Source: Rhizobium leguminosarum
GTDB lineage: Bacteria > Pseudomonadota > Alphaproteobacteria > Rhizobiales > Rhizobiaceae
Direction of reading: 5' to 3'
NCBI RefSeq assembly: GCF_001652265.1
Contig: NZ_LWBS01000439.1
Coordinates: forward strand, 62,001 to 126,000
DNA length: 64,000 bases
The notes under the pieces are model-generated. The model did not search any database, was not told where the DNA came from, and saw nothing but the letters and a program-made list of their open reading frames with translations. Shown piece after piece: positions 1 to 64,000 of this stretch. The position numbers were made by a program, and so were the translations under genes. Position 1 is the stretch's first letter; every line of letters starts with the position of its first letter.

Positions 1-151
1 TCTTGGTCTTCGTGTCGCTGGCTGCGCCGCCACCCTGGTCGGCCTGGTTCTTATCGATGGTGGTGCCGGCCGGCGCCGGATTCGATTGGGCGAAAGCGGA
101 TGTGGCCATGCCGATAGCCAAAAGCGAAGCTGCTACGAGTTTCATACGCAT
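1..151 (-). CDS. small secreted protein, truncated by the window edge
   Basis: The minus strand reads MRMKLVAASLLAIGMATSAF, ending in an AFA-Q signal-peptidase-I-like site, then a hydrophilic Asn/Pro/Ala/Gly-rich mature part that runs off the left edge. An AAGGAGG ribosome site lies 8 nt before the ATG at 151, which fixes the start; the second ATG at 145 is too far from it. The product is probably a small periplasmic or secreted protein. I do not recognise a family, and the visible 50 residues hold no catalytic motif. The plus-strand frame over the same bases is a shadow. Confidence 0.6.
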   Translation of the reverse strand, partial: MRMKLVAASLLAIGMATSAFAQSNPAPAGTTIDKNQADQGGGAASDTKTK

Positions 152-297
152 TGTGATGTCCTCCTTGGGATCCTTGCATGATTAACCCAGTCAGAACCTC
201 GTTCTTAGATCATTGTTCCGCTGCAGCCGACAAAATGCACCACCGTGCCCACAGCCATCGCGCGCGCGGGGGTGCTTGTGAAACCGACGGACAAGGC

Positions 298-855
298 TTC
301 GAGGCGCTATCCGCCTCCGAACGGGAGGGGGTCGACCTTCGGATCGGGGTGACCGTACTCCCGTTGCCATCGTCGCTCCGCACGGCGGCCATATAGAACC
401 TCGCACGTCTGAAATCGCCGCAGCCATCGCCGGCGAGGTTTTTTCGCTTTTATTTATTCGAAGGGCTGAGTCCGGCCGACATCATCGCGAGTTGCACCTC
501 ACCTCGGATCGGTTCGACGAACCGCGGGCGCTCGCGCTGGCCGAGGCCTGCAAAATCCTGCTGGGCGTGCATGGGCGAGCAGATGACGGCGACGGCGATA
601 ACGTCTGGCTCGGTGGCCTCGATTTGCTAGACGTGACCGGATCCTCGCCGCGCTGATCGGGGCCGGATTCGCCCCGTGGCCCGGCGACCCGGCAGAGTCT
701 GGCGGGTGGCGCCCGCAACAATTTCTGCAACCGCTGCAAGAGCCGCAAGGCGTCCAGTTCGAAATTTGCCGACGGTTAGGGATGAGCTCGGTGTCGATAC
801 CGAGCTGATGACTACCCTTGCGGAGGCTGTGGCGCGAGCGATCCGCGTGACCTGA
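298..855 (+). pseudogene. frameshifted relic of a poly-gamma-glutamate hydrolase family protein
   Basis: No single frame is open, but joining frames recovers family landmarks in the right order: FEALSASEREGVDLRI, VAIVAPHGG plus IEPRTSEIAAAIAG, FSLYLFEGL, HHRELHLTSDRFDEPRALA, LLGVHGR, NVWLGGLD, NNFCNR, GVQFEICRRLG and a last helix ending at a TGA at 853-855. These match the poly-gamma-glutamate hydrolase (DUF867) family, a zinc amidohydrolase known from phages and bacteria. At least four frameshifts are needed, near 347, in the T-run at about 450, near 475-485, near 640 and after 700. No start codon with a ribosome site is visible. It is a decayed gene, and it sits directly upstream of the toxin-antitoxin pair. 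Family identity is inferred from motif order, not from a search. Confidence 0.7.
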
Positions 856-882
856 ACTCCGATATGCGAGCGATACTTGATC

Positions 883-901
883 TGCCCCCTTTAAGGTGGC
901 A
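883..901. promoter_or_regulatory. inverted repeat upstream of mqsRA
   Basis: TGCCCCC and GGTGGCA form a 6-of-7 inverted repeat around TTTAA, just before the toxin start. A TTGATC sequence lies immediately upstream. Toxin-antitoxin operons are usually autorepressed by the antitoxin at such palindromes, so this is a candidate operator; the symmetry is imperfect. Confidence 0.35.
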
Positions 902-910
902 TATAAGGGC

Positions 911-1216
911 ATGGAAAAGAAACGCCCGACCTATGATCTGGAGGCGGTCAAGGCCGTGCTTGGATCGGTCGAGACGTTGGCCCTGACGTCGTCTGCCCTG
1001 CGTGATGCAGTAGCACTGGGCTTCGACCGCAATGGCATTGCCGAGACGATCCATGGGATGAACAGGCGGATGTTCTACAAGTCGATGACGGCCTTCTCCG
1101 ATCATCGAGTCTGGCAGGACGTCTATCATGTCCCGGCACAGGGAATGGTGCTTTACGTGAAGTTTCAAGCGGACGTCGTGACAGAGTTCACGCTCATGTC
1201 GTTCAAGGAGAAATGA
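911..1216 (+). CDS. mqsR: MqsR-family type II toxin (mRNA interferase)
   Basis: This 101-residue protein resembles Escherichia coli MqsR along its whole length. Shared landmarks are the opening MEKKRPTY, the segment FYKSMTAFSDHRVWQDVYHV holding the conserved Lys and Gln of the active site, and the closing SFKEK. MqsR toxins have an RNase fold related to RelE and cleave mRNA, mostly at GCU-type sites, to arrest growth. The ATG at 911 matches the family N-terminus; an in-frame GTG at 896 would add five residues. Only 1 nt separates the stop from the next start, so toxin and antitoxin are co-transcribed, toxin first, as in E. coli. Confidence 0.85.
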   Translation: MEKKRPTYDLEAVKAVLGSVETLALTSSALRDAVALGFDRNGIAETIHGMNRRMFYKSMTAFSDHRVWQDVYHVPAQGMVLYVKFQADVVTEFTLMSFKEK

Positions 1217-1217
1217 G

Positions 1218-1649
1218 ATGGCAGACGCGGAAAGGATACATCCGGAGACGATGGTCTCTCCCGAAACTGGGGAGACACTGCATCGCGACGTCCGGCCGTT
1301 CGTCGTGGCCTACAAGGGCAAGAGCATCACGGTCGAACTGCCGGGCTACTATCCGGAGAGCGGCGACGAGGGAGTTCATGTCGGTGACGACATGGCCGTG
1401 ACCGATCTTGCACTCCGGGCGCTGAAGGAAGAAATCGACGGCGTTCCATCGCCATCGACGATCCAGAGGATCCGGCGGAAGCTGAAACTCTCCCAGCGCG
1501 AAGCCGGCGGCCTGCTCAAGGTCGGCGAAAACGCCTTCGACAAATATGAACGGGGACTGATGGAGCCGAGTGGCCCGACGAGCCAGTTGCTGCGTCTCCT
1601 GGATCGCCACCCCGAGATGATCGAGGAACTGCGCCAGCCGGCGACATGA
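1218..1649 (+). CDS. mqsA: MqsA-family antitoxin lacking the zinc cysteines
   Basis: The 143-residue protein has an MqsA-like C-terminal helix-turn-helix (about residues 75-140: IRRKLKLSQREAGGLLKVGE, then NAFDKYERG and a helix ending HPEMIEEL). This is the DNA-binding and dimerising half that represses the operon. In E. coli MqsA the N-terminal half binds the toxin through a zinc site built from four cysteines. Here the whole protein contains no cysteine, so that site is absent, although the spacing of YKGKSITVELPGYYPESG still resembles the toxin-binding domain. An AAGGAG ribosome site overlaps the end of the toxin gene. Function as the antitoxin is inferred from position and the HTH half. 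Confidence 0.8.
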   Translation: MADAERIHPETMVSPETGETLHRDVRPFVVAYKGKSITVELPGYYPESGDEGVHVGDDMAVTDLALRALKEEIDGVPSPSTIQRIRRKLKLSQREAGGLLKVGENAFDKYERGLMEPSGPTSQLLRLLDRHPEMIEELRQPAT

Positions 1650-2120
1650 AAACGGCCGCCGCGCCATTCGAAACGGTCAGCCTGTTGTATATTGTCAATC
1701 AGGCTGCTTTCGCGCCGGCGTCATCGAGACCTTCGATATCGGCGGCCAGCGCCATCTCGATTGCGGCAAGCTGGCCTCGAACCAAATGGCGATGTCTGTC
1801 GGCAATCGTACGATGAATTTCGCCCGATCAAGGACATGCGGGCTTCGCGGAGCAGTAGGACGATGCTGTGCTGGGTTAACCCAACCACGCAGAGAGCGCC
1901 GCCAGCTTGCAATGTCCGCACCCACATTCCATGACCCGCGCCCATACTCCGTACTTTGCTTTCGGTCACTCCAAGCCGTCTTCGTCGGCTTTACCACGAC
2001 CGCATGAATGGAGTCTCCCATGTCCAAGGACCCTATGACGCCAGGGATGGATCCGATGGCGGCCAAGGTTGAGGTCTTAAACAGCAAAAGGGACAGCTAC
2101 GACGCGCAAGGGAATAGCGA
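1650..2120. other. intergenic stretch with a decayed minus-strand tail
   Basis: No intact gene is visible. On the minus strand, 1700-1800 reads as a plausible protein tail containing LVRGQLAAIEMALAADIEGL, but the frame is closed by a stop at about 1825, so it is probably a relic. A perfect palindrome TTGGGTTAACCCAA lies at about 1873-1886. A short plus-strand frame at 2020-2133 (37 residues, starting MSKDPMTPGM, with GGAG upstream) overlaps the tail of the regulator gene and could be a small protein, but nothing supports it beyond its ribosome site. Confidence 0.4.
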
Positions 2121-2843
2121 CTACTTCGCGTAAAGCGCTCGCGACCGCTCGAGATGCTTGAGGAGTGCCGTTTCCGAGCCATCCACGTCGTTTGCTTCAA
2201 GGCGATCCACGATTTCGTCGTGTTCGGCGAGCGTGAATTTTTCCTTGCCGGTCCAGATCAGCATCTCGGTATGATATTCCTTCAGCCAGGCAAGCATTGC
2301 TTCGCTGACGGCGACGTAGATCGGGTTGCCGGATATCTGCGCTATGCGGGTGTGGAATTCCATATCCGCGTCGATGAACTCTTCGGCCCGGCCAAGCGAC
2401 ATTCGTTGGCGTTCGATGATGTTCCTGAGATCGGCGATGTCGCTTGCCGAGGCCCGCTGCGCGGCTTCGCGCGCCATGCCCCGCTCGAAGAAGATGCGCG
2501 CACTCTTCAGATATTCCAACGAGTCCGACGATTGCGACAGCATGATCTTGGCGGTGAGATCGACCTGGCGGAATATCGATTTTGCCGTCAGCCTGAGGAC
2601 CTTCGCCCGCTCGCCATGCGAAATGCTGACAAGCCCTTTATTGGCAAGGGACTGCATGGCCTCCCTGATCGCCGGCCGGCCGACGCCGAAGCGTTCCATC
2701 AGCACGCGCTCGGAGGGCATTTCATCGCCGGGCTGAAGCTCGCCCGAGGTAATCATTCGCTCAAGTCGATCAAACACTTCGTCAGAGAGTTTCCGGCGGA
2801 CGATTTGTTCGAGGGGCTGGGTCATCACATCTCGCTGGCTCAA
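2121..2843 (-). CDS. GntR/FadR-family (FCD) transcriptional regulator, NanR-like
   Basis: The N-terminal winged helix-turn-helix (QIVRRKLSDEVFDRLERMI, then MPSERVLMERFGVGRPAIRE) is followed by an all-helical FCD ligand domain ending in a leucine-rich tail. The phrases VGRPAIREAMQSLANKGLV and the following ISHGERAKV resemble NanR, the sialate regulator, but the neighbourhood points to an apiose-derived ligand. The frame is open up to an ATG at 2939, yet that ATG lies inside the proposed operator. A perfect AGGAGG sits 7 nt before a TTG at 2843, so I take TTG 2843 as the start; ATG 2825 is the alternative. It is transcribed divergently from the RuBisCO-like gene, and the shared palindrome implies autoregulation plus control of the apiose genes. 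Confidence 0.85.
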   Translation of the reverse strand: MSQRDVMTQPLEQIVRRKLSDEVFDRLERMITSGELQPGDEMPSERVLMERFGVGRPAIREAMQSLANKGLVSISHGERAKVLRLTAKSIFRQVDLTAKIMLSQSSDSLEYLKSARIFFERGMAREAAQRASASDIADLRNIIERQRMSLGRAEEFIDADMEFHTRIAQISGNPIYVAVSEAMLAWLKEYHTEMLIWTGKEKFTLAEHDEIVDRLEANDVDGSETALLKHLERSRALYAK

Positions 2844-2934
2844 AATGTTTCCTCCTAACAGTTTCCGGGTCGAGAACAAAGCTGTCGGCGAAAATTTGCG
2901 GATCCGAAGATTCCACTTTTCATCACTTGGAATA

Positions 2935-2955
2935 CTCATTATACCAGATCATGAG
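2935..2955. promoter_or_regulatory. operator copy 1 of the apiose regulon
   Basis: The site is CTCAT-N11-ATGAG, a perfect 5-bp inverted repeat whose centre holds ATACCAG. It lies between the divergent regulator and RuBisCO-like genes. CTCAT-C/T-ATACCAG recurs at 5666-5678 and 15514-15526. A TTGACG hexamer begins at its right edge (2956), so a bound regulator would cover that promoter. Confidence 0.7.
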
Positions 2956-3002
2956 TTGACGCCACGGCAATCTGCCGGGCGAGAGGAGCAGCCGTCCGTT
3001 TC

Positions 3003-4259
3003 ATGATGATTACCCTGACTTATCGTATCGAAACGCCCGGCAGCGTCGAGGCGATGGCGGAAAAGATCGCGAGCGACCAGTCGACCGGCACTTTCGTGCC
3101 CGTTCCCGGTGAAACCGAAGAGCTGAAGTCGCGTGTCGCCGCCCGCGTGCTGGCGATCCGCCCGCTCGAAGATGTGCGTCATCCGACCTGGCCCGAGGTC
3201 GCTCCCGGCACGCTGCTTCGTCGTGCCGATGTCGATATCGCCTTTCCACTGGACGCGATCGGCACCGACCTTTCGGCAGTGATGACCATTGCGATCGGCG
3301 GCGTCTACTCCATCAAGGGCATGACTGGCATCCGCATCGTCGATATGACGCTGCCCGAAGGCTTCAAAAGCGCGCATCCCGGGCCGCAGTTCGGCATCCA
3401 TGGAAGCCGCCGCCTCACCGGCGTCGAAGGCCGGCCCATCATCGGAACGATCGTCAAGCCGGCGCTTGGCCTCAGACCGCACGAAACGGCTGAACTCGTC
3501 GGCGAGCTGATCTCATCCGGCGTCGACTTCATCAAGGATGACGAAAAACTGATGAGCCCGGCCTATTCGCCACTCAAGGACCGCGTTGCGGCGATCATGC
3601 CGCGCATTCTCGATCACGAGCAGAAGACCGGTAAGAAGGTCATGTATGCCTTCGGCATCTCGCATGCCGATCCCGACGAGATGATGCGCAACCACGACAT
3701 CGTCGCCAAGGCCGGCGGCAACTGCGCCGTCGTCAACATCAACTCAATTGGCTTCGGCGGCATGAGCTTTCTGCGCAAGCGCTCCAATCTGGTGCTGCAC
3801 GCGCATCGAAATGGTTGGGACGTGCTGACACGTGACCCGGGCGCCGGCATGGATTTCAAGGTGTACCAGCAATTCTGGCGGCTGCTCGGGGTCGATCAGT
3901 TTCAGATCAACGGCATCAGGGTCAAGTATTGGGAGCCGGACGACAGTTTCGTCTCGTCCTTCAAGGCCGTCAGCACGCCGCTGTTTAATGCCTCCGATTG
4001 CCCGCTTCCGGTTGCCGGTTCGGGCCAGTGGGGAGGACAGGCGCCGGAGACCTATCAGCGGACCGGACGCACCGTCGATCTTCTCTATCTCTGCGGCGGC
4101 GGCATCGTCAGCCACCCCGGCGGCCCGGCGGCCGGCGTTCGGGCCGTGCAGCAGGCCTGGCAGGCAGCCGTCGCAGACATTCCGCTGGACGTCTATGCAA
4201 AAGATCATCCGGAGCTTGCCGCTTCGATTGCAAAATTCAGCGACGGCAAGGGCGCGTGA
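3003..4259 (+). CDS. oiaX: RuBisCO-like protein acting on 3-oxo-isoapionate 4-phosphate
   Basis: This is a form-IV RuBisCO-like protein of 418 residues. The TIM-barrel motifs are present: GTIVKPALGL with K152 (RuBisCO Lys175) and DFIKDDEK with K178, D180 and E181 (the carbamylated Lys201 and metal ligands Asp203/Glu204). The loop-6 region reads AGSGQWGGQ and lacks the Lys334 equivalent, so it is not a carboxylating RuBisCO. In D-apiose clusters such proteins are either OiaX (hydrolysis to 3-phosphoglycerate and glycolate) or OiaC (decarboxylation to L-erythrulose 1-phosphate). The window has no lerI/derI isomerase genes, which favours OiaX, but this is inference. The kinase gene follows with almost no gap. 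ATG codons at 3003 and 3006 are both possible, with AGGAG somewhat distant. Confidence 0.85.
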   Translation: MMITLTYRIETPGSVEAMAEKIASDQSTGTFVPVPGETEELKSRVAARVLAIRPLEDVRHPTWPEVAPGTLLRRADVDIAFPLDAIGTDLSAVMTIAIGGVYSIKGMTGIRIVDMTLPEGFKSAHPGPQFGIHGSRRLTGVEGRPIIGTIVKPALGLRPHETAELVGELISSGVDFIKDDEKLMSPAYSPLKDRVAAIMPRILDHEQKTGKKVMYAFGISHADPDEMMRNHDIVAKAGGNCAVVNINSIGFGGMSFLRKRSNLVLHAHRNGWDVLTRDPGAGMDFKVYQQFWRLLGVDQFQINGIRVKYWEPDDSFVSSFKAVSTPLFNASDCPLPVAGSGQWGGQAPETYQRTGRTVDLLYLCGGGIVSHPGGPAAGVRAVQQAWQAAVADIPLDVYAKDHPELAASIAKFSDGKGA

Positions 4260-4264
4260 CCGCG

Positions 4265-5653
4265 ATGGATGAACCTCTCGTCAGCTATTACGGGGATGAC
4301 TTCACCGGCTCCACCGATGTCATGGAGGCCCTGGCCTCGAACGGCGTGTCGACCGTGCTCTTCCTCGACATTCCGACGCCGGAACTGCTTGCGCGCTTCA
4401 GGGATTGCCGGGCAATCGGCATTGCCGGAACAAGCCGCAGCGAGACGCCGGAATGGATGCAAGAGCACCTTGCGCGCGCTTTCAAGTGGCTGAACTCGCT
4501 CGGCGGCGACATCTGCCACTACAAGGTCTGCTCGACCTTTGATTCCAGCCCCGAAATCGGCAATCTCGGCAAGGCGATCGAAATCGGCCGATCGGTATTC
4601 GGGCAATCCGTCGTGCCCGTCATCGTCGGCGCGCCGCAACTGAAGCGCTACACGGCATTCGGCAACCTCTTTGCCGCCTACCAGGGCCGCATCTTTCGCA
4701 TCGACCGCCATCCCGTCATGAGCCGCCATCCGGTGACCCCGATGGACGAGGCGGACCTTGCGGTCCACCTGTCGAAGCAGACCCGCCTTCCCGTCCTGGT
4801 CGCCGATCTCGTCGCCATCACCGCGACGGACGCCGATGCGCGTGTCGACGAGCTGGCGTCGGCTTCAGAAGGGATACTGCTCATCGATGTCGACTCCGAG
4901 GCGACGCAGGAGGCCGCGGGCAGACAACTGCTTCGCGTCACCGGCCGTTCCGGACGTTTTGTCGCCGGCTCCTCGGGGGTCGAATATGCCCTGCTGAGCG
5001 CATGGCGGCGGAGCGGCTTCATTGGCGCGAGCAGCGCCGAGTTTCCTGATATCGGCCCGGTCGACCGCCTCGCCGTCGTATCGGGCAGCGTATCGCCGAC
5101 GACCGAGCGCCAGATCCGAACGGCTGTCGACAATGGCTTCGAGAGTATCGCGCTCGATCCGCTTGCACTGGTCTCGGAGAATGGCGAAGGCGCGATAAAT
5201 GCTGCGGTGGAGGCTGGAACGCAGCAGCTCAGGCAAGGCAAGAGCGTCATTCTCTACACGGCGCTTGGTCCGTCTGCCGACCGCGGCGCCGACGTCGACA
5301 GGATTCCGGGGGCTCGTCACCGGCTTGGCACCGCGCTCGGCACGATCTTGCTGCGCTTGATCGAGAACGAAGGGCTTTCACGGGCCGTCGTCGCCGGCGG
5401 CGACACATCAAGTCATGCCCTCAGGCAGTTGAAGATCGACGCGCTGACAACGCTTCTTCCGCTGCCCCAGACACCGGGTTCTCCGCTTTGCCTTGCGCAT
5501 GGCAACTATCAGCCGACCAACGGCCTGCAGATCGCCCTCAAAGGCGGTCAGGTCGGGACGGACGGCTATTTCACGCAGATCCGCGATGGGAAGGAAGCAC
5601 TGATGGTTTCCCGGCTTGGCGCAGAAAAACGTGTGGATCGTAGAATTAAGTGA
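4265..5653 (+). CDS. oiaK: four-carbon acid sugar kinase family protein, 3-oxo-isoapionate kinase
   Basis: The protein has the two-domain architecture of the DUF1537 (four-carbon acid sugar kinase) family: an N-terminal SYYGDDFTGSTDVMEAL with the conserved substrate-binding aspartates, HYKVCSTFDSSPEIGNLGK in the middle, and a C-terminal nucleotide-binding domain with VVAGGDTSSHALRQL. In apiose catabolism the family member OiaK phosphorylates 3-oxo-isoapionate with ATP to make the RuBisCO-like protein's substrate. It sits just downstream of that gene and is probably coupled to it. I chose ATG 4265; a GTG at 4256, overlapping the previous stop as GTGA, is an equally possible start. The upstream extension of the frame back to 3998 is a shadow of the RuBisCO-like gene. 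Confidence 0.87.
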   Translation: MDEPLVSYYGDDFTGSTDVMEALASNGVSTVLFLDIPTPELLARFRDCRAIGIAGTSRSETPEWMQEHLARAFKWLNSLGGDICHYKVCSTFDSSPEIGNLGKAIEIGRSVFGQSVVPVIVGAPQLKRYTAFGNLFAAYQGRIFRIDRHPVMSRHPVTPMDEADLAVHLSKQTRLPVLVADLVAITATDADARVDELASASEGILLIDVDSEATQEAAGRQLLRVTGRSGRFVAGSSGVEYALLSAWRRSGFIGASSAEFPDIGPVDRLAVVSGSVSPTTERQIRTAVDNGFESIALDPLALVSENGEGAINAAVEAGTQQLRQGKSVILYTALGPSADRGADVDRIPGARHRLGTALGTILLRLIENEGLSRAVVAGGDTSSHALRQLKIDALTTLLPLPQTPGSPLCLAHGNYQPTNGLQIALKGGQVGTDGYFTQIRDGKEALMVSRLGAEKRVDRRIK

Positions 5654-5660
5654 TATGGTG

Positions 5661-5686
5661 ATTGACTCATCATACCAGTATATGAT
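5661..5686. promoter_or_regulatory. operator copy 2 of the apiose regulon, over a promoter
   Basis: CTCATCATACCAG (5666-5678) matches copies 1 and 3, and here it is embedded in a perfect 6-bp inverted repeat, ATCATA-N6-TATGAT (5669-5686). A TTGACT -35-like hexamer starts at 5662. The element lies 32-52 nt before apnO, so that gene has its own regulated promoter in addition to any readthrough from the kinase gene. Confidence 0.7.
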
Positions 5687-5717
5687 CCTATCCAAAAACG
5701 GAAAAGGTGAGGAAAAC

Positions 5718-6545
5718 ATGACTAAGATTGCCCTCTTCGGCGCAGGCGGGAAAATGGGATACCGGCTCGCCAAAAACCTCAAAGGCTCACGATTCCAGGT
5801 GCGCCACGTCGAGGTGAGCGACGCAGGCAAGGCCCGTTTGAAGAATGATCTCGGTGTCGATTGTGTGCCCGTCGATGTCGGGCTCGACGGCGCCGACGTG
5901 GTGATCCTTGCCGTGCCGGACACGGCGATCGGCAAAGTCGCGGCAGGCATCGTCGACAAGCTCGCATCAGGCACCATGGTGATCGCGCTGGACGCTGCGG
6001 CTCCTTTTGCAGGCCACCTACCGAAGCGCGATGATCTTACCTACTTCGTCACCCATCCCTGCCATCCGCCGATCTTCAACGACGAGACGGACATGCAGGC
6101 GAAAAAGGACCACTTCGGCGGCCTCTTCGCCAAGCAGCATATCGTCTCCGCACTGATGCAGGGTCCCGAAAGCGCCTACGCGCTCGGCGAAGAAATCGCC
6201 AAGCTGATCTGGGCCCCGGTCATGCGCTCGCACAGGGTCACGGTCGACCAGCTTGCCATGCTCGAACCGGGTTTGTCGGAAACCGTGTGCGCATCGCTGC
6301 TCGTCGTCATGCGGCAGGCCATGGACGAATGCGTGGCACGCGGCGTGCCCGAACAGGCGGCACGCGACTTTCTGCTTGGCCATATGAATGTACTCGGCGC
6401 GGTGATCTTCAAGGAAGTCGACGGCGTGTTTTCGGATGCCTGCAACAAGGCGATCGAGTTCGGCATCCCCGCGCTGATGCGCGACGACTGGAAAAAAGTA
6501 TTCGAACCGCAGGAGATCGCCGAAAGCATCCGGCGCATTACCTGA
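5718..6545 (+). CDS. apnO: D-apionate oxidoisomerase
   Basis: An N-terminal Rossmann domain begins MTKIALFGAGGKMGYRLAKN (GxGGxMG dinucleotide loop) and is followed by VVILAVPDTAIGKVA. The helical C-terminal half resembles the phosphogluconate-dehydrogenase C-terminal domain. In characterised apiose pathways the family member ApnO oxidises D-apionate and migrates a hydroxymethyl group, giving 3-oxo-isoapionate. The 275-residue length and the context (kinase and RuBisCO-like gene upstream, lactonase and dehydrogenase downstream) fit that role. AGGTGAGGAAAAC gives a good ribosome site for ATG 5718; the upstream extension to 5616 would read through the operator and has no ribosome site. Without the neighbours I would call it only an NAD(P)-binding oxidoreductase. 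Confidence 0.87.
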   Translation: MTKIALFGAGGKMGYRLAKNLKGSRFQVRHVEVSDAGKARLKNDLGVDCVPVDVGLDGADVVILAVPDTAIGKVAAGIVDKLASGTMVIALDAAAPFAGHLPKRDDLTYFVTHPCHPPIFNDETDMQAKKDHFGGLFAKQHIVSALMQGPESAYALGEEIAKLIWAPVMRSHRVTVDQLAMLEPGLSETVCASLLVVMRQAMDECVARGVPEQAARDFLLGHMNVLGAVIFKEVDGVFSDACNKAIEFGIPALMRDDWKKVFEPQEIAESIRRIT

Positions 6546-6553
6546 ACCGGCTT

Positions 6554-6572
6554 GGGGAGGCAAGTCCTCCCC
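6554..6572 (+). other. GC-rich stem-loop between apnO and the binding-protein gene
   Basis: GGGGAGG and CCTCCCC pair perfectly around a 5-nt loop, 9 nt after the apnO stop. There is no T-run, so it is more likely a processing or stability hairpin or a weak terminator than a full stop. Two similar purine runs, GGGGAGACGGGG and GGGAGACGGGGG, follow before the next ribosome site. Confidence 0.5.
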
Positions 6573-6601
6573 CTCAACTGCCCCGGGGAGACGGGGTCTA
6601 G

Positions 6602-7588
<987 letters not shown>

Positions 7589-7599
7589 TCGGCCGCGAA

Positions 7600-7631
7600 T
7601 TGCGGAGGGCGCAGCGCTGCGCCTTCCGCAA
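7600..7631 (+). other. long stem-loop after the binding-protein gene
   Basis: A 32-nt near-perfect inverted repeat has TTGCGGA pairing with TCCGCAA and GGCGCA with TGCGCC around a short loop, with one mismatch. It begins 12 nt after the binding-protein stop. Such hairpins commonly stabilise the binding-protein mRNA and lower expression of the downstream transporter genes. Confidence 0.6.
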
Positions 7632-7661
7632 TGCATTTCGCAAGACGTCGAGGTTTAAAGC

Positions 7662-8306
7662 ATGTTGAGAATGAAGGGCGCCCTGCTCGCTGCCGTCGTG
7701 GCGGCAGCCTTGCCCGGTTGCAAGATCATCAAGACGCCGACGGCTGAGGAAAAGGCTGCGGCAGCGGCCAAGACAGCCTTCGACCCGAATGCAAAGGTCG
7801 AGGCAATCTGGCAGTCCGAGGCAGTGCCCTATTTCGAGAAGCGCGCCGGCGACCTCAAGGACGTCATGCAATTGGCCGCCTCCAGTCCCGACGCTGCAGG
7901 CGAGAAATACGGCAATCCCCACAAGCAGAGCAGCTCGCCCTGGACCTATGCGGTGAAGGTCACCGGCAAGGTTGTCGCGGCCGATACGGCGTCGCGCGCG
8001 GCAACGCTCGATGTCGACGCCGATGGCGACGGAAAGGCTGATGCCAAGGTGCAGATCGGGCCGGCGCTGCGCGGCACGGCACTGCGCGACACGCTGGAGT
8101 TCGTCAATTTCAACGAGTTCAAGAACCAGATCGAGTGGGCGCAATTCGGCAAAGCGTTCAACGAGAAGGCCAATACGGCTTTTCTCTCCGCCATCCCGCG
8201 CGAAGGTCTCACCGGCAAGACGGTGACCGCAATCGGCGCCTTTCCGCTGCCGAAGAGCGGCGAGCTGCCGCTCATAACGCCTTCGGAACTGAAGGTGGGG
8301 CCATGA
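7662..8306 (+). CDS. DUF2291 family lipoprotein
   Basis: The 214-residue protein starts with a lipoprotein signal (LLAAVVAAALPGCKI; lipobox LPGC, Cys about residue 20) and then has the DUF2291 pattern: a helical lead, WTYAVKVTGKVVAADTASRA, DADGDGKADAKVQIGP and VNFNEFKNQIEWAQFGKAF. Members are regularly encoded beside RbsABC-type sugar importers; their biochemical role is not established. It should be tethered to the inner or outer membrane facing the periplasm. The stop overlaps the ATPase start as ATGA, so translation is coupled. An accessory role in apiose uptake is inferred from position only. Confidence 0.85.
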   Translation: MLRMKGALLAAVVAAALPGCKIIKTPTAEEKAAAAAKTAFDPNAKVEAIWQSEAVPYFEKRAGDLKDVMQLAASSPDAAGEKYGNPHKQSSSPWTYAVKVTGKVVAADTASRAATLDVDADGDGKADAKVQIGPALRGTALRDTLEFVNFNEFKNQIEWAQFGKAFNEKANTAFLSAIPREGLTGKTVTAIGAFPLPKSGELPLITPSELKVGP

Positions 8307-9853
8307 CGGCGGCAGAGGCACAAAAGGACGACATTATCCTGCGCCTCGAAGACGTGTCGAAGGTCTATTCGGGTATCGTCGCTGTCAAGCGCGCCAATCT
8401 TGAGCTACGGCGCGGCGCAGTGAACGTCCTTGTCGGCGAAAACGGTGCAGGCAAGTCGACGCTGATGAAGATCATCGCCGGCGTCGAGCGTCCGACGCTC
8501 GGCCGCATCATTCTGGACGGCAAGCCCGTCTCCTTCGACAGCCCGGCGCACGCGCAGGCGAATGGCATCGGCATGATCTTCCAGGAGCTCAATCTGTTCG
8601 CCAACATGTCGGTCGCCGAGAACATCTTCGCCAGGCGCGAAATCACCCGCGGCCTTTTCGGCATCGACCATAAGGCGCAGGTGCAAAAGGCCAATGCGTT
8701 TCTAAAGCGTCTGGATGCAGGGATCGAGGCGGATACGATGGTCGAGGATTTGCCGATCGGCCAGCAGCAGCTCGTCGAGATCGCCAAGGCGATGTCGTTG
8801 AATGCCCGTATCCTGATCATGGATGAGCCGACGTCGGCTCTTTCGGCGGCCGAAGTCGAGATCCTGTTCAAGGTGATTGGAGAACTGAAGGCCCAAGGTG
8901 TGGCAATCGTCTATATCTCGCACCGGCTCGAAGAGCTGATGCGGATCGGCGACTACATCACCGTGCTTCGTGACGGTCAGGTCACCGGTGAAGCAATGGT
9001 CCGCGACATCGACACGCGCTGGATCGTGCGCTCCATGATCGGCTCGGACGCCAAGGATTTTGCAAAATCCGTAGACCACGTCGTCGGAGCCGAGATGTTT
9101 CGCGCCGAAAATATCAGCCTGCCGCGGCCGACAGGCGGTCTTTCGGTCAACGATGTCTCTCTGTCGGTCAAGGCAGGCGAAATCCTCGGCATCTACGGCC
9201 TGATGGGTGCTGGGCGCAGCGAATTCTTCGAATGCGTGATCGGTCGGCACACGCACTCGACCGGCAAGATCTTCATCGACGGCAAGCAGGTTCGCGCCCG
9301 CGACACCACGCGGCGCATCCGCCGCGGCCTTGCGCTCATTCCTGAAGACCGGCAGCGGGAAGGTCTGGTCCAGGTGCTCTCGATCGCATCCAATCTGACT
9401 TTGGCGAGCCTTGGCCGCTTCACCCGGCTCTTTCATATCGACAGGAGTGCGGAGAAGAATGCCATTCGCGATGCAATCCGCGATCTTTCGATCAAGGCGC
9501 CGAACCCGGATTTCGAGGTGACCTCGATGTCCGGCGGCAATCAGCAGAAGGTCGTCATCGGTAAGGCGTTGATGACCAATCCGAAAGTGCTTCTGATGGA
9601 CGAGCCGAGCCGCGGCATCGATGTCGGCGCCAAGGCCGACGTGTTCCGAACCATGCGGCGGCTGGCGGCAAATGGGCTCGCCATTTTGTTTTCAACTTCC
9701 GACCTCGAAGAGGTCATGGCGCTTTCCGATCGCATCGCGGTCTTGAGCAACGGCCAGTTGGTCGCGGTCTTCGACCGGAACGAGGCCACGGAAGAAGCCA
9801 TCATCACGGCTTCGGCCAAGGGACACGGACATCAAGGGAAACTCGCGTCATGA
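8303..9853 (+). CDS. sugar ABC importer ATPase, RbsA-like, two nucleotide-binding domains
   Basis: Two fused ABC domains in 516 residues are typical of RbsA/XylG/MglA. Domain 1 has a Walker A at VGENGAGKSTLMK and a Walker B ending ILIMDEPTSALS. Domain 2 has the usual degenerate Walker A (YGLMGAGRSEFFE), a signature SMSGGNQQKVVIGKALM and LLMDEPSRGIDVG. It powers the D-apiose-type importer from the cytoplasmic face. The start at 8303 overlaps the preceding stop (ATGA), and its own stop overlaps the permease start in the same way. The longer open frame back to 8135 is a shadow of the lipoprotein gene. Confidence 0.92.
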   Translation: MTAAEAQKDDIILRLEDVSKVYSGIVAVKRANLELRRGAVNVLVGENGAGKSTLMKIIAGVERPTLGRIILDGKPVSFDSPAHAQANGIGMIFQELNLFANMSVAENIFARREITRGLFGIDHKAQVQKANAFLKRLDAGIEADTMVEDLPIGQQQLVEIAKAMSLNARILIMDEPTSALSAAEVEILFKVIGELKAQGVAIVYISHRLEELMRIGDYITVLRDGQVTGEAMVRDIDTRWIVRSMIGSDAKDFAKSVDHVVGAEMFRAENISLPRPTGGLSVNDVSLSVKAGEILGIYGLMGAGRSEFFECVIGRHTHSTGKIFIDGKQVRARDTTRRIRRGLALIPEDRQREGLVQVLSIASNLTLASLGRFTRLFHIDRSAEKNAIRDAIRDLSIKAPNPDFEVTSMSGGNQQKVVIGKALMTNPKVLLMDEPSRGIDVGAKADVFRTMRRLAANGLAILFSTSDLEEVMALSDRIAVLSNGQLVAVFDRNEATEEAIITASAKGHGHQGKLAS

Positions 9854-10914
9854 TGGCGGCTACATCAACCACTCTCGCGCCGAAAGGCACCAACGGCTCG
9901 GCGCTTCTGACGCTGATGAAGCTCAGGACGTTCATCGCGTTATTCGCCGTGATCATCTTCTTTGCGATCTTCGCGCCGAACTTCACCTCGACGGCGAACA
10001 TGATCCTGATGTCGAAGCATGTCGCGCTGAACGCCTTCCTGGCAATGGGCATGACCTTCGTCATCATCACTGGCGGCATCGATCTCTCCGTCGGATCGAT
10101 CGTCGGGCTTTGCGGCATGGTCGCCGGCGGCCTGATCCTTTACGGCATCGAATTGCCGATCGGCTACACCATCTTTTTCAACCTTTTCGAGATCGTGCTG
10201 ATCACCTTGTCGATCGGCCTACTCATCGGTCTGATCAACGGCCTGCTGATCACCAAGCTCAACGTCGCGCCCTTCATCGCCACGCTCGGCACGCTCTATA
10301 TAGCCCGCGGTCTGGCCCTGCTGTCGTCGGACGGCCAGACCTTTCCGAACCTTGTCGGCCGGCCTGAATATGCCACGACCGGCTTCGATTTCTTCGGCGC
10401 GGGACGCATTCTCGGTCTGCCGGTATCGATCTGGATTCTGATCGTGCTTGCGCTGCTGGCCGCCTATGTCGCCCGCTCGACGCCGATCGGCCGTCATATC
10501 TTCGCTGTCGGCGGCAATGAGCGGGCCGCGCGCATGTCCGGTATCCGGGTCGATGTCGTGAAGATCTTCGTCTACATGTTCTCCGGACTTTGCGCGGCAA
10601 TCGTCGGCGTCGTCATTTCCTCCGAACTGATGGCAGCCCATCCGGCGACCGGCGAAAGCTTCGAACTCAATGCGATTGCCGCAGCCGTGCTCGGCGGCAC
10701 CTCGATGTCGGGCGGCCGCGGTACAATCGGCGGCACGATCATAGGCGCCTTCGTCATCGGCATCCTCTCCGACGGGTTGGTGATGATGGGCGTCTCCTCC
10801 TTCTGGCAGATGGTCATCAAGGGTCTCGTCATCATCATCGCCGTCGTCGTCGACCAGGCGCAGCGCCGCCTGCAGCAGCGCGTCACCCTCATGCAGATGG
10901 CAAAGGCAGGTTGA
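9850..10914 (+). CDS. sugar ABC importer permease, RbsC-like
   Basis: This 354-residue polytopic membrane protein has 8-10 hydrophobic segments and family motifs: FVIITGGIDLSVGSIVGLCG, LLIGLINGLLITKLNVAPFI, TLGTLYIARGLALL, FAVGGNERAARMSGI and LGGTSMSGGRGTIGGTIIG. A single gene suffices because CUT2 permeases homodimerise. Position after the RbsA-like ATPase, with an ATGA overlap, and 1 nt before apdG shows one operon for transport and the first oxidation step. The substrate is inferred to be D-apiose. Confidence 0.92.
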   Translation: MMAATSTTLAPKGTNGSALLTLMKLRTFIALFAVIIFFAIFAPNFTSTANMILMSKHVALNAFLAMGMTFVIITGGIDLSVGSIVGLCGMVAGGLILYGIELPIGYTIFFNLFEIVLITLSIGLLIGLINGLLITKLNVAPFIATLGTLYIARGLALLSSDGQTFPNLVGRPEYATTGFDFFGAGRILGLPVSIWILIVLALLAAYVARSTPIGRHIFAVGGNERAARMSGIRVDVVKIFVYMFSGLCAAIVGVVISSELMAAHPATGESFELNAIAAAVLGGTSMSGGRGTIGGTIIGAFVIGILSDGLVMMGVSSFWQMVIKGLVIIIAVVVDQAQRRLQQRVTLMQMAKAG

Positions 10915-10915
10915 G

Positions 10916-11950
10916 ATGACGGAATTGAAAGGGGCTTTGATCGGTTGCGGTTTCTTTGCGATCAACCAGATGCATGCCTGGAACGACGTTCGGGGTGCCG
11001 GCATCGTCGCGATCTGCGATCGTGATCCAGAGCGGCTGAAGATCGTCGGCGATCAATTCGGCATCGATCGCCGCTATGGCGATGCCGAGGCTTTGTTTGT
11101 CGATGGCGGTTTTGATTTCGTCGACATTGCCACGACAGTCCAGAGCCACCGGCTTCTCGTCGAAATGGCGGCTCGGAACAAAGTGCCGGCTATCTGCCAG
11201 AAGCCGTTCGCCAAGACCTTGTCGGACGCGAAGGCGATGGTCGAGGCGTGTCGCAATGCCGGCGTCCCCCTGATGGTGCACGAGAATTTTCGCTGGCAGA
11301 CGCCCATCCAGGCTGTACGAAGAGCCCTCGATTCAAATGCCATCGGCACGCCCTTCTGGGGCCGTTTCTCTTTCCGTTCGGCTCACGACGTCTTCTCCGA
11401 TCAGCCCTATCTGGCCGAAGGCGAACGTTTCATCATCGAAGACCTCGGCATCCATACGCTCGATATCGCCCGCTATATCCTCGGCGACGTTCGATCGGTC
11501 ACGGCCCGCACCAAGCGGGTCAATCCCCATATCAAGGGTGAGGATGTCGCGACCATTCTGCTCGATCACGAAAACGGCGCCACGTCGGTGGTCGACGTCA
11601 GCTATGCCACCAAGCTCTCGAAGGAGCCGTTCCCCGAGACCTTGATCGAGCTCGACGGCTCGGAGGGCACGATCCGCCTGACCCAGGGTTACGGCCTCGA
11701 AGTCACCAACGCCAGGGGCACCACGATCACGGACGTATCTCCGAAGCTGCTGTCATGGGCCTCACGGCCCTGGCACAACATCCAGGAGAGCGTCTACGCG
11801 ATCCAGCAGCATTGGGTCGATCAGCTGGAGCGCGGCGCGGAACACTCGACGTCAGGGGCCGACAATCTGAAAACCTTTGCGCTCGTCGAGGCCGCCTATG
11901 ACAGTGCGGCCAGGGGACAGACGATCGATGTCGGAGCGATGCTGCGATGA
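10916..11950 (+). CDS. apdG: D-apiose dehydrogenase
   Basis: A Gfo/Idh/MocA oxidoreductase of 344 residues: the N-terminal Rossmann fold (LKGALIGCGFFAINQMHAWN), the catalytic CQKPFAKTLSDAK motif in place of the usual EKP, ENFRWQTPIQ, and a C-terminal sheet domain with EDLGIHTLDIARYILGD. ApdG oxidises D-apiofuranose with NAD to D-apionolactone. The lactonase overlaps its end (ATGA), as expected for consecutive steps. It is 1 nt behind the permease gene in the transport operon. The family is certain; the substrate is assigned from the complete set of apiose genes around it. Confidence 0.88.
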   Translation: MTELKGALIGCGFFAINQMHAWNDVRGAGIVAICDRDPERLKIVGDQFGIDRRYGDAEALFVDGGFDFVDIATTVQSHRLLVEMAARNKVPAICQKPFAKTLSDAKAMVEACRNAGVPLMVHENFRWQTPIQAVRRALDSNAIGTPFWGRFSFRSAHDVFSDQPYLAEGERFIIEDLGIHTLDIARYILGDVRSVTARTKRVNPHIKGEDVATILLDHENGATSVVDVSYATKLSKEPFPETLIELDGSEGTIRLTQGYGLEVTNARGTTITDVSPKLLSWASRPWHNIQESVYAIQQHWVDQLERGAEHSTSGADNLKTFALVEAAYDSAARGQTIDVGAMLR

Positions 11951-13806
11951 CGATCGATGCGTTCCAGCTCTACGGCACCTATCTCGTCGATCCGCCGCCG
12001 GTTCGCCTGAGAGCCGGAAAATTGGAAGCCGATCTCGCCAACGGCAACCTCCGCACCATCCGCTATGATGGAACCGAGGTGCTGCGGGCGATTTCCTATC
12101 TCGTTCGCGACCGGGATTGGGGCACTTACAGCCCTGCAATCGCCGGTCTCCGGATCGAACAGAGTGACGATCGTTTCGAGGTCACCTATCTCGCCCGTTG
12201 CGATGGACCGGATGATACCAAACTCATCATCGACGTTCGCATCGTCGGAAGTCCGGACCGGCTCGACTTCGAGGCCGAAGCCATCGCACCAACCGGCTTC
12301 GAGACCAACCGCTGCGGCTTCTGCATCCTGCATCCGATCGTCGGCGTGGCGGGTTCACCGGCGACGGTCGAGCATGTCGACGGGGAGATCATGGCGACAC
12401 GGTTTCCTGATCTCATTGAGCCCTGGCAGCCGTTCAAGGACATGCGCGCCATCACCCACGAGGTCATGCCTGACGTTCAGGCGGAATGCCGGATGGAGGG
12501 CGACACTTTTGAAATGGAAGATCAAAGGAACTGGTCGGACGCATCCTATAAGACCTATGTCAGACCGCTCGCTCTTCCCTGGCCGTATGAGATTGCCGCC
12601 AATCGGCCCGTTCGGCAGAAAACGTCGCTGGTCATCAGGGACGCACGCGGCTCGACACCGCCTCCTGCTGGGATGTCAGGCGGCGTCATAAAACTTGAAC
12701 TCGGTGCGCGCGCCGGCACCATGCCTGATATCGGTGTGATCATTACGCCCGAGGAGGCCGATGCGACCCTGTCGGCAAATTCCGTCCTGTCGGAGATCGC
12801 TCCCCAGGAACTCCTCTTCCATTTCGACCCCGGCGCCGGGCACGGCATCGACGCGCTCAGGCGATTTGCTGCGATCGCCATAGTCCATCGCGGCCGCTCG
12901 ATGTTGGAGATCGCCCTTCCCTGCAGGTCGTCCCCCTCAAGCGAGGCGGCTGAGATTGCCCGCCAGATGCAGCTGGCGAAATTCCGGCCGGACGCGATCA
13001 TGATCTCGCCTTCCGTCGACCGGCAGTCGACGCCGCCCGGCAGCAAATGGCCGGATTGCCCGCCCCTGGATGAGGTCTATGCTGCAGCCCACGCCACCTT
13101 TCCCGGTATTCGCATCGGCGGCGGCATGCTGAGCTATTTCACCGAGCTCAACCGGAAGCGCGTACCCGATGGACTGCTCGACTTCGTCAGCCACTGCACC
13201 AATCCGATCGTGCACGCGGCCGACGATCTCAGCGTTATGCAGACATTGGAAGCGCTACCCTTCATCACGCGGTCGGTGCGTGCGATCTATGGCGACAAAC
13301 CCTACCGGATAGGTCCATCAACGATCCCGATGCGGCAGAACCCCTATGGCAGCCGCACGATGGACAATCCGGCGGGTGCGCGTATCCCTATGGCCAATCG
13401 CGACCCACGCCACAATGGACGCTTCGCGGAGGCCTTCGCGCTCGGTTACGCGATACGGGTGCTCGATGCCGATCTGGAATTCCTGACGCTCTCGGCCTTA
13501 TCAGGCCCGTTCGGTTTGATCGCCGGTCCGGCCGAACCGACCGAGCAAGGCGGACGGCGCCCGTTGTTCAACACCGTGTACACATTGTCCCGATTGGCTG
13601 GTGCATCCTGGCAGGCATGCGTCTCTTCCTCGCCCTCCGAGGTCCTGTCTTTCGTTGCACGGGATGCCGCGGGCGCCCGGCTTCACGTTGTCAATCTGAC
13701 GGGCGAAGAACGATCGGTCGATTGCGGCGCATGCCGGCCGGCAGATTCGGGCAAAGAGTTGCTGCTCGCGCCATTCGCGGCCGTGGCCCTGCAACTGGCG
13801 GATTGA
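11947..13806 (+). CDS. apnL: D-apionate lactonase
   Basis: A 619-residue cytoplasmic protein without a signal peptide. ApnL lactonases hydrolyse D-apionolactone to D-apionate and are large proteins of this size, unrelated to the common SMP-30 lactonases. The N-terminal half looks beta-rich (DRFEVTYLARCDGPDDTKLI, HVDGEIMATRFPDLIEPWQP); the middle has TIM-barrel-like segments (GGGMLSYFTELNRKR, FVSHCTNPIVHAADDLSVM). It starts inside the apdG stop (ATGA). I recognise it by size, context and general pattern, and cannot point to verified catalytic residues. A glycoside-hydrolase-like fold is an alternative description of the same family. Confidence 0.8.
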   Translation: MTIDAFQLYGTYLVDPPPVRLRAGKLEADLANGNLRTIRYDGTEVLRAISYLVRDRDWGTYSPAIAGLRIEQSDDRFEVTYLARCDGPDDTKLIIDVRIVGSPDRLDFEAEAIAPTGFETNRCGFCILHPIVGVAGSPATVEHVDGEIMATRFPDLIEPWQPFKDMRAITHEVMPDVQAECRMEGDTFEMEDQRNWSDASYKTYVRPLALPWPYEIAANRPVRQKTSLVIRDARGSTPPPAGMSGGVIKLELGARAGTMPDIGVIITPEEADATLSANSVLSEIAPQELLFHFDPGAGHGIDALRRFAAIAIVHRGRSMLEIALPCRSSPSSEAAEIARQMQLAKFRPDAIMISPSVDRQSTPPGSKWPDCPPLDEVYAAAHATFPGIRIGGGMLSYFTELNRKRVPDGLLDFVSHCTNPIVHAADDLSVMQTLEALPFITRSVRAIYGDKPYRIGPSTIPMRQNPYGSRTMDNPAGARIPMANRDPRHNGRFAEAFALGYAIRVLDADLEFLTLSALSGPFGLIAGPAEPTEQGGRRPLFNTVYTLSRLAGASWQACVSSSPSEVLSFVARDAAGARLHVVNLTGEERSVDCGACRPADSGKELLLAPFAAVALQLAD

Positions 13807-13865
13807 CCTCCGGCGCTGCAGCCGCATCTATGCAATCGGAGCTCGCTCTCGGGAGGATCGATGTG

Positions 13866-14867
13866 ATGACGAAGAAGCTTATCAATGCCGGCGCAGATGC
13901 CGTCGATGAAATGCTGCAAGGCGTGCTGGCGGCGCATCCGCGCCACCTGTACGCCGTGGAGAACATGCCCCGTTCGATCATTGCCAGGAACGGGCCACGC
14001 AAAGGCAAGGTCGGACTGGTCATCGGCGGCGGATCCGGACACGAACCGACATTTCTGGGATTTGTCGGCAAGGGACTGGCGGACGCGGCCGCAATCGGCA
14101 ACGTGTTCGCGTCGCCGCCGCCCGACCCGATCATCGCCTGCGCCATGGCAGTCGACGGCGGTGCCGGCGTGCTGTTCATGTATGGCAATTATGCCGGCGA
14201 CGTGATGAACTTCGACATGGCTGCCGAAATGCTCGCGCTTGACGAGATCGAGGTGCGCACCGTCCTCACCACCGATGACGTGGCGTCCGCCCCTGCTGAT
14301 CAGCGGGGCAGGCGACGAGGCGTTGCGGGAAACGTCTTCATCTTCAAGGCCGCCGGCGCGGCATGCGATCTTCTCTACTCTTTCGATGAAGTCGAGCGCG
14401 CTGCCCGCCATGCCAACGCGCGGACCTATACGATGGGTGTGGCGCTCTCGCCGTGTTCGCTGCCTCAGACTTTGAAACCGAACTTCCTGATCGGCGACGA
14501 CGAGATGGAGATCGGCATGGGCATTCATGGCGAGCCCGGCGTGGCGCGTAAGCCGCTGAAACCGGCCGACGCGGTGACCGACGAACTCATGGATAGTATT
14601 CTTCGCGAAATGAATGCCGACCGGGGCGATCGTGTCGCCGTGCTCGTCAATTCGCTGGGCTCGACCCCGATGATGGAACTCTACATCATGATGCGGCGCG
14701 TCAAGTCCAGGCTCGACGACACAGGTCTTATCCTCCATACGTCGCTCGTTGGGAATTATTGCACCTCGCTCGAAATGGCCGGCGCGTCGATCACGGTCAT
14801 GCATCTCGACGACGAGCTTCAGCGATTGATCGACCACCCCTGTGATTGCGCGATGTTTGCGAGGTGA
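13866..14867 (+). CDS. dhaK: dihydroxyacetone kinase subunit DhaK
   Basis: The substrate-binding subunit of a dihydroxyacetone-type kinase, 333 residues. VIGGGSGHEP (residues 52-61) and GMGIHGEPG with His221 are the family signatures; that histidine forms a hemiaminal with the keto sugar. ATP would be supplied with the DhaL protein encoded 3 nt downstream. No PTS-like DhaM is nearby, so the donor could be ATP or an unlinked DhaM. GGGAGG precedes GTG 13863 and ATG 13866. In apiose clusters related kinases phosphorylate L-erythrulose (LerK), an alternative to the OiaK route; with OiaK also present, its substrate here is open. Confidence 0.9.
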   Translation: MTKKLINAGADAVDEMLQGVLAAHPRHLYAVENMPRSIIARNGPRKGKVGLVIGGGSGHEPTFLGFVGKGLADAAAIGNVFASPPPDPIIACAMAVDGGAGVLFMYGNYAGDVMNFDMAAEMLALDEIEVRTVLTTDDVASAPADQRGRRRGVAGNVFIFKAAGAACDLLYSFDEVERAARHANARTYTMGVALSPCSLPQTLKPNFLIGDDEMEIGMGIHGEPGVARKPLKPADAVTDELMDSILREMNADRGDRVAVLVNSLGSTPMMELYIMMRRVKSRLDDTGLILHTSLVGNYCTSLEMAGASITVMHLDDELQRLIDHPCDCAMFAR

Positions 14868-14870
14868 TCA

Positions 14871-15530
14871 ATGACGCTTACGACCGAAGATCTGCAGCGC
14901 TTGTTTGCCGGGATTGCCGAGGATATCGCGGCGGAACGAGATCATCTGTGCGAACTGGACGGTGCCATTGGCGATGGGGATCACGGCCTTGCCATGGATG
15001 CGGGCTGTCAGGCAGCCGCCAAGGCTGTCGGCGCGATCGACGCCGGGGTTGCCCCGACAACCGCATTCAACGTCGCGGCAAAGGCATTCCTGAATGCCGT
15101 CGGTGCTTCATCCGGCCCGCTTTATGCCACGGCCTTCATGCGCGCCGGAGCGGCCGCCAAAGACAAGCAGGTATTGAGCGATGATGATTTCCTGCGCGTC
15201 TTTGCGGCCATGGCACAGGGAATCCAGGAACGCGGAAAGGCCGAACCCGGTGAAAAGACGATGGTTGACGCTTGGAAGCCCGCGGCTGACGCAGCTCTCG
15301 ATGCCTGGCAGTCGGGAAAGCCCCTCCCCCAGTGCTTCGAGGCAGGGGAGCGGGCGGCGCGGGCAGGCTGTGAAGCGACCAGCAACATGACGGCGGCCAA
15401 GGGACGGGCTTCGCGATTGGGAGACCGCGTAATCGGGCACATCGATCCTGGTGCCGCTTCGGCCGTCATCATCGTCGCCGCGATCGCAAAATTTGCGCAG
15501 CGGCAATGGTTATCTCATCATACCAGTTGA
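14871..15530 (+). CDS. dhaL: dihydroxyacetone kinase subunit DhaL
   Basis: The nucleotide-binding subunit partner of DhaK, 219 residues, all helical. LDGAIGDGDHGLAMDAG contains the aspartates that bind Mg-ADP, followed by VGASSGPLYATAFMRAG and GEKTMVDAWKPAADA. Length and motifs match free-standing DhaL rather than the fused single-chain kinases. It ends the first apiose operon. Its last codons (SHHTS) double as the third copy of the regulon operator, so the 3' end of this gene is also a control site for the next operon. Confidence 0.9.
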   Translation: MTLTTEDLQRLFAGIAEDIAAERDHLCELDGAIGDGDHGLAMDAGCQAAAKAVGAIDAGVAPTTAFNVAAKAFLNAVGASSGPLYATAFMRAGAAAKDKQVLSDDDFLRVFAAMAQGIQERGKAEPGEKTMVDAWKPAADAALDAWQSGKPLPQCFEAGERAARAGCEATSNMTAAKGRASRLGDRVIGHIDPGAASAVIIVAAIAKFAQRQWLSHHTS

Positions 15531-15540
15531 CATGTCGACG
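15514..15540. promoter_or_regulatory. operator copy 3 and promoter of the second importer operon
   Basis: CTCATCATACCAG at 15514-15526 is identical over 13 bases to copy 2 and differs by one base from copy 1. A TTGACA -35 hexamer follows at once (15527-15532), so regulator binding would cover the promoter. The element lies inside the last codons of dhaL. Confidence 0.65.
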
Positions 15541-15582
15541 ACTATCTGTAACAAGGGCCCAGCTTACAAGAGGAGGATGGTA

Positions 15583-16836
15583 ATGCTGACCCTTTCTGCG
15601 AAATTGAAAAGCGCGAGCATCATTGCAATCGCCATGGCGTCGCTATCGGCCACGCCGGTTCTCGCTGAAGACATCACGCTCTGGACCCTCAACTTCGACA
15701 ACAATGCCGCCAATACGGCCCTGAAGAAGGTGGCGACAGACTTCGAAGCTGCAAACCCCGGGACGCATGTCGAGATCGTCCAGCGCGCCGTCGACGAGCA
15801 CAAGACGGCCCTGCGCGTTGCGGCAGGCTCCGACAAGGGACCTGACATTTACTTCAGCTGGGCGGGCCTCGGCCTCGGCGGCGAATATGTGAAGGCCGGC
15901 CTGTCCCTGCCGCTCGACAAGTACTATGCCGAGTATAAGTGGAACGACGAATTGCTGCCCTCGGCAGCGGCTTTTGCCGACCTTTATCCCGGCGGCAAGC
16001 ACGGCGTCCCCTTCACCTTCAAGGGTGAGGCCGTCTATTACAACAAGAAGCTTTTCGAACAGGCCGGCATCAAGGAAGAGCCGAAGACCTACGAGGAATT
16101 CCTTGCCGCAGCCGATAAGCTGAAGGCTGCAGGCATTCCGGCCTTCACCTTCGGCGGCACGGTCAACTGGCACGTCATGCGCCTCATGGACGTCATCCTC
16201 GAAACGAAGTGCGGTGCTGAAAAGCACGATGCGCTGAAGGCGATGACGCTGGACTGGACCAAGGAACCCTGCGCGACCGAATCCTTCGCGGAGTTTGCCA
16301 AGTGGACGAAGGACTATACGCTGCAGCCATTCATGGGCATCGACAACAAACAGTCCTACAGCCTCTTCACCGCCGGTCGTGCGGCGATGATGCTCGAAGG
16401 CGACTGGCTGGTTAGCCAGCTTGACGGCTCCGGTGCCAATCTCGACGACTACGGGATTTTCCCCTTCCCGACCAACACCGACCGGCTCTATGGCTTTGCC
16501 GAGTACAATTACATCAGCACCAAGAGCAAGAGCCCTGACGTAGCGGCGAAGTTTCTCGACTATTTCCTGTCGACGAAGGTGCAGCAGGACCTGCTCGGCC
16601 AGCTGAGCTCGACCTCCGTCAACAAGAACGTACAATATGCCAACCAGAAGCCGCTCGAAGCGGAATGGCTGGGGATCTTCCAGAAATACGGCAAGGTCTA
16701 CATGAACGGCGACCAGGCGTTCCCGCTCGATGTCACGACGGAATATTTCCGCGTTATCAATGATGTCGCTTCCGGTAGCACCGAGCCGGCCGAGGCGGCC
16801 AAGCAGCTGCAGAGCTTCATCGCCAGCAGAACCTGA
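15583..16836 (+). CDS. extracellular sugar-binding protein, family 1 (oligosaccharide type)
   Basis: A 417-residue binding protein with a Sec signal peptide (MLTLSAKLKSASIIAIAMAS, cleavage after PVLA) and a MalE/MsmE-type fold: ITLWTLNFDNNAANTALKKV, PDIYFSWAGLGLGGEYVKAG, GVPFTFKGEAVYYNKKLFEQ and AAMMLEGDWLVSQL. Family-1 proteins usually bind di- and oligosaccharides. It opens a CUT1 operon with two permeases, a cytosolic glycosidase and an MsmK-type ATPase, so an apiose-containing oligosaccharide is the inferred ligand. AGGAGG 6 nt before ATG 15583 decides against the ATG at 15577. Regulation by the apiose operator immediately upstream is likely. Confidence 0.9.
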   Translation: MLTLSAKLKSASIIAIAMASLSATPVLAEDITLWTLNFDNNAANTALKKVATDFEAANPGTHVEIVQRAVDEHKTALRVAAGSDKGPDIYFSWAGLGLGGEYVKAGLSLPLDKYYAEYKWNDELLPSAAAFADLYPGGKHGVPFTFKGEAVYYNKKLFEQAGIKEEPKTYEEFLAAADKLKAAGIPAFTFGGTVNWHVMRLMDVILETKCGAEKHDALKAMTLDWTKEPCATESFAEFAKWTKDYTLQPFMGIDNKQSYSLFTAGRAAMMLEGDWLVSQLDGSGANLDDYGIFPFPTNTDRLYGFAEYNYISTKSKSPDVAAKFLDYFLSTKVQQDLLGQLSSTSVNKNVQYANQKPLEAEWLGIFQKYGKVYMNGDQAFPLDVTTEYFRVINDVASGSTEPAEAAKQLQSFIASRT

Positions 16837-16849
16837 TTCCTCCCGAGGC

Positions 16850-16883
16850 GCCAGCCGATCGACCTCAGGGTCGTGCGGCTGGC
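16850..16883 (+). other. stem-loop between the binding-protein and permease genes
   Basis: An outer stem GCCAGCCG/CGGCTGGC encloses an inner stem CGACC/GGTCG with loop TCAG. It lies 14 nt after the binding-protein stop and before the permease ribosome site. It probably protects the abundant binding-protein message and reduces transporter expression. Confidence 0.6.
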
Positions 16884-16929
16884 ACATTCTTTCGTGAGCT
16901 GGCAGCAAATGCACCGCCAGGAGGAAAAC

Positions 16930-17829
16930 ATGTCACTTCGACAATCGACACATGATCCGCGCGTACAAGCGCTCATCCTGCTCGTGCCGGCCCTGGCAAT
17001 CTATGCCGTCTTCGCCCTTTATCCGATGTTCAACGTCGTGATCCTGAGTTTCCAGAAGTGGAACGGGCTCGATCCCAATCGGCAATTCGTTGGCGTTGCC
17101 AACTATTCGGCGATTTTCACCAAAGATCCGGTCTTCTGGGTGGCCTTCCGCAATACCGTGATCTGGACCGTGATGAGCCTGATCTTCCCCCCGATGGTCG
17201 GACTGCTGCTGGCGCTCAGCCTCAACCAGAAGATATTCGGCCGCAATGGCCTCAGGGCCATCTTCTATCTGCCTGTTATCATCGCGCCGATTGCCGTCGC
17301 CACCATGTGGAAATGGATGTACGATCCCTTCTTCGGCCTTTTCAGCCAGCTGCTCACCTCGTGGGGCATGCAGGGCTGGATCAAGGACTGGCTGGGCAAC
17401 AGGGATATCGCCCTTTATTCGGTTTTCGTCGCCTATCTCTGGCAGACGGTCGGCTTCTCGATGGTCCTGTTCCTGGCGGGCCTGCAGAATGTCTCTCAGA
17501 CGCTCGTGGAAGCAGCGCGCATCGATGGCGCCGGCCGGTGGGCAGTGTTCAAGCATGTGACATTGCCGGCATTGCGCCCGACGATCACGATCGTTCTCGT
17601 TCTTTCCGTCATCTCCTCCTTGAAGGCCTTTGACATCGTCTACGGACTGACCGGCGGGGGGCCGGCGCAGTCCACCCAGATGCTGGCGCTCTGGGCGTTC
17701 ACGCAGGCGATGCAGATCTTCGATTTCGGACGGGGAGCGGCGATTTCGGTCGTCTTGCTGCTGATCACCATGGCCGTCGTCATTCCCTATCTCCAATGGA
17801 CCCAGAAGCACGAGGAGGTTGAATCGTGA
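16930..17829 (+). CDS. sugar ABC importer permease, MalF/UgpA type
   Basis: A 299-residue inner-membrane protein with six main hydrophobic spans and the permease EAA loop (LVEAARIDGAGRWAVFKHVT, then LPALRPTITIV). The opening PRVQALILLVPALAIYAVFA and the phrase ILSFQKWNGLDP are typical of MalF-like CUT1 subunits. AGGAGGAAAAC gives the start at 16930; the frame extends further upstream without a ribosome site. It pairs with the next gene, whose GTG start overlaps its stop. The substrate is inferred to be an apiosyl glycoside. Confidence 0.9.
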   Translation: MSLRQSTHDPRVQALILLVPALAIYAVFALYPMFNVVILSFQKWNGLDPNRQFVGVANYSAIFTKDPVFWVAFRNTVIWTVMSLIFPPMVGLLLALSLNQKIFGRNGLRAIFYLPVIIAPIAVATMWKWMYDPFFGLFSQLLTSWGMQGWIKDWLGNRDIALYSVFVAYLWQTVGFSMVLFLAGLQNVSQTLVEAARIDGAGRWAVFKHVTLPALRPTITIVLVLSVISSLKAFDIVYGLTGGGPAQSTQMLALWAFTQAMQIFDFGRGAAISVVLLLITMAVVIPYLQWTQKHEEVES

Positions 17830-18710
17830 CAGCAGTGCCGACCGATCAGACCGCAGTGCATTTGCAGGTCGAACCATCGTCGATGAAGCGGGATCCCATT
17901 CTGATCGGCCTCTGGATCGCGCTTGTTATCGTGGCGCTCGTCTGGGTCGCGCCATTCGTCTTCATCGTCTTCACCTCGTTGAAGACGCCGGCGGCGGTGA
18001 CGGGCACGGGCGCCTTCGTGCCGCCAACCGACCTCGCTTTCGAAAACTACAGCGCTGCATGGAGCCGCGGCAACTTCGCAAGCTCCTTCTTCAACAGCGT
18101 TATCATAACGGTCATCAAGGTGCCGCTCGGGCTGTTCCTTTCGGCGATGGCCGCCTATGCCCTTGCCAAGATCAAGCTGAAGATCACCAAGGCCCTGCTG
18201 CTGCTCGTCGTGTTCGGCACGATGATCCCCTTCCAGGTGATGCTTGCGCCGCTCTTCACCCTGGTCAATTCACTCGGCCTGATCGACACCTACCCCGGCG
18301 TCATCCTTCCCTACATCGCCTTCGGCGTTCCCTATCAGGTTTTCATCCTGCACGGCTTCTTCAAGAGCATTCCCAAGGAGCTGTCGGAAGCAGCGCTGAT
18401 CGACGGTGCCAGCCACTTCATCATCTTCAGACGGATCTTTCTGCCGGTGTGCCTGCCCGTGCTCGCCGCACTGCTCATCCTCGACTTCGTCTCCACCTGG
18501 AACGAATTCGCCATGGCGCTGGTGCTGCTCCAGGATCAGCACATGTGGACCTTACCGCTCGGCCTGATGTCGTTTCAGGGGCAGTTCTCGAGCAATTACG
18601 GCCAGCTCAATGCGGCCATCGTGATGACCGTCCTGCCGGCAACGATCGTCTATCTCATCTTCCAGCGTTACTTCGTCTCTGGCCTGACCTCCGGCGCCGT
18701 CAAAGGCTAG
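17826..18710 (+). CDS. sugar ABC importer permease, MalG/UgpE type
   Basis: The second CUT1 permease, 294 residues, with the EAA loop ELSEAALIDGASHFIIFRRI and the typical C-terminus SGLTSGAVKG. It starts with GTG at 17826, overlapping the previous stop as GTGA, and AGGAGG lies 8 nt upstream, which makes the internal ATG at 17883 less likely. It forms a heterodimer with the preceding MalF-type subunit. The downstream gene is the cytoplasmic hydrolase, so transport and hydrolysis are encoded together. Confidence 0.9.
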   Translation: MTAVPTDQTAVHLQVEPSSMKRDPILIGLWIALVIVALVWVAPFVFIVFTSLKTPAAVTGTGAFVPPTDLAFENYSAAWSRGNFASSFFNSVIITVIKVPLGLFLSAMAAYALAKIKLKITKALLLLVVFGTMIPFQVMLAPLFTLVNSLGLIDTYPGVILPYIAFGVPYQVFILHGFFKSIPKELSEAALIDGASHFIIFRRIFLPVCLPVLAALLILDFVSTWNEFAMALVLLQDQHMWTLPLGLMSFQGQFSSNYGQLNAAIVMTVLPATIVYLIFQRYFVSGLTSGAVKG

Positions 18711-18743
18711 CGACCACAAAAGCATTCACGAGGAGAATATTCT

Positions 18744-20264
18744 ATGTCTGATGCAACAGTCGAAAAATGGGGCGTGTTCGAGGCCTCCTTTGATGGAGCC
18801 TCCGACGGAAACCCTTATCTCGACGTGGCATTCGATGCCGTGTTCACCCACAAGAGCCGCGAAGTCCGCGTGCCGGGCTTCTATGACGGCAATGGGACCT
18901 ACCGTATCCGCTTCATGCCGGACATCGAAGGTGAATGGTCGTTTCTGACCCGTTCAAAGACTGCCGCACTCGACGGCAAGACCGGCGCGCTGCTTGCGAC
19001 CAAGCCCTCGGCCGGCAATCACGGCCCGGTGCGCGTGCGCAACAAGTTCCACTTCGCCTATGCTGACGGCACCCCTTTCCTGTCCTTCGGGACGACCTGC
19101 TACGCCTGGACGCACCAGCCGCTCGACATGCAGAAGCAGACCCTCGAAACCCTCAAGAAGGCCCGTTTCAACAAGATGCGGATGGGCGTGTTCCCGAAGG
19201 ATTATCCCTATAACGTCAACGAGCCGCTGCATGCCTGCTTCGAACGCGGGGCGGACGGAAAGGGAGACTTCGACCGCCCAAACCCCGCCTCGTTCCAGCA
19301 CTTCGAGAAGCAGGTGGCAGCGCTCTGCCAACTGGGGATCGAAGCGGATATTATCATCTTCCATCCCTACGACCGGTGGGGCTATGCCGATATGTCGGCC
19401 GAACAGGATTTTCGCTATGTCGAATATCTGGCCGCTCGTCTCGCCGCCTACCGGAACGTCTGGTGGTCGCTTGCCAATGAATATGACTTCCTCATCGATA
19501 CGAAGCCGATGGAACAATGGGATCGCTACTTTCACATCCTGGAAGAGAACGACCCCTACCAGCACCTGCGCTCCATCCATAATGGCGACGTGACGGCGAA
19601 TTTCGATCATCGCAAGCCGTGGGTGACGCACACCTGCATTCAAAACCCCGACGTCAAGCGGACCCAGGAATGGCGCGATGCCTACGGCAAGCCTGTCGTC
19701 AACGACGAGCCGGAATATGAGGGCGACATCCTGCAGTCATGGGGCAATCTCAGCGCGCAGGAGCTCGTGCATCGCTTCTGGATCACCATGGCGCGCGGCG
19801 GCTATGCCGGCCATGGCGAAACCTATTCCCATCCGGAGGATCTGATCTGGTGGGCCAAGGGCGGAGAACTGCGCGGCGAAGCGTGGAAGCGCATCGCCTT
19901 CCTCCGGGACCTCCTGGAAGCCGATGTCAAGCACGGCCTCGAGCCGCTCGGCATCATCGGTGAATGGCCCTGGTCCCGCGTGTCTGGCGCACGCGACGGC
20001 GATGGCGATTTTCGCCTTATCTATTTCGGCGAGCATCAGCCGGTGATCTGGTCCACCGGCCTGCCAATCGACGGCGACGATTATGATGTTGATCTCATCG
20101 ACACATGGGAGATGACGATCACGCCGGTCGAGAAGGTGGCGGCGCCCATTCCGCATCCGACACGCCATGGCTCGGTCGTGCGCGGCGGCAAGCCGGACGC
20201 GGCCTTCTGCGTCAAAATTCCCCGTAAGCCATATCAGGCGCTGCGCGTGCGCAGGAAGCGCTAG
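18744..20264 (+). CDS. cytoplasmic apiosidase-like glycoside hydrolase (DUF5060-DUF4038)
   Basis: A 506-residue protein without a signal peptide. An N-terminal beta domain of DUF5060 type (VEKWGVFEASFDG, VPGFYDGNGTYRIRFMPDIE, GEWSFLT) precedes a TIM barrel of the DUF4038/apiosidase-like type: FLSFGTTCYAWTHQ, FNKMRMGVFPKDYPYNVNEP, YRNVWWSLANEYDF with a candidate acid/base Glu after Asn, and VVNDEPEYEGDI with a candidate nucleophile. The C-terminal beta part resembles DUF5605. DUF4038 proteins include the GH140 apiosidases that act on rhamnogalacturonan II. Encoded between oligosaccharide permeases and their ATPase, within an apiose-operator operon, it is inferred to release apiose from imported glycosides inside the cell. 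The substrate is unproven. Confidence 0.8.
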   Translation: MSDATVEKWGVFEASFDGASDGNPYLDVAFDAVFTHKSREVRVPGFYDGNGTYRIRFMPDIEGEWSFLTRSKTAALDGKTGALLATKPSAGNHGPVRVRNKFHFAYADGTPFLSFGTTCYAWTHQPLDMQKQTLETLKKARFNKMRMGVFPKDYPYNVNEPLHACFERGADGKGDFDRPNPASFQHFEKQVAALCQLGIEADIIIFHPYDRWGYADMSAEQDFRYVEYLAARLAAYRNVWWSLANEYDFLIDTKPMEQWDRYFHILEENDPYQHLRSIHNGDVTANFDHRKPWVTHTCIQNPDVKRTQEWRDAYGKPVVNDEPEYEGDILQSWGNLSAQELVHRFWITMARGGYAGHGETYSHPEDLIWWAKGGELRGEAWKRIAFLRDLLEADVKHGLEPLGIIGEWPWSRVSGARDGDGDFRLIYFGEHQPVIWSTGLPIDGDDYDVDLIDTWEMTITPVEKVAAPIPHPTRHGSVVRGGKPDAAFCVKIPRKPYQALRVRRKR

Positions 20265-20286
20265 AAGAGATGGCAAGAGGTACGAA

Positions 20287-21357
20287 ATGTCTGGCTTGAG
20301 CATCAGAAACGTCAAGAAATCCTTCGGCACGGTCGACATCATTCATGGTGTCGACGTCGAGATCGCCGACGGCGAATTTACCATTCTCGTCGGCCCCTCC
20401 GGCTGCGGCAAGTCGACATTGCTGCGCATGATTGCCGGGCTCGAGGATATCACCGCCGGTCAAATCAGCATTGACGGCCGGGTCGTGAATAATCTGCAGC
20501 CGAAGGATCGCGATATCGCGATGGTCTTCCAGAACTATGCGTTGTACCCGCAGATGACGGTCTCCCAGAACATGGGATTTGCGCTCGAGCTCGCCGGGGC
20601 CAAGCGGCCGGAAATCGAACAGAAGGTCGGTGAGGCTGCGGCAATTCTCGGATTGCAGCCGCTTCTCGATCGAAAGCCGGCGCAGCTGTCGGGCGGACAG
20701 CGACAGCGCGTCGCCATGGGCCGCGCCATCGTTCGAGATCCGAAAGTCTTTCTCTTCGACGAGCCGCTCTCCAATCTGGATGCAAAACTGCGCGTGAAGA
20801 TGAGAGCGGAAATCAAGGCTCTGCACCAGCGCCTGAAGACCACGATCGTTTACGTCACCCATGACCAGATCGAAGCCATGACCATGGCTGACAAGATCGT
20901 CGTGCTCCACGGCGGCCGCGTCGAACAGATCGGCAGTCCGCTCGAGCTCTACGACCGACCGCGCAACATCTTTGTCGCAGGTTTCCTCGGTTCTCCCGCG
21001 ATGAACTTTCTCGAGGGAACCCTTGAGGGCGCAGGCAACCCGGCATTGTCGCTGCCGGGTGGGTCACACGTAGCGCTTTCGCGGGCTCCAACCAATTCCG
21101 CCAACAGACCGTTGACGCTGGGTGTTCGTCCCGAAGACATCACCTTCGGTGGCGAAAACGGTGTGGATGCTGTGGTCAAGGTTGTCGAACCGACGGGATC
21201 GGAAACCCATGTCGCCGTGGAACTCGAAGGCAGGGAGCTGACATGGGTCGTTCGCGAACGTGTCGAACTGGTGCCGGAACAGCGGGTGAAGCTTTCTTTC
21301 GAAACGGCCAAGGTCCACTTCTTCGATCGGCAGACGCAGCAGCGTTTGAGCGCCTGA
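20287..21357 (+). CDS. CUT1 sugar ABC importer ATPase, MsmK/UgpC type
   Basis: A single-domain importer ATPase of 356 residues: Walker A VGPSGCGKSTLL, Q-loop VFQNYALYPQMTV, signature LSGGQRQRVAMGRAIVRDP, Walker B FLFDEPLSNLDAKLRV and the H-loop THDQIEAMTMAD, followed by a C-terminal MOP-like regulatory domain with LGVRPEDITFG. It energises the two permeases encoded upstream and is the last gene of the second apiose-linked operon. ATG 20287 has GCAAGAGG upstream; the longer frame from 20167 overlaps the hydrolase gene and is not the start. Confidence 0.92.
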   Translation: MSGLSIRNVKKSFGTVDIIHGVDVEIADGEFTILVGPSGCGKSTLLRMIAGLEDITAGQISIDGRVVNNLQPKDRDIAMVFQNYALYPQMTVSQNMGFALELAGAKRPEIEQKVGEAAAILGLQPLLDRKPAQLSGGQRQRVAMGRAIVRDPKVFLFDEPLSNLDAKLRVKMRAEIKALHQRLKTTIVYVTHDQIEAMTMADKIVVLHGGRVEQIGSPLELYDRPRNIFVAGFLGSPAMNFLEGTLEGAGNPALSLPGGSHVALSRAPTNSANRPLTLGVRPEDITFGGENGVDAVVKVVEPTGSETHVAVELEGRELTWVVRERVELVPEQRVKLSFETAKVHFFDRQTQQRLSA

Positions 21358-21478
21358 ATAAGCCGCGTCAGCAGGTCCGTCGAACGCGGAACCGGAATTT
21401 GCCCTTGCAGACGAAATGGTGACTTGTACTCTCGAGTCTCGCCAAAACGGTTTTGGTCGAAGACGAGGTAGCCAAGAC

Positions 21479-21988
21479 ATGCACATTCGAAGAGCCGTCT
21501 CCGCCGACGCGGAGGAGCTGAGCCGTCTCTTGAACGAAATCATCCTTGCCGGCGGAACGACCGCACTCGAGACGCCGCTTTCGGCTGCCGAGTTTGCGGA
21601 CTGGTTCATCGATGGCGAGTTTCCTCTTACCTGCCATGTTGCAGAGCAGGATCAGTCGCTCGTCGGCTTTCAGTCCCTGAGCTTATACGGCGATCCGCCG
21701 AAAGGCTTCGCCGACATCGCGACCTTTGCCCGCATAACTCCAAGGACCGCAGGCGTCGGCACCGCTCTCTTCCCCGCAACCCGAGCCGCAGCGGAAGAAT
21801 TCGGGCTCGAATTCATCAATGCCACCATTCGCGCCGACAACGTCAGCGGCCTTGGCTATTACGCAAAGATGGGCTTCGAGACCTATGATCGGCTAGTCCA
21901 GGTTCCGCTTCAGGACGGGACGCCCGTCGATAGGATCAAAAAGCGTTTCAGAGTAGACGCCAGGCATCACACGATACCCGACGCCTGA
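21479..21988 (+). CDS. GNAT family N-acetyltransferase
   Basis: A 169-residue protein with GNAT order: MHIRRAVSADAEELSRLLNE at the N-terminus, VGFQSLSLYG as strand beta4, RTAGVGTALFPATRAAAEE as the acetyl-CoA pyrophosphate loop region, and INATIRADNVSGLGYYAKMG as motif B. The acceptor substrate cannot be read from sequence. It stands alone between the apiose regulon and a methyltransferase-like gene. The start at 21479 follows a GACGAGGTAG ribosome-like stretch; an upstream ATG at 21416 has no ribosome site and would add residues not typical of the family. Confidence 0.8.
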   Translation: MHIRRAVSADAEELSRLLNEIILAGGTTALETPLSAAEFADWFIDGEFPLTCHVAEQDQSLVGFQSLSLYGDPPKGFADIATFARITPRTAGVGTALFPATRAAAEEFGLEFINATIRADNVSGLGYYAKMGFETYDRLVQVPLQDGTPVDRIKKRFRVDARHHTIPDA

Positions 21989-22273
21989 AACGTGTTCGAT
22001 GGCGCTATGGGAGTGCTTGGCATCCAATTACCGGAGCGTCTTGCCATCGTCGCCTGTCGTGAGGGGAACGAGGCCGATACTGCCTCGTTGCGGGCCACGC
22101 TTGAATATTAACCTTATGAAGTAACAGCGTAGTTTTCTACAATGGAAGAGAAATGAACTTTAGCTTCCGTCACGTGTTCCCTCCCCATGAAATCAAGCAT
22201 TCGGGTATAGATGGATTTGGAGCCGCAAAGACGTAAAATAGAACAGATCAAAGCCATGTCCGGAGATTTGCCC

Positions 22274-23167
22274 ATGCCGACTGCGATGTTCACGGCCGAC
22301 GAACTGGCGGTGATCCGCCGCGCCTACGCCCATCAGGTGGCGGCAACCGCTGCAACGACGAACCCGCGGATCGAAGCTGCCTTTGCTACCGTCCCGCGCG
22401 AAAAATTCCTCGGCGCGCCGCCATGGCAGATCGCCAACCTGGGCGGCGGATATCGCCCCCTCCCCTCCTCCGACTTGGTTCTGGCCTATCAGGACGTGCT
22501 ATTCGCCCTGCAGCCCGACAAGGGTGTCAACAATGGCAGTCCCTCGCTGCATGCCCGACTCCTGGCAGAGCTGGATATACAAATCGGCGATCGCATCGCC
22601 CATATCGGTGCCGGCACCGGTTATTACAGCGCCATTCTTTCGGAGCTTGTCGGCGCTTCCGGTCATGTCTATGCCGTCGAGATGGATCCCGATCTGGCTG
22701 CCCACGCTCAAGCAGCGCTTGCTGATCGGGCCAATGTCAGCGTTATTAACGCCGACGGCAGTCATTGGCCGCAGGAAGAGGTGGATGCGATCTATGTAAA
22801 TTTCGCCGTCGCGCGGCCCGCGGAACCCTGGATCGAAAGGCTTCGGCCTGGAGGGCGCCTCCTGCTGCCACTCGGCGTACCGCGCCAGGACCGACCGCCG
22901 AAAGGCGGCCGTCACGCATCCCATGGTGCTGCACTTCGTATTGAGCGCGGTGAGTGTGGATTTGCGGCGCGTTGGATCGGCACAGCCTATTTCGTCTGCG
23001 CCAATGGTGGATTGACAATCGACGACAACGAGATCGAGGCGCTGACCGCCGCCTTCAGGCGCGGCGGCATCGAGTTCGTCAAAAGCCTGCTCTGGAAGAC
23101 GGAGCCGCGGATAGGGCGCTGCTGGCATATCGGCGACCAATGGGCGCTTTGCTATGATGACGTCTGA
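22274..23167 (+). CDS. protein-L-isoaspartate O-methyltransferase-like protein
   Basis: The protein has the PCMT pattern: a helical lead, AFATVPREKFLGAP (the PR.F motif), QDVLFALQPDKGVNNGSPSL, then the SAM-binding sequence GDRIAHIGAGTGYYSAILSE and VYAVEMDPDLAAHAQ. These enzymes methylate damaged isoaspartyl residues to start their repair. Members of this branch are often annotated only as methyltransferases, and the C-terminal part is unusual for Pcm, so the substrate is uncertain. GGAG 8 nt upstream favours ATG 22274; the frame also offers 22211 and 22256, neither with a ribosome site. The 285 bp before it contain an AT-rich stretch at about 22095-22170 that may hold the promoter. Confidence 0.75.
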   Translation: MPTAMFTADELAVIRRAYAHQVAATAATTNPRIEAAFATVPREKFLGAPPWQIANLGGGYRPLPSSDLVLAYQDVLFALQPDKGVNNGSPSLHARLLAELDIQIGDRIAHIGAGTGYYSAILSELVGASGHVYAVEMDPDLAAHAQAALADRANVSVINADGSHWPQEEVDAIYVNFAVARPAEPWIERLRPGGRLLLPLGVPRQDRPPKGGRHASHGAALRIERGECGFAARWIGTAYFVCANGGLTIDDNEIEALTAAFRRGGIEFVKSLLWKTEPRIGRCWHIGDQWALCYDDV

Positions 23168-23910
23168 AACATCCGCGCCGGTTCCGCGAAAGTCGGCCGC
23201 CTCATCTCAGCGAACAATATAGCGCGCCGCGGCACCGAAGTGCTCGACGTCCTCGACGCAATCCTCCTATCGACCGGCGCGATCAGTTCGCCGCATTTCT
23301 GACCGAGATGAGGTCGCCACGCTCAAACATCCGGGGCGCGGCATCGGAGAAACACGCCCAGGGCGCCGACATCAGATCTAGCTATCTCAAAGCTTAGTGC
23401 AGGCTCACCACCGGCGCGCCCTCGCCTGTCCGGCACCGAAAAGCCTGCTGTTGAAATTTGCTGCCCATCATCATTGAAGTTGGATAAGCCCGCCGAGGAT
23501 CCGAGCGGCGGCCATGCCGGCTGAGGTGGAGGCAGGATTACGCACCAACGGCTTATCGAAATCAGTGAGCCGCTTGAGCCGGACAGGCCGCGTCGTCGGG
23601 TGACCTGCTGGTCGATCCGAACTTGCCGGCGCGATCCCACTCCGGCCTTCGACGTCCCCTCCTGGACGGCTGCACTCAGAGTGGCGGTGAAGACCTGCAA
23701 GCGACGGCCCTCGATCGGCGATGTTTTCGGCTCGCGGCTCCTCTACTGGCGGCAGCACGACAGCAGCGACACAGATTGGCGACGCACGCAATTGATCGCC
23801 GCCGCCGGCGTCCCAAATTGCCGACACACCTCGCTTGAGGACCAGAGCGATAAGAATGGAGGACTAGGAGACGTTCCCTGCCCGGCGACGACAGTGGGTC
23901 GCCGAGACGA

Positions 23911-24019
23911 CAAAAGCCCGGCGCGGGAGAGATGCGCCGGGCTTCGATAGTGACCGACAGCCTGGGAGGAGAAGTGCTGTCCGTCGGACCGAAGCGGCTA
24001 GGAGGGGAGCGCTTCGTCC
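23911..24019 (-). ncRNA. alpha-r14 (NfeR1-like) trans-acting sRNA
   Basis: A complete minus-strand sRNA can be read. A rhizobial promoter (CTTGAA, 17 nt, CTACCT) is followed about 7 nt later by two back-to-back 34-nt hairpins (24019-23986 and 23985-23952) and a Rho-independent terminator with a TTTT tail (23944-23912). The three hairpin loops display CU-rich anti-Shine-Dalgarno motifs: CUCCCCUCCUA, CUUCUCCUCCCA and AUCUCUCCC. This is the architecture of the alpha-r14 family (S. meliloti NfeR1 and relatives), which bind ribosome sites of many ABC-transporter mRNAs. The length of about 109 nt is close to the family size. Family membership is from structure and motif memory, not a covariance search. 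Confidence 0.83.
23912..23944 (-). terminator. Rho-independent terminator of the sRNA
   Basis: AAGCCCGGCGC and GCGCCGGGCTT form an 11-bp perfect stem with a 9-nt loop. On the minus strand it is followed by TTTT; on the plus strand there is no T-run, which fixes the direction. Confidence 0.85.
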
Positions 24020-24025
24020 GTCACG

Positions 24026-24054
24026 AGGTAGTGGCGCAATGCGGCAAATTCAAG
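24026..24054 (-). promoter_or_regulatory. promoter of the sRNA
   Basis: On the minus strand CTTGAA (24054-24049) and CTACCT (24031-24026) are separated by 17 nt, close to the rhizobial housekeeping consensus CTTGAC-N17-CTATAT. The predicted start, about 24019, coincides with the first base of hairpin 1. Confidence 0.7.
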
Positions 24055-24134
24055 CCTGGTCGTTGCCGCGGATGTCGCAGACCAAGAGTCAGATGCGCAG
24101 CCTTCGTTTGCAGGCGACCGGTGTCACGCCTGGG

Positions 24135-24150
24135 GTTGTCCGCGGACAAC
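24135..24150. repeat. parS-like 16-bp palindrome, copy 1
   Basis: GTTGTCCGCGGACAAC is a perfect palindrome that fits the repABC centromere consensus GTTNNNNGCNNNNAAC bound by RepB. An identical copy is at 25069-25084. It lies 81 bp upstream of the sRNA promoter. Confidence 0.7.
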
Positions 24151-25068
24151 TTGCCGAACAGCGATTCCAACGGAGGGACCTCTCCAGCTTTTAGCGAGCC
24201 GATCCGCCCTCCACAAAGCGATTGATGAGGGTAGGGGGGCGCACCTCTGATGCGCCGAGAGCCGGACGCGCGAATGAAGGTTGCCGCAATGATCGACAAC
24301 GATCCGCCCCGGATCCTCCATGCCCAACCCTTCGCCCGAGGGCGCAGCCTCGCTTATCTCCACCTGATTGACGGCCGAATTGACTGAGATGCCGAACAAG
24401 GCGATCACCAAGCTGGCCGATCTGCCGCTGATCACCAACGACGGCGACAACATCCGGCCATCCGCCCCACCACATGCAGACGCTGCCGACGGCTTCCAGC
24501 CATTCGCTGCATCATTCGAGACCTCGGCCTTTGGTGTGCAAAGCGCGCGAAGGAGGACCAATCGGACGGACGGCCCGATCGACGCGAGCTGATAGAATGT
24601 TGGGTTCGCCGTCACGCGCTACTCTCTCCAGCTTCATCCGGAAGCGCTCGCGGGGAGACCACGAAGGACGGGCTGGCCGCCTCCGCGTGACTAACTGAAT
24701 TGAACGCGTCAACGAAGTCACCCGATCTGAGCTAGCCGCCGAAGCGTTGCTTCGATGAGCGAAGCCGCAGCGCCGACAACCCCACAGCTTCTTCTAATGC
24801 ATTCTGCTCCCCGGGGATCAGGTTTAGGCATTGCCGACCTGTCGACAGACCCGATGAGGCTCTTCGGAATGCTTGGAGCCGACATCCATGCCTGTTCGGC
24901 AAGGGGCCTGCTCTACATACCAGGCAGAGCCATCGAGGCGGCAGCATACCGCAAGTCCATGACATCCATCAGCGAGCGATATCGGGGTCTTTTCCCGGCG
25001 CCCGAACCAATTGCTGCGGAGGTCGGTTCATGTGCAAACGACTTGACGGGTAGCGCGTTGATCATCCG

Positions 25069-25084
25069 GTTGTCCGCGGACAAC
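25069..25084. repeat. parS-like 16-bp palindrome, copy 2
   Basis: Identical in all 16 bases to the copy at 24135-24150, 934 bp away, with unrelated flanks. Two identical perfect palindromes of this length in one gene-poor stretch are not expected by chance. No repA, repB or repC gene is in the window. Confidence 0.7.
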
Positions 25085-25392
25085 GGCACGATCAGGCAAT
25101 ATTCGGCGCGCAGCTGCGGTTTGCGGATTCGCCTGGGAAAGGCCGTAGGGTCAGTTACCATCCTTCACTGAGAGCGGCTTCTGTGGCGATAGCCGGCCGA
25201 CAGAACGCTGCCTCACTGCCAGCGCATTTGGTTCTTCATGCGATCGAGCTGAAGGGGTGCGCGGCAGGGGAGGGGCTGCTTTCGATCCTACAGGGTCGGC
25301 GGCTCATAGCTTAGGCTTTCGGGCGCCGCTGGTATCGACCGTCCAGCAGCGCACGTGACACATCAGCGGCTGTCGTCGATTTTGCTTGCGGC

Positions 25393-25434
25393 AGCAAACC
25401 GATGTGGGAACGGCAGCTTCACGTTCGGTTTGCT
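25393..25434. other. extended stem-loop in the gene-poor region
   Basis: AGCAAACCGA (25393-25402) pairs perfectly with TCGGTTTGCT (25425-25434), and an inner GTG/CAC plus GAA/TTC continues the stem with small bulges. There is no T-run on either side, so it is not a simple terminator. It could be part of an RNA, a protein-binding site or the remnant of a mobile-element end. Confidence 0.45.
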
Positions 25435-26467
25435 CTGGGATAGCTGACCGCGGCGCCAGGGCCGCGACGTCATGTCAGATGGGGCAGCGCCCGTGATCGA
25501 TGCACGCTATTTGATGACGCGCAGATCCTCGCTCTCTGGAAATATGGAAGACCTGTTTATCCCGGCCGATATGCCAGGAGATGATCCTGCTCTTATCAAC
25601 AGTAGGCCAGAGATGCCCAGCAATGAATGGCCGGAGCAGCGCCTCCAGTGACGGTCGGGGAGGGCCGCCTATGGCAAATAGCGTTAGGCTGCGAGCTAGC
25701 CGACATCAGGAGCAGCGCGCATCCTGTCGCCGCCTGCTTGCCGCGCAGTTGCTTTCGCGTGGCGACCCTGGTCGATCGCGACGCGCCTTCTGCCGATTGC
25801 CATGACGCCATCAAGCAACCACCGAGGCCACCGAGATCGCGTCCGCGGGCAGGCAGTGTCTCGGTCTCGACGACGCTTGGTCCATGAGGCGTGCGGGGCG
25901 AATGCAATCGGCTCGCCAGGGGCGGACCTCGGCATTTGCCGGTTGATAACGCAAACGGCTATTGCAGGCCATCGTCACCGGCGCTATTGTTCTGTTGGTT
26001 CCGCTATGCAGCGCGTCACCTGCAGGCCCCCGTCGCCGACAGGCGCCGGTATCAGATGGCAGCAGGTGGAAGTCAGGTCCAAGTCGCGCTCCCAACACGC
26101 GTTGCGCACCGATCTACCGCCCTCGTGGCCGCTAAGCCGCCCTATCGGTCGACTTGTCGATACGCCGCCTATCACTGTAGTAACGAAACTAAAATCCGGG
26201 TTTGCTTCCGCAACCGGAAGCGATCTCAGTGATATCAATGACTTACGGTTTCTGAAACGACTTAGGGTTCCTTGCTTTAGGGGATACTGAGTACCCTGGC
26301 GGTGCGGCTTGACGAGCCCTCAATCGGTTCCACTCCCTGTGGCTTGACCCGACTGCGGGAACCGGACTGATCTTGGGCTCCGCCTCAAATGTCCGCATGA
26401 AAGACAACGGCTTGCATCCTTTAGCGGCACCCTGCGTTATCTCCGCACCAGACCGGAGAACGCCTTC

Positions 26468-27547
26468 ATGCCTGACGTGCTTTACCTCAAGAGATTCTCC
26501 GTTGCGGCGACAATGATGGCCGCAGCGATTGGCGCATTTGTCTTGATGCAGGCAACTGAGCGCAGGTCGGTCGCCTCGTCTGCGGATATCGGCCGGGCAG
26601 CTGACGATCACGGCCGCAGCGCCAGCACGCCGGAGGCTATCCCTTTCAGCGGCCTTCGCGACGTGTTCTGGCGCGTCTTCCACGAGGTCCTTGCTGACCG
26701 GGTCACGCTGATTGCCGCGGGCGTGACCTTCTATCTCCTGCTGGCGCTGTTTCCAGCCATGGCGGCTTTGGTATCACTCTATGGGCTGGTTGCAGATCCG
26801 GCCACTATATCCGAACATCTTCGCGAATTGGCTGGCCTCATGCCATCAGGAGCGTTCGATCTTCTTGCCAACCAGATCAAGGAGCTCGTCGATCGGCGCG
26901 ACGCGACGCTCGGCATCACCTTCTTCGTCGGTCTCGGCATCGCCCTCTGGAGCACGCATAGCGGTACGCTGGCGATCTTTGACGCAATGAACGTCGCCTA
27001 TGAGGAAGAGGAGAAGCGGGGGCTTGTCCGGTTGAACCTGATCGGCCTCTGCTTCACCTTGTGCGCGATGCTTTTGACAATTGTCATGGTGGCACTCGTC
27101 GGGGTCATGCCGGTTGTCCTCTCCTATCTCTGGCTCGATCAATTCAAGGAGCACATGGCTCTTCTCATGCGATGGCCGCTGCTTCTGCTGGTCGTCGCGG
27201 TCGCCGTTACATCGGTCTACCGCTTCGGTCCCAGCCGCGAGCCTGCCAAATTCCGGTGGATGACCTGGGGCGCTGCTCTGACCACGGTCGCCTGGACCGC
27301 CATGTCCCTCGGCTTCTCCTACTATCTGGATCATTTCGCCAATTACAACGCGACATACGGCACGCTCGGCGCACTGATCGGCTTCCTCATCTGGATCTGG
27401 CTTTCCGTCGTCATTCTCATCGTCGGAGGGGAGCTTAACGCCGAACTGGAGCATCAGACCGCGAAGGACACGACGACCGGAGCGCCGCTGCCGATGGGAT
27501 CGCGCGGGGCCTATGTCGCGGACACTCTGGGCAAGACTATGAGCTGA
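26468..27547 (+). CDS. YihY/BrkB family inner-membrane protein
   Basis: A 359-residue membrane protein of the YihY/virulence factor BrkB family. After a hydrophobic N-terminus and a polar linker come the family landmarks: [75 protein letters not shown], and the last spans [20 protein letters not shown] and [17 protein letters not shown]. Six or more transmembrane helices are expected. The function of the family is not settled; names such as ribonuclease BN are historical errors. GGAG lies 9 nt before ATG 26468. The first helix (residues 7-27) is an extension not seen in all members. Confidence 0.87.
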
Positions 27548-27620
27548 CCGCGATGATTGCTCCTCTCATATGGTATTGATGTATTCTGCCATTTCTGCAG
27601 TCCCGACACAGGAGACGATG

Positions 27621-28904
27621 ATGACCGCCCCGCATCCTTCCAAAACTCATATCGGCAATCATGCGCTGCATCCCGAGACGCAGATGCTGAACTACGGCTA
27701 CGATCCCGAACTTTCGGAAGGGGCGGTCAAGCCACCGGTGTTTCTCACCTCCACCTTCGTTTTCAATACAGCCGAGGATGGCCGCGACTTCTTCGACTAT
27801 GTGTCGGGCCGCCGCGAGCCGCCCGAGGGGAAGGGGGCCGGCCTCGTCTACTCGCGCTTCAACCATCCAAACAGCGAGATCGTCGAGGATAGGCTCGCCG
27901 TCTACGAACGGACAGAAAGCGGCGTGCTGTTTTCATCCGGCATGGCGGCGATCGCCACCACTCTGTTCGCCTTTGTCCGACCGGGGGATGCGATCCTGCA
28001 TTCGCAGCCGCTCTACGGGGGAACCGAAACATTGCTGGCAAAGACCTTTCTGAACTTCGGCGTCGCCGCGATTGGATTTGCCGACGGCGTCAGCGAAGGA
28101 TCGGTGCAAAAGGCGGCAGAAGAGGCGATGGCCAAGGGCCGCGTCTCCGTCATCCTGATCGAGACGCCGGCCAATCCTACCAACAGTCTGGTCGATGTCG
28201 CGATGATCCGACGCGTGGCCGACATGATTGGTGCAAGACAGGGCCATATGCCGATCATCGTCTGCGACAACACCCTGCTCGGACCGGTCTTCCAGCGACC
28301 GATCGAGCACGGCGCCGATATCTCGCTCTATTCGCTGACGAAATATGTCGGTGGTCATTCGGATCTGATCGCTGGCGCCGTTCTTGGTCGCAAGGCGGTG
28401 ATCAAGCAGATCAAAGCCTTGCGCGGCGCGATCGGCACCCAGCTCGATCCACATTCCTGCTGGATGCTCGGCCGTTCGCTGGAAACGCTGCAGCTGCGCA
28501 TGGAACGGGCAAACAGCAACGCGCGGGCCGTTGCCGACTTTCTGCGTGATCACCCGAAGGTCGAGAAGGTTCACTACCTGCCCTACCACGATCCGGAATC
28601 GCCGGCCGGCCGGACCTTCATCGCGCAATGCACCGGCGCGGGCTCCACCTTCTCTTTCGACATCCGCGGCGGTCAGCCCGCCTCGTTCAAATTCCTGAAC
28701 GCGTTGCTGATCTTCAAGCTCGCCGTCAGCCTCGGCGGCACGGAATCGCTCGCGAGCCATCCGGCCACCATGACCCATTCCGGAGTGCCCGCCGATGTCC
28801 GCCAGCGCATCGGCGTTCTGGAATCGACGATCCGCCTTTCGATCGGCATCGAGCATCCGGACGATCTGATCGCCGACCTGGAACTGGCGCTGCAAGCGGC
28901 CTGA
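27621..28904 (+). CDS. cystathionine gamma-synthase family PLP enzyme
   Basis: A 427-residue member of the Cys/Met-metabolism PLP family. Visible landmarks are [40 protein letters not shown] (phosphate-binding turn), VDNTL-like [20 protein letters not shown], and [20 protein letters not shown], where the Lys after SLT is the PLP-binding residue. The family covers cystathionine gamma-synthase, methionine gamma-lyase and O-acetylhomoserine sulfhydrylase; I cannot separate these by eye. AGGAG 6 nt before ATG 27621 sets the start, rather than the ATG at 27570. No other sulfur-metabolism gene is adjacent. Confidence 0.87.
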
Positions 28905-28928
28905 CGCCAATCGCAGCGCGTCATTGAT

Positions 28929-28957
28929 ATCGATGCCCGACGGCGCCGGGCATCGAT
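28929..28957. terminator. bidirectional terminator-like hairpin
   Basis: ATCGATGCCCG and CGGGCATCGAT form an 11-bp perfect stem with a 7-nt loop between two convergent genes, ending 12 nt before the cupin stop. No long T-run is present. Confidence 0.6.
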
Positions 28958-28969
28958 GCGTTCATGACG

Positions 28970-29383
28970 TCATTTGTCGTCGGTCGTCAGTTCCGTCTCG
29001 TCAGTATTTAGCACGAAGACCGCAAGCAGGCGCGCCGGCTTTGTCTTGCTGGCGTTTTTGCTGACGCTGTGATGATCGCCGGGAAATTCGGGGAAGCTTT
29101 CGCCGGCCTTGTAGACCTTCTCCGGCCCGTCATTCACCTTGCTGGTGATCGCACCTTCGAGAACGGTGGCATAGATGAAGGCCGAAGCCGGGTGCGTATG
29201 GCCGGGCGAGGAGCCGCCCGGAGCATATTCGACGAGCACCGCCCGCATGCTCTTGCCGGGAACATTAGGGAGCTTCTGGTCGTAAACGACGCTTACCTTC
29301 GCGTCGCCGCCTGCGGCGTGAGCCTGAGTGCCGGCGGCAAGGACAATGGCGAGCGCCGCCGCCGAGATCATTTTTCTGAGCAT
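28970..29383 (-). CDS. secreted cupin-domain protein
   Basis: A 137-residue protein with a signal peptide (MLRKMISAAALAIVLAAGTQ, cleavage after AHA) and one cupin-2 barrel: YAPGGSSPGHTHPASAFIYA with the HxH metal ligands and a following conserved Glu (VLEGAI), and ESFPEFPGDHHSVSKN. It should act in the periplasm, probably with a bound metal; no substrate can be read. GCAGGAGACCAGAC gives a good start. It follows the NAD(P)-binding gene by 43 nt on the same strand and is probably co-transcribed with it. Confidence 0.83.
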   Translation of the reverse strand: MLRKMISAAALAIVLAAGTQAHAAGGDAKVSVVYDQKLPNVPGKSMRAVLVEYAPGGSSPGHTHPASAFIYATVLEGAITSKVNDGPEKVYKAGESFPEFPGDHHSVSKNASKTKPARLLAVFVLNTDETELTTDDK

Positions 29384-29426
29384 GTCTGGTCTCCTGCGTT
29401 GATGGGAATGGGTCGGGCGCCTGGTA

Positions 29427-30191
29427 TCAGGCGCTCTGTTTTTGGGGCGGCCGCCGGCTCAGCCAATCGTCGAAGCGGATCTGGCCAAGCCGCGCCTTGG
29501 CTCCGGTCACGAGCGAATTATCCTCGAGCTCCACGCCGAAGTAGCGGGCGTGCGGATCCGCCACCAATTGCCGCGGATCGTTCGTCGCCTTGAAGAGACG
29601 CGTCACGATTTCGGTGAGGCGGACTTTCTCCGGCCCGCCGATCTCGATCGTGCCGTTCACAGGGTTGCCGAGCGCCACCTCGGCCATGACGTCGGCGACG
29701 TCGTCCGAGGCGATCGGCTGCACATAGGCCGGCGACAAATGCACGGTCTGGCCGACGGTACCCGACTGGGCGATGCCAGCCATGAATTCGTGGAACTGTG
29801 TCGAGTGTACGATGGTATAGGGTATGCCGGAGCTCTTGATCAGCTCTTCCTGGGCCATCTTGGCGCGCATGTAGCCACTGCCCTGCAGCCGCTCCATGCC
29901 GACGATCGACAGAGCGATGTGATGCTTCACGCCGGCGGCAGCCCCTGCCTTGAGCAGATTGCGGCCCGACGTCTGGAAGAATTCCAGGACGGCCTTGTCC
30001 TCGAACGAGGGCGAGTTTGCGAGATCGAGAACCACCTGTGCCCCGGCGAGCGCTTCCGCTAAGCCTTTGCCGGTGATCGTGTCCACACCCGAGTTCGGCG
30101 AAGCCGCCAACACCTCGTGCCCCTTGCTGCGCAATCTTTCCACGGTCTTCGAGCCGATGAGGCCAGTGCCGCCGATAACGACGATTTTCAT
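29427..30191 (-). CDS. NAD(P)-binding Rossmann protein (NmrA-like atypical SDR)
   Basis: A 254-residue protein starting MKIVVIGGTGLIGSKTVERL with the TGxxGxxG dinucleotide motif, followed by GHEVLAASPNSGVDTITGKG, VLDLANSPSFEDKA and VQPIASDDVADVMAEVALG. The pattern matches NmrA/YwnB-type atypical SDRs, which act as redox sensors or reductases; the catalytic Tyr-Lys pair of classical SDRs is not evident. GGAG precedes the ATG at 30191. The gene end overlaps a GCGCCTG-N4-CAGGCGC hairpin at 29417-29434. It leads a two-gene unit with the secreted cupin. Confidence 0.82.
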   Translation of the reverse strand: MKIVVIGGTGLIGSKTVERLRSKGHEVLAASPNSGVDTITGKGLAEALAGAQVVLDLANSPSFEDKAVLEFFQTSGRNLLKAGAAAGVKHHIALSIVGMERLQGSGYMRAKMAQEELIKSSGIPYTIVHSTQFHEFMAGIAQSGTVGQTVHLSPAYVQPIASDDVADVMAEVALGNPVNGTIEIGGPEKVRLTEIVTRLFKATNDPRQLVADPHARYFGVELEDNSLVTGAKARLGQIRFDDWLSRRPPQKQSA

Positions 30192-30588
30192 GGATAGTCT
30201 CCTTGTCCGTCACGAGGAGTTTCCTCTGTTGACTTGCCTTTGTTGACTTGAAAGCGAGGAGGCAACTGCTCGGCATGCCCCCGCCTCCTCGATGAGCGAA
30301 GCGACTTCATCGGGACCGTCGCCGGTGCGGCCGGTGTAACCGATGTGCAGGAGAATGCGCCGGATCGCGGCCCCAAACTATTCTGCCTCGGTCGCTGTCA
30401 CCCTATGCGAACGTAGTAGGCCAGCTGGCTCTGCGGTCGAGGCAGTCGGCCGAAATGGCGGAACATCACGTCGACAGGCATCGGCCTGATATACCGTCGG
30501 GGCAGATGGCCGACCCGGAAGGCAAGGCGTATTCCCTGGCCTGCAAGCCGAGGCTTGCGTCATCAATCCTCTCACGATGGAGATAAGA
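30192..30588. other. intergenic region with a direct repeat
   Basis: TGTTGACTTG occurs twice (30227-30236 and 30241-30250), 14 bp apart, about 40 nt before the NAD(P)-binding gene on its strand; it could be a regulator site. Farther right, 30260-30376 read on the minus strand gives IRRILLHIGYTGRTGDGPDE, which looks protein-like but is not in an open gene, so it may be a relic. The rest shows nothing I can name. Confidence 0.4.
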
Positions 30589-31047
30589 ATGATCAAGCGT
30601 CTGAACTTCATGGCCCATAAGAACAGCGGCATCGACGGCCTCGTGGCCGTTGAAAGCTGGATTGCCAAAAGCTTCGATCCGAAGTTGCTCGAACTCGTCA
30701 AAGTGCGCGTTTCCCAGATGAATGGATGCGCTCACTGCCTGCACATGCACCGCCAGGACGCACTGAAGCTCGGCGAAACGGATGACCGGCTCCTGCTTCT
30801 GAACGCGTGGCGGGAGTCGCAGCTCTTCACCACTCGGGAGCGGGCCGCACTCGCCTGGGCCGAGGCTCTCACTCAGATCGCGAAAAGCCATGCGCCGGAT
30901 GATGTTTATGAAGAGGCGCACGCCAACTTCTCGGATGACGAGCTCGTGGCCCTTTCGATCGGTGTTGCGATGATCAACGCCTGGAACAGGCTGGCGATCG
31001 GCTTTCGGCTACAGCATCCGGCCGATCACAAGCGCGCCGCCGCCTGA
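30589..31047 (+). CDS. carboxymuconolactone decarboxylase / AhpD-like family protein
   Basis: A 152-residue helical protein with the AhpD-type redox motif NGCAHCLHMHRQDALKLGE, in which the CxxC cysteines and following His are those of the peroxidase-like active site. It also has RERAALAWAEALTQIA and FSDDELVALSIGVAMINAWN. Such proteins are often alkylhydroperoxidases rather than true decarboxylases. GGAG 6 nt before ATG 30589 is preferred to the ATG at 30577. Rhizobia often group such genes with cupin and NmrA-like genes; here those face the opposite way across a 400-bp gap. Confidence 0.85.
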   Translation: MIKRLNFMAHKNSGIDGLVAVESWIAKSFDPKLLELVKVRVSQMNGCAHCLHMHRQDALKLGETDDRLLLLNAWRESQLFTTRERAALAWAEALTQIAKSHAPDDVYEEAHANFSDDELVALSIGVAMINAWNRLAIGFRLQHPADHKRAAA

Positions 31048-31067
31048 CGGTCTGCGCCTTCGGCGGA

Positions 31068-32273
31068 TCAGGAAAGCTGGATAGCCTCGAACATGGCGGT
31101 CAGCCCTATGCCTCCGCCGATGCCGATCATTGCCAGGGCAGTCGCGCCGGATGCCCAACTTCCCCCGGTGTCGCGGATCAGTTGGCTGTACAGCCGGGTA
31201 ACGAGGATTGCGCCGGAGGCCCCGAACGGATGGCCCAAGGCAATGGCTCCGCCGTGCCTGTTGATCGCGTCGGCTGGGATATCGAGCTGATCCAGCGATG
31301 CCAGAACCTGGGCGGCGAAAGCCTCGTTGAATTCGATGGCATCGATGTCGGAGAGCGAGAGCCCTGGCTGACGCTGCAGCAGCTTCATGGTCGAGCCGAC
31401 CGGGCCGATGCCGAGCAGGTTAGGATCCACGCCGGCAGCGGCGCTGTCGATGAAGGCAAGGCCCTTTTCGAGGCCGAGGCTTTTCGCCATGCCACGGCTC
31501 ATGACGAGCACCAGGCAGGCGCCGTCGTTCAGCGGGCAGGCATTGCCTGCTGTCACCGAACCACCGGCCAGGAAGACCGGCCGGAGGTTTGCGAGCGCCT
31601 GGAGGGATGTAGCCGCACGTGGGCATTCGTCCCGTTCGATCGGCCCGTGGTCGGTGGAAATGTCAACGATCTCGGGGCGAAAGATACCTGCCTCGGCCGC
31701 CGCTACGGCGAGCCGGTGGCTGCGCAAGGCGAATTCATCCTGTCTCTGCCGCGATATGCCGAACTGACGGGCGACGTTTTCGGCGGCAATCCCCATTTCC
31801 GGGTCACCGATCGTTTCAGGCGAAAACCGGGCGCGCCCGTAAAAGCGAGGCAGCGCCCCATTCGCCTTTGGTCTTTCGACGCGCCATGGCGCGGTGCTGA
31901 CACTCTCGACGCCGCCGGCGAGAAAACATGCGCCTGCTTTCGCCTGGATCAGTCGGGCTGCCATGATGATCGCTTCCAGGCCCGAGCCGCATTGCCGGTC
32001 GATGGTCACACCCGGAACCGTCATCGGCAGACCTGCGGCGAGTGCTGCCAGCCGCGCGATGTTTCCGCCGCCGCCAGCGGCATTGCCCACCAGCACATCG
32101 TCAATGCTTTCGGGCGCAATTCCCGTTTCGGACACGATCCGGCGGATGATCGGCGCAAGCAGGTCTTCTGCCGCGACGGTCGACAGCGATCCGAACGCCC
32201 GGCCGATCGGCGACCGATAGGCGGCAACCACGACCGGCTGCCAATCCTCGTCAGGCTGACAGGCATATGACAC
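31068..32273 (-). CDS. thiolase family acetyl-CoA acyltransferase
   Basis: A 401-residue thiolase with the catalytic cysteine in VTIDRQCGSGLEAIIMAARL, NEAFAAQ, GGAIALGHPFGASGAILVTR with the active-site His, and a GGGIG C-terminal loop. The last loop usually holds a second catalytic Cys (CxG); here it reads AMIGIGGGIG, so that Cys is replaced, which is unusual and may mean altered activity. It starts with GTG at 32273, where GGAG lies 7 nt upstream, and overlaps the end of the ligase gene by 23 nt, so the two are translationally coupled. It is probably part of an acyl-chain building or degrading pathway with the ligase and thioesterase. Confidence 0.85.
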   Translation of the reverse strand: MSYACQPDEDWQPVVVAAYRSPIGRAFGSLSTVAAEDLLAPIIRRIVSETGIAPESIDDVLVGNAAGGGGNIARLAALAAGLPMTVPGVTIDRQCGSGLEAIIMAARLIQAKAGACFLAGGVESVSTAPWRVERPKANGALPRFYGRARFSPETIGDPEMGIAAENVARQFGISRQRQDEFALRSHRLAVAAAEAGIFRPEIVDISTDHGPIERDECPRAATSLQALANLRPVFLAGGSVTAGNACPLNDGACLVLVMSRGMAKSLGLEKGLAFIDSAAAGVDPNLLGIGPVGSTMKLLQRQPGLSLSDIDAIEFNEAFAAQVLASLDQLDIPADAINRHGGAIALGHPFGASGAILVTRLYSQLIRDTGGSWASGATALAMIGIGGGIGLTAMFEAIQLS

Positions 32274-33780
32274 GATCGTCTCCTGAGATCACTGATGTCT
32301 CCACTTGCCCCCTCGAGATCTTCCCACTGCTCGTCATCGGCCAGGACGCGATATGGTAGAATTGCTTGGGGATCTTGTACTTGGCGAGCATCCGCGCGCA
32401 ATAATCGGCCAGGGTTTTCGGGTCCGTCGCTTCTCCCGAAACGACGGCGACGATCCTCTGGCCGAAATAGGCGTCCGGCAGCCCGAAGACAACAGCATCC
32501 TCTACCCCGGGACAGGCTTTGAGTGCGCTCTCGACTTCGGCGGGATAAACGTTGTTGCCGCCTGATATCATCATGCCGCCCGCCCTGCCGATCACCCGCA
32601 GCATGCCATTGGCATCGAGTTCGCCGAGATCTCCGACCGTTGCTCCCGCTTCGGTGACCCGGAAGGCCTGACCGTCGTCGCCCCAGAGATATCCATCCGC
32701 GATCAGGTCGCTCCTGACGAATATGGTTCCCGGGACATCGGTCCCGACGTCGTTCTCATCGGGGTCGTGAATGGAAATTCCCACGCCGGGATAGGCCTGT
32801 CCCACCCGCTCGATCGGAAAATCGATCTTGCCGCCGACAAGGGTCGAGACCGTCATGAACCCGAGCTCGGATGCGCCGTAATATTCCCGGATACGGGCCT
32901 TCGGAAACTGGCGGCGCATGGATTCGACCCCGTTCCTGTCAAGCTTTGCGCCGGCGGTCAGGACGTCGCGCAAGGAGGTCAGAGCGGGTTCACCCGCCCA
33001 CGCCCTTGCAATGCCCGCTATATGTGTCGGGACGGCGACCAGCCGTTCGACGTGCCAGGAGGAGAGCGTGCGTGCGGCCGCGACGGGATCCCATTTCCGG
33101 ACTGAATGGAAGGTTCCCCCGGCATCAAGAGCTTCGACCAGTGCATAGAGCGCCAGGCCGTGCGCGAGGGCACCCGGGCACATTGTCGACGGCGCATCTT
33201 CGAGCTCGAAAACGACGCGTCCCCGATCGAGGCTCCGGCGCCACTGCTCGCGCGAGCGATAATAGGCCTTCGGCTCGGCGGTGGTCCCCGAGGTGAAGCC
33301 GATCAGGAAGATCTTGTCGGCATCGGCCGGCAGCTCGGCTTCACCTTTCGCCGAAGCGCTGTCGAAAATCGCCGCTCCGGCAGCGACAACGGGAATGCCG
33401 AGCCTTCGGCCAATTTCGGCGCTCGGCCCGGCATCGTCGTCGACGATCAGAACGTCAGGCGCCAGCCGCTCGATGATGCGTTCGATCCTTTCCGCCGGCA
33501 TCATCGGGTCGATGACCGCACAGGCATTCGGGAACGCGGTGGCCGCCGCAAAATACTCCGCAAAGCCGATATGGTTGCCAAGGCTGAGAGCGGCAAGCTT
33601 CTCCACACCGGGCAGATCGAGCGTGCGGCGGTTCGAGCGAGGGAGATCTTGGAGAAACCGATAAATTGCCTTGGCGCGCACATAGAGCTCGCCATAGCTG
33701 AGCGAGTGCCCATCGATCACCAGCGCCGGCTTGTCCGGTGTCTCCGTTGCATGTCGAAGAAGCTGCGCATGGATCGGCAT
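32251..33780 (-). CDS. AMP-dependent acyl-CoA synthetase/ligase
   Basis: A class-I adenylate-forming enzyme of about 509 residues. It shows LIGFTSGTTAEPKAYYRSRE (P-loop-like A3 motif), YYGASELGFMTV (A5), LGELDANGMLRVIGRAGGMM (A7/A8, with the Asp that binds ribose), and a C-terminal NNVYPAEVESALKACPGVED and MTSSGKISRG with the catalytic Lys. It activates a carboxylic acid through an acyl-AMP to the CoA ester; the acid cannot be told from sequence. The start at 33780 lies 30 nt after the thioesterase stop; the longer frame overlaps that gene and has no better site. The ribosome site is weak. Confidence 0.85.
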   Translation of the reverse strand: MPIHAQLLRHATETPDKPALVIDGHSLSYGELYVRAKAIYRFLQDLPRSNRRTLDLPGVEKLAALSLGNHIGFAEYFAAATAFPNACAVIDPMMPAERIERIIERLAPDVLIVDDDAGPSAEIGRRLGIPVVAAGAAIFDSASAKGEAELPADADKIFLIGFTSGTTAEPKAYYRSREQWRRSLDRGRVVFELEDAPSTMCPGALAHGLALYALVEALDAGGTFHSVRKWDPVAAARTLSSWHVERLVAVPTHIAGIARAWAGEPALTSLRDVLTAGAKLDRNGVESMRRQFPKARIREYYGASELGFMTVSTLVGGKIDFPIERVGQAYPGVGISIHDPDENDVGTDVPGTIFVRSDLIADGYLWGDDGQAFRVTEAGATVGDLGELDANGMLRVIGRAGGMMISGGNNVYPAEVESALKACPGVEDAVVFGLPDAYFGQRIVAVVSGEATDPKTLADYCARMLAKYKIPKQFYHIASWPMTSSGKISRGQVETSVISGDDRVICLSA

Positions 33781-33809
33781 GGACACCCGTTGGTTTGAAC
33801 GATCGGCAA

Positions 33810-34226
33810 TCAGCCGGGAGACAGAGCGGCTCTGGTCGCTTCCGGAATCGGCGTCGGGCGGCGGTCGGAGAGGCCGACGCAGACCCAGACGAAATGTGCC
33901 GAGGCGCAATGAGCGCCATCGCGTTGGCGAAAGAGTTCTATGGCGAAGGACAGGCTCGTGCGCCCGATTTTCTCCACGTCCACCTTCGCCTCGACGACAT
34001 CGTCAAGATCGATCGGGCTGTGAAAGGTGATCTCCGCCTTCTTCACGTGATAGGCGACGCCGGAGGAGGTGTGACGGAAATGGCTGAGAATTTGCCGTTG
34101 CCGCAGGAACTCGACGACCGCATCCTCGCAATAATCGAGATAACGGGAATTATGGACGTGACCATAGATGTCGATGTCTCGCATCGAGACCCGGAACGAT
34201 GCTAAAGGCCTGTCGTCAACGCTCAT
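33810..34226 (-). CDS. 4HBT-type acyl-CoA thioesterase
   Basis: A 138-residue single hot-dog protein with the family pattern RVSMRDIDIYGHVHNSRYLD, where the conserved Asp before YGHVHN is the likely catalytic residue, followed by VKKAEITFHSPIDLDDVVEA. It would hydrolyse an acyl- or aroyl-CoA and thus recycle CoA for the pathway of the ligase and thiolase encoded downstream on the same strand. The ATG at 34226 begins at MSVDD; an upstream ATG at 34277 would overlap the divergent gene's start. An inverted repeat sits directly before it. Confidence 0.83.
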   Translation of the reverse strand: MSVDDRPLASFRVSMRDIDIYGHVHNSRYLDYCEDAVVEFLRQRQILSHFRHTSSGVAYHVKKAEITFHSPIDLDDVVEAKVDVEKIGRTSLSFAIELFRQRDGAHCASAHFVWVCVGLSDRRPTPIPEATRAALSPG

Positions 34227-34228
34227 TC

Positions 34229-34252
34229 GATCACCAATTCGACGGGGTGATC
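34229..34252. promoter_or_regulatory. inverted repeat in a divergent promoter
   Basis: GATCACC-N10-GGTGATC is a perfect 7-bp inverted repeat, 3 nt before the thioesterase start and 25 nt before the divergent oxidoreductase gene. It is a candidate operator controlling both. Confidence 0.5.
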
Positions 34253-34276
34253 TAACCGCAGTGTGTGGGGGATGCA

Positions 34277-35251
34277 ATGCAATATCAGGCGGTCGTGCGA
34301 AAATTCGGCCCGGCTCAAGATGTCGTCGAGCTCGAGCAGGCTGCGCTGCCGTCGCTGCGGCGCGACCAGGTGAGGGTGCGCCTGCTGGCGCGGGCGATCA
34401 ACCCCTCCGATATCATCACCATATCAGGAGCCTATAGCGGACGCACGACATTGCCCTTCATTCCGGGCTTCGAAGCGTTCGGCGTAGTCGAACAGTGCGG
34501 CGAGGAGGTTCATGGGCTTTCGCCGGGAACACGCGTGCTGCCGGTGCGCAGCGCCGGTGGCTGGCAGGAATTCAAGGATACCGATCCCGGCTGGTGCCTT
34601 CGTGTTCCAGACGAGCTCACCGACTTCGAAGCTGCGACGAGCTACGTCAATCCGATGACGGCCTGGCTGATGCTGCATGCCAAGATCGGGCTGAGGCCGG
34701 GCATGCGCATTGCCATCAATGCCGCCGCCTCTTCGATCGGAGCGATATTGATCGGTCTCGCCAATGCCGCGGGCGTGGAACCGGTCGCCATCGTCCGCAG
34801 CGAAGGATCACTTGAGCGCCTGCGCGGCCGGGTCGAGGCTATCATCATCGATAGGGAGGAAAGCGAAAGCGATCTGGCTGCCGGGCTCGCCGGCCGGCAT
34901 GGGCTCGACGCGGTGCTCGATTGTGTCGGCGGAGCTCGCGCCGCGACCCTCGCCGATGCGCTGAAGCCCGGCGGGCATTTCGTGCATTACGGCCTGCTTT
35001 CGGGCCAAAGCATTCCGGCTTCCTTCTGGGCCTCCAATCCCGATATCGCCTTTTCCTATTGTCACCTCCGGGAATGGGTTCATTCGCAAGCGATGGGCGA
35101 CGTCCAGCGGGCCTATTCCGAGATCGCGGCGCAGATCGTTTCGAAGATCATCGCGACCGAGGTGCGGGAGGTATTCCCCCTGGGGAATGTCCGGCAAGCC
35201 CTGCAATCCGCTCTTCCCTTCCGAGCGGGCGGCAAGGTTCTGCTGGCGTGA
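34277..35251 (+). CDS. zinc-independent MDR oxidoreductase, quinone-oxidoreductase-like
   Basis: A 324-residue medium-chain dehydrogenase. It has an N-terminal GroES-like domain (ARAINPSDIITISGAY, PFIPGFEAFGVVEQCGEEVH) and a Rossmann domain whose cofactor loop, usually GxGxxG, reads AINAAASSIGAILIGLANAA. It also has LDAVLDCVGGARAATLADAL. No zinc-cysteine loop is present, so it belongs to the quinone oxidoreductase / enoyl reductase branch and likely uses NADPH. It faces away from the ligase-thiolase operon across a shared inverted repeat, and could supply a reductive step to that pathway. ATG 34277 has GTGGGGG upstream. Confidence 0.82.
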   Translation: MQYQAVVRKFGPAQDVVELEQAALPSLRRDQVRVRLLARAINPSDIITISGAYSGRTTLPFIPGFEAFGVVEQCGEEVHGLSPGTRVLPVRSAGGWQEFKDTDPGWCLRVPDELTDFEAATSYVNPMTAWLMLHAKIGLRPGMRIAINAAASSIGAILIGLANAAGVEPVAIVRSEGSLERLRGRVEAIIIDREESESDLAAGLAGRHGLDAVLDCVGGARAATLADALKPGGHFVHYGLLSGQSIPASFWASNPDIAFSYCHLREWVHSQAMGDVQRAYSEIAAQIVSKIIATEVREVFPLGNVRQALQSALPFRAGGKVLLA

Positions 35252-35263
35252 CGAACATGGTCA

Positions 35264-35635
35264 CTAGGCCTTTTCGTGTCGCTGCCGCGCGCTAGTGATT
35301 GCCGGGTGGTTCCGCTCGGCCCATCCGATCAGGGTTTTCATGGGGATGAGGAAGGATCGCCCCAGCTCCGTCAGCTCATATTCCACGCGAGGCGGGACCT
35401 CCGGATAGACGGTGCGCCGCACGAAGCCGTCCTGCTCCAGATGCTTCAACGTCTTGGAGAGCATCTGCTTCGAGATGTCACCGATCTCGCGCATCAGCTC
35501 GTTGAAGCGTTTCTTCTCGTCTTCCAGCGCCTCGAGGGTGAGCAGGCTCCATTGATCGCCGATACGATCGAGCACGCCTCTAATCGGGCATCCCGCCCCG
35601 GGCTGTTGTTTCGGCTCGTCCGTTTCCTTGGGCAT
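35264..35635 (-). CDS. HxlR family transcriptional regulator
   Basis: A 123-residue winged-helix protein with the HxlR hallmark CPIRGVLDRIGDQWSLLTLE (N-terminal Cys often redox- or aldehyde-sensing), RFNELMREIGDISKQMLSKT as the recognition helix, and PPRVEYELTELGRSF in the wing. It stands head-to-head with the secreted SnoaL-like gene and tail-to-tail with the oxidoreductase gene. GAGG upstream supports ATG 35635; the ATG at 35671 is less likely. A TAGTCT-N7-AGACTA repeat in the divergent region may be its binding site. Confidence 0.87.
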   Translation of the reverse strand: MPKETDEPKQQPGAGCPIRGVLDRIGDQWSLLTLEALEDEKKRFNELMREIGDISKQMLSKTLKHLEQDGFVRRTVYPEVPPRVEYELTELGRSFLIPMKTLIGWAERNHPAITSARQRHEKA

Positions 35636-35722
35636 GCTCCGTCCTCGGTCATCCTCGGCTGACCTTGCCACTAAAACCTGCCTTCTTGCTAGGCATGTCG
35701 AGGTTTCATAGACCAGCTCTCA

Positions 35723-35741
35723 TAGTCTGCTTTCTAGACTA
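35723..35741. promoter_or_regulatory. candidate HxlR operator
   Basis: TAGTCT-N7-AGACTA is a perfect 6-bp inverted repeat midway between the HxlR gene and the divergent SnoaL-like gene. HxlR regulators commonly bind short palindromes in such positions. Confidence 0.5.
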
Positions 35742-35772
35742 GATCGCGAATCCATACCAAGGAGCTTGATGC

Positions 35773-36240
35773 ATGACATTCGGGAAATCGCTTTTCGCAC
35801 TCGTCATTTTGGCAGGCGTCGCCGCGCCGGCGGGCGCTTTTGCTGAATCCGCCTCGCGGGATTTGAAGATCGAGGAAGCCAACCGGAAGCTGGTGGTGGA
35901 ATTCTACGACAGGTTCTTCAACAAGCACGATATCGAGGCCGCCTCGGTCGTCGCCGATGACTACCGGCAGCACAATCCTCAAGTTCCCGACGGGAAGAAG
36001 CCTTTGATTTCCTTCTTCAGCGGCTTCTTCAAGGACAATGCCCAGTCGCGGGCCGAGATCGTCCGCAGCGCCGCCGATGGCGATCTCGTCTGGCTGCATG
36101 TGCACGCGACGAACGGCGCAGGCGATCTTGGCCAGGCGATCGTCGATATTTTCCGCGTCGAGGACGGCAAGATCGTCGAGCATTGGGACGTGATCCAGGC
36201 CGTTCCGAAAGAGGCGGCAAACAAGAATACGATGTTCTGA
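35773..36240 (+). CDS. secreted SnoaL/NTF2-like protein
   Basis: A 155-residue protein with a signal peptide (MTFGKSLFALVILAGVAAPA, cleavage after AFA) and a SnoaL-type cone: RKLVVEFYDRFFNKHDIEAA, YRQHNPQVPDGKKPLISFF, VWLHVHATNG and VDIFRVEDGKIVEHWDVIQ. This family includes polyketide cyclases and many proteins of unknown role; here export to the periplasm is predicted. It diverges from the HxlR gene and is followed by a terminator hairpin, so it is probably a single-gene unit under HxlR control. Confidence 0.83.
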   Translation: MTFGKSLFALVILAGVAAPAGAFAESASRDLKIEEANRKLVVEFYDRFFNKHDIEAASVVADDYRQHNPQVPDGKKPLISFFSGFFKDNAQSRAEIVRSAADGDLVWLHVHATNGAGDLGQAIVDIFRVEDGKIVEHWDVIQAVPKEAANKNTMF

Positions 36241-36247
36241 GTTGGGT

Positions 36248-36271
36248 GGGGCCGGCTTCTCAGCTGGCCCC
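36248..36271 (+). terminator. terminator-like hairpin after the SnoaL-like gene
   Basis: GGGGCCGGC pairs with GCTGGCCCC (one G-U) around a 6-nt loop, starting 8 nt after the stop and followed by CATTAT. The stem is strong but the T-run is weak. Confidence 0.6.
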
Positions 36272-36414
36272 ATTATCGGCGTTGCAGAGGGGGCTGTTCC
36301 CTGCAAAGCCCTGAGTAGTCCGCGCCCGAGGTTTTGACGGCTAAGCGGGATCGGGAGTAGCATCCATGCGGCAGCGGCAAAGGTGGTCAAAGCGGCCGGC
36401 CCGGTGGAGACGCA

Positions 36415-36972
36415 ATGATGAAGCACAAACCTTTTCTCCTCACGGTCGCGGCGCTGGCATTTTGTTCCGTATGGCCAATTACTGACGCGTCCGCTGCCGC
36501 GCAGCCTATCTTCTGGAGCGCTTTACGGCCGGCCGATCAGGCCAAAGCGACAGTGCCGCTGTCGGGCAAGGCGGTGAGCGGCCCACAGGGCGAAACGCTC
36601 GCCTGGCATGGCGAGGAGCATCCGATCGAATTGACGGGCTTCGTTCTGCCAATCGACCAGGATGGTGATCTTGTCTATGAATTCATGCTCGTGCCTTGGG
36701 CCGGAGCCTGCAGCCACATGCCTTCCCCTCCGCCCAACCAACTGGTTCGTGTCGTTCCGGAAAAGCCTTTGCACCTGGCAAGAATGTACGAAACCGTCAC
36801 CGTAACGGGTACCCTGCGGCCCGGGTTGGATCAGTCGCAGTTTTTCATGATCGACGGCGTGCGCGCCCTCACCTACGGCTACAGCATAAACCATGCCCAG
36901 GTAGCGACAGTAACGGCGACGACCGATCCCGATCTGCTGTCACTTTCGCCTTTCGGGATTCTGCCTCGTTAA
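36415..36972 (+). CDS. DUF3299 domain exported protein
   Basis: A 185-residue protein with a signal peptide (ending DASAAA) followed by the DUF3299 pattern: HPIELTGFVLPIDQDGDLVY, EFMLVPWAGACSHMPSPPPN and QLVRVVPEKP. The single conserved Cys before HMPSPPPNQ is typical and may bind metal, but no function is established for the family. It appears monocistronic. The opening ATGATG has only a weak GGAG-like site upstream, so the start could be either ATG (36415 or 36418). Confidence 0.83.
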   Translation: MMKHKPFLLTVAALAFCSVWPITDASAAAQPIFWSALRPADQAKATVPLSGKAVSGPQGETLAWHGEEHPIELTGFVLPIDQDGDLVYEFMLVPWAGACSHMPSPPPNQLVRVVPEKPLHLARMYETVTVTGTLRPGLDQSQFFMIDGVRALTYGYSINHAQVATVTATTDPDLLSLSPFGILPR

Positions 36973-37005
36973 AAGCCCAGAGACGGTGTCACGATCGGGG
37001 CACAC

Positions 37006-37180
37006 TCCTCATTCCCTTCCTCGGGCTTGGCCCGAGAGATGTCACAGGAATCCAGCCACTGCGCGTCTGCGCGGTGAATGACTCTTATCAAAGCAAGGAA
37101 GTCTCCCGCGCCCAAGGACGCGCTGGATCCCTGTGACATCACTCGGGCAAAGCACTGAGGGCACAGGGATGACGGAGGAG
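37006..37180. repeat. RIME-like rhizobial intergenic mosaic element
   Basis: Two arms of about 50 bp face each other. The inner parts are nearly perfect: GATGTCACAGGAATCCAGC at 37038-37056 against the complement of 37122-37140, one mismatch. The outer parts (TCGGGC/GCCCGA blocks and CTCCTC/GAGGAG ends) are looser. The rest of this 337-bp gap between the DUF3299 and katG genes shows nothing else. Confidence 0.65.
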
Positions 37181-37309
37181 AGGTAGTGGCCGCCCAATCG
37201 AGCATCAGGCGTGTCGAGGACTGGACGGTCGGGTGGTAAATCCCATCCGAAGGTATTCAAAAAAATGCCCGGGCGCAGCCGAAACTGCGCCCGGGCAAAA
37301 TGCTGCCGA

Positions 37310-39631
<2,322 letters not shown>

Positions 39632-39633
39632 TT

Positions 39634-40548
39634 ATGAAGAACCTCACCCTGAAACAGCTTCGTTATTTTGAAGCCCTGGCAAGAGATGGCCGCTTCCGAC
39701 GCGCTGCCGACGCCTGTGCGATCTCCCAGCCGGCATTGTCAATGCAGATCAAAGAACTTGAGCAAGAATTGGGCGGTGAGCTTTTTGAGCGCAACGCGCG
39801 TGAGGTGAAACTGACCGCCTTCGGTCAGACCGTGGCTCTCAGGATCCGCGATATCCTGCGTGGCGTGGACGAGCTTGCGGAGCTGGCGCGGGCCGCGCGT
39901 GATCCCTTCCTGACGCGGCTGCGCATCGGCATCATCCCGACGATTGCGCCCTATCTGTTGCCGGCGATCATCAATGACCTGAACAAGAGCTTTGCGGGTA
40001 TCCAGATCGAAGTGCGCGAAACGCAGACGTCGAAGCTGGTTCAGGAACTGGCGCAAGGCCAGTTGGACACGGCAATCGTTGCTTTGCCAGTGTCGGAACC
40101 CTCCCTGGCAGAACTCGAGCTCTTCAAGGAAGAGTTCGTGCTGGTCCGGCGCCCCGAAGACGAGGGCAAGCCGGTACCCGAACGCGAGGCGCTGCGCGAA
40201 ATGCGGTTGCTGCTGCTCGAGGAAGGTCACTGCTTTCGCGATCAGGCCTTGTCATTCTGCAAGATAGGGCAGGCCCGCCCCCGGGAAGTCATGGAAGGCA
40301 GCTCGTTATCCACCCTGGTCCAGATGGTCAGCGCCGGTATCGGCATCACCCTGATCCCGGAGATGGCCGTTCCGGTGGAAACGCGCTCGGCCCATGTTTC
40401 GATCTCCCGCTTCCAGTCTCCGCAGCCGTCGCGAACCATCGGCATGATCTGGCGCAATTCGACGCCGATGGCCAAACAGCTCCAGCAGGTTTCAGAGGCG
40501 GTTCGCCGGTCAGCCGAAACCATGCGCGAACAGTATATCACGCGGTGA
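39634..40548 (+). CDS. oxyR: hydrogen-peroxide-sensing LysR regulator OxyR
   Basis: A 304-residue LysR-type regulator: an N-terminal HTH (LTLKQLRYFEALARDGRFRR, then AADACAISQPALSMQIKELE) and a C-terminal sensing domain. The two redox cysteines are present as C200 and C209 in EEGHCFRDQALSFC, the diagnostic OxyR motif that forms a disulfide with peroxide. It is divergent from katG, with 143 bp between starts, the standard arrangement for peroxide-induced katG. It ends 21 nt from the convergent panB gene. Confidence 0.95.
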   Translation: MKNLTLKQLRYFEALARDGRFRRAADACAISQPALSMQIKELEQELGGELFERNAREVKLTAFGQTVALRIRDILRGVDELAELARAARDPFLTRLRIGIIPTIAPYLLPAIINDLNKSFAGIQIEVRETQTSKLVQELAQGQLDTAIVALPVSEPSLAELELFKEEFVLVRRPEDEGKPVPEREALREMRLLLLEEGHCFRDQALSFCKIGQARPREVMEGSSLSTLVQMVSAGIGITLIPEMAVPVETRSAHVSISRFQSPQPSRTIGMIWRNSTPMAKQLQQVSEAVRRSAETMREQYITR

Positions 40549-40569
40549 TGGACCTGACATCGCCTCGCC

Positions 40570-41391
40570 TCAGGATCGCCGCTTGAACGTATGCTCCGCT
40601 GCCGGAAACTGTCGCGATCGGACCTCTTCGGCATAAGCCGCAGCGGCGGCCGAAATCCTCTTGCCGAGTTCGTCGTAGCGCTTGACGAAACGCGGGGTGA
40701 AGTCGTTGAAGAGTCCCAGAATGTCGTCGGAAACCAGAACCTGGCCGTCGCAGGCGGAAGAAGCGCCGATACCGATGGTCGGGATGTGCATGGCGGCCGT
40801 CACCTCCCGGGCGAGCGGCTCCACCGTGCCCTCGATGACGACGGCAAAGGCTCCCGAGCCGCCGATGGCGTGGGCATCACGGCGGATCTTCGACGTCTCG
40901 TGTTCGGAATGGCCGACGGAACGATAACCGCCTGCGGTATGAACCTGCTGCGGCATCAAGCCGATATGCCCCATAACCGGGATTCCCCGCTTAGTCAGAA
41001 AGGCGATGATTTCGGCCATCTCCTCGCCCCCCTCCAGCTTGACGGCATCGCAACCGGTTTCCTGCAGGATGCGCACGGCATTGCGGAAGGCGATCTCCTT
41101 CGATTCCTGGTAGCTGCCGAACGGCATGTCGACGACGACGCAGGCCTTGCCGACGCCGCGCATCACCGCCTTGCCGTGCGCGATCATCATATCGAGCGTG
41201 ACGCCGATGGTGCTCTCCATACCGTAGAGCACCATGCCGAGCGAATCCCCGACCAGCAGGAGGTCGCAATGCTCATCGAGCAGCCGCGCCATCGGCGTCG
41301 TATAGGCGGTCAGGCAGACGATCGGTTTGCCGCCCTTCATGGCGGAGATACGGGCTGGCGTAAGGCGCTTTTGAATTCCGGCCGCGCTCAT
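40570..41391 (-). CDS. panB: 3-methyl-2-oxobutanoate hydroxymethyltransferase
   Basis: PanB makes ketopantoate from alpha-ketoisovalerate and methylene-tetrahydrofolate, the first committed step to pantothenate and CoA. The 273-residue protein has the family's TIM-barrel motifs: [40 protein letters not shown] with the Mg-binding Asp, [26 protein letters not shown] and [18 protein letters not shown]. Its start overlaps the panC stop (ATGA), so the two form a panCB operon. In R. etli CFN42 the panCB genes are known to be plasmid-encoded and required for growth without pantothenate. Confidence 0.96.
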
Positions 41392-42299
41392 CTGGTCACT
41401 CCCTTTCCCGGCAGACCCTGCCCGCCGATGACTCTCTTGTCACCGATAACTCGATTGTCACTGACGACCCTGTTGTCGAGCAGCCGTGTCGAGCCGACCC
41501 GAACGAAGAGCGCCACGACGACTGGGTCTGCGATCAACGTGACCTTCTGCAGCGTCGAGGCGTCCCTGACGGCGACGACCTCGGGCTTTGCCAGAGGTTC
41601 GCGACCAAGAAACGCCGTGAGCTTCGCCTCGAGTTCCATCGGATCGGTCAGGCCCCCGGCGACCAGACGCTCGGCCTCGTCAAGGGTCTGAGGGACGATC
41701 ACCGCGGCACGCCGCTCCGGCTCGCTGAGATAGACGTTGCGCGACGACAATGCGAGGCCATCGCTATCCCTGACCGTCGGCACTGATTTCACCCGCACCG
41801 GCACGGCCAGATCGTCCACCATGCGCTTGATGATGACGACCTGCTGGTAATCCTTCTCTCCGAAATAGGCGGTTTGCGGCTGCACGATGTTGAAAAGCTT
41901 GCAGACGACAGTGGCGACGCCGGCAAAATGGCCAGGCCTTACCGCCCCCTCGAGTTCGCGCCCGAGATCGGGAACGTCGACGAGGGTCAACATCGGGCGC
42001 GGATACATGTCCCCGACGCCAGGTGAAAAAAGGAAATTGACGCCGGCTTGCCTCAGCATGGCGGCATCGCGTTCCAGATCGCGCGGATATTTGCTGAGGT
42101 CTTCCGCAGGGCTAAACTGCAGCGGATTGACGAAAATCGAGACGACGACGATGTCATTCTCGGCGCGAGCGCGCGAGACGAGCTCCATATGACCAGCATG
42201 AAGATAGCCCATCGTCGGAACGAGGCCGACGGTCCGCCCTTGCCGCCTCAGCGCATCGAGCGTGTGGCGCAGCTCGTCAATGCTCGAGAAAACCCGCAT
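41388..42299 (-). CDS. panC: pantothenate synthetase
   Basis: PanC joins pantoate and beta-alanine with ATP to give pantothenate. Motifs of this class-I-synthetase-like fold are clear: [20 protein letters not shown] (HIGH equivalent), [60 protein letters not shown] (KMSKS equivalent). GGGGAGGATAT sets ATG 42299. At 303 residues it is somewhat longer than the usual 280-285 because of a C-terminal tail with three six-residue repeats ([18 protein letters not shown]), encoded by 18-bp units at 41427-41480. First gene of the panCB operon. Confidence 0.96.
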
Positions 42300-42578
42300 A
42301 TATCCTCCCCTGAACCAGTCACTCCATCTTGGGCGCGGATAAGAAGTGTAATCGATGCGGCAGGTCAATGCATATTCCGTGATAAAAAACGATTAGATGA
42401 AACGCCAGCCGATGACACCGGACCATATCAGCCCCGGGGGAGCCGCTTTTCGCCACCGGACGCCCGTTCCGCGTCTCACCTGCTTGCAGTGGAACCGACG
42501 ATGTGCGACTTCCGTTACTCGCCCTGTCCGTCAAGATACCATTACAGTCGGTCGCTATGGACGTTACATGGAGGACGC

Positions 42579-43052
42579 ATGGACAAGCCCTGGAAGATCA
42601 GCCGCGGACCGATTGCGGCAACCGAGCTCGACGCGGAGAAGGCAAACGCGATCAACACGCTGTTGATCCGGCCGGTTGGCGTCCTTCCTGCCAAGGCGGG
42701 AGATCCGGTCCTTCCTTTTGCCGTCGGCCTTTTCAACGAACTCCGCCCGCTCCTGAAGCCCGATGCCGGCGTCACGACGCTCAGGCGGGCGACCGCGGCC
42801 TACGTCCACGGCCGGCGCTACTATTTCGCCAGCGCCCAGCCCGATTCCATGCGCCATGGCCTTGACGGTGAACCCGTCGAACCACTGTCGTCCGAAGACC
42901 GGCTGGTCGCGCAAAAACGCTTCCTGAGCCTCAAACAGTCCACCGGTAAAGCCGACGCGTCCGAGCAGACAGCACCGGTTCCCGCTCCGCTGTTGAGCAA
43001 AAGCGAACAGATCCGCGCAGCCCTCCTCGGCAAAAGGAACGCCGTCAGCTAG
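42579..43052 (+). CDS. ProQ/FinO domain RNA-binding protein
   Basis: A 157-residue basic protein with a ProQ/FinO fold in the N-terminal two thirds: ANAINTLLIRPVGVLPAKAG, PFAVGLFNELRPLLKPDAGV, TLRRATAAYVHGRRYYFASA and DGEPVEPLSSEDRLVAQKRF. Such proteins are RNA chaperones that bind sRNA and mRNA 3' hairpins. The C-terminal third is Ala/Lys-rich and probably disordered. GGAGG precedes ATG 42579 by only 4 nt; the long frame upstream overlaps panC and is a shadow. It is monocistronic, divergent from panC, and ends near a strong terminator. Confidence 0.82.
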   Translation: MDKPWKISRGPIAATELDAEKANAINTLLIRPVGVLPAKAGDPVLPFAVGLFNELRPLLKPDAGVTTLRRATAAYVHGRRYYFASAQPDSMRHGLDGEPVEPLSSEDRLVAQKRFLSLKQSTGKADASEQTAPVPAPLLSKSEQIRAALLGKRNAVS

Positions 43053-43103
43053 AGCTGGCTGACGGCTTTCTCGTAGCAGTGTTCTATAGCGTTTCCATTC
43101 GGG

Positions 43104-43132
43104 GCCGGGGGCGCGGAAAACGCGCCCCCGGC
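43104..43132. terminator. bidirectional terminator hairpin between convergent genes
   Basis: A perfect 12-bp GC stem (GCCGGGGGCGCG and its complement) closes a GAAAA loop between the ProQ-like gene and the convergent ATPase gene. A rhizobial TATAGCGTTTCC-type element lies just upstream at about 43085. No T-run is present. Confidence 0.7.
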
Positions 43133-43167
43133 TGGCGCCGGCCGAAGGGGAGGGGCAATCGGCCGGG

Positions 43168-44229
43168 TCAGTTCAACGGGGCTTCGCCTGATGTGATCCG
43201 CTGCTCGTTTCCGGCAAACAGGTGAACAGCATCATGGATTGGCGCAATCCTCAGCACCTCGCCGGGGGCGGCCCTGATCCGTTCCCTGAAGACGCAGGTT
43301 AGCGTCTGCGTTCCCAGCCGGACGATGACGAGCGTTTCCGAACCCGTCGGCTCGACGACCACCGTCGTGACCTCGATGCCTCCCGGGTCCAACAGGATAT
43401 GCTCGGGGCGAATGCCGTAGGTCACGGCTTCAGGCGCACGGCGCTCGCTCGGCAGGAGCAGGCCGTCGGCGGTTCGAAACCCGTCTTCCGTCATATTGCC
43501 GCTGATGAAATTCATCGCCGGAGAGCCGATAAAGCCGGCGACGAAAAGGTTGTTCGGACGATCGTACAATTCCAGCGGAGAACCCGACTGCTCGATCAGA
43601 CCGTCCTTCATGACGACGATCTTGTCGGCCATGGTCATGGCTTCGATCTGGTCGTGAGTGACATAGATGGTCGTCGTCTGCAGCCGTTGATGCAGTTCCT
43701 TGATCTCCGAGCGCATCTGCACCCTGAGCTTGGCATCGAGGTTCGACAGGGGCTCATCGAAGAGAAAGACGGCCGGGTCGCGCACGATTGCCCGCCCCAT
43801 CGCCACGCGCTGTCTCTGGCCGCCCGATAGCTGCTTCGGATATCTCTCCAAGAGATTCTCAAGTCCGAGAATCTTCGCGGCGTTGCCGACCCGCTGATCG
43901 ATCTCCGTCCGCGGCATTCGTTTCAGCCGCAGCGAAAAGCCCATGTTCTTCGCAACAGTCATATGCGGGTAGAGCGCATAATTCTGGAACACCATGGCGA
44001 TGTCCCGGTCCTTGGGCGCAAGCTCGTTGACGATATGCTTGCCAATCTGGATCTGCCCTGAGGTGATGCCCTCGAGGCCCGCGATCATCCTCAAAAGCGT
44101 GGATTTGCCGCAGCCCGAGGGGCCGACCAGAACGACGAACTCGCCGTCGCCGATATCGACCGATACGCCTTTGATGGCTTTGAACGCGCCATAATCCTTG
44201 CGCGCATTGTTGACCGAAACATGGGCCAT
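43168..44229 (-). CDS. CUT1 sugar ABC importer ATPase, UgpC/MsmK type
   Basis: A 353-residue ATPase: VGPSGCGKSTLLRMIAGLEG (Walker A), VFQNYALYPHMTV (Q-loop), LSGGQRQRVAMGRAIVRDP (signature), FLFDEPLSNLDAKLRVQMRS (Walker B), YVTHDQIEAMTMADK (H-loop), then the MOP-like C-terminal domain with TYGIRPEHILLDPGG. It is the last gene of a six-gene minus-strand operon with binding protein, two permeases, ROK regulator and isomerase, and energises that importer. The spacing to the isomerase gene is 22 nt. Confidence 0.92.
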   Translation of the reverse strand: MAHVSVNNARKDYGAFKAIKGVSVDIGDGEFVVLVGPSGCGKSTLLRMIAGLEGITSGQIQIGKHIVNELAPKDRDIAMVFQNYALYPHMTVAKNMGFSLRLKRMPRTEIDQRVGNAAKILGLENLLERYPKQLSGGQRQRVAMGRAIVRDPAVFLFDEPLSNLDAKLRVQMRSEIKELHQRLQTTTIYVTHDQIEAMTMADKIVVMKDGLIEQSGSPLELYDRPNNLFVAGFIGSPAMNFISGNMTEDGFRTADGLLLPSERRAPEAVTYGIRPEHILLDPGGIEVTTVVVEPTGSETLVIVRLGTQTLTCVFRERIRAAPGEVLRIAPIHDAVHLFAGNEQRITSGEAPLN

Positions 44230-44251
44230 TACCGTCCTCCCGAAATCGCTG

Positions 44252-45109
44252 TCAAAGTCCGCTCAGGACATTTCTCAAATAATCGAGGCCGAGGCGCTCG
44301 CCGTCTTTGCGCGCGGCTAAGTCCTTGCCCGGCCAGCCATAGGCGGCATCCTCGTGTTCGATCGACAGCGTGCCGTCGAAGCCAGCGCCGCTGGCCTGGC
44401 GCAGAAACCTCGGCCAATCGATGACGCCGAGCCCCGGCAGCTTGTATTGCCACCAGCCCTTGCTGTGATAGCCGACAGCCTGCAGGCTCTCCGGATCGAT
44501 TGCCGTGTCCTTGGCGTGAAGGATGGCAATGCGATCCTTCACCGCCTCCATCGCCTGATGGGGATCGACGCCGATGCGAATGAGGTGCGAGGGATCGAAT
44601 TCCAGGCCGAAGCGGGGGTTCTCGATCCTTTGAAAAAGCTCCTGCCATCCTTTCGGCGTCGTAGCGATGAAATTGTCCTTCGGACCCGGCCAGTTCTCGA
44701 TTGCGAAGGTGAGGCCATAGGGCTGCGTCTCAGCGATCAGGCCGTTGGCGAAATCGGCGAAGTCATCATAGTTGGCTTCGTCGCTTGCGGTGTCGTCCCG
44801 GCCCGGGAAGATCACGAAGATCGGGACGCCCGCTTGCCCGATCGCGCCGGCAAATTCGGCGGTCCTTTCCCGAAGTGCCTTTCGTTTTGCCCGGTCGGCA
44901 TCGAGTTGATTGCCGAAATAGGTAATTGACGACACGAAGAGGTCGCGGCTGCGTGCGAGCGCGACGGCGGCCTCCACCCGATCGGGCGTCTTGATATGGC
45001 CGCCGACATCGATCTCGATTGCTTCGAAACCTGCCGATGCGGCGAAATCCACCACTTCCTCCAGGGGGCGATCGTTGAATGTCGAGGTGTAAAAGCCGAT
45101 CCTCACCAA
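44252..45109 (-). CDS. sugar phosphate isomerase/epimerase (xylose-isomerase-like TIM barrel)
   Basis: A 285-residue AP-endonuclease-2/xylose-isomerase-like TIM barrel: MVRIGFYTSTFNDRPLEEVV, GFEAIEIDVGGH, TFAIENWPGPKDNFIATTPK with the metal-binding Glu, FGLEFDPSHLIRIGVDP with Asp/His, and GTLSIEHEDAAYGWPGKDLA with the second Glu. These metal-dependent enzymes isomerise or epimerise keto sugars, polyols or inosose derivatives; the substrate cannot be fixed. It is embedded in the sugar ABC operon between regulator and ATPase, so it probably acts on the imported sugar or its derivative. Confidence 0.85.
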   Translation of the reverse strand: MVRIGFYTSTFNDRPLEEVVDFAASAGFEAIEIDVGGHIKTPDRVEAAVALARSRDLFVSSITYFGNQLDADRAKRKALRERTAEFAGAIGQAGVPIFVIFPGRDDTASDEANYDDFADFANGLIAETQPYGLTFAIENWPGPKDNFIATTPKGWQELFQRIENPRFGLEFDPSHLIRIGVDPHQAMEAVKDRIAILHAKDTAIDPESLQAVGYHSKGWWQYKLPGLGVIDWPRFLRQASGAGFDGTLSIEHEDAAYGWPGKDLAARKDGERLGLDYLRNVLSGL

Positions 45110-45154
45110 AATCCTCCCATCTTCACCAAAATCCCTGGGGCCTTGCCGGCCGTT

Positions 45155-46393
45155 TCAACTGTTCAGGCGATCCATGTTCTTGAGTGGCGAACGGGTGCGT
45201 TGCGCAGCGTCCGCCGATGCGAGCATCAGGGCTGCTGCCATCGGCATGGCCGCCGCGCCCATGGCGGAGGCATCCTCTCCGAGCGAGGCGCGATGAAGCG
45301 AGGGAAGGCCGGTGTCCTCGGCATCCAGATGCTCGTGCACGTAGCGAAGCAATTCGTCGACAATGCGGATCGGCAGTCTGCCGCCCACGAGGACGGCGTC
45401 GGGGTCGACGATCATGCCGATATGCTTGACGGCGACCGCCAGATGCGCGCTCATTTCCTTCAGCCACTGCGAAACGAGGCGCCTGCCATGCGCATCCAAC
45501 GTCAGGAGATCGTGCGGAACACTCACCTCGACGCCGTGCTGCGCGAGGAAGTCATAGAGGAAGAACAGCGAGAATATCTCGCCGAGAAGCTGGACCTTAT
45601 GGGCCTTCCCATCCCCGCCGTCGGCGATCGGAAGCCAGCCGATTTCGCCGCTGAGCCCCATGGCGCCACGATGACCGTTGCCGTCGAGCACGAGGCCGCC
45701 ACCCGGGCATGGATTGATGGCGATGTAGAAGAAGCTGCTGCTTTCAGCACCCAGTCCATAATCGAGTTCGGCAAGGGCTGCGGCATTGGCTTCGTTTTCG
45801 ATGAAGACGGGATGCTGCGTCAGATTTTCCAGTGCGGCGCGCACATCGAATGCCGTCCACTCCTGATAGGTCTTGGGCTTGCCGAGGAGCGAAATCTCGC
45901 CAAGCCAATCCGGCATCGCCAGACCGATGCCGGCGAGGCGCGCGTCGTCGATGAGCCGGCTGCGCTGGAAATGCGAAATAGCATCGGCCGTGAGCTGCAG
46001 GAATTCCGCCGGCAGGATGAAACGTTTCTCGTGGTGCACGCGTGCGCGGACATTGCCGACGGCATCGACGGCCAGGATCGTCAGATGGTCACGATCGATG
46101 TTGATGCCGATGGCAAAGCAGGCATCCGGATTGATTTCGAGTTCGATCGCCGGCTGGCCTCTCAGTCCATGCCGCCGCCGGGCTTCCATGATCAGGCCCT
46201 CATCGAGGAGACGATCGACGATCCGGGCGATCGCCGGTTTGGTAAAACCCGTCCGCCTGGCGATTTCGGCCCGCGAAATCGGGGCCTGGCGATGAATGCA
46301 GCGCAGCACGACGGCCCTGTTGTGCTCACCTGCATCTTCGACATTGGCGCCGGTCAGATCCGGGGACAGCCTGGCGCCGAGTGTCTGGTTCAT
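45155..46393 (-). CDS. ROK family transcriptional regulator
   Basis: An N-terminal winged HTH (HNRAVVLRCIHRQAPISRAE, IARRTGFTKPAIARIVDRLL) is fused to a ROK actin-like sugar-binding domain (IGINIDRDHLTILAVDAVGN, VFIENEANAAALAELDYGLG, GLVLDGNGHRGAMGLSGEIG). The zinc-cysteine motif of ROK kinases is missing, as is common in XylR/Mlc-type repressors. ATG 46393 follows AAGGAAGG; an ATG at 46435 overlaps the permease stop as ATGA and is a real alternative that would add 14 residues. Lying inside the ABC operon, it probably regulates the operon itself, most plausibly at the element 49801-49833. Confidence 0.85.
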   Translation of the reverse strand: MNQTLGARLSPDLTGANVEDAGEHNRAVVLRCIHRQAPISRAEIARRTGFTKPAIARIVDRLLDEGLIMEARRRHGLRGQPAIELEINPDACFAIGINIDRDHLTILAVDAVGNVRARVHHEKRFILPAEFLQLTADAISHFQRSRLIDDARLAGIGLAMPDWLGEISLLGKPKTYQEWTAFDVRAALENLTQHPVFIENEANAAALAELDYGLGAESSSFFYIAINPCPGGGLVLDGNGHRGAMGLSGEIGWLPIADGGDGKAHKVQLLGEIFSLFFLYDFLAQHGVEVSVPHDLLTLDAHGRRLVSQWLKEMSAHLAVAVKHIGMIVDPDAVLVGGRLPIRIVDELLRYVHEHLDAEDTGLPSLHRASLGEDASAMGAAAMPMAAALMLASADAAQRTRSPLKNMDRLNS

Positions 46394-46431
46394 GCCCGAA
46401 ATCCTTCCTTGCGCATAGCCTGAACCGCTCC

Positions 46432-47274
46432 TCATCCCTTGACCGCGCCGCTGGTCATCGCACCGAGGATCAGCCGCTGGAGCGACAGGAAGGCGACGAT
46501 CGCCGGAACGACCGCGATCAGGCAGGCGGCGGCAAGCAGCTGGATGGACGAGTCGGTTTGCATGCCGCGGAAGTTAAAGATCCCGACGCCGATCGGCATC
46601 AGATCATTTTTCGTGAGCAACAGAAAAGGCACCAGAAATTGCGACCAGCCGGCAATCACCGTGATGATGAAGACGGAGGCTATGCCCGGCGCCGATAATG
46701 GCAGAATGATGCGCCAGAAGACCGAAAATCGATTGCAGCCATCGATCATGGCCGCTTCGTCGAGGCTGCGCGGGATGCCGTCGACCGAACTCTTCAAGAG
46801 CCAGGTCGCCAGCGGAACGCCAAGCGCGATATACACCATGACGACGGCAAAATGCGTATCCAGCAGGCCGAGGCGGTTCATGTAGCGGTAGAGCGGCACC
46901 ATGATGACAAGCGGCGAGATCATCTGGAAAAGCAGCAGCCCCATCATTGACAGGCCCTTGCTCCGGAATTGAAATCGGGAAAAGGCGTAAGCTGCGGGCA
47001 GTGCGACGATCAGGACGCCCAGCCCGCTGAGGGCGGCAAGCTTGAGGCCGTTCCAGAGATAGATCGGAAAGTAGCTGTTGTTGAGAACGGTGATGAAGTT
47101 GTCGATGGTGGGATTGTTTGGAATATACCGCGCCGCGCCGCGATAGATCTCGCGCTTGTCACGCATCGCCATCGACAGGAGATAGGTGAGAGGGCCGGCG
47201 AAGAACACGAACATTACCAGCATGAACAGATAGCTCATGGCATCGCCGAGCCGCGTTCCGGTCCGTCCGTTCAT
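46432..47274 (-). CDS. sugar ABC importer permease, MalG type
   Basis: A 280-residue CUT1 permease with six spans, the EAA loop RSLDEAAMIDGCNRFSVFWR and the C-terminus LILGAMTSGAVKG. It partners the MalF-type subunit encoded just upstream, with which it overlaps by 4 nt. The substrate is unknown; a mannose-containing oligosaccharide is suggested only by the shared promoter with the GH38 mannosidase gene. Confidence 0.9.
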   Translation of the reverse strand: MNGRTGTRLGDAMSYLFMLVMFVFFAGPLTYLLSMAMRDKREIYRGAARYIPNNPTIDNFITVLNNSYFPIYLWNGLKLAALSGLGVLIVALPAAYAFSRFQFRSKGLSMMGLLLFQMISPLVIMVPLYRYMNRLGLLDTHFAVVMVYIALGVPLATWLLKSSVDGIPRSLDEAAMIDGCNRFSVFWRIILPLSAPGIASVFIITVIAGWSQFLVPFLLLTKNDLMPIGVGIFNFRGMQTDSSIQLLAAACLIAVVPAIVAFLSLQRLILGAMTSGAVKG

Positions 47275-48200
47275 TGCTCTTCCTCCTTCGGCAGGAACGA
47301 CGCATAGATAAAGGCGAGCCCGAGGCTGATGATCAGCATGAGCACGGAGAGCACGCTGCCGCCGGACAGGTCGTAGTTTCTAAAGACGATATTGAAGACG
47401 TAGAGTGAGATGACCTCGGTCGCGCGCCCCGGACCGCCGCCCGTCAGCGTGATGATCGCATCGAATGTATTCACCGTCTGGATCGTGATGAGGATCATAT
47501 TGACGAGGATCGCCGCGCGCAGCTGCGGAAGCGTGACGAAGAAAAACTGCTGCGACGCCGTCGCGCCGTCGACCTCGGCCGCTTCATAGAGCGAGGGATC
47601 GATCGACTTCAGCGCCGCATACATGACGACCATCGAAAATGCCGTGCCGCGCCATATGTTGGAGATGAGGGTAGACCACGGTGCGATTGCGGGGTCCGAG
47701 AGCCAGGCGACCGTCGGCATGTGCATCAACCGCAGAATGCTGTTCAACGCACCATAAGGCGCTTCGGAAAAGAGCATCTGCCAGATGATGCCGCCGGCAA
47801 TTCCCGGAACGACCCAGGCAATCAGCGCCGTCGTCCTCAGGATGGTGGTGCCGAACAGGCCGCGCTTTTCACCGCGGATGACCACCACAGCGACCGCAAT
47901 GCCCAAGATCTGCTGACCGATGACGCTGCCGCCGACGAAGATCAAGGTCGCCCATAAAATGTCGGGCAGCTGCGGCGAGCTCAAGGCATTAGTGATCGAC
48001 CCCAGCGTATAGTCCTGATTGTCGCCGATCAGCGTGGCATTGGTGAATGAAAGCCTGAAAACGTCGATGACGGGATAAAGGTAGAAAATGCCGATGACGA
48101 CGATCACAGGCATGATCCAGGGCAGGGGCGCACCGGCGAAACGGCGCATGAACGTTCTGCTTTGAGGCGGGCTGTCAGCCTCGATGGCAATGGGGCTCAT
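47271..48200 (-). CDS. sugar ABC importer permease, MalF type
   Basis: A 309-residue CUT1 permease: PLPWIMPVIVVIGIFYLYPV as the first span, RTTALIAWVVPGIAGGIIWQ, the EAA loop SLYEAAEVDGATASQQFFFV and a last span followed by FLPKEEEQ. The start is taken at ATG 48200 (MSPIAIEAD), though the ribosome site is weak; an ATG at 48233 lies in the spacer. A 225-bp gap with a rhizobial repeat separates it from the binding-protein gene. Confidence 0.88.
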   Translation of the reverse strand: MSPIAIEADSPPQSRTFMRRFAGAPLPWIMPVIVVIGIFYLYPVIDVFRLSFTNATLIGDNQDYTLGSITNALSSPQLPDILWATLIFVGGSVIGQQILGIAVAVVVIRGEKRGLFGTTILRTTALIAWVVPGIAGGIIWQMLFSEAPYGALNSILRLMHMPTVAWLSDPAIAPWSTLISNIWRGTAFSMVVMYAALKSIDPSLYEAAEVDGATASQQFFFVTLPQLRAAILVNMILITIQTVNTFDAIITLTGGGPGRATEVISLYVFNIVFRNYDLSGGSVLSVLMLIISLGLAFIYASFLPKEEEQ

Positions 48201-48261
48201 TGGCTTCTCTGTGCGGGGTTGGCATTTGAGCATGACTGGCCGGTTCGCGCCGGTGGCCGCC

Positions 48262-48405
48262 CCTCACCCTAACCCTCTCCCGGCTCGCGAGGAGAGGGGA
48301 CGTGCCCTGCGAGAGGTAGATGGGGACGGAGAGATCGCGGCACATTCCATCTCCCCGCAAGCGGGGAGATGGTGGCGGCAGCCGGATGAGGGGCATGTCG
48401 CGATT
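48262..48405. repeat. rhizobial palindromic intergenic repeat
   Basis: The CCCTCACCCTAACCCTCTCC lead, the perfect 12-bp hairpin CCATCTCCCCGC-AA-GCGGGGAGATGG (48347-48372) and the tail GGCGGCAGCCGGATGAGGGG are typical of repeats scattered in Rhizobium genomes. Here it separates the binding-protein gene from its permeases. Confidence 0.7.
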
Positions 48406-48425
48406 TGCTGGGCTCAGCCGTGGCA

Positions 48426-49724
48426 TCACAGACGCTTGTAAGCCTCCAATGCTGCGTTGAAGGCGGCATTCAAGGCGTCTTCCGGCTTTTTGGTCCCCGA
48501 GAGCACGTCACCCATCATGATCTGGATCTGGTTGGAGATTTCAGGATAGATCGGCACGCCCGGGCGTGCCTGTCCGTCGACCAGAGCCTTGGCGAAGGTC
48601 TTGTTGGCTTCGGTGGAGAAGACCTCATATTTGTCGAACAGCGATTTCCTGGTCGGCAACTGCTGCTGCAGCGCGTTTGCCGGCCCCATATAGACCTCGC
48701 GTGCGAGGTTGGCGCACATCTCGACCTTGTCCTTGTCCTTGCTGAAGGAGGCGATCGTCCAGCCGCCGGTGCCGGTCGAACGTTGATCGGCGCTGGGGCC
48801 TGGGATCGGCGAGAAGGTCCAGTTGTTGAACTCGTCCTCGTCGAGCGTGGCCTTCAGCTGCGCATATTGCCAGTTGCCGCCGATGAAGAGCGCTGTCGTC
48901 GCCGCTGCGGCCGCAGCATTCATATCGTCGTAATTCGCGATCGTGCTGACCCGCTTGGGCGCGGCACCCGAATCGACGAGATCCTTGAAATAATTCAGCG
49001 CCTTCAGGAATTTCTCCTTGTTCTCGCCTTCGCCGAATACTGGCTTGCCCGAGTCGTCGACGAGCTTGCCACCCAGCGCCCAATAATTCGCGAGCCAGTC
49101 GAACGTCGTCCCTTCCCAGCGCCCGCCATTGAAGAGAACGCCTTCCATGCCTTCCTTGGTCGAGGCGAGCGCGGCCTTTTTCAGGTCGTCCCATGTCTGC
49201 GGCGCATCGGCAACGATCGACTTGTTGCGGTAGAGCACACGAAGGTCCGTATCCCACCACCAGGCGCGGACCGTCTGGTCCTTATCGGTGATGCCGCTGC
49301 GGATGAAGGGGAACAGGTCGTCCACTTCCTCCTTCGAAAAATACGGCGTGAAGTCCGCAAGCACATGATTGACCATGAACTGCGAGAGGACGAAGGAGTC
49401 GACAGCAGCGCAGTCAGGCGCGTTGCCGGCCTTGGCCTGCTCCAGCATCTTGGCCTGTTCCGTGCCGATGTCCGAGGACATGAATTGCATCTGCAATTTC
49501 CAGTCCGGATGCTTCTTGATGAAATCGACGAAGAGCTTCTGATAGCCCTCGGCGATCGCCGGATCCGAATTGTTGGGACTGTCATTCGTCAGACGGACGA
49601 CGAGGGATTTTGGCGCATCGGCAAGGCCGATCCTGTCCTTCGTGGCAAGTTCCTGGGCAAATGAAACAGATGCTGAAAATAACATGGTGCTCAGCGCAAA
49701 TGCGCTGACGGTGGCTCTCTTCAT
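48426..49724 (-). CDS. extracellular sugar-binding protein, family 1
   Basis: A 432-residue binding protein with a Sec signal peptide (MKRATVSAFALSTMLFSASV, cleavage after SFA) and a MalE-type fold: KSLVVRLTNDSPNNSDPAIA, PDCAAVDSFVLSQFMVNHVL, RAWWWDTDLRVLYRNKSIVA and ALFIGGNWQYAQLKATLDED. It is the first gene of the six-gene ABC operon. GGAGGAG with 7-nt spacing sets ATG 49724; the frame to 49784 overlaps the leader. The promoter element at 49801-49833 recurs before the GH38 mannosidase gene, which suggests a mannoside ligand. Confidence 0.9.
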   Translation of the reverse strand: MKRATVSAFALSTMLFSASVSFAQELATKDRIGLADAPKSLVVRLTNDSPNNSDPAIAEGYQKLFVDFIKKHPDWKLQMQFMSSDIGTEQAKMLEQAKAGNAPDCAAVDSFVLSQFMVNHVLADFTPYFSKEEVDDLFPFIRSGITDKDQTVRAWWWDTDLRVLYRNKSIVADAPQTWDDLKKAALASTKEGMEGVLFNGGRWEGTTFDWLANYWALGGKLVDDSGKPVFGEGENKEKFLKALNYFKDLVDSGAAPKRVSTIANYDDMNAAAAAATTALFIGGNWQYAQLKATLDEDEFNNWTFSPIPGPSADQRSTGTGGWTIASFSKDKDKVEMCANLAREVYMGPANALQQQLPTRKSLFDKYEVFSTEANKTFAKALVDGQARPGVPIYPEISNQIQIMMGDVLSGTKKPEDALNAAFNAALEAYKRL

Positions 49725-49800
49725 GATGGGTCTCCTCCCCATTTTGAACGGATACAGCCTGGCGGTCAGTTGACCTCTCCTCATTTCCGTGCTGCATTAA

Positions 49801-49833
49801 TTAGATTAAGTTACTTTGATTTGATGTCAAGCC
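49801..49833 (-). promoter_or_regulatory. promoter/operator of the sugar ABC operon, shared with the GH38 gene
   Basis: Read on the minus strand this 33-bp element contains GGCTTGAC (-35 TTGACA), CAAATCAAAGTAACTTAATC and TAATCT as -10. It matches 61551-61583 (plus strand) in 30 of 33 positions. The AGTAACT/AGTTACT core between -35 and -10 is a plausible ROK or LacI operator. Confidence 0.75.
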
Positions 49834-49892
49834 ACAGCTTGGGAGGCCAGAACCTGGGAGGTTGAGATGCTGGCGACAATCAACAGCAGCTA

Positions 49893-49941
49893 GCGCACAG
49901 TTCCGAAAAATCGAGACCGATTTTCGGAAAAGGATCTGCGC
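49893..49941. repeat. rhizobial REP-like hairpin
   Basis: TTCCGAAAA and TTTTCGGAA face each other across about 11 nt, with outer GCGCA/TGCGC arms. This resembles a repeat common in Rhizobium intergenic DNA. The 369-bp gap 49725-50093 otherwise holds only the ABC promoter. Confidence 0.55.
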
Positions 49942-50093
49942 CGTGAAAGAGATGGAGCGCCCCGTGGGACGCGCGGCGCATCCACCGCAATTTTCCTGAA
50001 GAAGAGCACGAGCCAATCGCGGATGGCCGCGACGGCGTGGTGGTTTTGTCCCGGCTGAAATGCGGCGGGGACGTTAATTCTATGGAGGATAAG

Positions 50094-51140
50094 ATGCGTT
50101 TACTCATTCTCGGTACCGGCGGGATGGCCAACCAGCATGCAGCCAACTTCAAGGCGATCGAAGGCGTCAGCGTCGTGGGGGGCGTCGATGTCGTCCCGGA
50201 AAGGCTCGCGGCCTTTTGCACCGAACATGGCATCGCCAGTCATTTCACGACCCTGGAGGATGCTCTCGCCTGGGGCGAATTCGACGCGGTGGCAAACGTC
50301 ACGCCGGACCGCATTCACCACCCGACGACGCTGCAGGCGATCGCAGCCGGCAAGCACGTCTTTTGCGAGAAACCGCTCGCCACCGATGCGATCAAGGCCA
50401 TGGAGATGACCGAGGCCATCGAGCGATCGGGCAAGGTCGGCATGGTCAATTTCACCTATCGCAACTCGCCGGCTCTCCAGAAAGGCCGGCAGATGGTGCT
50501 CGCCGGCGAAATCGGGCAAGTGCGCCATGTCGAGGCGTCGCATCTGCAAAGCTGGCTGGTCGGTCGTCACTGGGGCGATTGGAAGAGCGAAAGCAAATGG
50601 CTGTGGCGGCTGAGCAAGAAGCATGGATCCAACGGCGCGCTCGGCGATATCGGAATTCACATCGTCGATTTTGCATCCTACGGTTCCGGGCTCGACGTTG
50701 CTCATGTCTTCGCGCGGCTGAAGACCTTCGACAAGGCGCCGGGCCACAAGATCGGCGAATATGATCTCGATGCGAACGACAGTTTTACGATGAATGTCGA
50801 TTTCACCGGCGGGGCGATCGGGACGATCCAGGCGACGCGCACGGCGGCCGGACAGATGGATCAGCTGCGCCTCAGGGTCTACGGCGAAACCGGCTCGATC
50901 GAGATGATCTACGATACCGGAAAATCGACGCTTCGCGCCTGTCTTGGAGAAGACGTGCACACGGCAAGCTGGCGTGACGTCCCCTTCGATCCGGTCGAGA
51001 CGAACTACCAGCGTTTCGTCCAGGCCGTGCGGGCGGGCAGGACCCAGGAACCCTCGTTCCGGCGGGCGGCCAATATCCAGAAAGTCCTGGACAAGGCGCT
51101 GGCCTCCGATCTCAGCCACGCCGATGAAGCGCTCGGCTGA
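50094..51140 (+). CDS. Gfo/Idh/MocA family oxidoreductase
   Basis: A 348-residue NAD(P)-dependent dehydrogenase: MRLLILGTGGMANQHAANFK (Rossmann GxGGM), VTPDRIHHPTTLQAIAAGKH, VFCEKPLATDAIKAME (catalytic EKP motif), and a C-terminal beta domain with GALGDIGIHIVDFASY. The substrate is probably a sugar or polyol. It points away from the sugar ABC operon and converges with the ROK regulator gene, so it may belong to the same catabolic locus. GGAGGATAAG sets ATG 50094. Confidence 0.87.
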   Translation: MRLLILGTGGMANQHAANFKAIEGVSVVGGVDVVPERLAAFCTEHGIASHFTTLEDALAWGEFDAVANVTPDRIHHPTTLQAIAAGKHVFCEKPLATDAIKAMEMTEAIERSGKVGMVNFTYRNSPALQKGRQMVLAGEIGQVRHVEASHLQSWLVGRHWGDWKSESKWLWRLSKKHGSNGALGDIGIHIVDFASYGSGLDVAHVFARLKTFDKAPGHKIGEYDLDANDSFTMNVDFTGGAIGTIQATRTAAGQMDQLRLRVYGETGSIEMIYDTGKSTLRACLGEDVHTASWRDVPFDPVETNYQRFVQAVRAGRTQEPSFRRAANIQKVLDKALASDLSHADEALG

Positions 51141-51170
51141 GTTGGCCAAGCGCGCCGCGCGTTTGGGCCA

Positions 51171-52310
51171 TCACGCCGAAGCTGGCGGCAGCAGCAAAGT
51201 GTTGAGGAAGGGCAGGAGTGCTGCACCAAGCGCAACACCGCCGCCACTGAAGCTCGCGGGTTTCATCGGTGAAATCCAGGGGGTCAGCAACGGCCTTGTG
51301 GAGGTGTCGCGCCGCTCGATGGAAAGCTGATGGATCAGCGCTTCGATCACACCCTGTGGCAGATCGCTCCCGATCATGACGACGCTCGGAGCGAGGAATC
51401 CAGCCATGGCGATGATCGGGTCGAGCAGATGACCAGCAGCTTCCCGTATCCATTGCGACAGTGACGGCGAGGGGAATTCTTCCCCTTGCAGCAGGCGGGT
51501 GAAGTCCTGGTCGCCGATCCGCGATCGCAAGGATTCGAAACCGACAACAGTGTTCAGCTGGAGATTATCCGGGCCTGTCAGCATTTCGCCGATGCTGCCC
51601 GCCCGGCCATGGACGCCGGAATAGGGAATACCGCGAATGAGAAAGCCGGCCTGCACGTCGTCGTCGATGATGATCATCGCAAGTCCGCCTTCCCTGCCGG
51701 AGCTGCCGATCGTGCGCTCGGCGAGAAGGCTCGCCGTACACTCGTTCTCGACATAGGGACGTGCAATCGTCGACATCGCGGCGATCTGATCGCTTTCATC
51801 CTCCGTCCAGTCGTTGGCGGCGATGCCAAGGCCGATGATCGGCAAGGCGGCGTGGCGATCGACCATATCCCTGACGGCCGCATGCAGCAGGCCGACTTTG
51901 TCTGCGGGGTCCAGCTCGATATAGACCCTGGCATGGACCTGGCCGCTCAGATCGATAAGCACGGCCTCGCCACGCCTTTGGCGAAGCTTGACTCCGATCG
52001 AAAAAGCGCCTTCCGGGCGCAAGGCAAACTCGGTGGCGGTGGCGCCCCCGCCGAGGCCATTGCGGCGGTTGGAGGTGACGAGCTTCTCGTCAGCCAATCG
52101 ACGGAGAATATTGGTAATGCCGGGACCGGTCAGGCCGCAATGCCGGCCAAGCTCCATCCGCGTCAACGGGCCATGGCGGCGGATCGCCTCCAGAATGACG
52201 CGAATATTCCGATCGGCGATTTCACCGGACCTCAGGCCGACCATTTTGGCGCGCTGGGCGCCCATCTCCTGAGTGTGAAGCCGACGCGGCCCTGACCGAA
52301 GATACCGCAT
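51171..52310 (-). CDS. ROK family transcriptional regulator
   Basis: A 379-residue ROK repressor: an N-terminal winged HTH (RNIRVILEAIRRHGPLTRME, LGRHCGLTGPGITNILRRLA) and a ROK domain (FSIGVKLRQRRGEAVLIDLS, ECTASLLAERTIGSSGREGG, PYSGVHGRAGSIGEMLTGPD). The sugar-phosphate-binding part is present but, as in many repressors, zinc cysteines are absent. It is convergent with the Gfo/Idh gene. The start at 52310 has AGGA 9 nt upstream; internal ATGs at 52265 and 52244 are possible. Targets are unknown; the duplicated promoter elements at 49801 and 61551 are candidates for this or the other ROK protein. Confidence 0.85.
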   Translation of the reverse strand: MRYLRSGPRRLHTQEMGAQRAKMVGLRSGEIADRNIRVILEAIRRHGPLTRMELGRHCGLTGPGITNILRRLADEKLVTSNRRNGLGGGATATEFALRPEGAFSIGVKLRQRRGEAVLIDLSGQVHARVYIELDPADKVGLLHAAVRDMVDRHAALPIIGLGIAANDWTEDESDQIAAMSTIARPYVENECTASLLAERTIGSSGREGGLAMIIIDDDVQAGFLIRGIPYSGVHGRAGSIGEMLTGPDNLQLNTVVGFESLRSRIGDQDFTRLLQGEEFPSPSLSQWIREAAGHLLDPIIAMAGFLAPSVVMIGSDLPQGVIEALIHQLSIERRDTSTRPLLTPWISPMKPASFSGGGVALGAALLPFLNTLLLPPASA

Positions 52311-52519
52311 GACTGTATTTCCTAGAGCGTTTCCGGGTTGTGTACTTCATCCACGGGCTATGGGAAAGCCGAGCTTTGCAGCCGCTTTTTCAGCTGAACA
52401 TCCTGTCAACCCGGATCAGGGCCATCAAGGCGCTGACGAAGCGCGCGGGGCGAATGCCGCAAAATGCGTCAACAGATCGTCGAAACTACACGGCAATCGG
52501 AGCTTCACTCTATCGGTCG

Positions 52520-52708
52520 CTAATAGCTGCAAGGATGATCGTTGCCGAACCCATCGCGGCAGGCGGGCCTGAGCGAATAGTCGGCGCCGGTATATCCAAC
52601 CGAGCCGGTTTGCATCGAGTCATTCGAGGTCGTAGTGCAGGATGACGACGATAGGGCAACCACGATGACGGCTGTCGCGGCTGTCAACAATTTACGGACT
52701 TGAACCAT
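52520..52708 (-). CDS. small lipoprotein
   Basis: A 62-residue protein with a lipoprotein-type signal (KLLTAATAVIVVALSSSSC, lipobox SSSC) and a short polar mature part with two further cysteines (RPACRDGFGNDHPC), which could form a disulfide. GGGGAGG lies 5 nt before the ATG at 52708. The size and composition fit a conserved rhizobial small exported protein, but I do not recognise a named family. The flanking stretches 52311-52519 and 52709-52846 show no other gene; the common rhizobial AGAGCGTTTCC element occurs at about 52323. Confidence 0.6.
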   Translation of the reverse strand: MVQVRKLLTAATAVIVVALSSSSCTTTSNDSMQTGSVGYTGADYSLRPACRDGFGNDHPCSY

Positions 52709-52846
52709 CCCACCCTCCCCAGCTGCCTGAAATCTGAGATATCAGCGCAATTCTCGGTCAAATAGGGCCGACCGGGGTTTCGATAACTGTTGTTGTCGAT
52801 CAAGATCTCGTTATTCGGTGAAGCCCCAAGCGTTTCGTTCAATAGC

Positions 52847-54574
52847 TCATCTCGCGGCAGCACAGCAACGTTTCGCATCCCTTTCCAGCACCCGCGTTGA
52901 AGCCGACGATGAGATTTCCAGGTAATCGGGGTTGATATTCGCGTAGCCGCGACGGGTTCCACAAACAGTTCCGCCATCGGCGAAGATCTCGACGATTCCA
53001 CGGTCATGAAACAGACGAAGGTCCTTTCCGTCGCCAAGCTCCGCCACGTAATGGATCGAGCCGTCGTCCTGGGCGAGCCGGATCGAGAGGATACCGCCAG
53101 CGACGCCCACCTCGAAGGCAAATTCGCCGCCCTGCGTCGCAACGACCTTGCTGCCTTCCAGGGCTCCGGAAAGGCGGATTTCAATGGGAGCCATCGGTAG
53201 CGAGAATTTGCCGCTTTGGTCCTCGACGATAGGCTCAGCGGCAAAGTGATCGTCGACTTCGATCGTCGGCAGCATGCGCAGCCTCTTCCTGTCTTCACTC
53301 AAACTTAGAACACGTGGCAGGGACATCTCCCCGGAATAGGCTGAGCCCTCGGGCTTGCGATATTCCCAATTGAAAAGCCAGGCAAAGGCGATCTGGCGCC
53401 CTCCCGCTTCGAAACTCTGCATCGCATAATAATCGGTGCCGAAATCCAGCAATTGCAGTTCCGGCATGTCGGGTACGAAGCAGTCGTCGATAAACTCGCC
53501 GATCAGAGCATAAAGGAGATTGTGGCGCCGTGTTCGTGGCTCGACATGGCCAACAAAACCCATCACCAGAACCCACTTTTCCTCCAGCCGAAAGAAATCC
53601 GGGCATTCCACCGCACGCGCGCCTTCGTGGCGGAAGTTAACCGGCGCACGGTAGAGCGGCCTGAGATATTGCCAATCGAGTCCATCGCCGGAGCCGAACA
53701 ACAACACCGCGGGATCGCCTTCGATCGATGCGCCGAGTATCATGCGATAGGCGTTGGCTACGTCGTCCCACCAAACCTTTGGATCGCGGAAGTCGTGCTC
53801 GACACCGTCGGGACGCTGCTCCAACACCGTCACTATGCCTTCCGCCTTGATCATCCGCCGATCCGGGCGCGCTATTTTCTGAATTTCCCGATAACCCTTG
53901 AAAAGGTCATAGGCGGGCAGGCGCTCGGTGTAAAAGAACATCAAACTTCCATCTCGATCCCGAAAGGCGTTGCCGGAGAATGCGCCCCCTGTGGCGCCGA
54001 GACGCCACAGGTTCTGTTCTGGATGCAGAAATACCGGCATGTGAAGCCAATTGACCAGATCGCGGCTGGTCGCATGTCCCCAGTGCATGGGTCCCCAATC
54101 ACTGCCGCTCGGATGAAATTGATAAAAAAGGTGCCATATCTGGTCGATCTTGCAGAGACCGACGGGGTCGTTCATCCAATGCCGGATTGGCGAAAAATGA
54201 AGCGCAGGACGATCCGGATCGGACTGAAGCCAATCTTCAATTTCCGCGCCGGTGCGTTGAAGTATCCCTTTTTCCGAGAATTCAAACACAGTTATGCCGG
54301 TCTCGTTGACGGTTTGAGGCTGATATCCGTAGGCCCACAGAACAGCGTCCGGCGCATTGGTGACAATGGTGACCTCGCAACCTTCCCTGTGGTGATAGTT
54401 GAAAAACTCCGGATGGATGACAAATGACCGAACCTGCCAAACCGTTTTCCCGTCAATGTCGATGCGAAAAAAGCCGCCGCCCGCGGCCCAAAATTCCAAG
54501 CGGTACCCCGAGGGTAGGAACAGGTTCTGCTGCATCAACGGGTCACTTTTCCGGTTTTCCATTTGGTTCGCCAT
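52847..54574 (-). CDS. GH32 glycoside hydrolase (fructan/sucrose type), intracellular
   Basis: A 575-residue family-32 enzyme with the three catalytic blocks: HWMNDPVGL (nucleophile D136), FRDPKVWW (transition-state stabiliser D264) and VECPDFF (acid/base E323), followed by the C-terminal beta sandwich. The first 120 residues are an extra domain before the five-bladed propeller. No signal peptide is present, so it works in the cytoplasm. GGAG with 8-nt spacing favours ATG 54574 over the GTG at 54580. Placed after the GH91 gene and the importer, it probably hydrolyses the inulobiose-type product to fructose. It could equally be a sucrose or kestose hydrolase. Confidence 0.87.
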   Translation of the reverse strand: MANQMENRKSDPLMQQNLFLPSGYRLEFWAAGGGFFRIDIDGKTVWQVRSFVIHPEFFNYHHREGCEVTIVTNAPDAVLWAYGYQPQTVNETGITVFEFSEKGILQRTGAEIEDWLQSDPDRPALHFSPIRHWMNDPVGLCKIDQIWHLFYQFHPSGSDWGPMHWGHATSRDLVNWLHMPVFLHPEQNLWRLGATGGAFSGNAFRDRDGSLMFFYTERLPAYDLFKGYREIQKIARPDRRMIKAEGIVTVLEQRPDGVEHDFRDPKVWWDDVANAYRMILGASIEGDPAVLLFGSGDGLDWQYLRPLYRAPVNFRHEGARAVECPDFFRLEEKWVLVMGFVGHVEPRTRRHNLLYALIGEFIDDCFVPDMPELQLLDFGTDYYAMQSFEAGGRQIAFAWLFNWEYRKPEGSAYSGEMSLPRVLSLSEDRKRLRMLPTIEVDDHFAAEPIVEDQSGKFSLPMAPIEIRLSGALEGSKVVATQGGEFAFEVGVAGGILSIRLAQDDGSIHYVAELGDGKDLRLFHDRGIVEIFADGGTVCGTRRGYANINPDYLEISSSASTRVLERDAKRCCAAAR

Positions 54575-54650
54575 GAACACATCTCCGAATAGTCACTGGA
54601 TTTTCGACCGACGGCCTAGCTATGCTCGGTCTATCGCGAAACTCTGCCGA

Positions 54651-56042
54651 CTATTGCCCGGGAACTGGAGTGCCCCTGAAAGCATTCACTGTTCTGTCCA
54701 TCTCGACCTGTTCGACACGGCCTGAATCCAGAACTGTATTCCGCACCGAACCCCGTTGCACCAGTACTGCCGTTACCTCAAGCGCCTTCAAATTGTCCGT
54801 TGAAAGCAATGCGCCCACTTGCGTGGAAAAACACGCACTGTTTGGTGCATCGTTGATCTGCGACATTTCGGTTGTGGCCACGATGTGATTATTGGCGATG
54901 TAGTTGCCGCTGCCGGAAACGACATTGATGATCACCGGCTTTGCGGCGAGAGGCTTGATATATTGAGTATCGATCGTTTCTGAAATGTGGTTGGCGATGA
55001 CCGAATTGTTGCTGCCATCAATGTGCAAGAGTCCAAACAGGTCATCCAGGCCGTTATCGTACTTCTGCATGGGCGCCCACGGCTCGCGATCTCGCAGGAA
55101 GTGATTTGAGGACACCAGGTTTTCGCAACAATTCGCAGCGAAAACCAGCATTCCGGGATAGAAGGAATGGAATCTGTTTCCTGTGATCGAGGAACGCACC
55201 ACGCCGGAAAAATAGACGCTGCTCGCGCCTCGCGGGAAGACGTTGTTTGAAGAGACCAGGATGCCGCCGTAATTTTCAGCGTAGACGGAATGTCCCCTAT
55301 ATCCGGCTCCGACAAAATTATTCGCTATCCTCGAGGCCTGGCCCATACCTTTCAATTCGATACAGTTGCCGCACTCTGCAATGAAATTGTTATCTATCGC
55401 CAAAGCATCCGCGTCATGAACAGTCACTCCATGTTCCAGATAGATAAGGCCCATCCCTGTTATTCGGAATGAGTCATTGGCGCTGCCCACATAGATTCCC
55501 GTTTTGCCATTCCTGTAGGTATTTTCCGCATCATTCTGCCCCGAACCGTCGTCCATGAAGTGCAGGCCATCGATGCAAAAATCGGCAAATTCCACAGAGC
55601 TTATGCGAGGATTTCCGGTGCGCTTGACATAAAACGCGGCTCCGGCAGCCTCACCGTCGGCGGCGTCCGGAGACATGTCCACACGTATGCGACTTCCGCC
55701 CGGCCACACTTCACGCCACTGTGCCAGTTCGTCTGCAGGTGTGTTGAAACGGATGCTCGAAGACGTAAAACCATGTCCCGAGCCGACAATCTTCAGATAG
55801 CTCACGTCTATCACCACCTGGGTGACAAGCCGATAATCGCCTGGCGGTATATAGATCACGGCTCCTGGCTTTCCGCCCTCATTCTGATCGGGAACCGCTT
55901 GCCTGCTTTTAATATCCGCAATGATGCTATTGATGACCGCTCCGATATCCTCATAGGGGTTCCCTACCGGATACGTCGTTACGTCGTACCAGTTTTCGCT
56001 AGTCAGTGGCGGGCGACTGGTAGCGGTAGATGGGTTCGTCAT
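54651..56042 (-). CDS. GH91 enzyme: inulin fructotransferase / difructose-anhydride hydrolase family, without signal peptide
   Basis: A 463-residue right-handed beta-helix protein. AVINSIIADIKSRQAVPDQN, GAVIYIPPGDY, GSGHGFTSSSIRFNT, FCIDGLHFMDDGSG, NTYRNGKTGIYVGSANDSFR and SSNHFLRDREPWAP match what I recall of inulin fructotransferases and DFA-III hydrolases (GH91). D212 and E223 in DADALAIDNNFIAE have the 11-residue spacing of the catalytic Asp/Glu pair. Fructotransferases are secreted; this protein begins MTNPSTATSRPPLTSENW, with no signal peptide, which favours an intracellular hydrolase opening an imported difructose anhydride. AGGAG upstream sets ATG 56042. The gene is AT-richer than its neighbours (58 of 120 G+C at 55321-55440 by hand). 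Confidence 0.83.
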   Translation of the reverse strand: MTNPSTATSRPPLTSENWYDVTTYPVGNPYEDIGAVINSIIADIKSRQAVPDQNEGGKPGAVIYIPPGDYRLVTQVVIDVSYLKIVGSGHGFTSSSIRFNTPADELAQWREVWPGGSRIRVDMSPDAADGEAAGAAFYVKRTGNPRISSVEFADFCIDGLHFMDDGSGQNDAENTYRNGKTGIYVGSANDSFRITGMGLIYLEHGVTVHDADALAIDNNFIAECGNCIELKGMGQASRIANNFVGAGYRGHSVYAENYGGILVSSNNVFPRGASSVYFSGVVRSSITGNRFHSFYPGMLVFAANCCENLVSSNHFLRDREPWAPMQKYDNGLDDLFGLLHIDGSNNSVIANHISETIDTQYIKPLAAKPVIINVVSGSGNYIANNHIVATTEMSQINDAPNSACFSTQVGALLSTDNLKALEVTAVLVQRGSVRNTVLDSGRVEQVEMDRTVNAFRGTPVPGQ

Positions 56043-56067
56043 TCCTGTTTTTCTCCTGGCTATACCA

Positions 56068-57210
56068 TCACCAGATGCTGGTGCGGGTGTCCGGTTCAAA
56101 GAAGTGGAGCTCGTCGGCATCGACAGCGATGCGCGCAATGTCGCCAGCGCGGACTGTGCTCTTCGGAGAAAACCGGGCGACAGCAGCCTTTTCGTTGCCG
56201 ATTTCGACGACGGCGTCCGGGTCGCCAGCATCCACACGGGTTGCGTCGATATTCAGATGCACCATGGATTCAGAACCTAGCGCCTCGACAAGAGTGACCG
56301 GGGCCGAGATCTCGGCCGAAGAAGGCCTGATTGCGGCGTCGTTCATATGCTCGGGCCGGATACCGACAATGACCTGACGGTTGGACGCACCTTTGAGCGA
56401 GGGGCGGTCTTCGAAAACCCGGTCGGGGATTTCCAGGCTGTTGCTGCCCAGGGTCAGCGTCCTCCCATTCAGAACGGCCTCGTACAAATTCATCGAGGGC
56501 GATCCGATAAAGGCGGCGACAAAGACATTGTCAGGACGATTGTACAGTTTTTGCGGTGTGTCGACTTGCTGCAGCACGCCGCCTTTCATGACAGCGACGC
56601 GGTCACCCATCGTCATCGCCTCGACCTGGTCGTGGGTCACGTAAATCGTCGTGACATTCAGTTTTCTCTGGAGGCTGGCGATCTCGGCGCGCATCTGCAC
56701 GCGCAGCTTGGCATCGAGGTTCGACAACGGTTCATCCATCAGGAAGGCCGCTGGTTTGCGGACAATCGCCCGTCCCATGGCGACACGCTGACGCTGACCT
56801 CCTGAAAGGAGTGCCGGCCTGCGGTCGAGCAAAGTCGTCAGTTCGAGGATGCGTGCCGCTTCGTCTACGCGGCTGGCAATCTCGGTCTTCGGCAGGCCTG
56901 CCATCAGCAAGGGAAAGGCAATGTTCTCCCGCACCGTCTTGTGCGGGTAGAGCGCATAGGACTGAAAGACCATGGCGATGTCGCGATCCTTGGGATCGAC
57001 ATCGTTGATTAGCCTGTCACCGATCCTGAGTTCACCGCTCGTAATGCTCTCCAGGCCGGCGATCATCCTGAGCGCCGTCGACTTTCCGCATCCTGACGGA
57101 CCGACAAACACCATGAACTCGCCATCCCTGACGTCGAAGCTCAGATCGTGCAGAGCGTGAAACCTGTTTCCGTAGACCTTGTTGATATTGCGCAGTTCTA
57201 TGCCGGCCAT
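56068..57210 (-). CDS. CUT1 sugar ABC importer ATPase, UgpC type
   Basis: A 380-residue ATPase with VGPSGCGKSTALRMIAGLES, VFQSYALYPHKTV, LSGGQRQRVAMGRAIVRKP, FLMDEPLSNLDAKLRVQMRA and YVTHDQVEAMTMGD, and a C-terminal MOP-like regulatory domain with GIRPEHMNDAAIRPSS. It ends the transporter part of the operon and lies 25 nt before the GH91 gene on the same strand. It should energise the importer of the difructose-anhydride/fructan system. Confidence 0.92.
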   Translation of the reverse strand: MAGIELRNINKVYGNRFHALHDLSFDVRDGEFMVFVGPSGCGKSTALRMIAGLESITSGELRIGDRLINDVDPKDRDIAMVFQSYALYPHKTVRENIAFPLLMAGLPKTEIASRVDEAARILELTTLLDRRPALLSGGQRQRVAMGRAIVRKPAAFLMDEPLSNLDAKLRVQMRAEIASLQRKLNVTTIYVTHDQVEAMTMGDRVAVMKGGVLQQVDTPQKLYNRPDNVFVAAFIGSPSMNLYEAVLNGRTLTLGSNSLEIPDRVFEDRPSLKGASNRQVIVGIRPEHMNDAAIRPSSAEISAPVTLVEALGSESMVHLNIDATRVDAGDPDAVVEIGNEKAAVARFSPKSTVRAGDIARIAVDADELHFFEPDTRTSIW

Positions 57211-57223
57211 GCCTTTGCCTCCC

Positions 57224-58060
57224 TCATCCCTTTACAGCGCCGAAAGTCAGGCCGCCGACGATCTGTTTTTGCAATGCGAGCGTTACGATGATGACCGGCA
57301 GCGAGTAGAGGACGGCTGCGGCGGTCATCGCCCCCCAGGCAAGCCCATAGACCGAATTGTATTCGGCGATGACGATCGGCGCCGTTTTGCTCGCCTCCGA
57401 CGTCAACAGCAGCGCGTAGAGGAACTCGTTCCAGCTTGTAATGAAGGTAAAGAGCGCGGTGACCGCTATCCCGCCTGTCATGACCGGAAGCACGATCTTT
57501 CGAAACGCCTGGAATCGTGTGCAGCCATCCATGCGCGCCGCTTCTTCGAGCTCCTTCGGTATGCCCTCGAAGAACGCGGACATGAGCAACAGTGCCAGTG
57601 GTACCGCGGCCGACGTGTGAGCGAGCACCAGGCCTGGAATGGTATCGAGCAGACCCAGCGACTTCAAAAGCTGGAATAGCGGCACTCCGAGCGCCACCGA
57701 CGGCACCATGCGCGTCACCAGGGCGAAGAGCAGGAAAATGGTGGTGATCCGGCGCCGGTACTGCGTGGCAACGTAAGCGGCAGGCACCGCCACCGAAAGC
57801 GAGAGAGCCGTCGTCAGTATCGCGACGGTGAGGGAATTGACGAAGGCTCTCGGCAAAGTGGAGGATCGCATCACTTCGCGGAAGTTCTCGAACGAGACAA
57901 CGGCCGGAAAGAAGCTTGGCGGGATCTGCTGGACATCAGCCGCGGGCTTGATGGAGGTCATGAGGAGATAGATGTAAGGCAGCGCGTAGGATAGCACCAA
58001 CACGAGGGCTGCCGTGTTGATCAGGATTCCGCTGACATTGAGACGGGGAGCTCTACGCAT
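57224..58060 (-). CDS. sugar ABC importer permease, MalG type
   Basis: A 278-residue CUT1 permease with YALPYIYLLMTSIKPAADVQ as the first span, the EAA loop ELEEAARMDGCTRFQAFRKI and the family C-terminus IVGGLTFGAVKG. It overlaps the MalF-type gene by 8 nt and precedes the ATPase by 13 nt. Substrate inferred from the GH91/GH32 enzymes encoded downstream. Confidence 0.9.
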   Translation of the reverse strand: MRRAPRLNVSGILINTAALVLVLSYALPYIYLLMTSIKPAADVQQIPPSFFPAVVSFENFREVMRSSTLPRAFVNSLTVAILTTALSLSVAVPAAYVATQYRRRITTIFLLFALVTRMVPSVALGVPLFQLLKSLGLLDTIPGLVLAHTSAAVPLALLLMSAFFEGIPKELEEAARMDGCTRFQAFRKIVLPVMTGGIAVTALFTFITSWNEFLYALLLTSEASKTAPIVIAEYNSVYGLAWGAMTAAAVLYSLPVIIVTLALQKQIVGGLTFGAVKG

Positions 58061-58934
58061 GTACCGGCCTCCATATCTTCCAATAGGCGACTGCCGCCAA
58101 CAGCATCATGACGATGAGAAACAATGTTCCGGACGCGGAAGCCTCGCCAAGATCGCCGAACCGAACCATGCGCTGGTAGATGTTCATCGAGAACACTTCA
58201 GAAGCATGACTGGGACCACCCTGCGTCTGTATCCAGATCAGGTCGAATGTCTTTGCAGCATCCACGCCCCGTACGATCACCACGACGGCGATCACCGGCC
58301 GCATGAGGGGAAGGGTGACATGCCAAAAGCGCTTGAGCGCATTCGCCCCGTCGATCCGCGCTGCCTCCAGCAGGTCTTTCGGGATGTTCGTCAGCCCGGC
58401 ATAGGACACAAGGGCGACAAAGGAAGTCGTCAGCCAGATGTCGGCAAAGGAAACAGAATAGATGACGATATTTTCGCTGGACAACCATGCGATGGCTTCC
58501 GGATCGCTTATGAGCCCTAAACGGACGAGCCCGTAGTTCAGGATGCCGATATTGCCGACGAGCAGAAATCGCCAAAGCAGACCCGCGACGATGGGCGGAA
58601 CCATCAACGGCAGAGCGAAAATCGTGCGATGCCACCGCGATTGACCGGCAAGCGCCGAAAAAAGCAGCGCCGCACAGAAGCCAAACGTGAACTCGAAGAA
58701 CAGCGCGAAGACCGAATACTGAACGGTTCGCAGCGCGCTTTCCGCGACACGTTTCGACGTCAAGGCATCGACATAGTTCTGCAGGCCGACCCATTCGCGT
58801 ATATGGGGCGTGATCGTATCGACCTTGAAAAAGGAGTCGAATACCAGGAGCCCCACCGGGTAAGCGACCAGTACGCCGAGGATTGCGACTGCAGGCGCGA
58901 GCATGCAAAGCACAAATCGGTCTTCACCCGACAT
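58053..58934 (-). CDS. sugar ABC importer permease, MalF/UgpA type
   Basis: A 293-residue CUT1 permease: FVLCMLAPAVAILGVLVAYP as the first span, VPPIVAGLLWRFLLVGNIGI, SFADIWLTTSFVALVSYAGL and the EAA loop DLLEAARIDGANALKRFWHV. It pairs with the MalG-type subunit that overlaps its end. A stem-loop in the preceding spacer probably lowers its expression relative to the binding protein. Confidence 0.9.
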   Translation of the reverse strand: MSGEDRFVLCMLAPAVAILGVLVAYPVGLLVFDSFFKVDTITPHIREWVGLQNYVDALTSKRVAESALRTVQYSVFALFFEFTFGFCAALLFSALAGQSRWHRTIFALPLMVPPIVAGLLWRFLLVGNIGILNYGLVRLGLISDPEAIAWLSSENIVIYSVSFADIWLTTSFVALVSYAGLTNIPKDLLEAARIDGANALKRFWHVTLPLMRPVIAVVVIVRGVDAAKTFDLIWIQTQGGPSHASEVFSMNIYQRMVRFGDLGEASASGTLFLIVMMLLAAVAYWKIWRPVHA

Positions 58935-58955
58935 GTCCGTCTCCGAAAGCTAAGG

Positions 58956-58976
58956 GTGGGGCATATTTTGCCCCAC
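58956..58976 (-). other. stem-loop between binding-protein and permease genes
   Basis: GTGGGGCA and TGCCCCAC form an 8-bp perfect stem with a 5-nt AT-rich loop in the 63-bp spacer. It is positioned like the hairpins behind the binding-protein genes at 7600 and 16850. Confidence 0.6.
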
Positions 58977-58997
58977 GATGTTGAGGAATGTACGAGG

Positions 58998-60257
58998 CTA
59001 GTTGAGAATGTCCTCGATTGTTTCCTTGGCTTCCGTCAGGACCTCCCCGGTATCTGCCTTGCAGGTGAGTGCCTTCTGGACAGCGGGCAGGACGGCTTCG
59101 TCGACGATTTCCTGATATTTTTCATTGATCGGCCGGCCCTGGGTGGCAGGCGCGCTCAGCGTCTCAAGAAGTGGGGGGAAGTGCTCATAGCCGGCCTTGC
59201 TTGAATAGCTGCGATAGGCGGAATTCGTCGCGGCAAGGCCGAGTGGAGCTTCGATGCCCAATGCATTATTGGCAATGGCAAACGAGATGAATTTTTTTGC
59301 GGCGTCCTTGTGCTCGGATGTCGAGGGAACGACGTTGTACCAAGGGCCGGGAACAGCTGCGATCCCGGCGTCACCGGCCAGCATCGGCACCACGCCGACC
59401 TTGCCGCTGACCTTTGAATCCGGAGGCGTCATCTTGTAGGCGTGCGCCCAGAACTTCATCATGGCTGTTTTGCCCTGGTAGAACAGGTTCTGCGCCTCGC
59501 CCCAGCCGATTTCGTTCACATTTTCAGGAACGGAATGATCAATGCAGTGTGGCGCGATGTAGAATTCAAGTGCCTTCTTGTGTGCCTCATTGTCGATAAT
59601 GACCTGCCCGTCCTTATCGAGGATTACCCCTGGCGAACCTGCCTGCAGCACATGCGCCATCCATTCCTCTGAAAACGTGCCGATGGTGTCGGTGCCCCAG
59701 AAGTCAGTCTTTCCATCGCCGTCAGTGTCACGCGTGAAGAATTTCGCAATGTCGCGCCACTGCTGCCAGGTTTTGGGCGGCGCCAGAGGATAGCCATACT
59801 TGGCCTGAAAAGCCTCCTTTTCCTCCGCCTTATCAAACAGGTCCTTGCGATAGAACACGATCTCGGCATTGGCCCAGGCAGGCATGCCGATCAGTTTGTC
59901 ACCGACCTTCGCGTCGGCAAGCAAGGAAGGCGGCAGATCCGCGCGAACCGCATCGGTGAAAAGAGCCGAAAGATCCTCGACGTGGCTCGCAAATTTCGCA
60001 TTCCACACGACGTCGATCGTCACGACATCGAACGCGGAAGAGCCTGAGGCGATTTCGGCTGAGAACTTGTCAAAGACACCCTGATAGGGAACGGTCGTGA
60101 AGTTCACCTTGATGCCGGTTTCGGCAGTAAACTTCTCGGCGACCGCCTTCTGCAACATTTCGCCGCCGCCTTCGACCAAGATATTGATGGTTTCGGCATT
60201 GGCAGTGGCGGCTATGAAAACAAGCGCGAGTGCGCTGGCACCAAGCAATTTCTTCAT
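58998..60257 (-). CDS. extracellular sugar-binding protein, family 1
   Basis: A 419-residue binding protein with a Sec signal (MKKLLGASALALVFIAATAN, cleavage after ANA) and a family-1 fold: ETINILVEGGGEMLQKAVAE, VTIDVVWNAKFASHVEDLSA, MPAWANAEIVFYRKDLFDKA and KTAMMKFWAHAYKMTPPDSK. It is the first gene of the operon of importer, GH91 and GH32 enzymes. GGGAGGAATCA sets ATG 60257. The divergent LacI-type regulator and three operator boxes lie just upstream. A difructose anhydride or short fructan is the inferred ligand. Confidence 0.9.
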   Translation of the reverse strand: MKKLLGASALALVFIAATANAETINILVEGGGEMLQKAVAEKFTAETGIKVNFTTVPYQGVFDKFSAEIASGSSAFDVVTIDVVWNAKFASHVEDLSALFTDAVRADLPPSLLADAKVGDKLIGMPAWANAEIVFYRKDLFDKAEEKEAFQAKYGYPLAPPKTWQQWRDIAKFFTRDTDGDGKTDFWGTDTIGTFSEEWMAHVLQAGSPGVILDKDGQVIIDNEAHKKALEFYIAPHCIDHSVPENVNEIGWGEAQNLFYQGKTAMMKFWAHAYKMTPPDSKVSGKVGVVPMLAGDAGIAAVPGPWYNVVPSTSEHKDAAKKFISFAIANNALGIEAPLGLAATNSAYRSYSSKAGYEHFPPLLETLSAPATQGRPINEKYQEIVDEAVLPAVQKALTCKADTGEVLTEAKETIEDILN

Positions 60258-60326
60258 TGATTCCTCCCATTTGGCTCGCTGCACTTGCACTGAGCCCTCC
60301 TTCTTGCTGCAAAGGTAGTCCTCGTA

Positions 60327-60384
60327 TGACGACGTTGTCAATACGGAATGACGACGTTGTCAGAAAAATATGTCGACGTTGTCA
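60327..60384. promoter_or_regulatory. three tandem LacI-type operator boxes
   Basis: TGACGACGTTGTCA occurs at 60327-60340 and 60349-60362, and the one-base-pair-different TGTCGACGTTGTCA at 60371-60384 (its inner GACGTTGTCA unchanged). Starts are exactly 22 bp apart. Each box is an imperfect palindrome centred on ACGT. They lie between the divergent binding-protein and lacI-type genes, so both are probably repressed. Confidence 0.8.
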
Positions 60385-60427
60385 TGCGTCTGGTTTAAAA
60401 CGAATCCGGGCAAGGAGATTGGCGTAC

Positions 60428-61447
60428 ATGGTGAGCATAGTCAGCGTCGCGAAAGTGGCGGGGGTTTCGAACAAAACCGTGTCTCGGGTCATTAACGGCG
60501 AACCATATGTGACCGAGGAAACGAGGGAGAGGGTCGAAAGGGCGATTCGAGACCTCGGATATGTGCCTAATATGGCCGCGCGCCAAATACGCTCAAGTCG
60601 ATCCAACACATTTGGTATCATCGCTGACTATGTGTCGACGACGCCTTATTCCGTGGATATCGTTCGCGGGATCCAGGATTGGGCTAATGCTAACGGCAAG
60701 ACCATCCTGATGGCAAATACCGGCGGCGCATCCGAGCAGGAAATTAAAATTTGGAAAATGTTCCAATCGCATCGCATTGACGGTGTTCTCTACGTAACGA
60801 TGTACCATCGCATCGTTGACCCAGAAACCGGCGACGTCGGTATCCCCACAGTCATGATCAACTGTCGACCTCGCACGAGCGAGCTGTTGCCGTCGATCGA
60901 ACCCGATGACTACCAGGGGGCGGAGGATCTGACACGCTATCTGCTTGAAAGGGGCCATCGAAAGATCGGCTACATCCGGCTCAATCCCATTTTGTTGGGG
61001 GCGGAACTGCGCCTCGATGCTTTCCGCAAAACCACTGGAGACTTTGGCCTTGCGGACAGTGACCTCACGATCCGCCTTGGCATGGAAGGACCGGTTGGAG
61101 CAGAGAAGAACTACGTTTTTGCTGCCGCCACCGAGATGCTTCAACAAAAGGATCGACCGACCGCAATCATGAGCGGCAACGACGAAATGGCGATCCAAGT
61201 CTACATCGCGGCGATGGCATTGGGTCTTCGGATTCCCGAGGATGTCAGTATTGTCGGCTTTGACGATTTCCGGACGGTTTCCCTGGCGCTGAGGCCGGAG
61301 CTGACCACTGCCGCCTTGCCATATTACGGTCTCGGTCTGCAAGGGGCGGAATTGTTGAATAGCGTGGTGGCGGGAAGCGAAGTTTGCCCGAGCAGTCGAG
61401 TTATGTCCTGCAATTTGGTGGAGCGACTTTCGGTGTCTTCCTTGTAA
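60428..61447 (+). CDS. LacI family transcriptional regulator
   Basis: A 339-residue regulator: the N-terminal HTH and hinge (SIVSVAKVAGVSNKTVSRVI, NGEPYVTEETRERVERAIRD, LGYVPNMAARQIRSSRS) and a periplasmic-binding-like ligand domain (TFGIIADYVSTTPYSVDIVR, IDGVLYVTMYHRI, YLLERGHRKIGYI, PTAIMSGNDEMAIQVYIAAM, GLRIPEDVSIVGFDDFRTVS). AAGGAG sets ATG 60428. It diverges from the importer operon, with three operator boxes in between; it most likely represses that operon until the imported fructan derivative or a breakdown product binds. Confidence 0.92.
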   Translation: MVSIVSVAKVAGVSNKTVSRVINGEPYVTEETRERVERAIRDLGYVPNMAARQIRSSRSNTFGIIADYVSTTPYSVDIVRGIQDWANANGKTILMANTGGASEQEIKIWKMFQSHRIDGVLYVTMYHRIVDPETGDVGIPTVMINCRPRTSELLPSIEPDDYQGAEDLTRYLLERGHRKIGYIRLNPILLGAELRLDAFRKTTGDFGLADSDLTIRLGMEGPVGAEKNYVFAAATEMLQQKDRPTAIMSGNDEMAIQVYIAAMALGLRIPEDVSIVGFDDFRTVSLALRPELTTAALPYYGLGLQGAELLNSVVAGSEVCPSSRVMSCNLVERLSVSSL

Positions 61448-61550
61448 TCTCACCTCATGCACGAGAGCGTCTGTTCGAGCAAGCAAGCTTTCGCAAGAAC
61501 ATGGCGTGACGGTGACCTCCGGTAAACCCGGAGCGGTTCACTTTATTCCG

Positions 61551-61583
61551 GGCTTGACGCCAAATCAAAGTTACTTAATCTAA
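61551..61583 (+). promoter_or_regulatory. promoter/operator of the GH38 gene, near copy of 49801-49833
   Basis: On the plus strand the element has GGCTTGAC, CAAATCAAAGTTACTTAATC and TAATCT, matching the ABC-operon promoter at 30 of 33 positions (differences at positions 9, 10 and 22). It lies about 140 nt before the GH38 start. Confidence 0.75.
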
Positions 61584-61650
61584 GACTCTGCAAGCCCGAT
61601 TGGAGGAGGGGGCCGGGCAATCGCGATGTCGGTCGCGCCATCTTCATCTC

Positions 61651-61690
61651 CCCCAAAACCATGACCACGACCCCAAAAGCATGACGACAA
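61651..61690 (+). repeat. 20-bp tandem direct repeat in the GH38 leader
   Basis: Two adjacent 20-bp units beginning CCCCAAAA differ at three positions (61651-61670 and 61671-61690). Each contains an ATG. The first opens a seven-codon frame that ends on the second ATG as ATGA; the second runs 17 codons and ends just past the GH38 start. They could be leader peptides or chance. Confidence 0.5.
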
Positions 61691-61724
61691 GATTGTCAGC
61701 CGTCGATTTTCAACAGGATAAGCC

Positions 61725-64000
61725 ATGCCTCTGACCATTGCCCAGCGCCTCGATCGTCTGAAAGTTCGCATTGCCGAGTTGGCCCATTGGCGGGATCGAC
61801 AAAGTGCTGCGATCGACGGCTGGACTTTCGAGGGCGAGCCGATCGGCCATCACCAAGATTGGCCGCACCGCCAAGGGGTGGTGCATTTTGCCGCGACCGC
61901 TGAAGCGCCGGAGGCGTGGCCTCTCGACGATATTCGCCTGCAGCTCGATCTTGGCGGCGAGAGCCTGATTACGCTCAGCTATCCTGGTGGTGAGACGGAA
62001 ACATTCGGTCTTGATCCCTATCATCAGGAATTCCCGGTGAAGGGCCGCCGCTTTTCGATCGCAACGGAAACCGTCGCCCGCTTTCCGTTCGGCGAACCCA
62101 ATCGAGCGCCCAAGCTCAACAAGGCCCGGTTTATCTGGCTCGATGGTCCCGCTCACCGCCTGCATCTTCTGTTGAAGCAGGTTGCCGAGGCAATCGATGC
62201 GCTGGGCGAACATGAAGTTGTGCCGCACCTGATGGAGGCCGCCGAGCATGCATTGCGCAGCCTCGACTGGCCGTCGGATACGGCGGCCTATATCTCCCGC
62301 ACATCGAGCGCCGTCATGCAGCAGAAGATCTGGGAACTGCCGGAGCTTGAGGTTAATCCGGCAGGCCTCACGGAAGAGCAGAGCGGCTCGGCAGCCACGG
62401 CCTTCGAGGCTCTGACCGCGCGGTTGAAGGAGCTGCAGAAGCGCTTCCCGCCGAACGGAGAACTGCTGCTGACGGGCCATGCACATATCGATCTCGCCTG
62501 GCTCTGGCCTTATCGCGAGACGCGGCGGAAAATGCGGCGCACCTTCAATACGGCGCTCTCGCTGATGGAACGCTCCGACGATTTCCGCTTCAACCAGTCG
62601 ACCGCCCATTATTACGCGCAGATGGAAGAAGAAGACCCGGAGCTTCTCGAGCGTATCAAGAAGAAGGTCGTGGAAGGAAAGTGGGAAACCGTCGGCGGCA
62701 TGTGGGTGGAGCCCGACACGAACATGCCGACCGGCGAAAGTCTCGCCCGTCAGGTTCTCTATGGCCAGCGTTATTTCGAAAAGACCTTCGGCACCCGACA
62801 TACGGTCTGCTGGCTTCCCGATTGCTTCGGCTTTTCAGGTGCGCTGCCGCAGATCCTGAGACAGGGCGGCATCGACAGCTTCTTCACGATCAAGGTCAAC
62901 TGGAGCGAGACCAACCATATCCCCTTCGATCTCTTCTGGTGGAAGGGCCTCGACGGCAGCCGGGTGCTGACCCATACGTTCGACAATCCGATGCAGGGCT
63001 ATAACGGCTTCGTGCAAGCCGATTGCTACGTGCCGACATGGAAGAATTTCCGCGGCAAGACGCAGCACGATACCTCGCTGCTGGCCGTCGGTTACGGCGA
63101 CGGCGGCGGCGGCGTCACCCCGGAGATGGTCGAGCGCGAAGTGCAGCTACGCGATTTCCCGGCTATCCCGCAGGCACGATGGGGCACCGTCAAAAGCTAT
63201 TACGAACACGCGCACCGCACCGCAGGCGAAAAGAACCTTCCTGTGTGGGATGGCGAAATCTATCTCGAACTGCATCGTGCGACGCTGACGTCGCAAAGCG
63301 GCGTCAAGCGCAAGCATCGCCAGGCCGAACGTGCGCTGATCACCACCGAAACCATCGCTTCGCTGGTGCATATGCTCGGAGCAGACAGGCCCCGAAGCCT
63401 CGAAGCGGATTGGCGCGTCGTGCTGAAGAACGAATTCCACGACATTCTGCCTGGTTCGAGCATCCGCGAAGTCTATCAGGATGCAGAGCAGGAACTGGAC
63501 GGCGTCATCGAACATGCCAAGGCCGAACAGGCGATGGCATTGCAGGCGCTGACGGCCAAGCTGCCGAAGGGCGGGGCTGGCGATGCCCTCGTCGTCGTCA
63601 ATCCGTCTCTTGCGGCCAGACCGCTCAGCGCGACACTCTCCGACGGCACGGTCGTCGCGGCCGCCGATCTCGTCGCCCCCTTATCCGTCGCGGTCTTCGA
63701 CAAGGGCTCGCTCAGGCCGGCGGGCGGGCTGAAGGCAGGCCCCGACCGTCTCGAAAACGACCACCTCTCGGTCTCCATCGGCAAGGATGGGGCGGTTTCG
63801 AGCCTCGTTCACAAGGCCACGGGCCGGGAAGCGGTTGACGGCTCGGCAAACCAGCTCTGGGTCTATCCTGCCGACAAGCCGCGCAACTGGGACGCTTGGG
63901 ACATCGATACGGATTATGCCGAAAAGGCCGTCCGCCTCGATGCGCCTGAGAGTATCACCCTTGTTGAAAACGGGCCGCACCGCGCGGCGATCCGCGTCGT
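61725..64000 (+). CDS. GH38 alpha-mannosidase, 3' end outside the window
   Basis: The frame stays open from ATG 61725 to the window edge (758 codons). It shows family-38 landmarks: an N-terminal beta domain, LLLTGHAHIDLAWLWPYRET (zinc ligands H254 and D256), GKWETVGGMWVEPDTNMPTG, VCWLPDCFGFSGALPQILRQ (catalytic Asp in LPDCFG), YGDGGGGVTPEM and KNEFHDILPGSSI (further zinc His/Asp). There is no signal peptide, so it cleaves alpha-mannosides in the cytoplasm. AGGA 6 nt upstream supports the start. The shared promoter suggests co-regulation with the ABC importer at 43.2-49.7 kb. The full protein should be about 1000 residues. Confidence 0.92.
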   Translation, partial: MPLTIAQRLDRLKVRIAELAHWRDRQSAAIDGWTFEGEPIGHHQDWPHRQGVVHFAATAEAPEAWPLDDIRLQLDLGGESLITLSYPGGETETFGLDPYHQEFPVKGRRFSIATETVARFPFGEPNRAPKLNKARFIWLDGPAHRLHLLLKQVAEAIDALGEHEVVPHLMEAAEHALRSLDWPSDTAAYISRTSSAVMQQKIWELPELEVNPAGLTEEQSGSAATAFEALTARLKELQKRFPPNGELLLTGHAHIDLAWLWPYRETRRKMRRTFNTALSLMERSDDFRFNQSTAHYYAQMEEEDPELLERIKKKVVEGKWETVGGMWVEPDTNMPTGESLARQVLYGQRYFEKTFGTRHTVCWLPDCFGFSGALPQILRQGGIDSFFTIKVNWSETNHIPFDLFWWKGLDGSRVLTHTFDNPMQGYNGFVQADCYVPTWKNFRGKTQHDTSLLAVGYGDGGGGVTPEMVEREVQLRDFPAIPQARWGTVKSYYEHAHRTAGEKNLPVWDGEIYLELHRATLTSQSGVKRKHRQAERALITTETIASLVHMLGADRPRSLEADWRVVLKNEFHDILPGSSIREVYQDAEQELDGVIEHAKAEQAMALQALTAKLPKGGAGDALVVVNPSLAARPLSATLSDGTVVAAADLVAPLSVAVFDKGSLRPAGGLKAGPDRLENDHLSVSIGKDGAVSSLVHKATGREAVDGSANQLWVYPADKPRNWDAWDIDTDYAEKAVRLDAPESITLVENGPHRAAIRV

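Follow-up and report, generated by a model that had tools for sequence, protein, structure and literature searches.

The window analyzed here, a 64,000-nucleotide stretch of DNA from Rhizobium leguminosarum, raises the question of why a carbohydrate importer built around a hydrolase gene lies next to genes for D-apiose catabolism. Carter and colleagues are said to have described in 2018 two routes for this sugar, an oxidative route through ApdG, ApnL, ApnO, OiaK, and OiaX and a second through an apiose isomerase, an apulose kinase, and an apulose-4-phosphate transketolase. The known pathways begin with free apiose entering through CUT2 importers. We think it probable, from the lines of evidence set out below, that the five genes at 15583-21357 are the apioside-uptake module of an apiose regulon, consisting of a putative cytoplasmic apiosidase and its own importer.

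The sequence-only reading had placed an apiose oxidation set upstream of this cassette, and candidates for all of its members (OiaX, OiaK-like, ApnO-like, ApdG-like, and ApnL) are found there (Table 1). In NCBIfam searches, ApnL and OiaX scored above their cut-offs and the OiaK-like kinase below its own, while the ApnO-like and ApdG-like proteins had no model above cut-off and belong to fitting Pfam families. The CUT2 importer within this set has a binding protein matching PDB 5ibq, which we take to be a D-apiose complex. The start of the divergent NanR-type gene was adopted from the 705-bp gene annotated NanR on plasmid pRL12 of Rhizobium johnstonii 3841, the open reading frame itself reaching 2939. 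Genes for DhaK and DhaL, which may phosphorylate erythrulose or dihydroxyacetone as part of the pathway, separate the oxidation set from the cassette; a DhaK-annotated gene also lies close to the cassette in a Martelella locus (L121). The cassette itself agrees with the earlier description of a binding protein, two permeases, and an ATPase enclosing the hydrolase, in open reading frames, domains, and gene order alike. With its SBP_bac_1 binding protein, two BPD_transp_1 permeases, and MalK-type ATPase with OB/TOBE domains, the transporter is a CUT1 carbohydrate ABC importer whose genes flank the hydrolase gene on both sides. A ligand was sought for the binding protein through its PDB matches, the best of which (XylA, 94 bits) was too distant for assignment. 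The annotated gene order is identical on pRL12, running from RL_RS34900 down to RL_RS34820, and the hydrolase is 97.6% identical to RL_RS34825 of that plasmid and 98.0% identical to a R. beringeri protein.

Table 1. Features of the window and, in the last row, fucose-isomerase-like proteins of related loci
Feature	Positions	Strand	Basis
NanR/GntR-FCD type regulator, candidate regulator of three units	2121..2825	-	NF003011 364 bits, cut-off 260
Operator-like site 1, CTCATTATACCAG, before oiaX	2935..2947	+	
OiaX, RuBisCO-like 3-oxo-isoapionate-4-phosphate decarboxylase	3003..4259	+	NF042437 782 bits, cut-off 700
OiaK-like kinase (ORF; pRL12 gene 1338 bp)	3998..5653	+	SBD_N, NBD_C; NF042436 473 bits, below cut-off 700
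Operator-like site 2, CTCATCATACCAG, before apnO; played no part in defining the motif	5666..5678	+	
ApnO-like D-apionate oxidoisomerase	5718..6545	+	PGDH_C 9.2e-72
CUT2 (ribose-type) binding protein, probably for free D-apiose	6647..7588	+	PDB 5ibq 606 bits, 4ry0 604
DUF2291 lipoprotein, CUT2 importer	7662..8306	+	Pfam-scan assignment
CUT2 importer ATPase	8303..9853	+	
CUT2 importer permease	9850..10914	+	
ApdG-like GFO/IDH/MocA dehydrogenase	10916..11950	+	Pfam and position
ApnL, D-apionate lactonase	11947..13806	+	NF049900 1044 bits, cut-off 750
DhaK, ketose kinase subunit	13863..14867	+	
DhaL, ketose kinase subunit	14871..15530	+	TIGR02365 187 bits, cut-off 138.3
Operator-like site 3, CTCATCATACCAG, within dhaL 3' end, before importer/hydrolase cassette	15514..15526	+	
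CUT1 family-1 binding protein, leader-like N-terminus	15583..16836	+	SBP_bac_1 3.3e-32
CUT1 permease 1	16930..17829	+	BPD_transp_1
CUT1 permease 2	17826..18710	+	BPD_transp_1
Leaderless DUF5060-PF13204-DUF5605 hydrolase; candidate catalytic residues E246, E322	18744..20264	+	Pfam, alignment, structure model
UgpC/MalK-type ATPase, CUT1 importer	20287..21357	+	PRK11650 505 bits, cut-off 432
Fucose_iso_C protein of related loci	L098:4053-5576; L110:4640-6088; L129 near 7470	L098 -; L110 +	Pfam for L098, L110

The hydrolase carries DUF5060 (6.6e-26), PF13204 (4.5e-20; 72.9 bits against a gathering cut-off of 26.5), and a C-terminal DUF5605 domain (3.4e-15), the last being an addition to the DUF5060-DUF4038 architecture first described; PF13204, earlier DUF4038, is now named Apiosidase in Pfam. 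That the protein lacks a signal, as had been claimed, is consistent with its low N-terminal hydrophobicity: by a crude index, not SignalP, the highest mean over 11 consecutive residues within the first 40 is 1.13, compared with 2.25 and 2.05 in the two binding proteins. Its proposed identity as a GH140-type apiosidase was not supported. Neither phmmer nor a 27-sequence profile matched any solved GH140 enzyme in the PDB at E values up to 1, the sole match being 4n0r, and GH140 likeness exists at the level of structure, in fold comparisons of the model. All 27 aligned sequences keep N245-E246 and E322, and the catalytic pair is likely Glu/Glu, with positions matched to those of BT_1012 through strand order in the model rather than residue by residue, and with model confidence (pLDDT) below 50 at 325-334 and 360-364, near E322 and E359 in sequence. 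For BT_1012 the proposed pair is Asp187/Glu284, and Glu rather than Asp occupies that place in 17.3% of PF13204 proteins (PMC4032388). Judged by these sequence and model comparisons, the enzyme is not a plain GH140 apiosidase.

The same features lend something to the idea that the module serves an apiose-bearing glycoside while the hydrolase cuts another bond, for example that between glucose and an aglycone, as a diglycosidase releasing apiosyl-glucose, and a different enzyme frees the apiose. The fold of the model resembles that of a GH5 mannanase of similar size and is equally near to GH5 mannanases, the likely Glu/Glu pair is as in GH5, and the regulon and linkage evidence would suit any enzyme of apioside breakdown. 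Nevertheless, we regard this as improbable, for the domain in question is that of the apiosidases, the hydrolase is the single PF13204 protein found in the source assembly (8.2 Mb, 93% complete), and a second glycosidase was not found between 2121 and 21357.

Release of apiose by the hydrolase itself is favored by the company its relatives keep. We annotated up to 10 kb on each side of 80 relatives, the best 80 of 99 found, which are mostly from Rhizobium and not independent. Under identity limits that we set, and with a single gene sufficient, the fetched stretches of 58 of the 80 include an apiose gene, from the oxidative set in 49 and from the isomerase, kinase, and transketolase set in nine (at least one gene each), the minimal cases being oiaX only (L047), one transketolase half (L094), and an isomerase-like gene with an apiose-type importer (L110). 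Two loci (L069, L071) have a TIM-barrel isomerase, a split transketolase, a glycerol-kinase-like FGGY kinase, and an apiose-type binding protein (79%); the isomerase of L071 scores 426.5 bits to PDB 3ktc, presumably the Pectobacterium apiose isomerase. NCBIfam could not name the remainder of this route, as the transketolase halves and the L071 and L111 kinases fell below cut-offs (E up to 1e-30), and the best PDB sequence matches of the kinase were glycerol kinases. The oxidative and isomerase routes have D-apiose alone in common, so a hydrolase linked to both most simply makes D-apiose, and we consider apiose release its most likely function on these grounds. Arrangements also vary, with convergent units in Mesorhizobium (L090), a cassette between apnO and apdG in an acidobacteriotal locus (L109), and further variants in Planctomycetota (L110) and Bradyrhizobium (L111).

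In three of the isomerase-type loci (L098, L110, L129) a fucose-isomerase-like protein replaces the TIM-barrel isomerase. These Fucose_iso_C proteins adjoin the cassette together with an apiose-type importer or kinase and transketolase genes, although the kinase and transketolase are absent from the 14-kb stretch of L110. The proteins of L098 and L110 had no NCBIfam match (E up to 1e-30), and that of L098 had no PDB sequence match at 0.001. We propose this protein as a candidate apiose isomerase.

A second line of evidence comes from a motif, CTCATnATACCAG, that precedes oiaX, apnO, and the CUT1 importer, giving the three units a common operator-like site. We defined the motif by eye, using the spacers of the window's oiaX, Paramesorhizobium L047, and Mesorhizobium L090; those sites are therefore not independent tests, which are provided by the apnO site and the remaining loci. 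Only four exact copies occur in the 8.2-Mb assembly, against none of the reversed pattern: the three in the window and one at G000:C272:11608, which falls within open reading frames of L127 (2974-4056, + strand; 3889-4569, - strand) and is therefore taken as chance. Looser matching carries little signal: with two mismatches allowed, the motif has 18 matches genome-wide and its reversed pattern 12. In the 80 genome loci and six plasmid records together (86 loci), 64 copies with at most one mismatch were found, compared with three in a single mononucleotide shuffle; by our sorting, 53 directly precede the binding-protein gene, five apnO, and two oiaX, and four are strays (L097, L106, L111, L115). 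Among cassette loci with oxidative genes and without a ROK gene, 45 of 47 carry the motif, the exceptions being a two-mismatch form in L065 and, in L109, a one-mismatch form before apnO only. Paired sites likewise occur in L047, L090, and L099, and TTGACA, resembling a -35 box, directly follows site 3 and most other copies in the loci. The sequence-only reading had placed import and intracellular release of apiose within one apiose regulon, and this part of it is strengthened by the shared motif and the two-pathway linkage; the argument for a GH140-type identity of the enzyme is weak.

The regulator that reads this site, and so controls the three units, is probably the NanR-type protein encoded at 2121. 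E. coli NanR requires at least two GGTATA repeats and binds a single repeat poorly (PMC8012715). The motif contains one TATACC, the reverse of GGTATA, and thus partially matches the E. coli site; given this single copy against the repeats, we infer the pairing of regulator and site.

Cassettes without the motif often have a divergent ROK-family regulator gene. Such a gene lies beside the cassette in 18 of 82 cassette loci (L070, L072, L074, L078, L081, L092, L101, L102, L104, L113, L121, L125, L126, L128, L129, L131, L132, and L133), none of which has the motif; in L078 and L081 it sits between dhaL and the cassette. In one genome (G103), the apiose operon on a separate contig retains the site before apnO, and the cassette has a ROK gene instead.

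The ROK loci also bear on the idea that the substrate of the cassette is some unrelated pentoside or mannoside, its place among the apiose genes being due to chance or hitchhiking. Eight of the 80 loci have a ROK gene and no apiose gene nearby, and among the fold matches with a stated function a mannanase ranks first. All eight of these genomes, however, encode ApnL outside the stretch (seven, at 65-72%) or a transketolase half (one, at 81%). The motif common to cassette and apiose genes is also hard to reconcile with chance, as is the frequency with which linkage to both kinds of apiose genes changes: a hydrolase tree, made by a quick method with 41 of 92 sequences kept after thinning, has seven gains or losses for each label (oxidative, isomerase), six of them forced by well-supported branches, and a minimum of three changes between the oxidative and isomerase labels alone. 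We therefore consider an unrelated substrate quite unlikely.

Whole genomes were searched as well, where "outside the stretch" may mean the same contig some kilobases away. ApnL is absent from the sequence fetched for 32 loci. Of their genomes, 15 encode ApnL of at least 53% identity outside the stretch, three encode it at 32-36%, and nine (none among the 15; the query's own genome included) have a transketolase half of at least 63%. Among 199 genomes of the family, a transketolase half of at least 63% occurs in two, ApnL in 47, the hydrolase in nine, and hydrolase and ApnL together in eight; counting against the reading, the two genes lie no more than 10 kb apart in only two of these eight, both from the window's genus. 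In the ninth hydrolase genome (G117), an isomerase-type set adjoins the cassette (L129), although the transketolase half there, at 52%, belongs to the common kind.

Some relatives do not fit. Seven of the 80 loci are without a clear apiose partner (L096, L108, L114, L115, L116, L118, L119); their genomes have at most a transketolase half at 42-56% and ApnL at 33-36%, and neither marker was found in those of L108 and L115. Distant relatives (44% identity) lie beside GH28 and sialidase-like genes in Streptomyces and beside a TonB receptor and MFS transporters in Croceibacterium. Devosia relatives and those of L118 and L119 come two together and have, in place of the CUT1 cassette, a different ABC transporter whose ATPase family is shared with an oligopeptide-annotated transporter in L122. 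Adjacent hydrolase paralogues occur in L094, L097, L106, L117, L118, and L119, at 44-45% and 63-71% identity to the window hydrolase in Devosia, where a split transketolase is close by, and at 53-55% and 56-58% in L118 and L119. With distant and Devosia relatives beside other genes, the apiosidase assignment should not be extended to the whole DUF5060 family.

That the CUT1 importer is a second importer of free apiose or apionate, with the hydrolase a minor scavenger, would suit a neighboring operon devoted to free apiose but is very unlikely, because a CUT2 importer is already there and the CUT1 importer is tied to the hydrolase by their co-occurrence, both in 72 of 80 loci, where the hydrolase is accompanied by the binding protein and both permeases, and in plasmid records (86 with the binding protein, 91 with the hydrolase, with nearly equal genus counts, by which the records were compared rather than matched singly).

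Under the apioside-uptake reading, the CUT1 importer and its binding protein would carry in a small apiose-bearing glycoside, and the leaderless hydrolase would cut it in the cytoplasm, freeing D-apiose, as fold and linkage suggest. ApdG, ApnL, ApnO, OiaK, and OiaX, whose genes are present, would then oxidize, rearrange, phosphorylate, and decarboxylate the sugar by the known pathway. Free apiose would enter separately through the CUT2 importer at 6647-10914, and the common site before oiaX, apnO, and the binding-protein gene would control the three units, probably through binding of the NanR-type regulator. Flavonoid apiosides are most often reported from a set of plant families that includes the Leguminosae (PMC10589286), and RG-II, present in all plants, contains apiose (PMC8820409, PMC12168206). 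The sequence cannot choose among a flavonoid apioside, an RG-II piece, and a disaccharide as the imported compound, but the combination of a CUT1 importer with a cytoplasmic enzyme makes an intact flavonoid seem less likely to us than a small sugar, for instance an apiosyl disaccharide.

More broadly, we lean slightly toward the view that a branch of the DUF5060-PF13204-DUF5605 proteins is a second type of apiosidase, located in the cytoplasm, distinct from GH140, and equipped with a Glu/Glu catalytic pair, which together with its importer forms a portable apioside module that joined two apiose pathways several times while swapping its control site among the apiose-regulon operator, its own ROK repressor, and others. 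There is a fair chance that this hydrolase branch defines an apiosidase group second to the known one. No publication on an intracellular apiosidase with an importer and apiose genes was found in the titles and abstract openings among the matches listed. If correct, the apioside-uptake reading would give a substrate open to testing to one branch of a large, unassigned hydrolase family, with at least 7,999 relatives and one PDB relative detected by sequence (4n0r, of no stated function), and would show apioside use by legume-associated bacteria without sugar lost to competitors. The exchange of regulators would be a clear case of catabolic module rewiring, and the portable module would make the fucose-isomerase-like protein of L098, L110, and L129 an apiose isomerase.

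Two other gene groups of note lie on the - strand of the window. At 52847-60341, a GH32 protein, a MalK-type ATPase, two permeases, and a family-1 binding protein repeat the cassette's design of importer plus hydrolase, but the hydrolase is of a different family and no apiose-like gene was seen among the proteins scanned there. An ABC ATPase, a xylose-isomerase-like TIM barrel, a ROK protein, and two permeases at 43168-48233 likely form another sugar uptake operon. Outside the rhizobia, a Lactobacillus jensenii cluster described in PMC10711310 contains an alpha-rhamnosidase, transporters, an isomerase, and DUF4038 and DUF5060 genes, flanked by GH1 and GH28. That paper interprets the cluster as amylase-like and discusses the isomerase as a fucose isomerase (PMC10711310); as presented there, its content resembles the isomerase-type apioside loci found here.

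Compared with the GH140 apiosidases (BT_1012, PDB 5msy/3kzs; a mangrove enzyme, 8t9w), the window hydrolase has an extra N-terminal DUF5060 domain; BT_1012 has PF12904 where the window hydrolase has DUF5605, and at the position likely to be the first catalytic one it probably has Asp where the latter has Glu. PDB entry 4n0r is BVU_0362 from Bacteroides vulgatus, a putative glycoside hydrolase to which the entry title assigns no function. ManDH5, the GH5 beta-mannanase of Dictyoglomus (9gpe, 9gmj, and others), is 16% identical to the hydrolase and has manno-oligosaccharides bound in its entries. The window resembles the known D-apiose pathways in having candidates for every gene of the oxidative route, while some relatives have the isomerase route. 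Unlike them, it also includes a CUT1 importer with an intracellular hydrolase, preceded by the operator-like site that the apiose units share.
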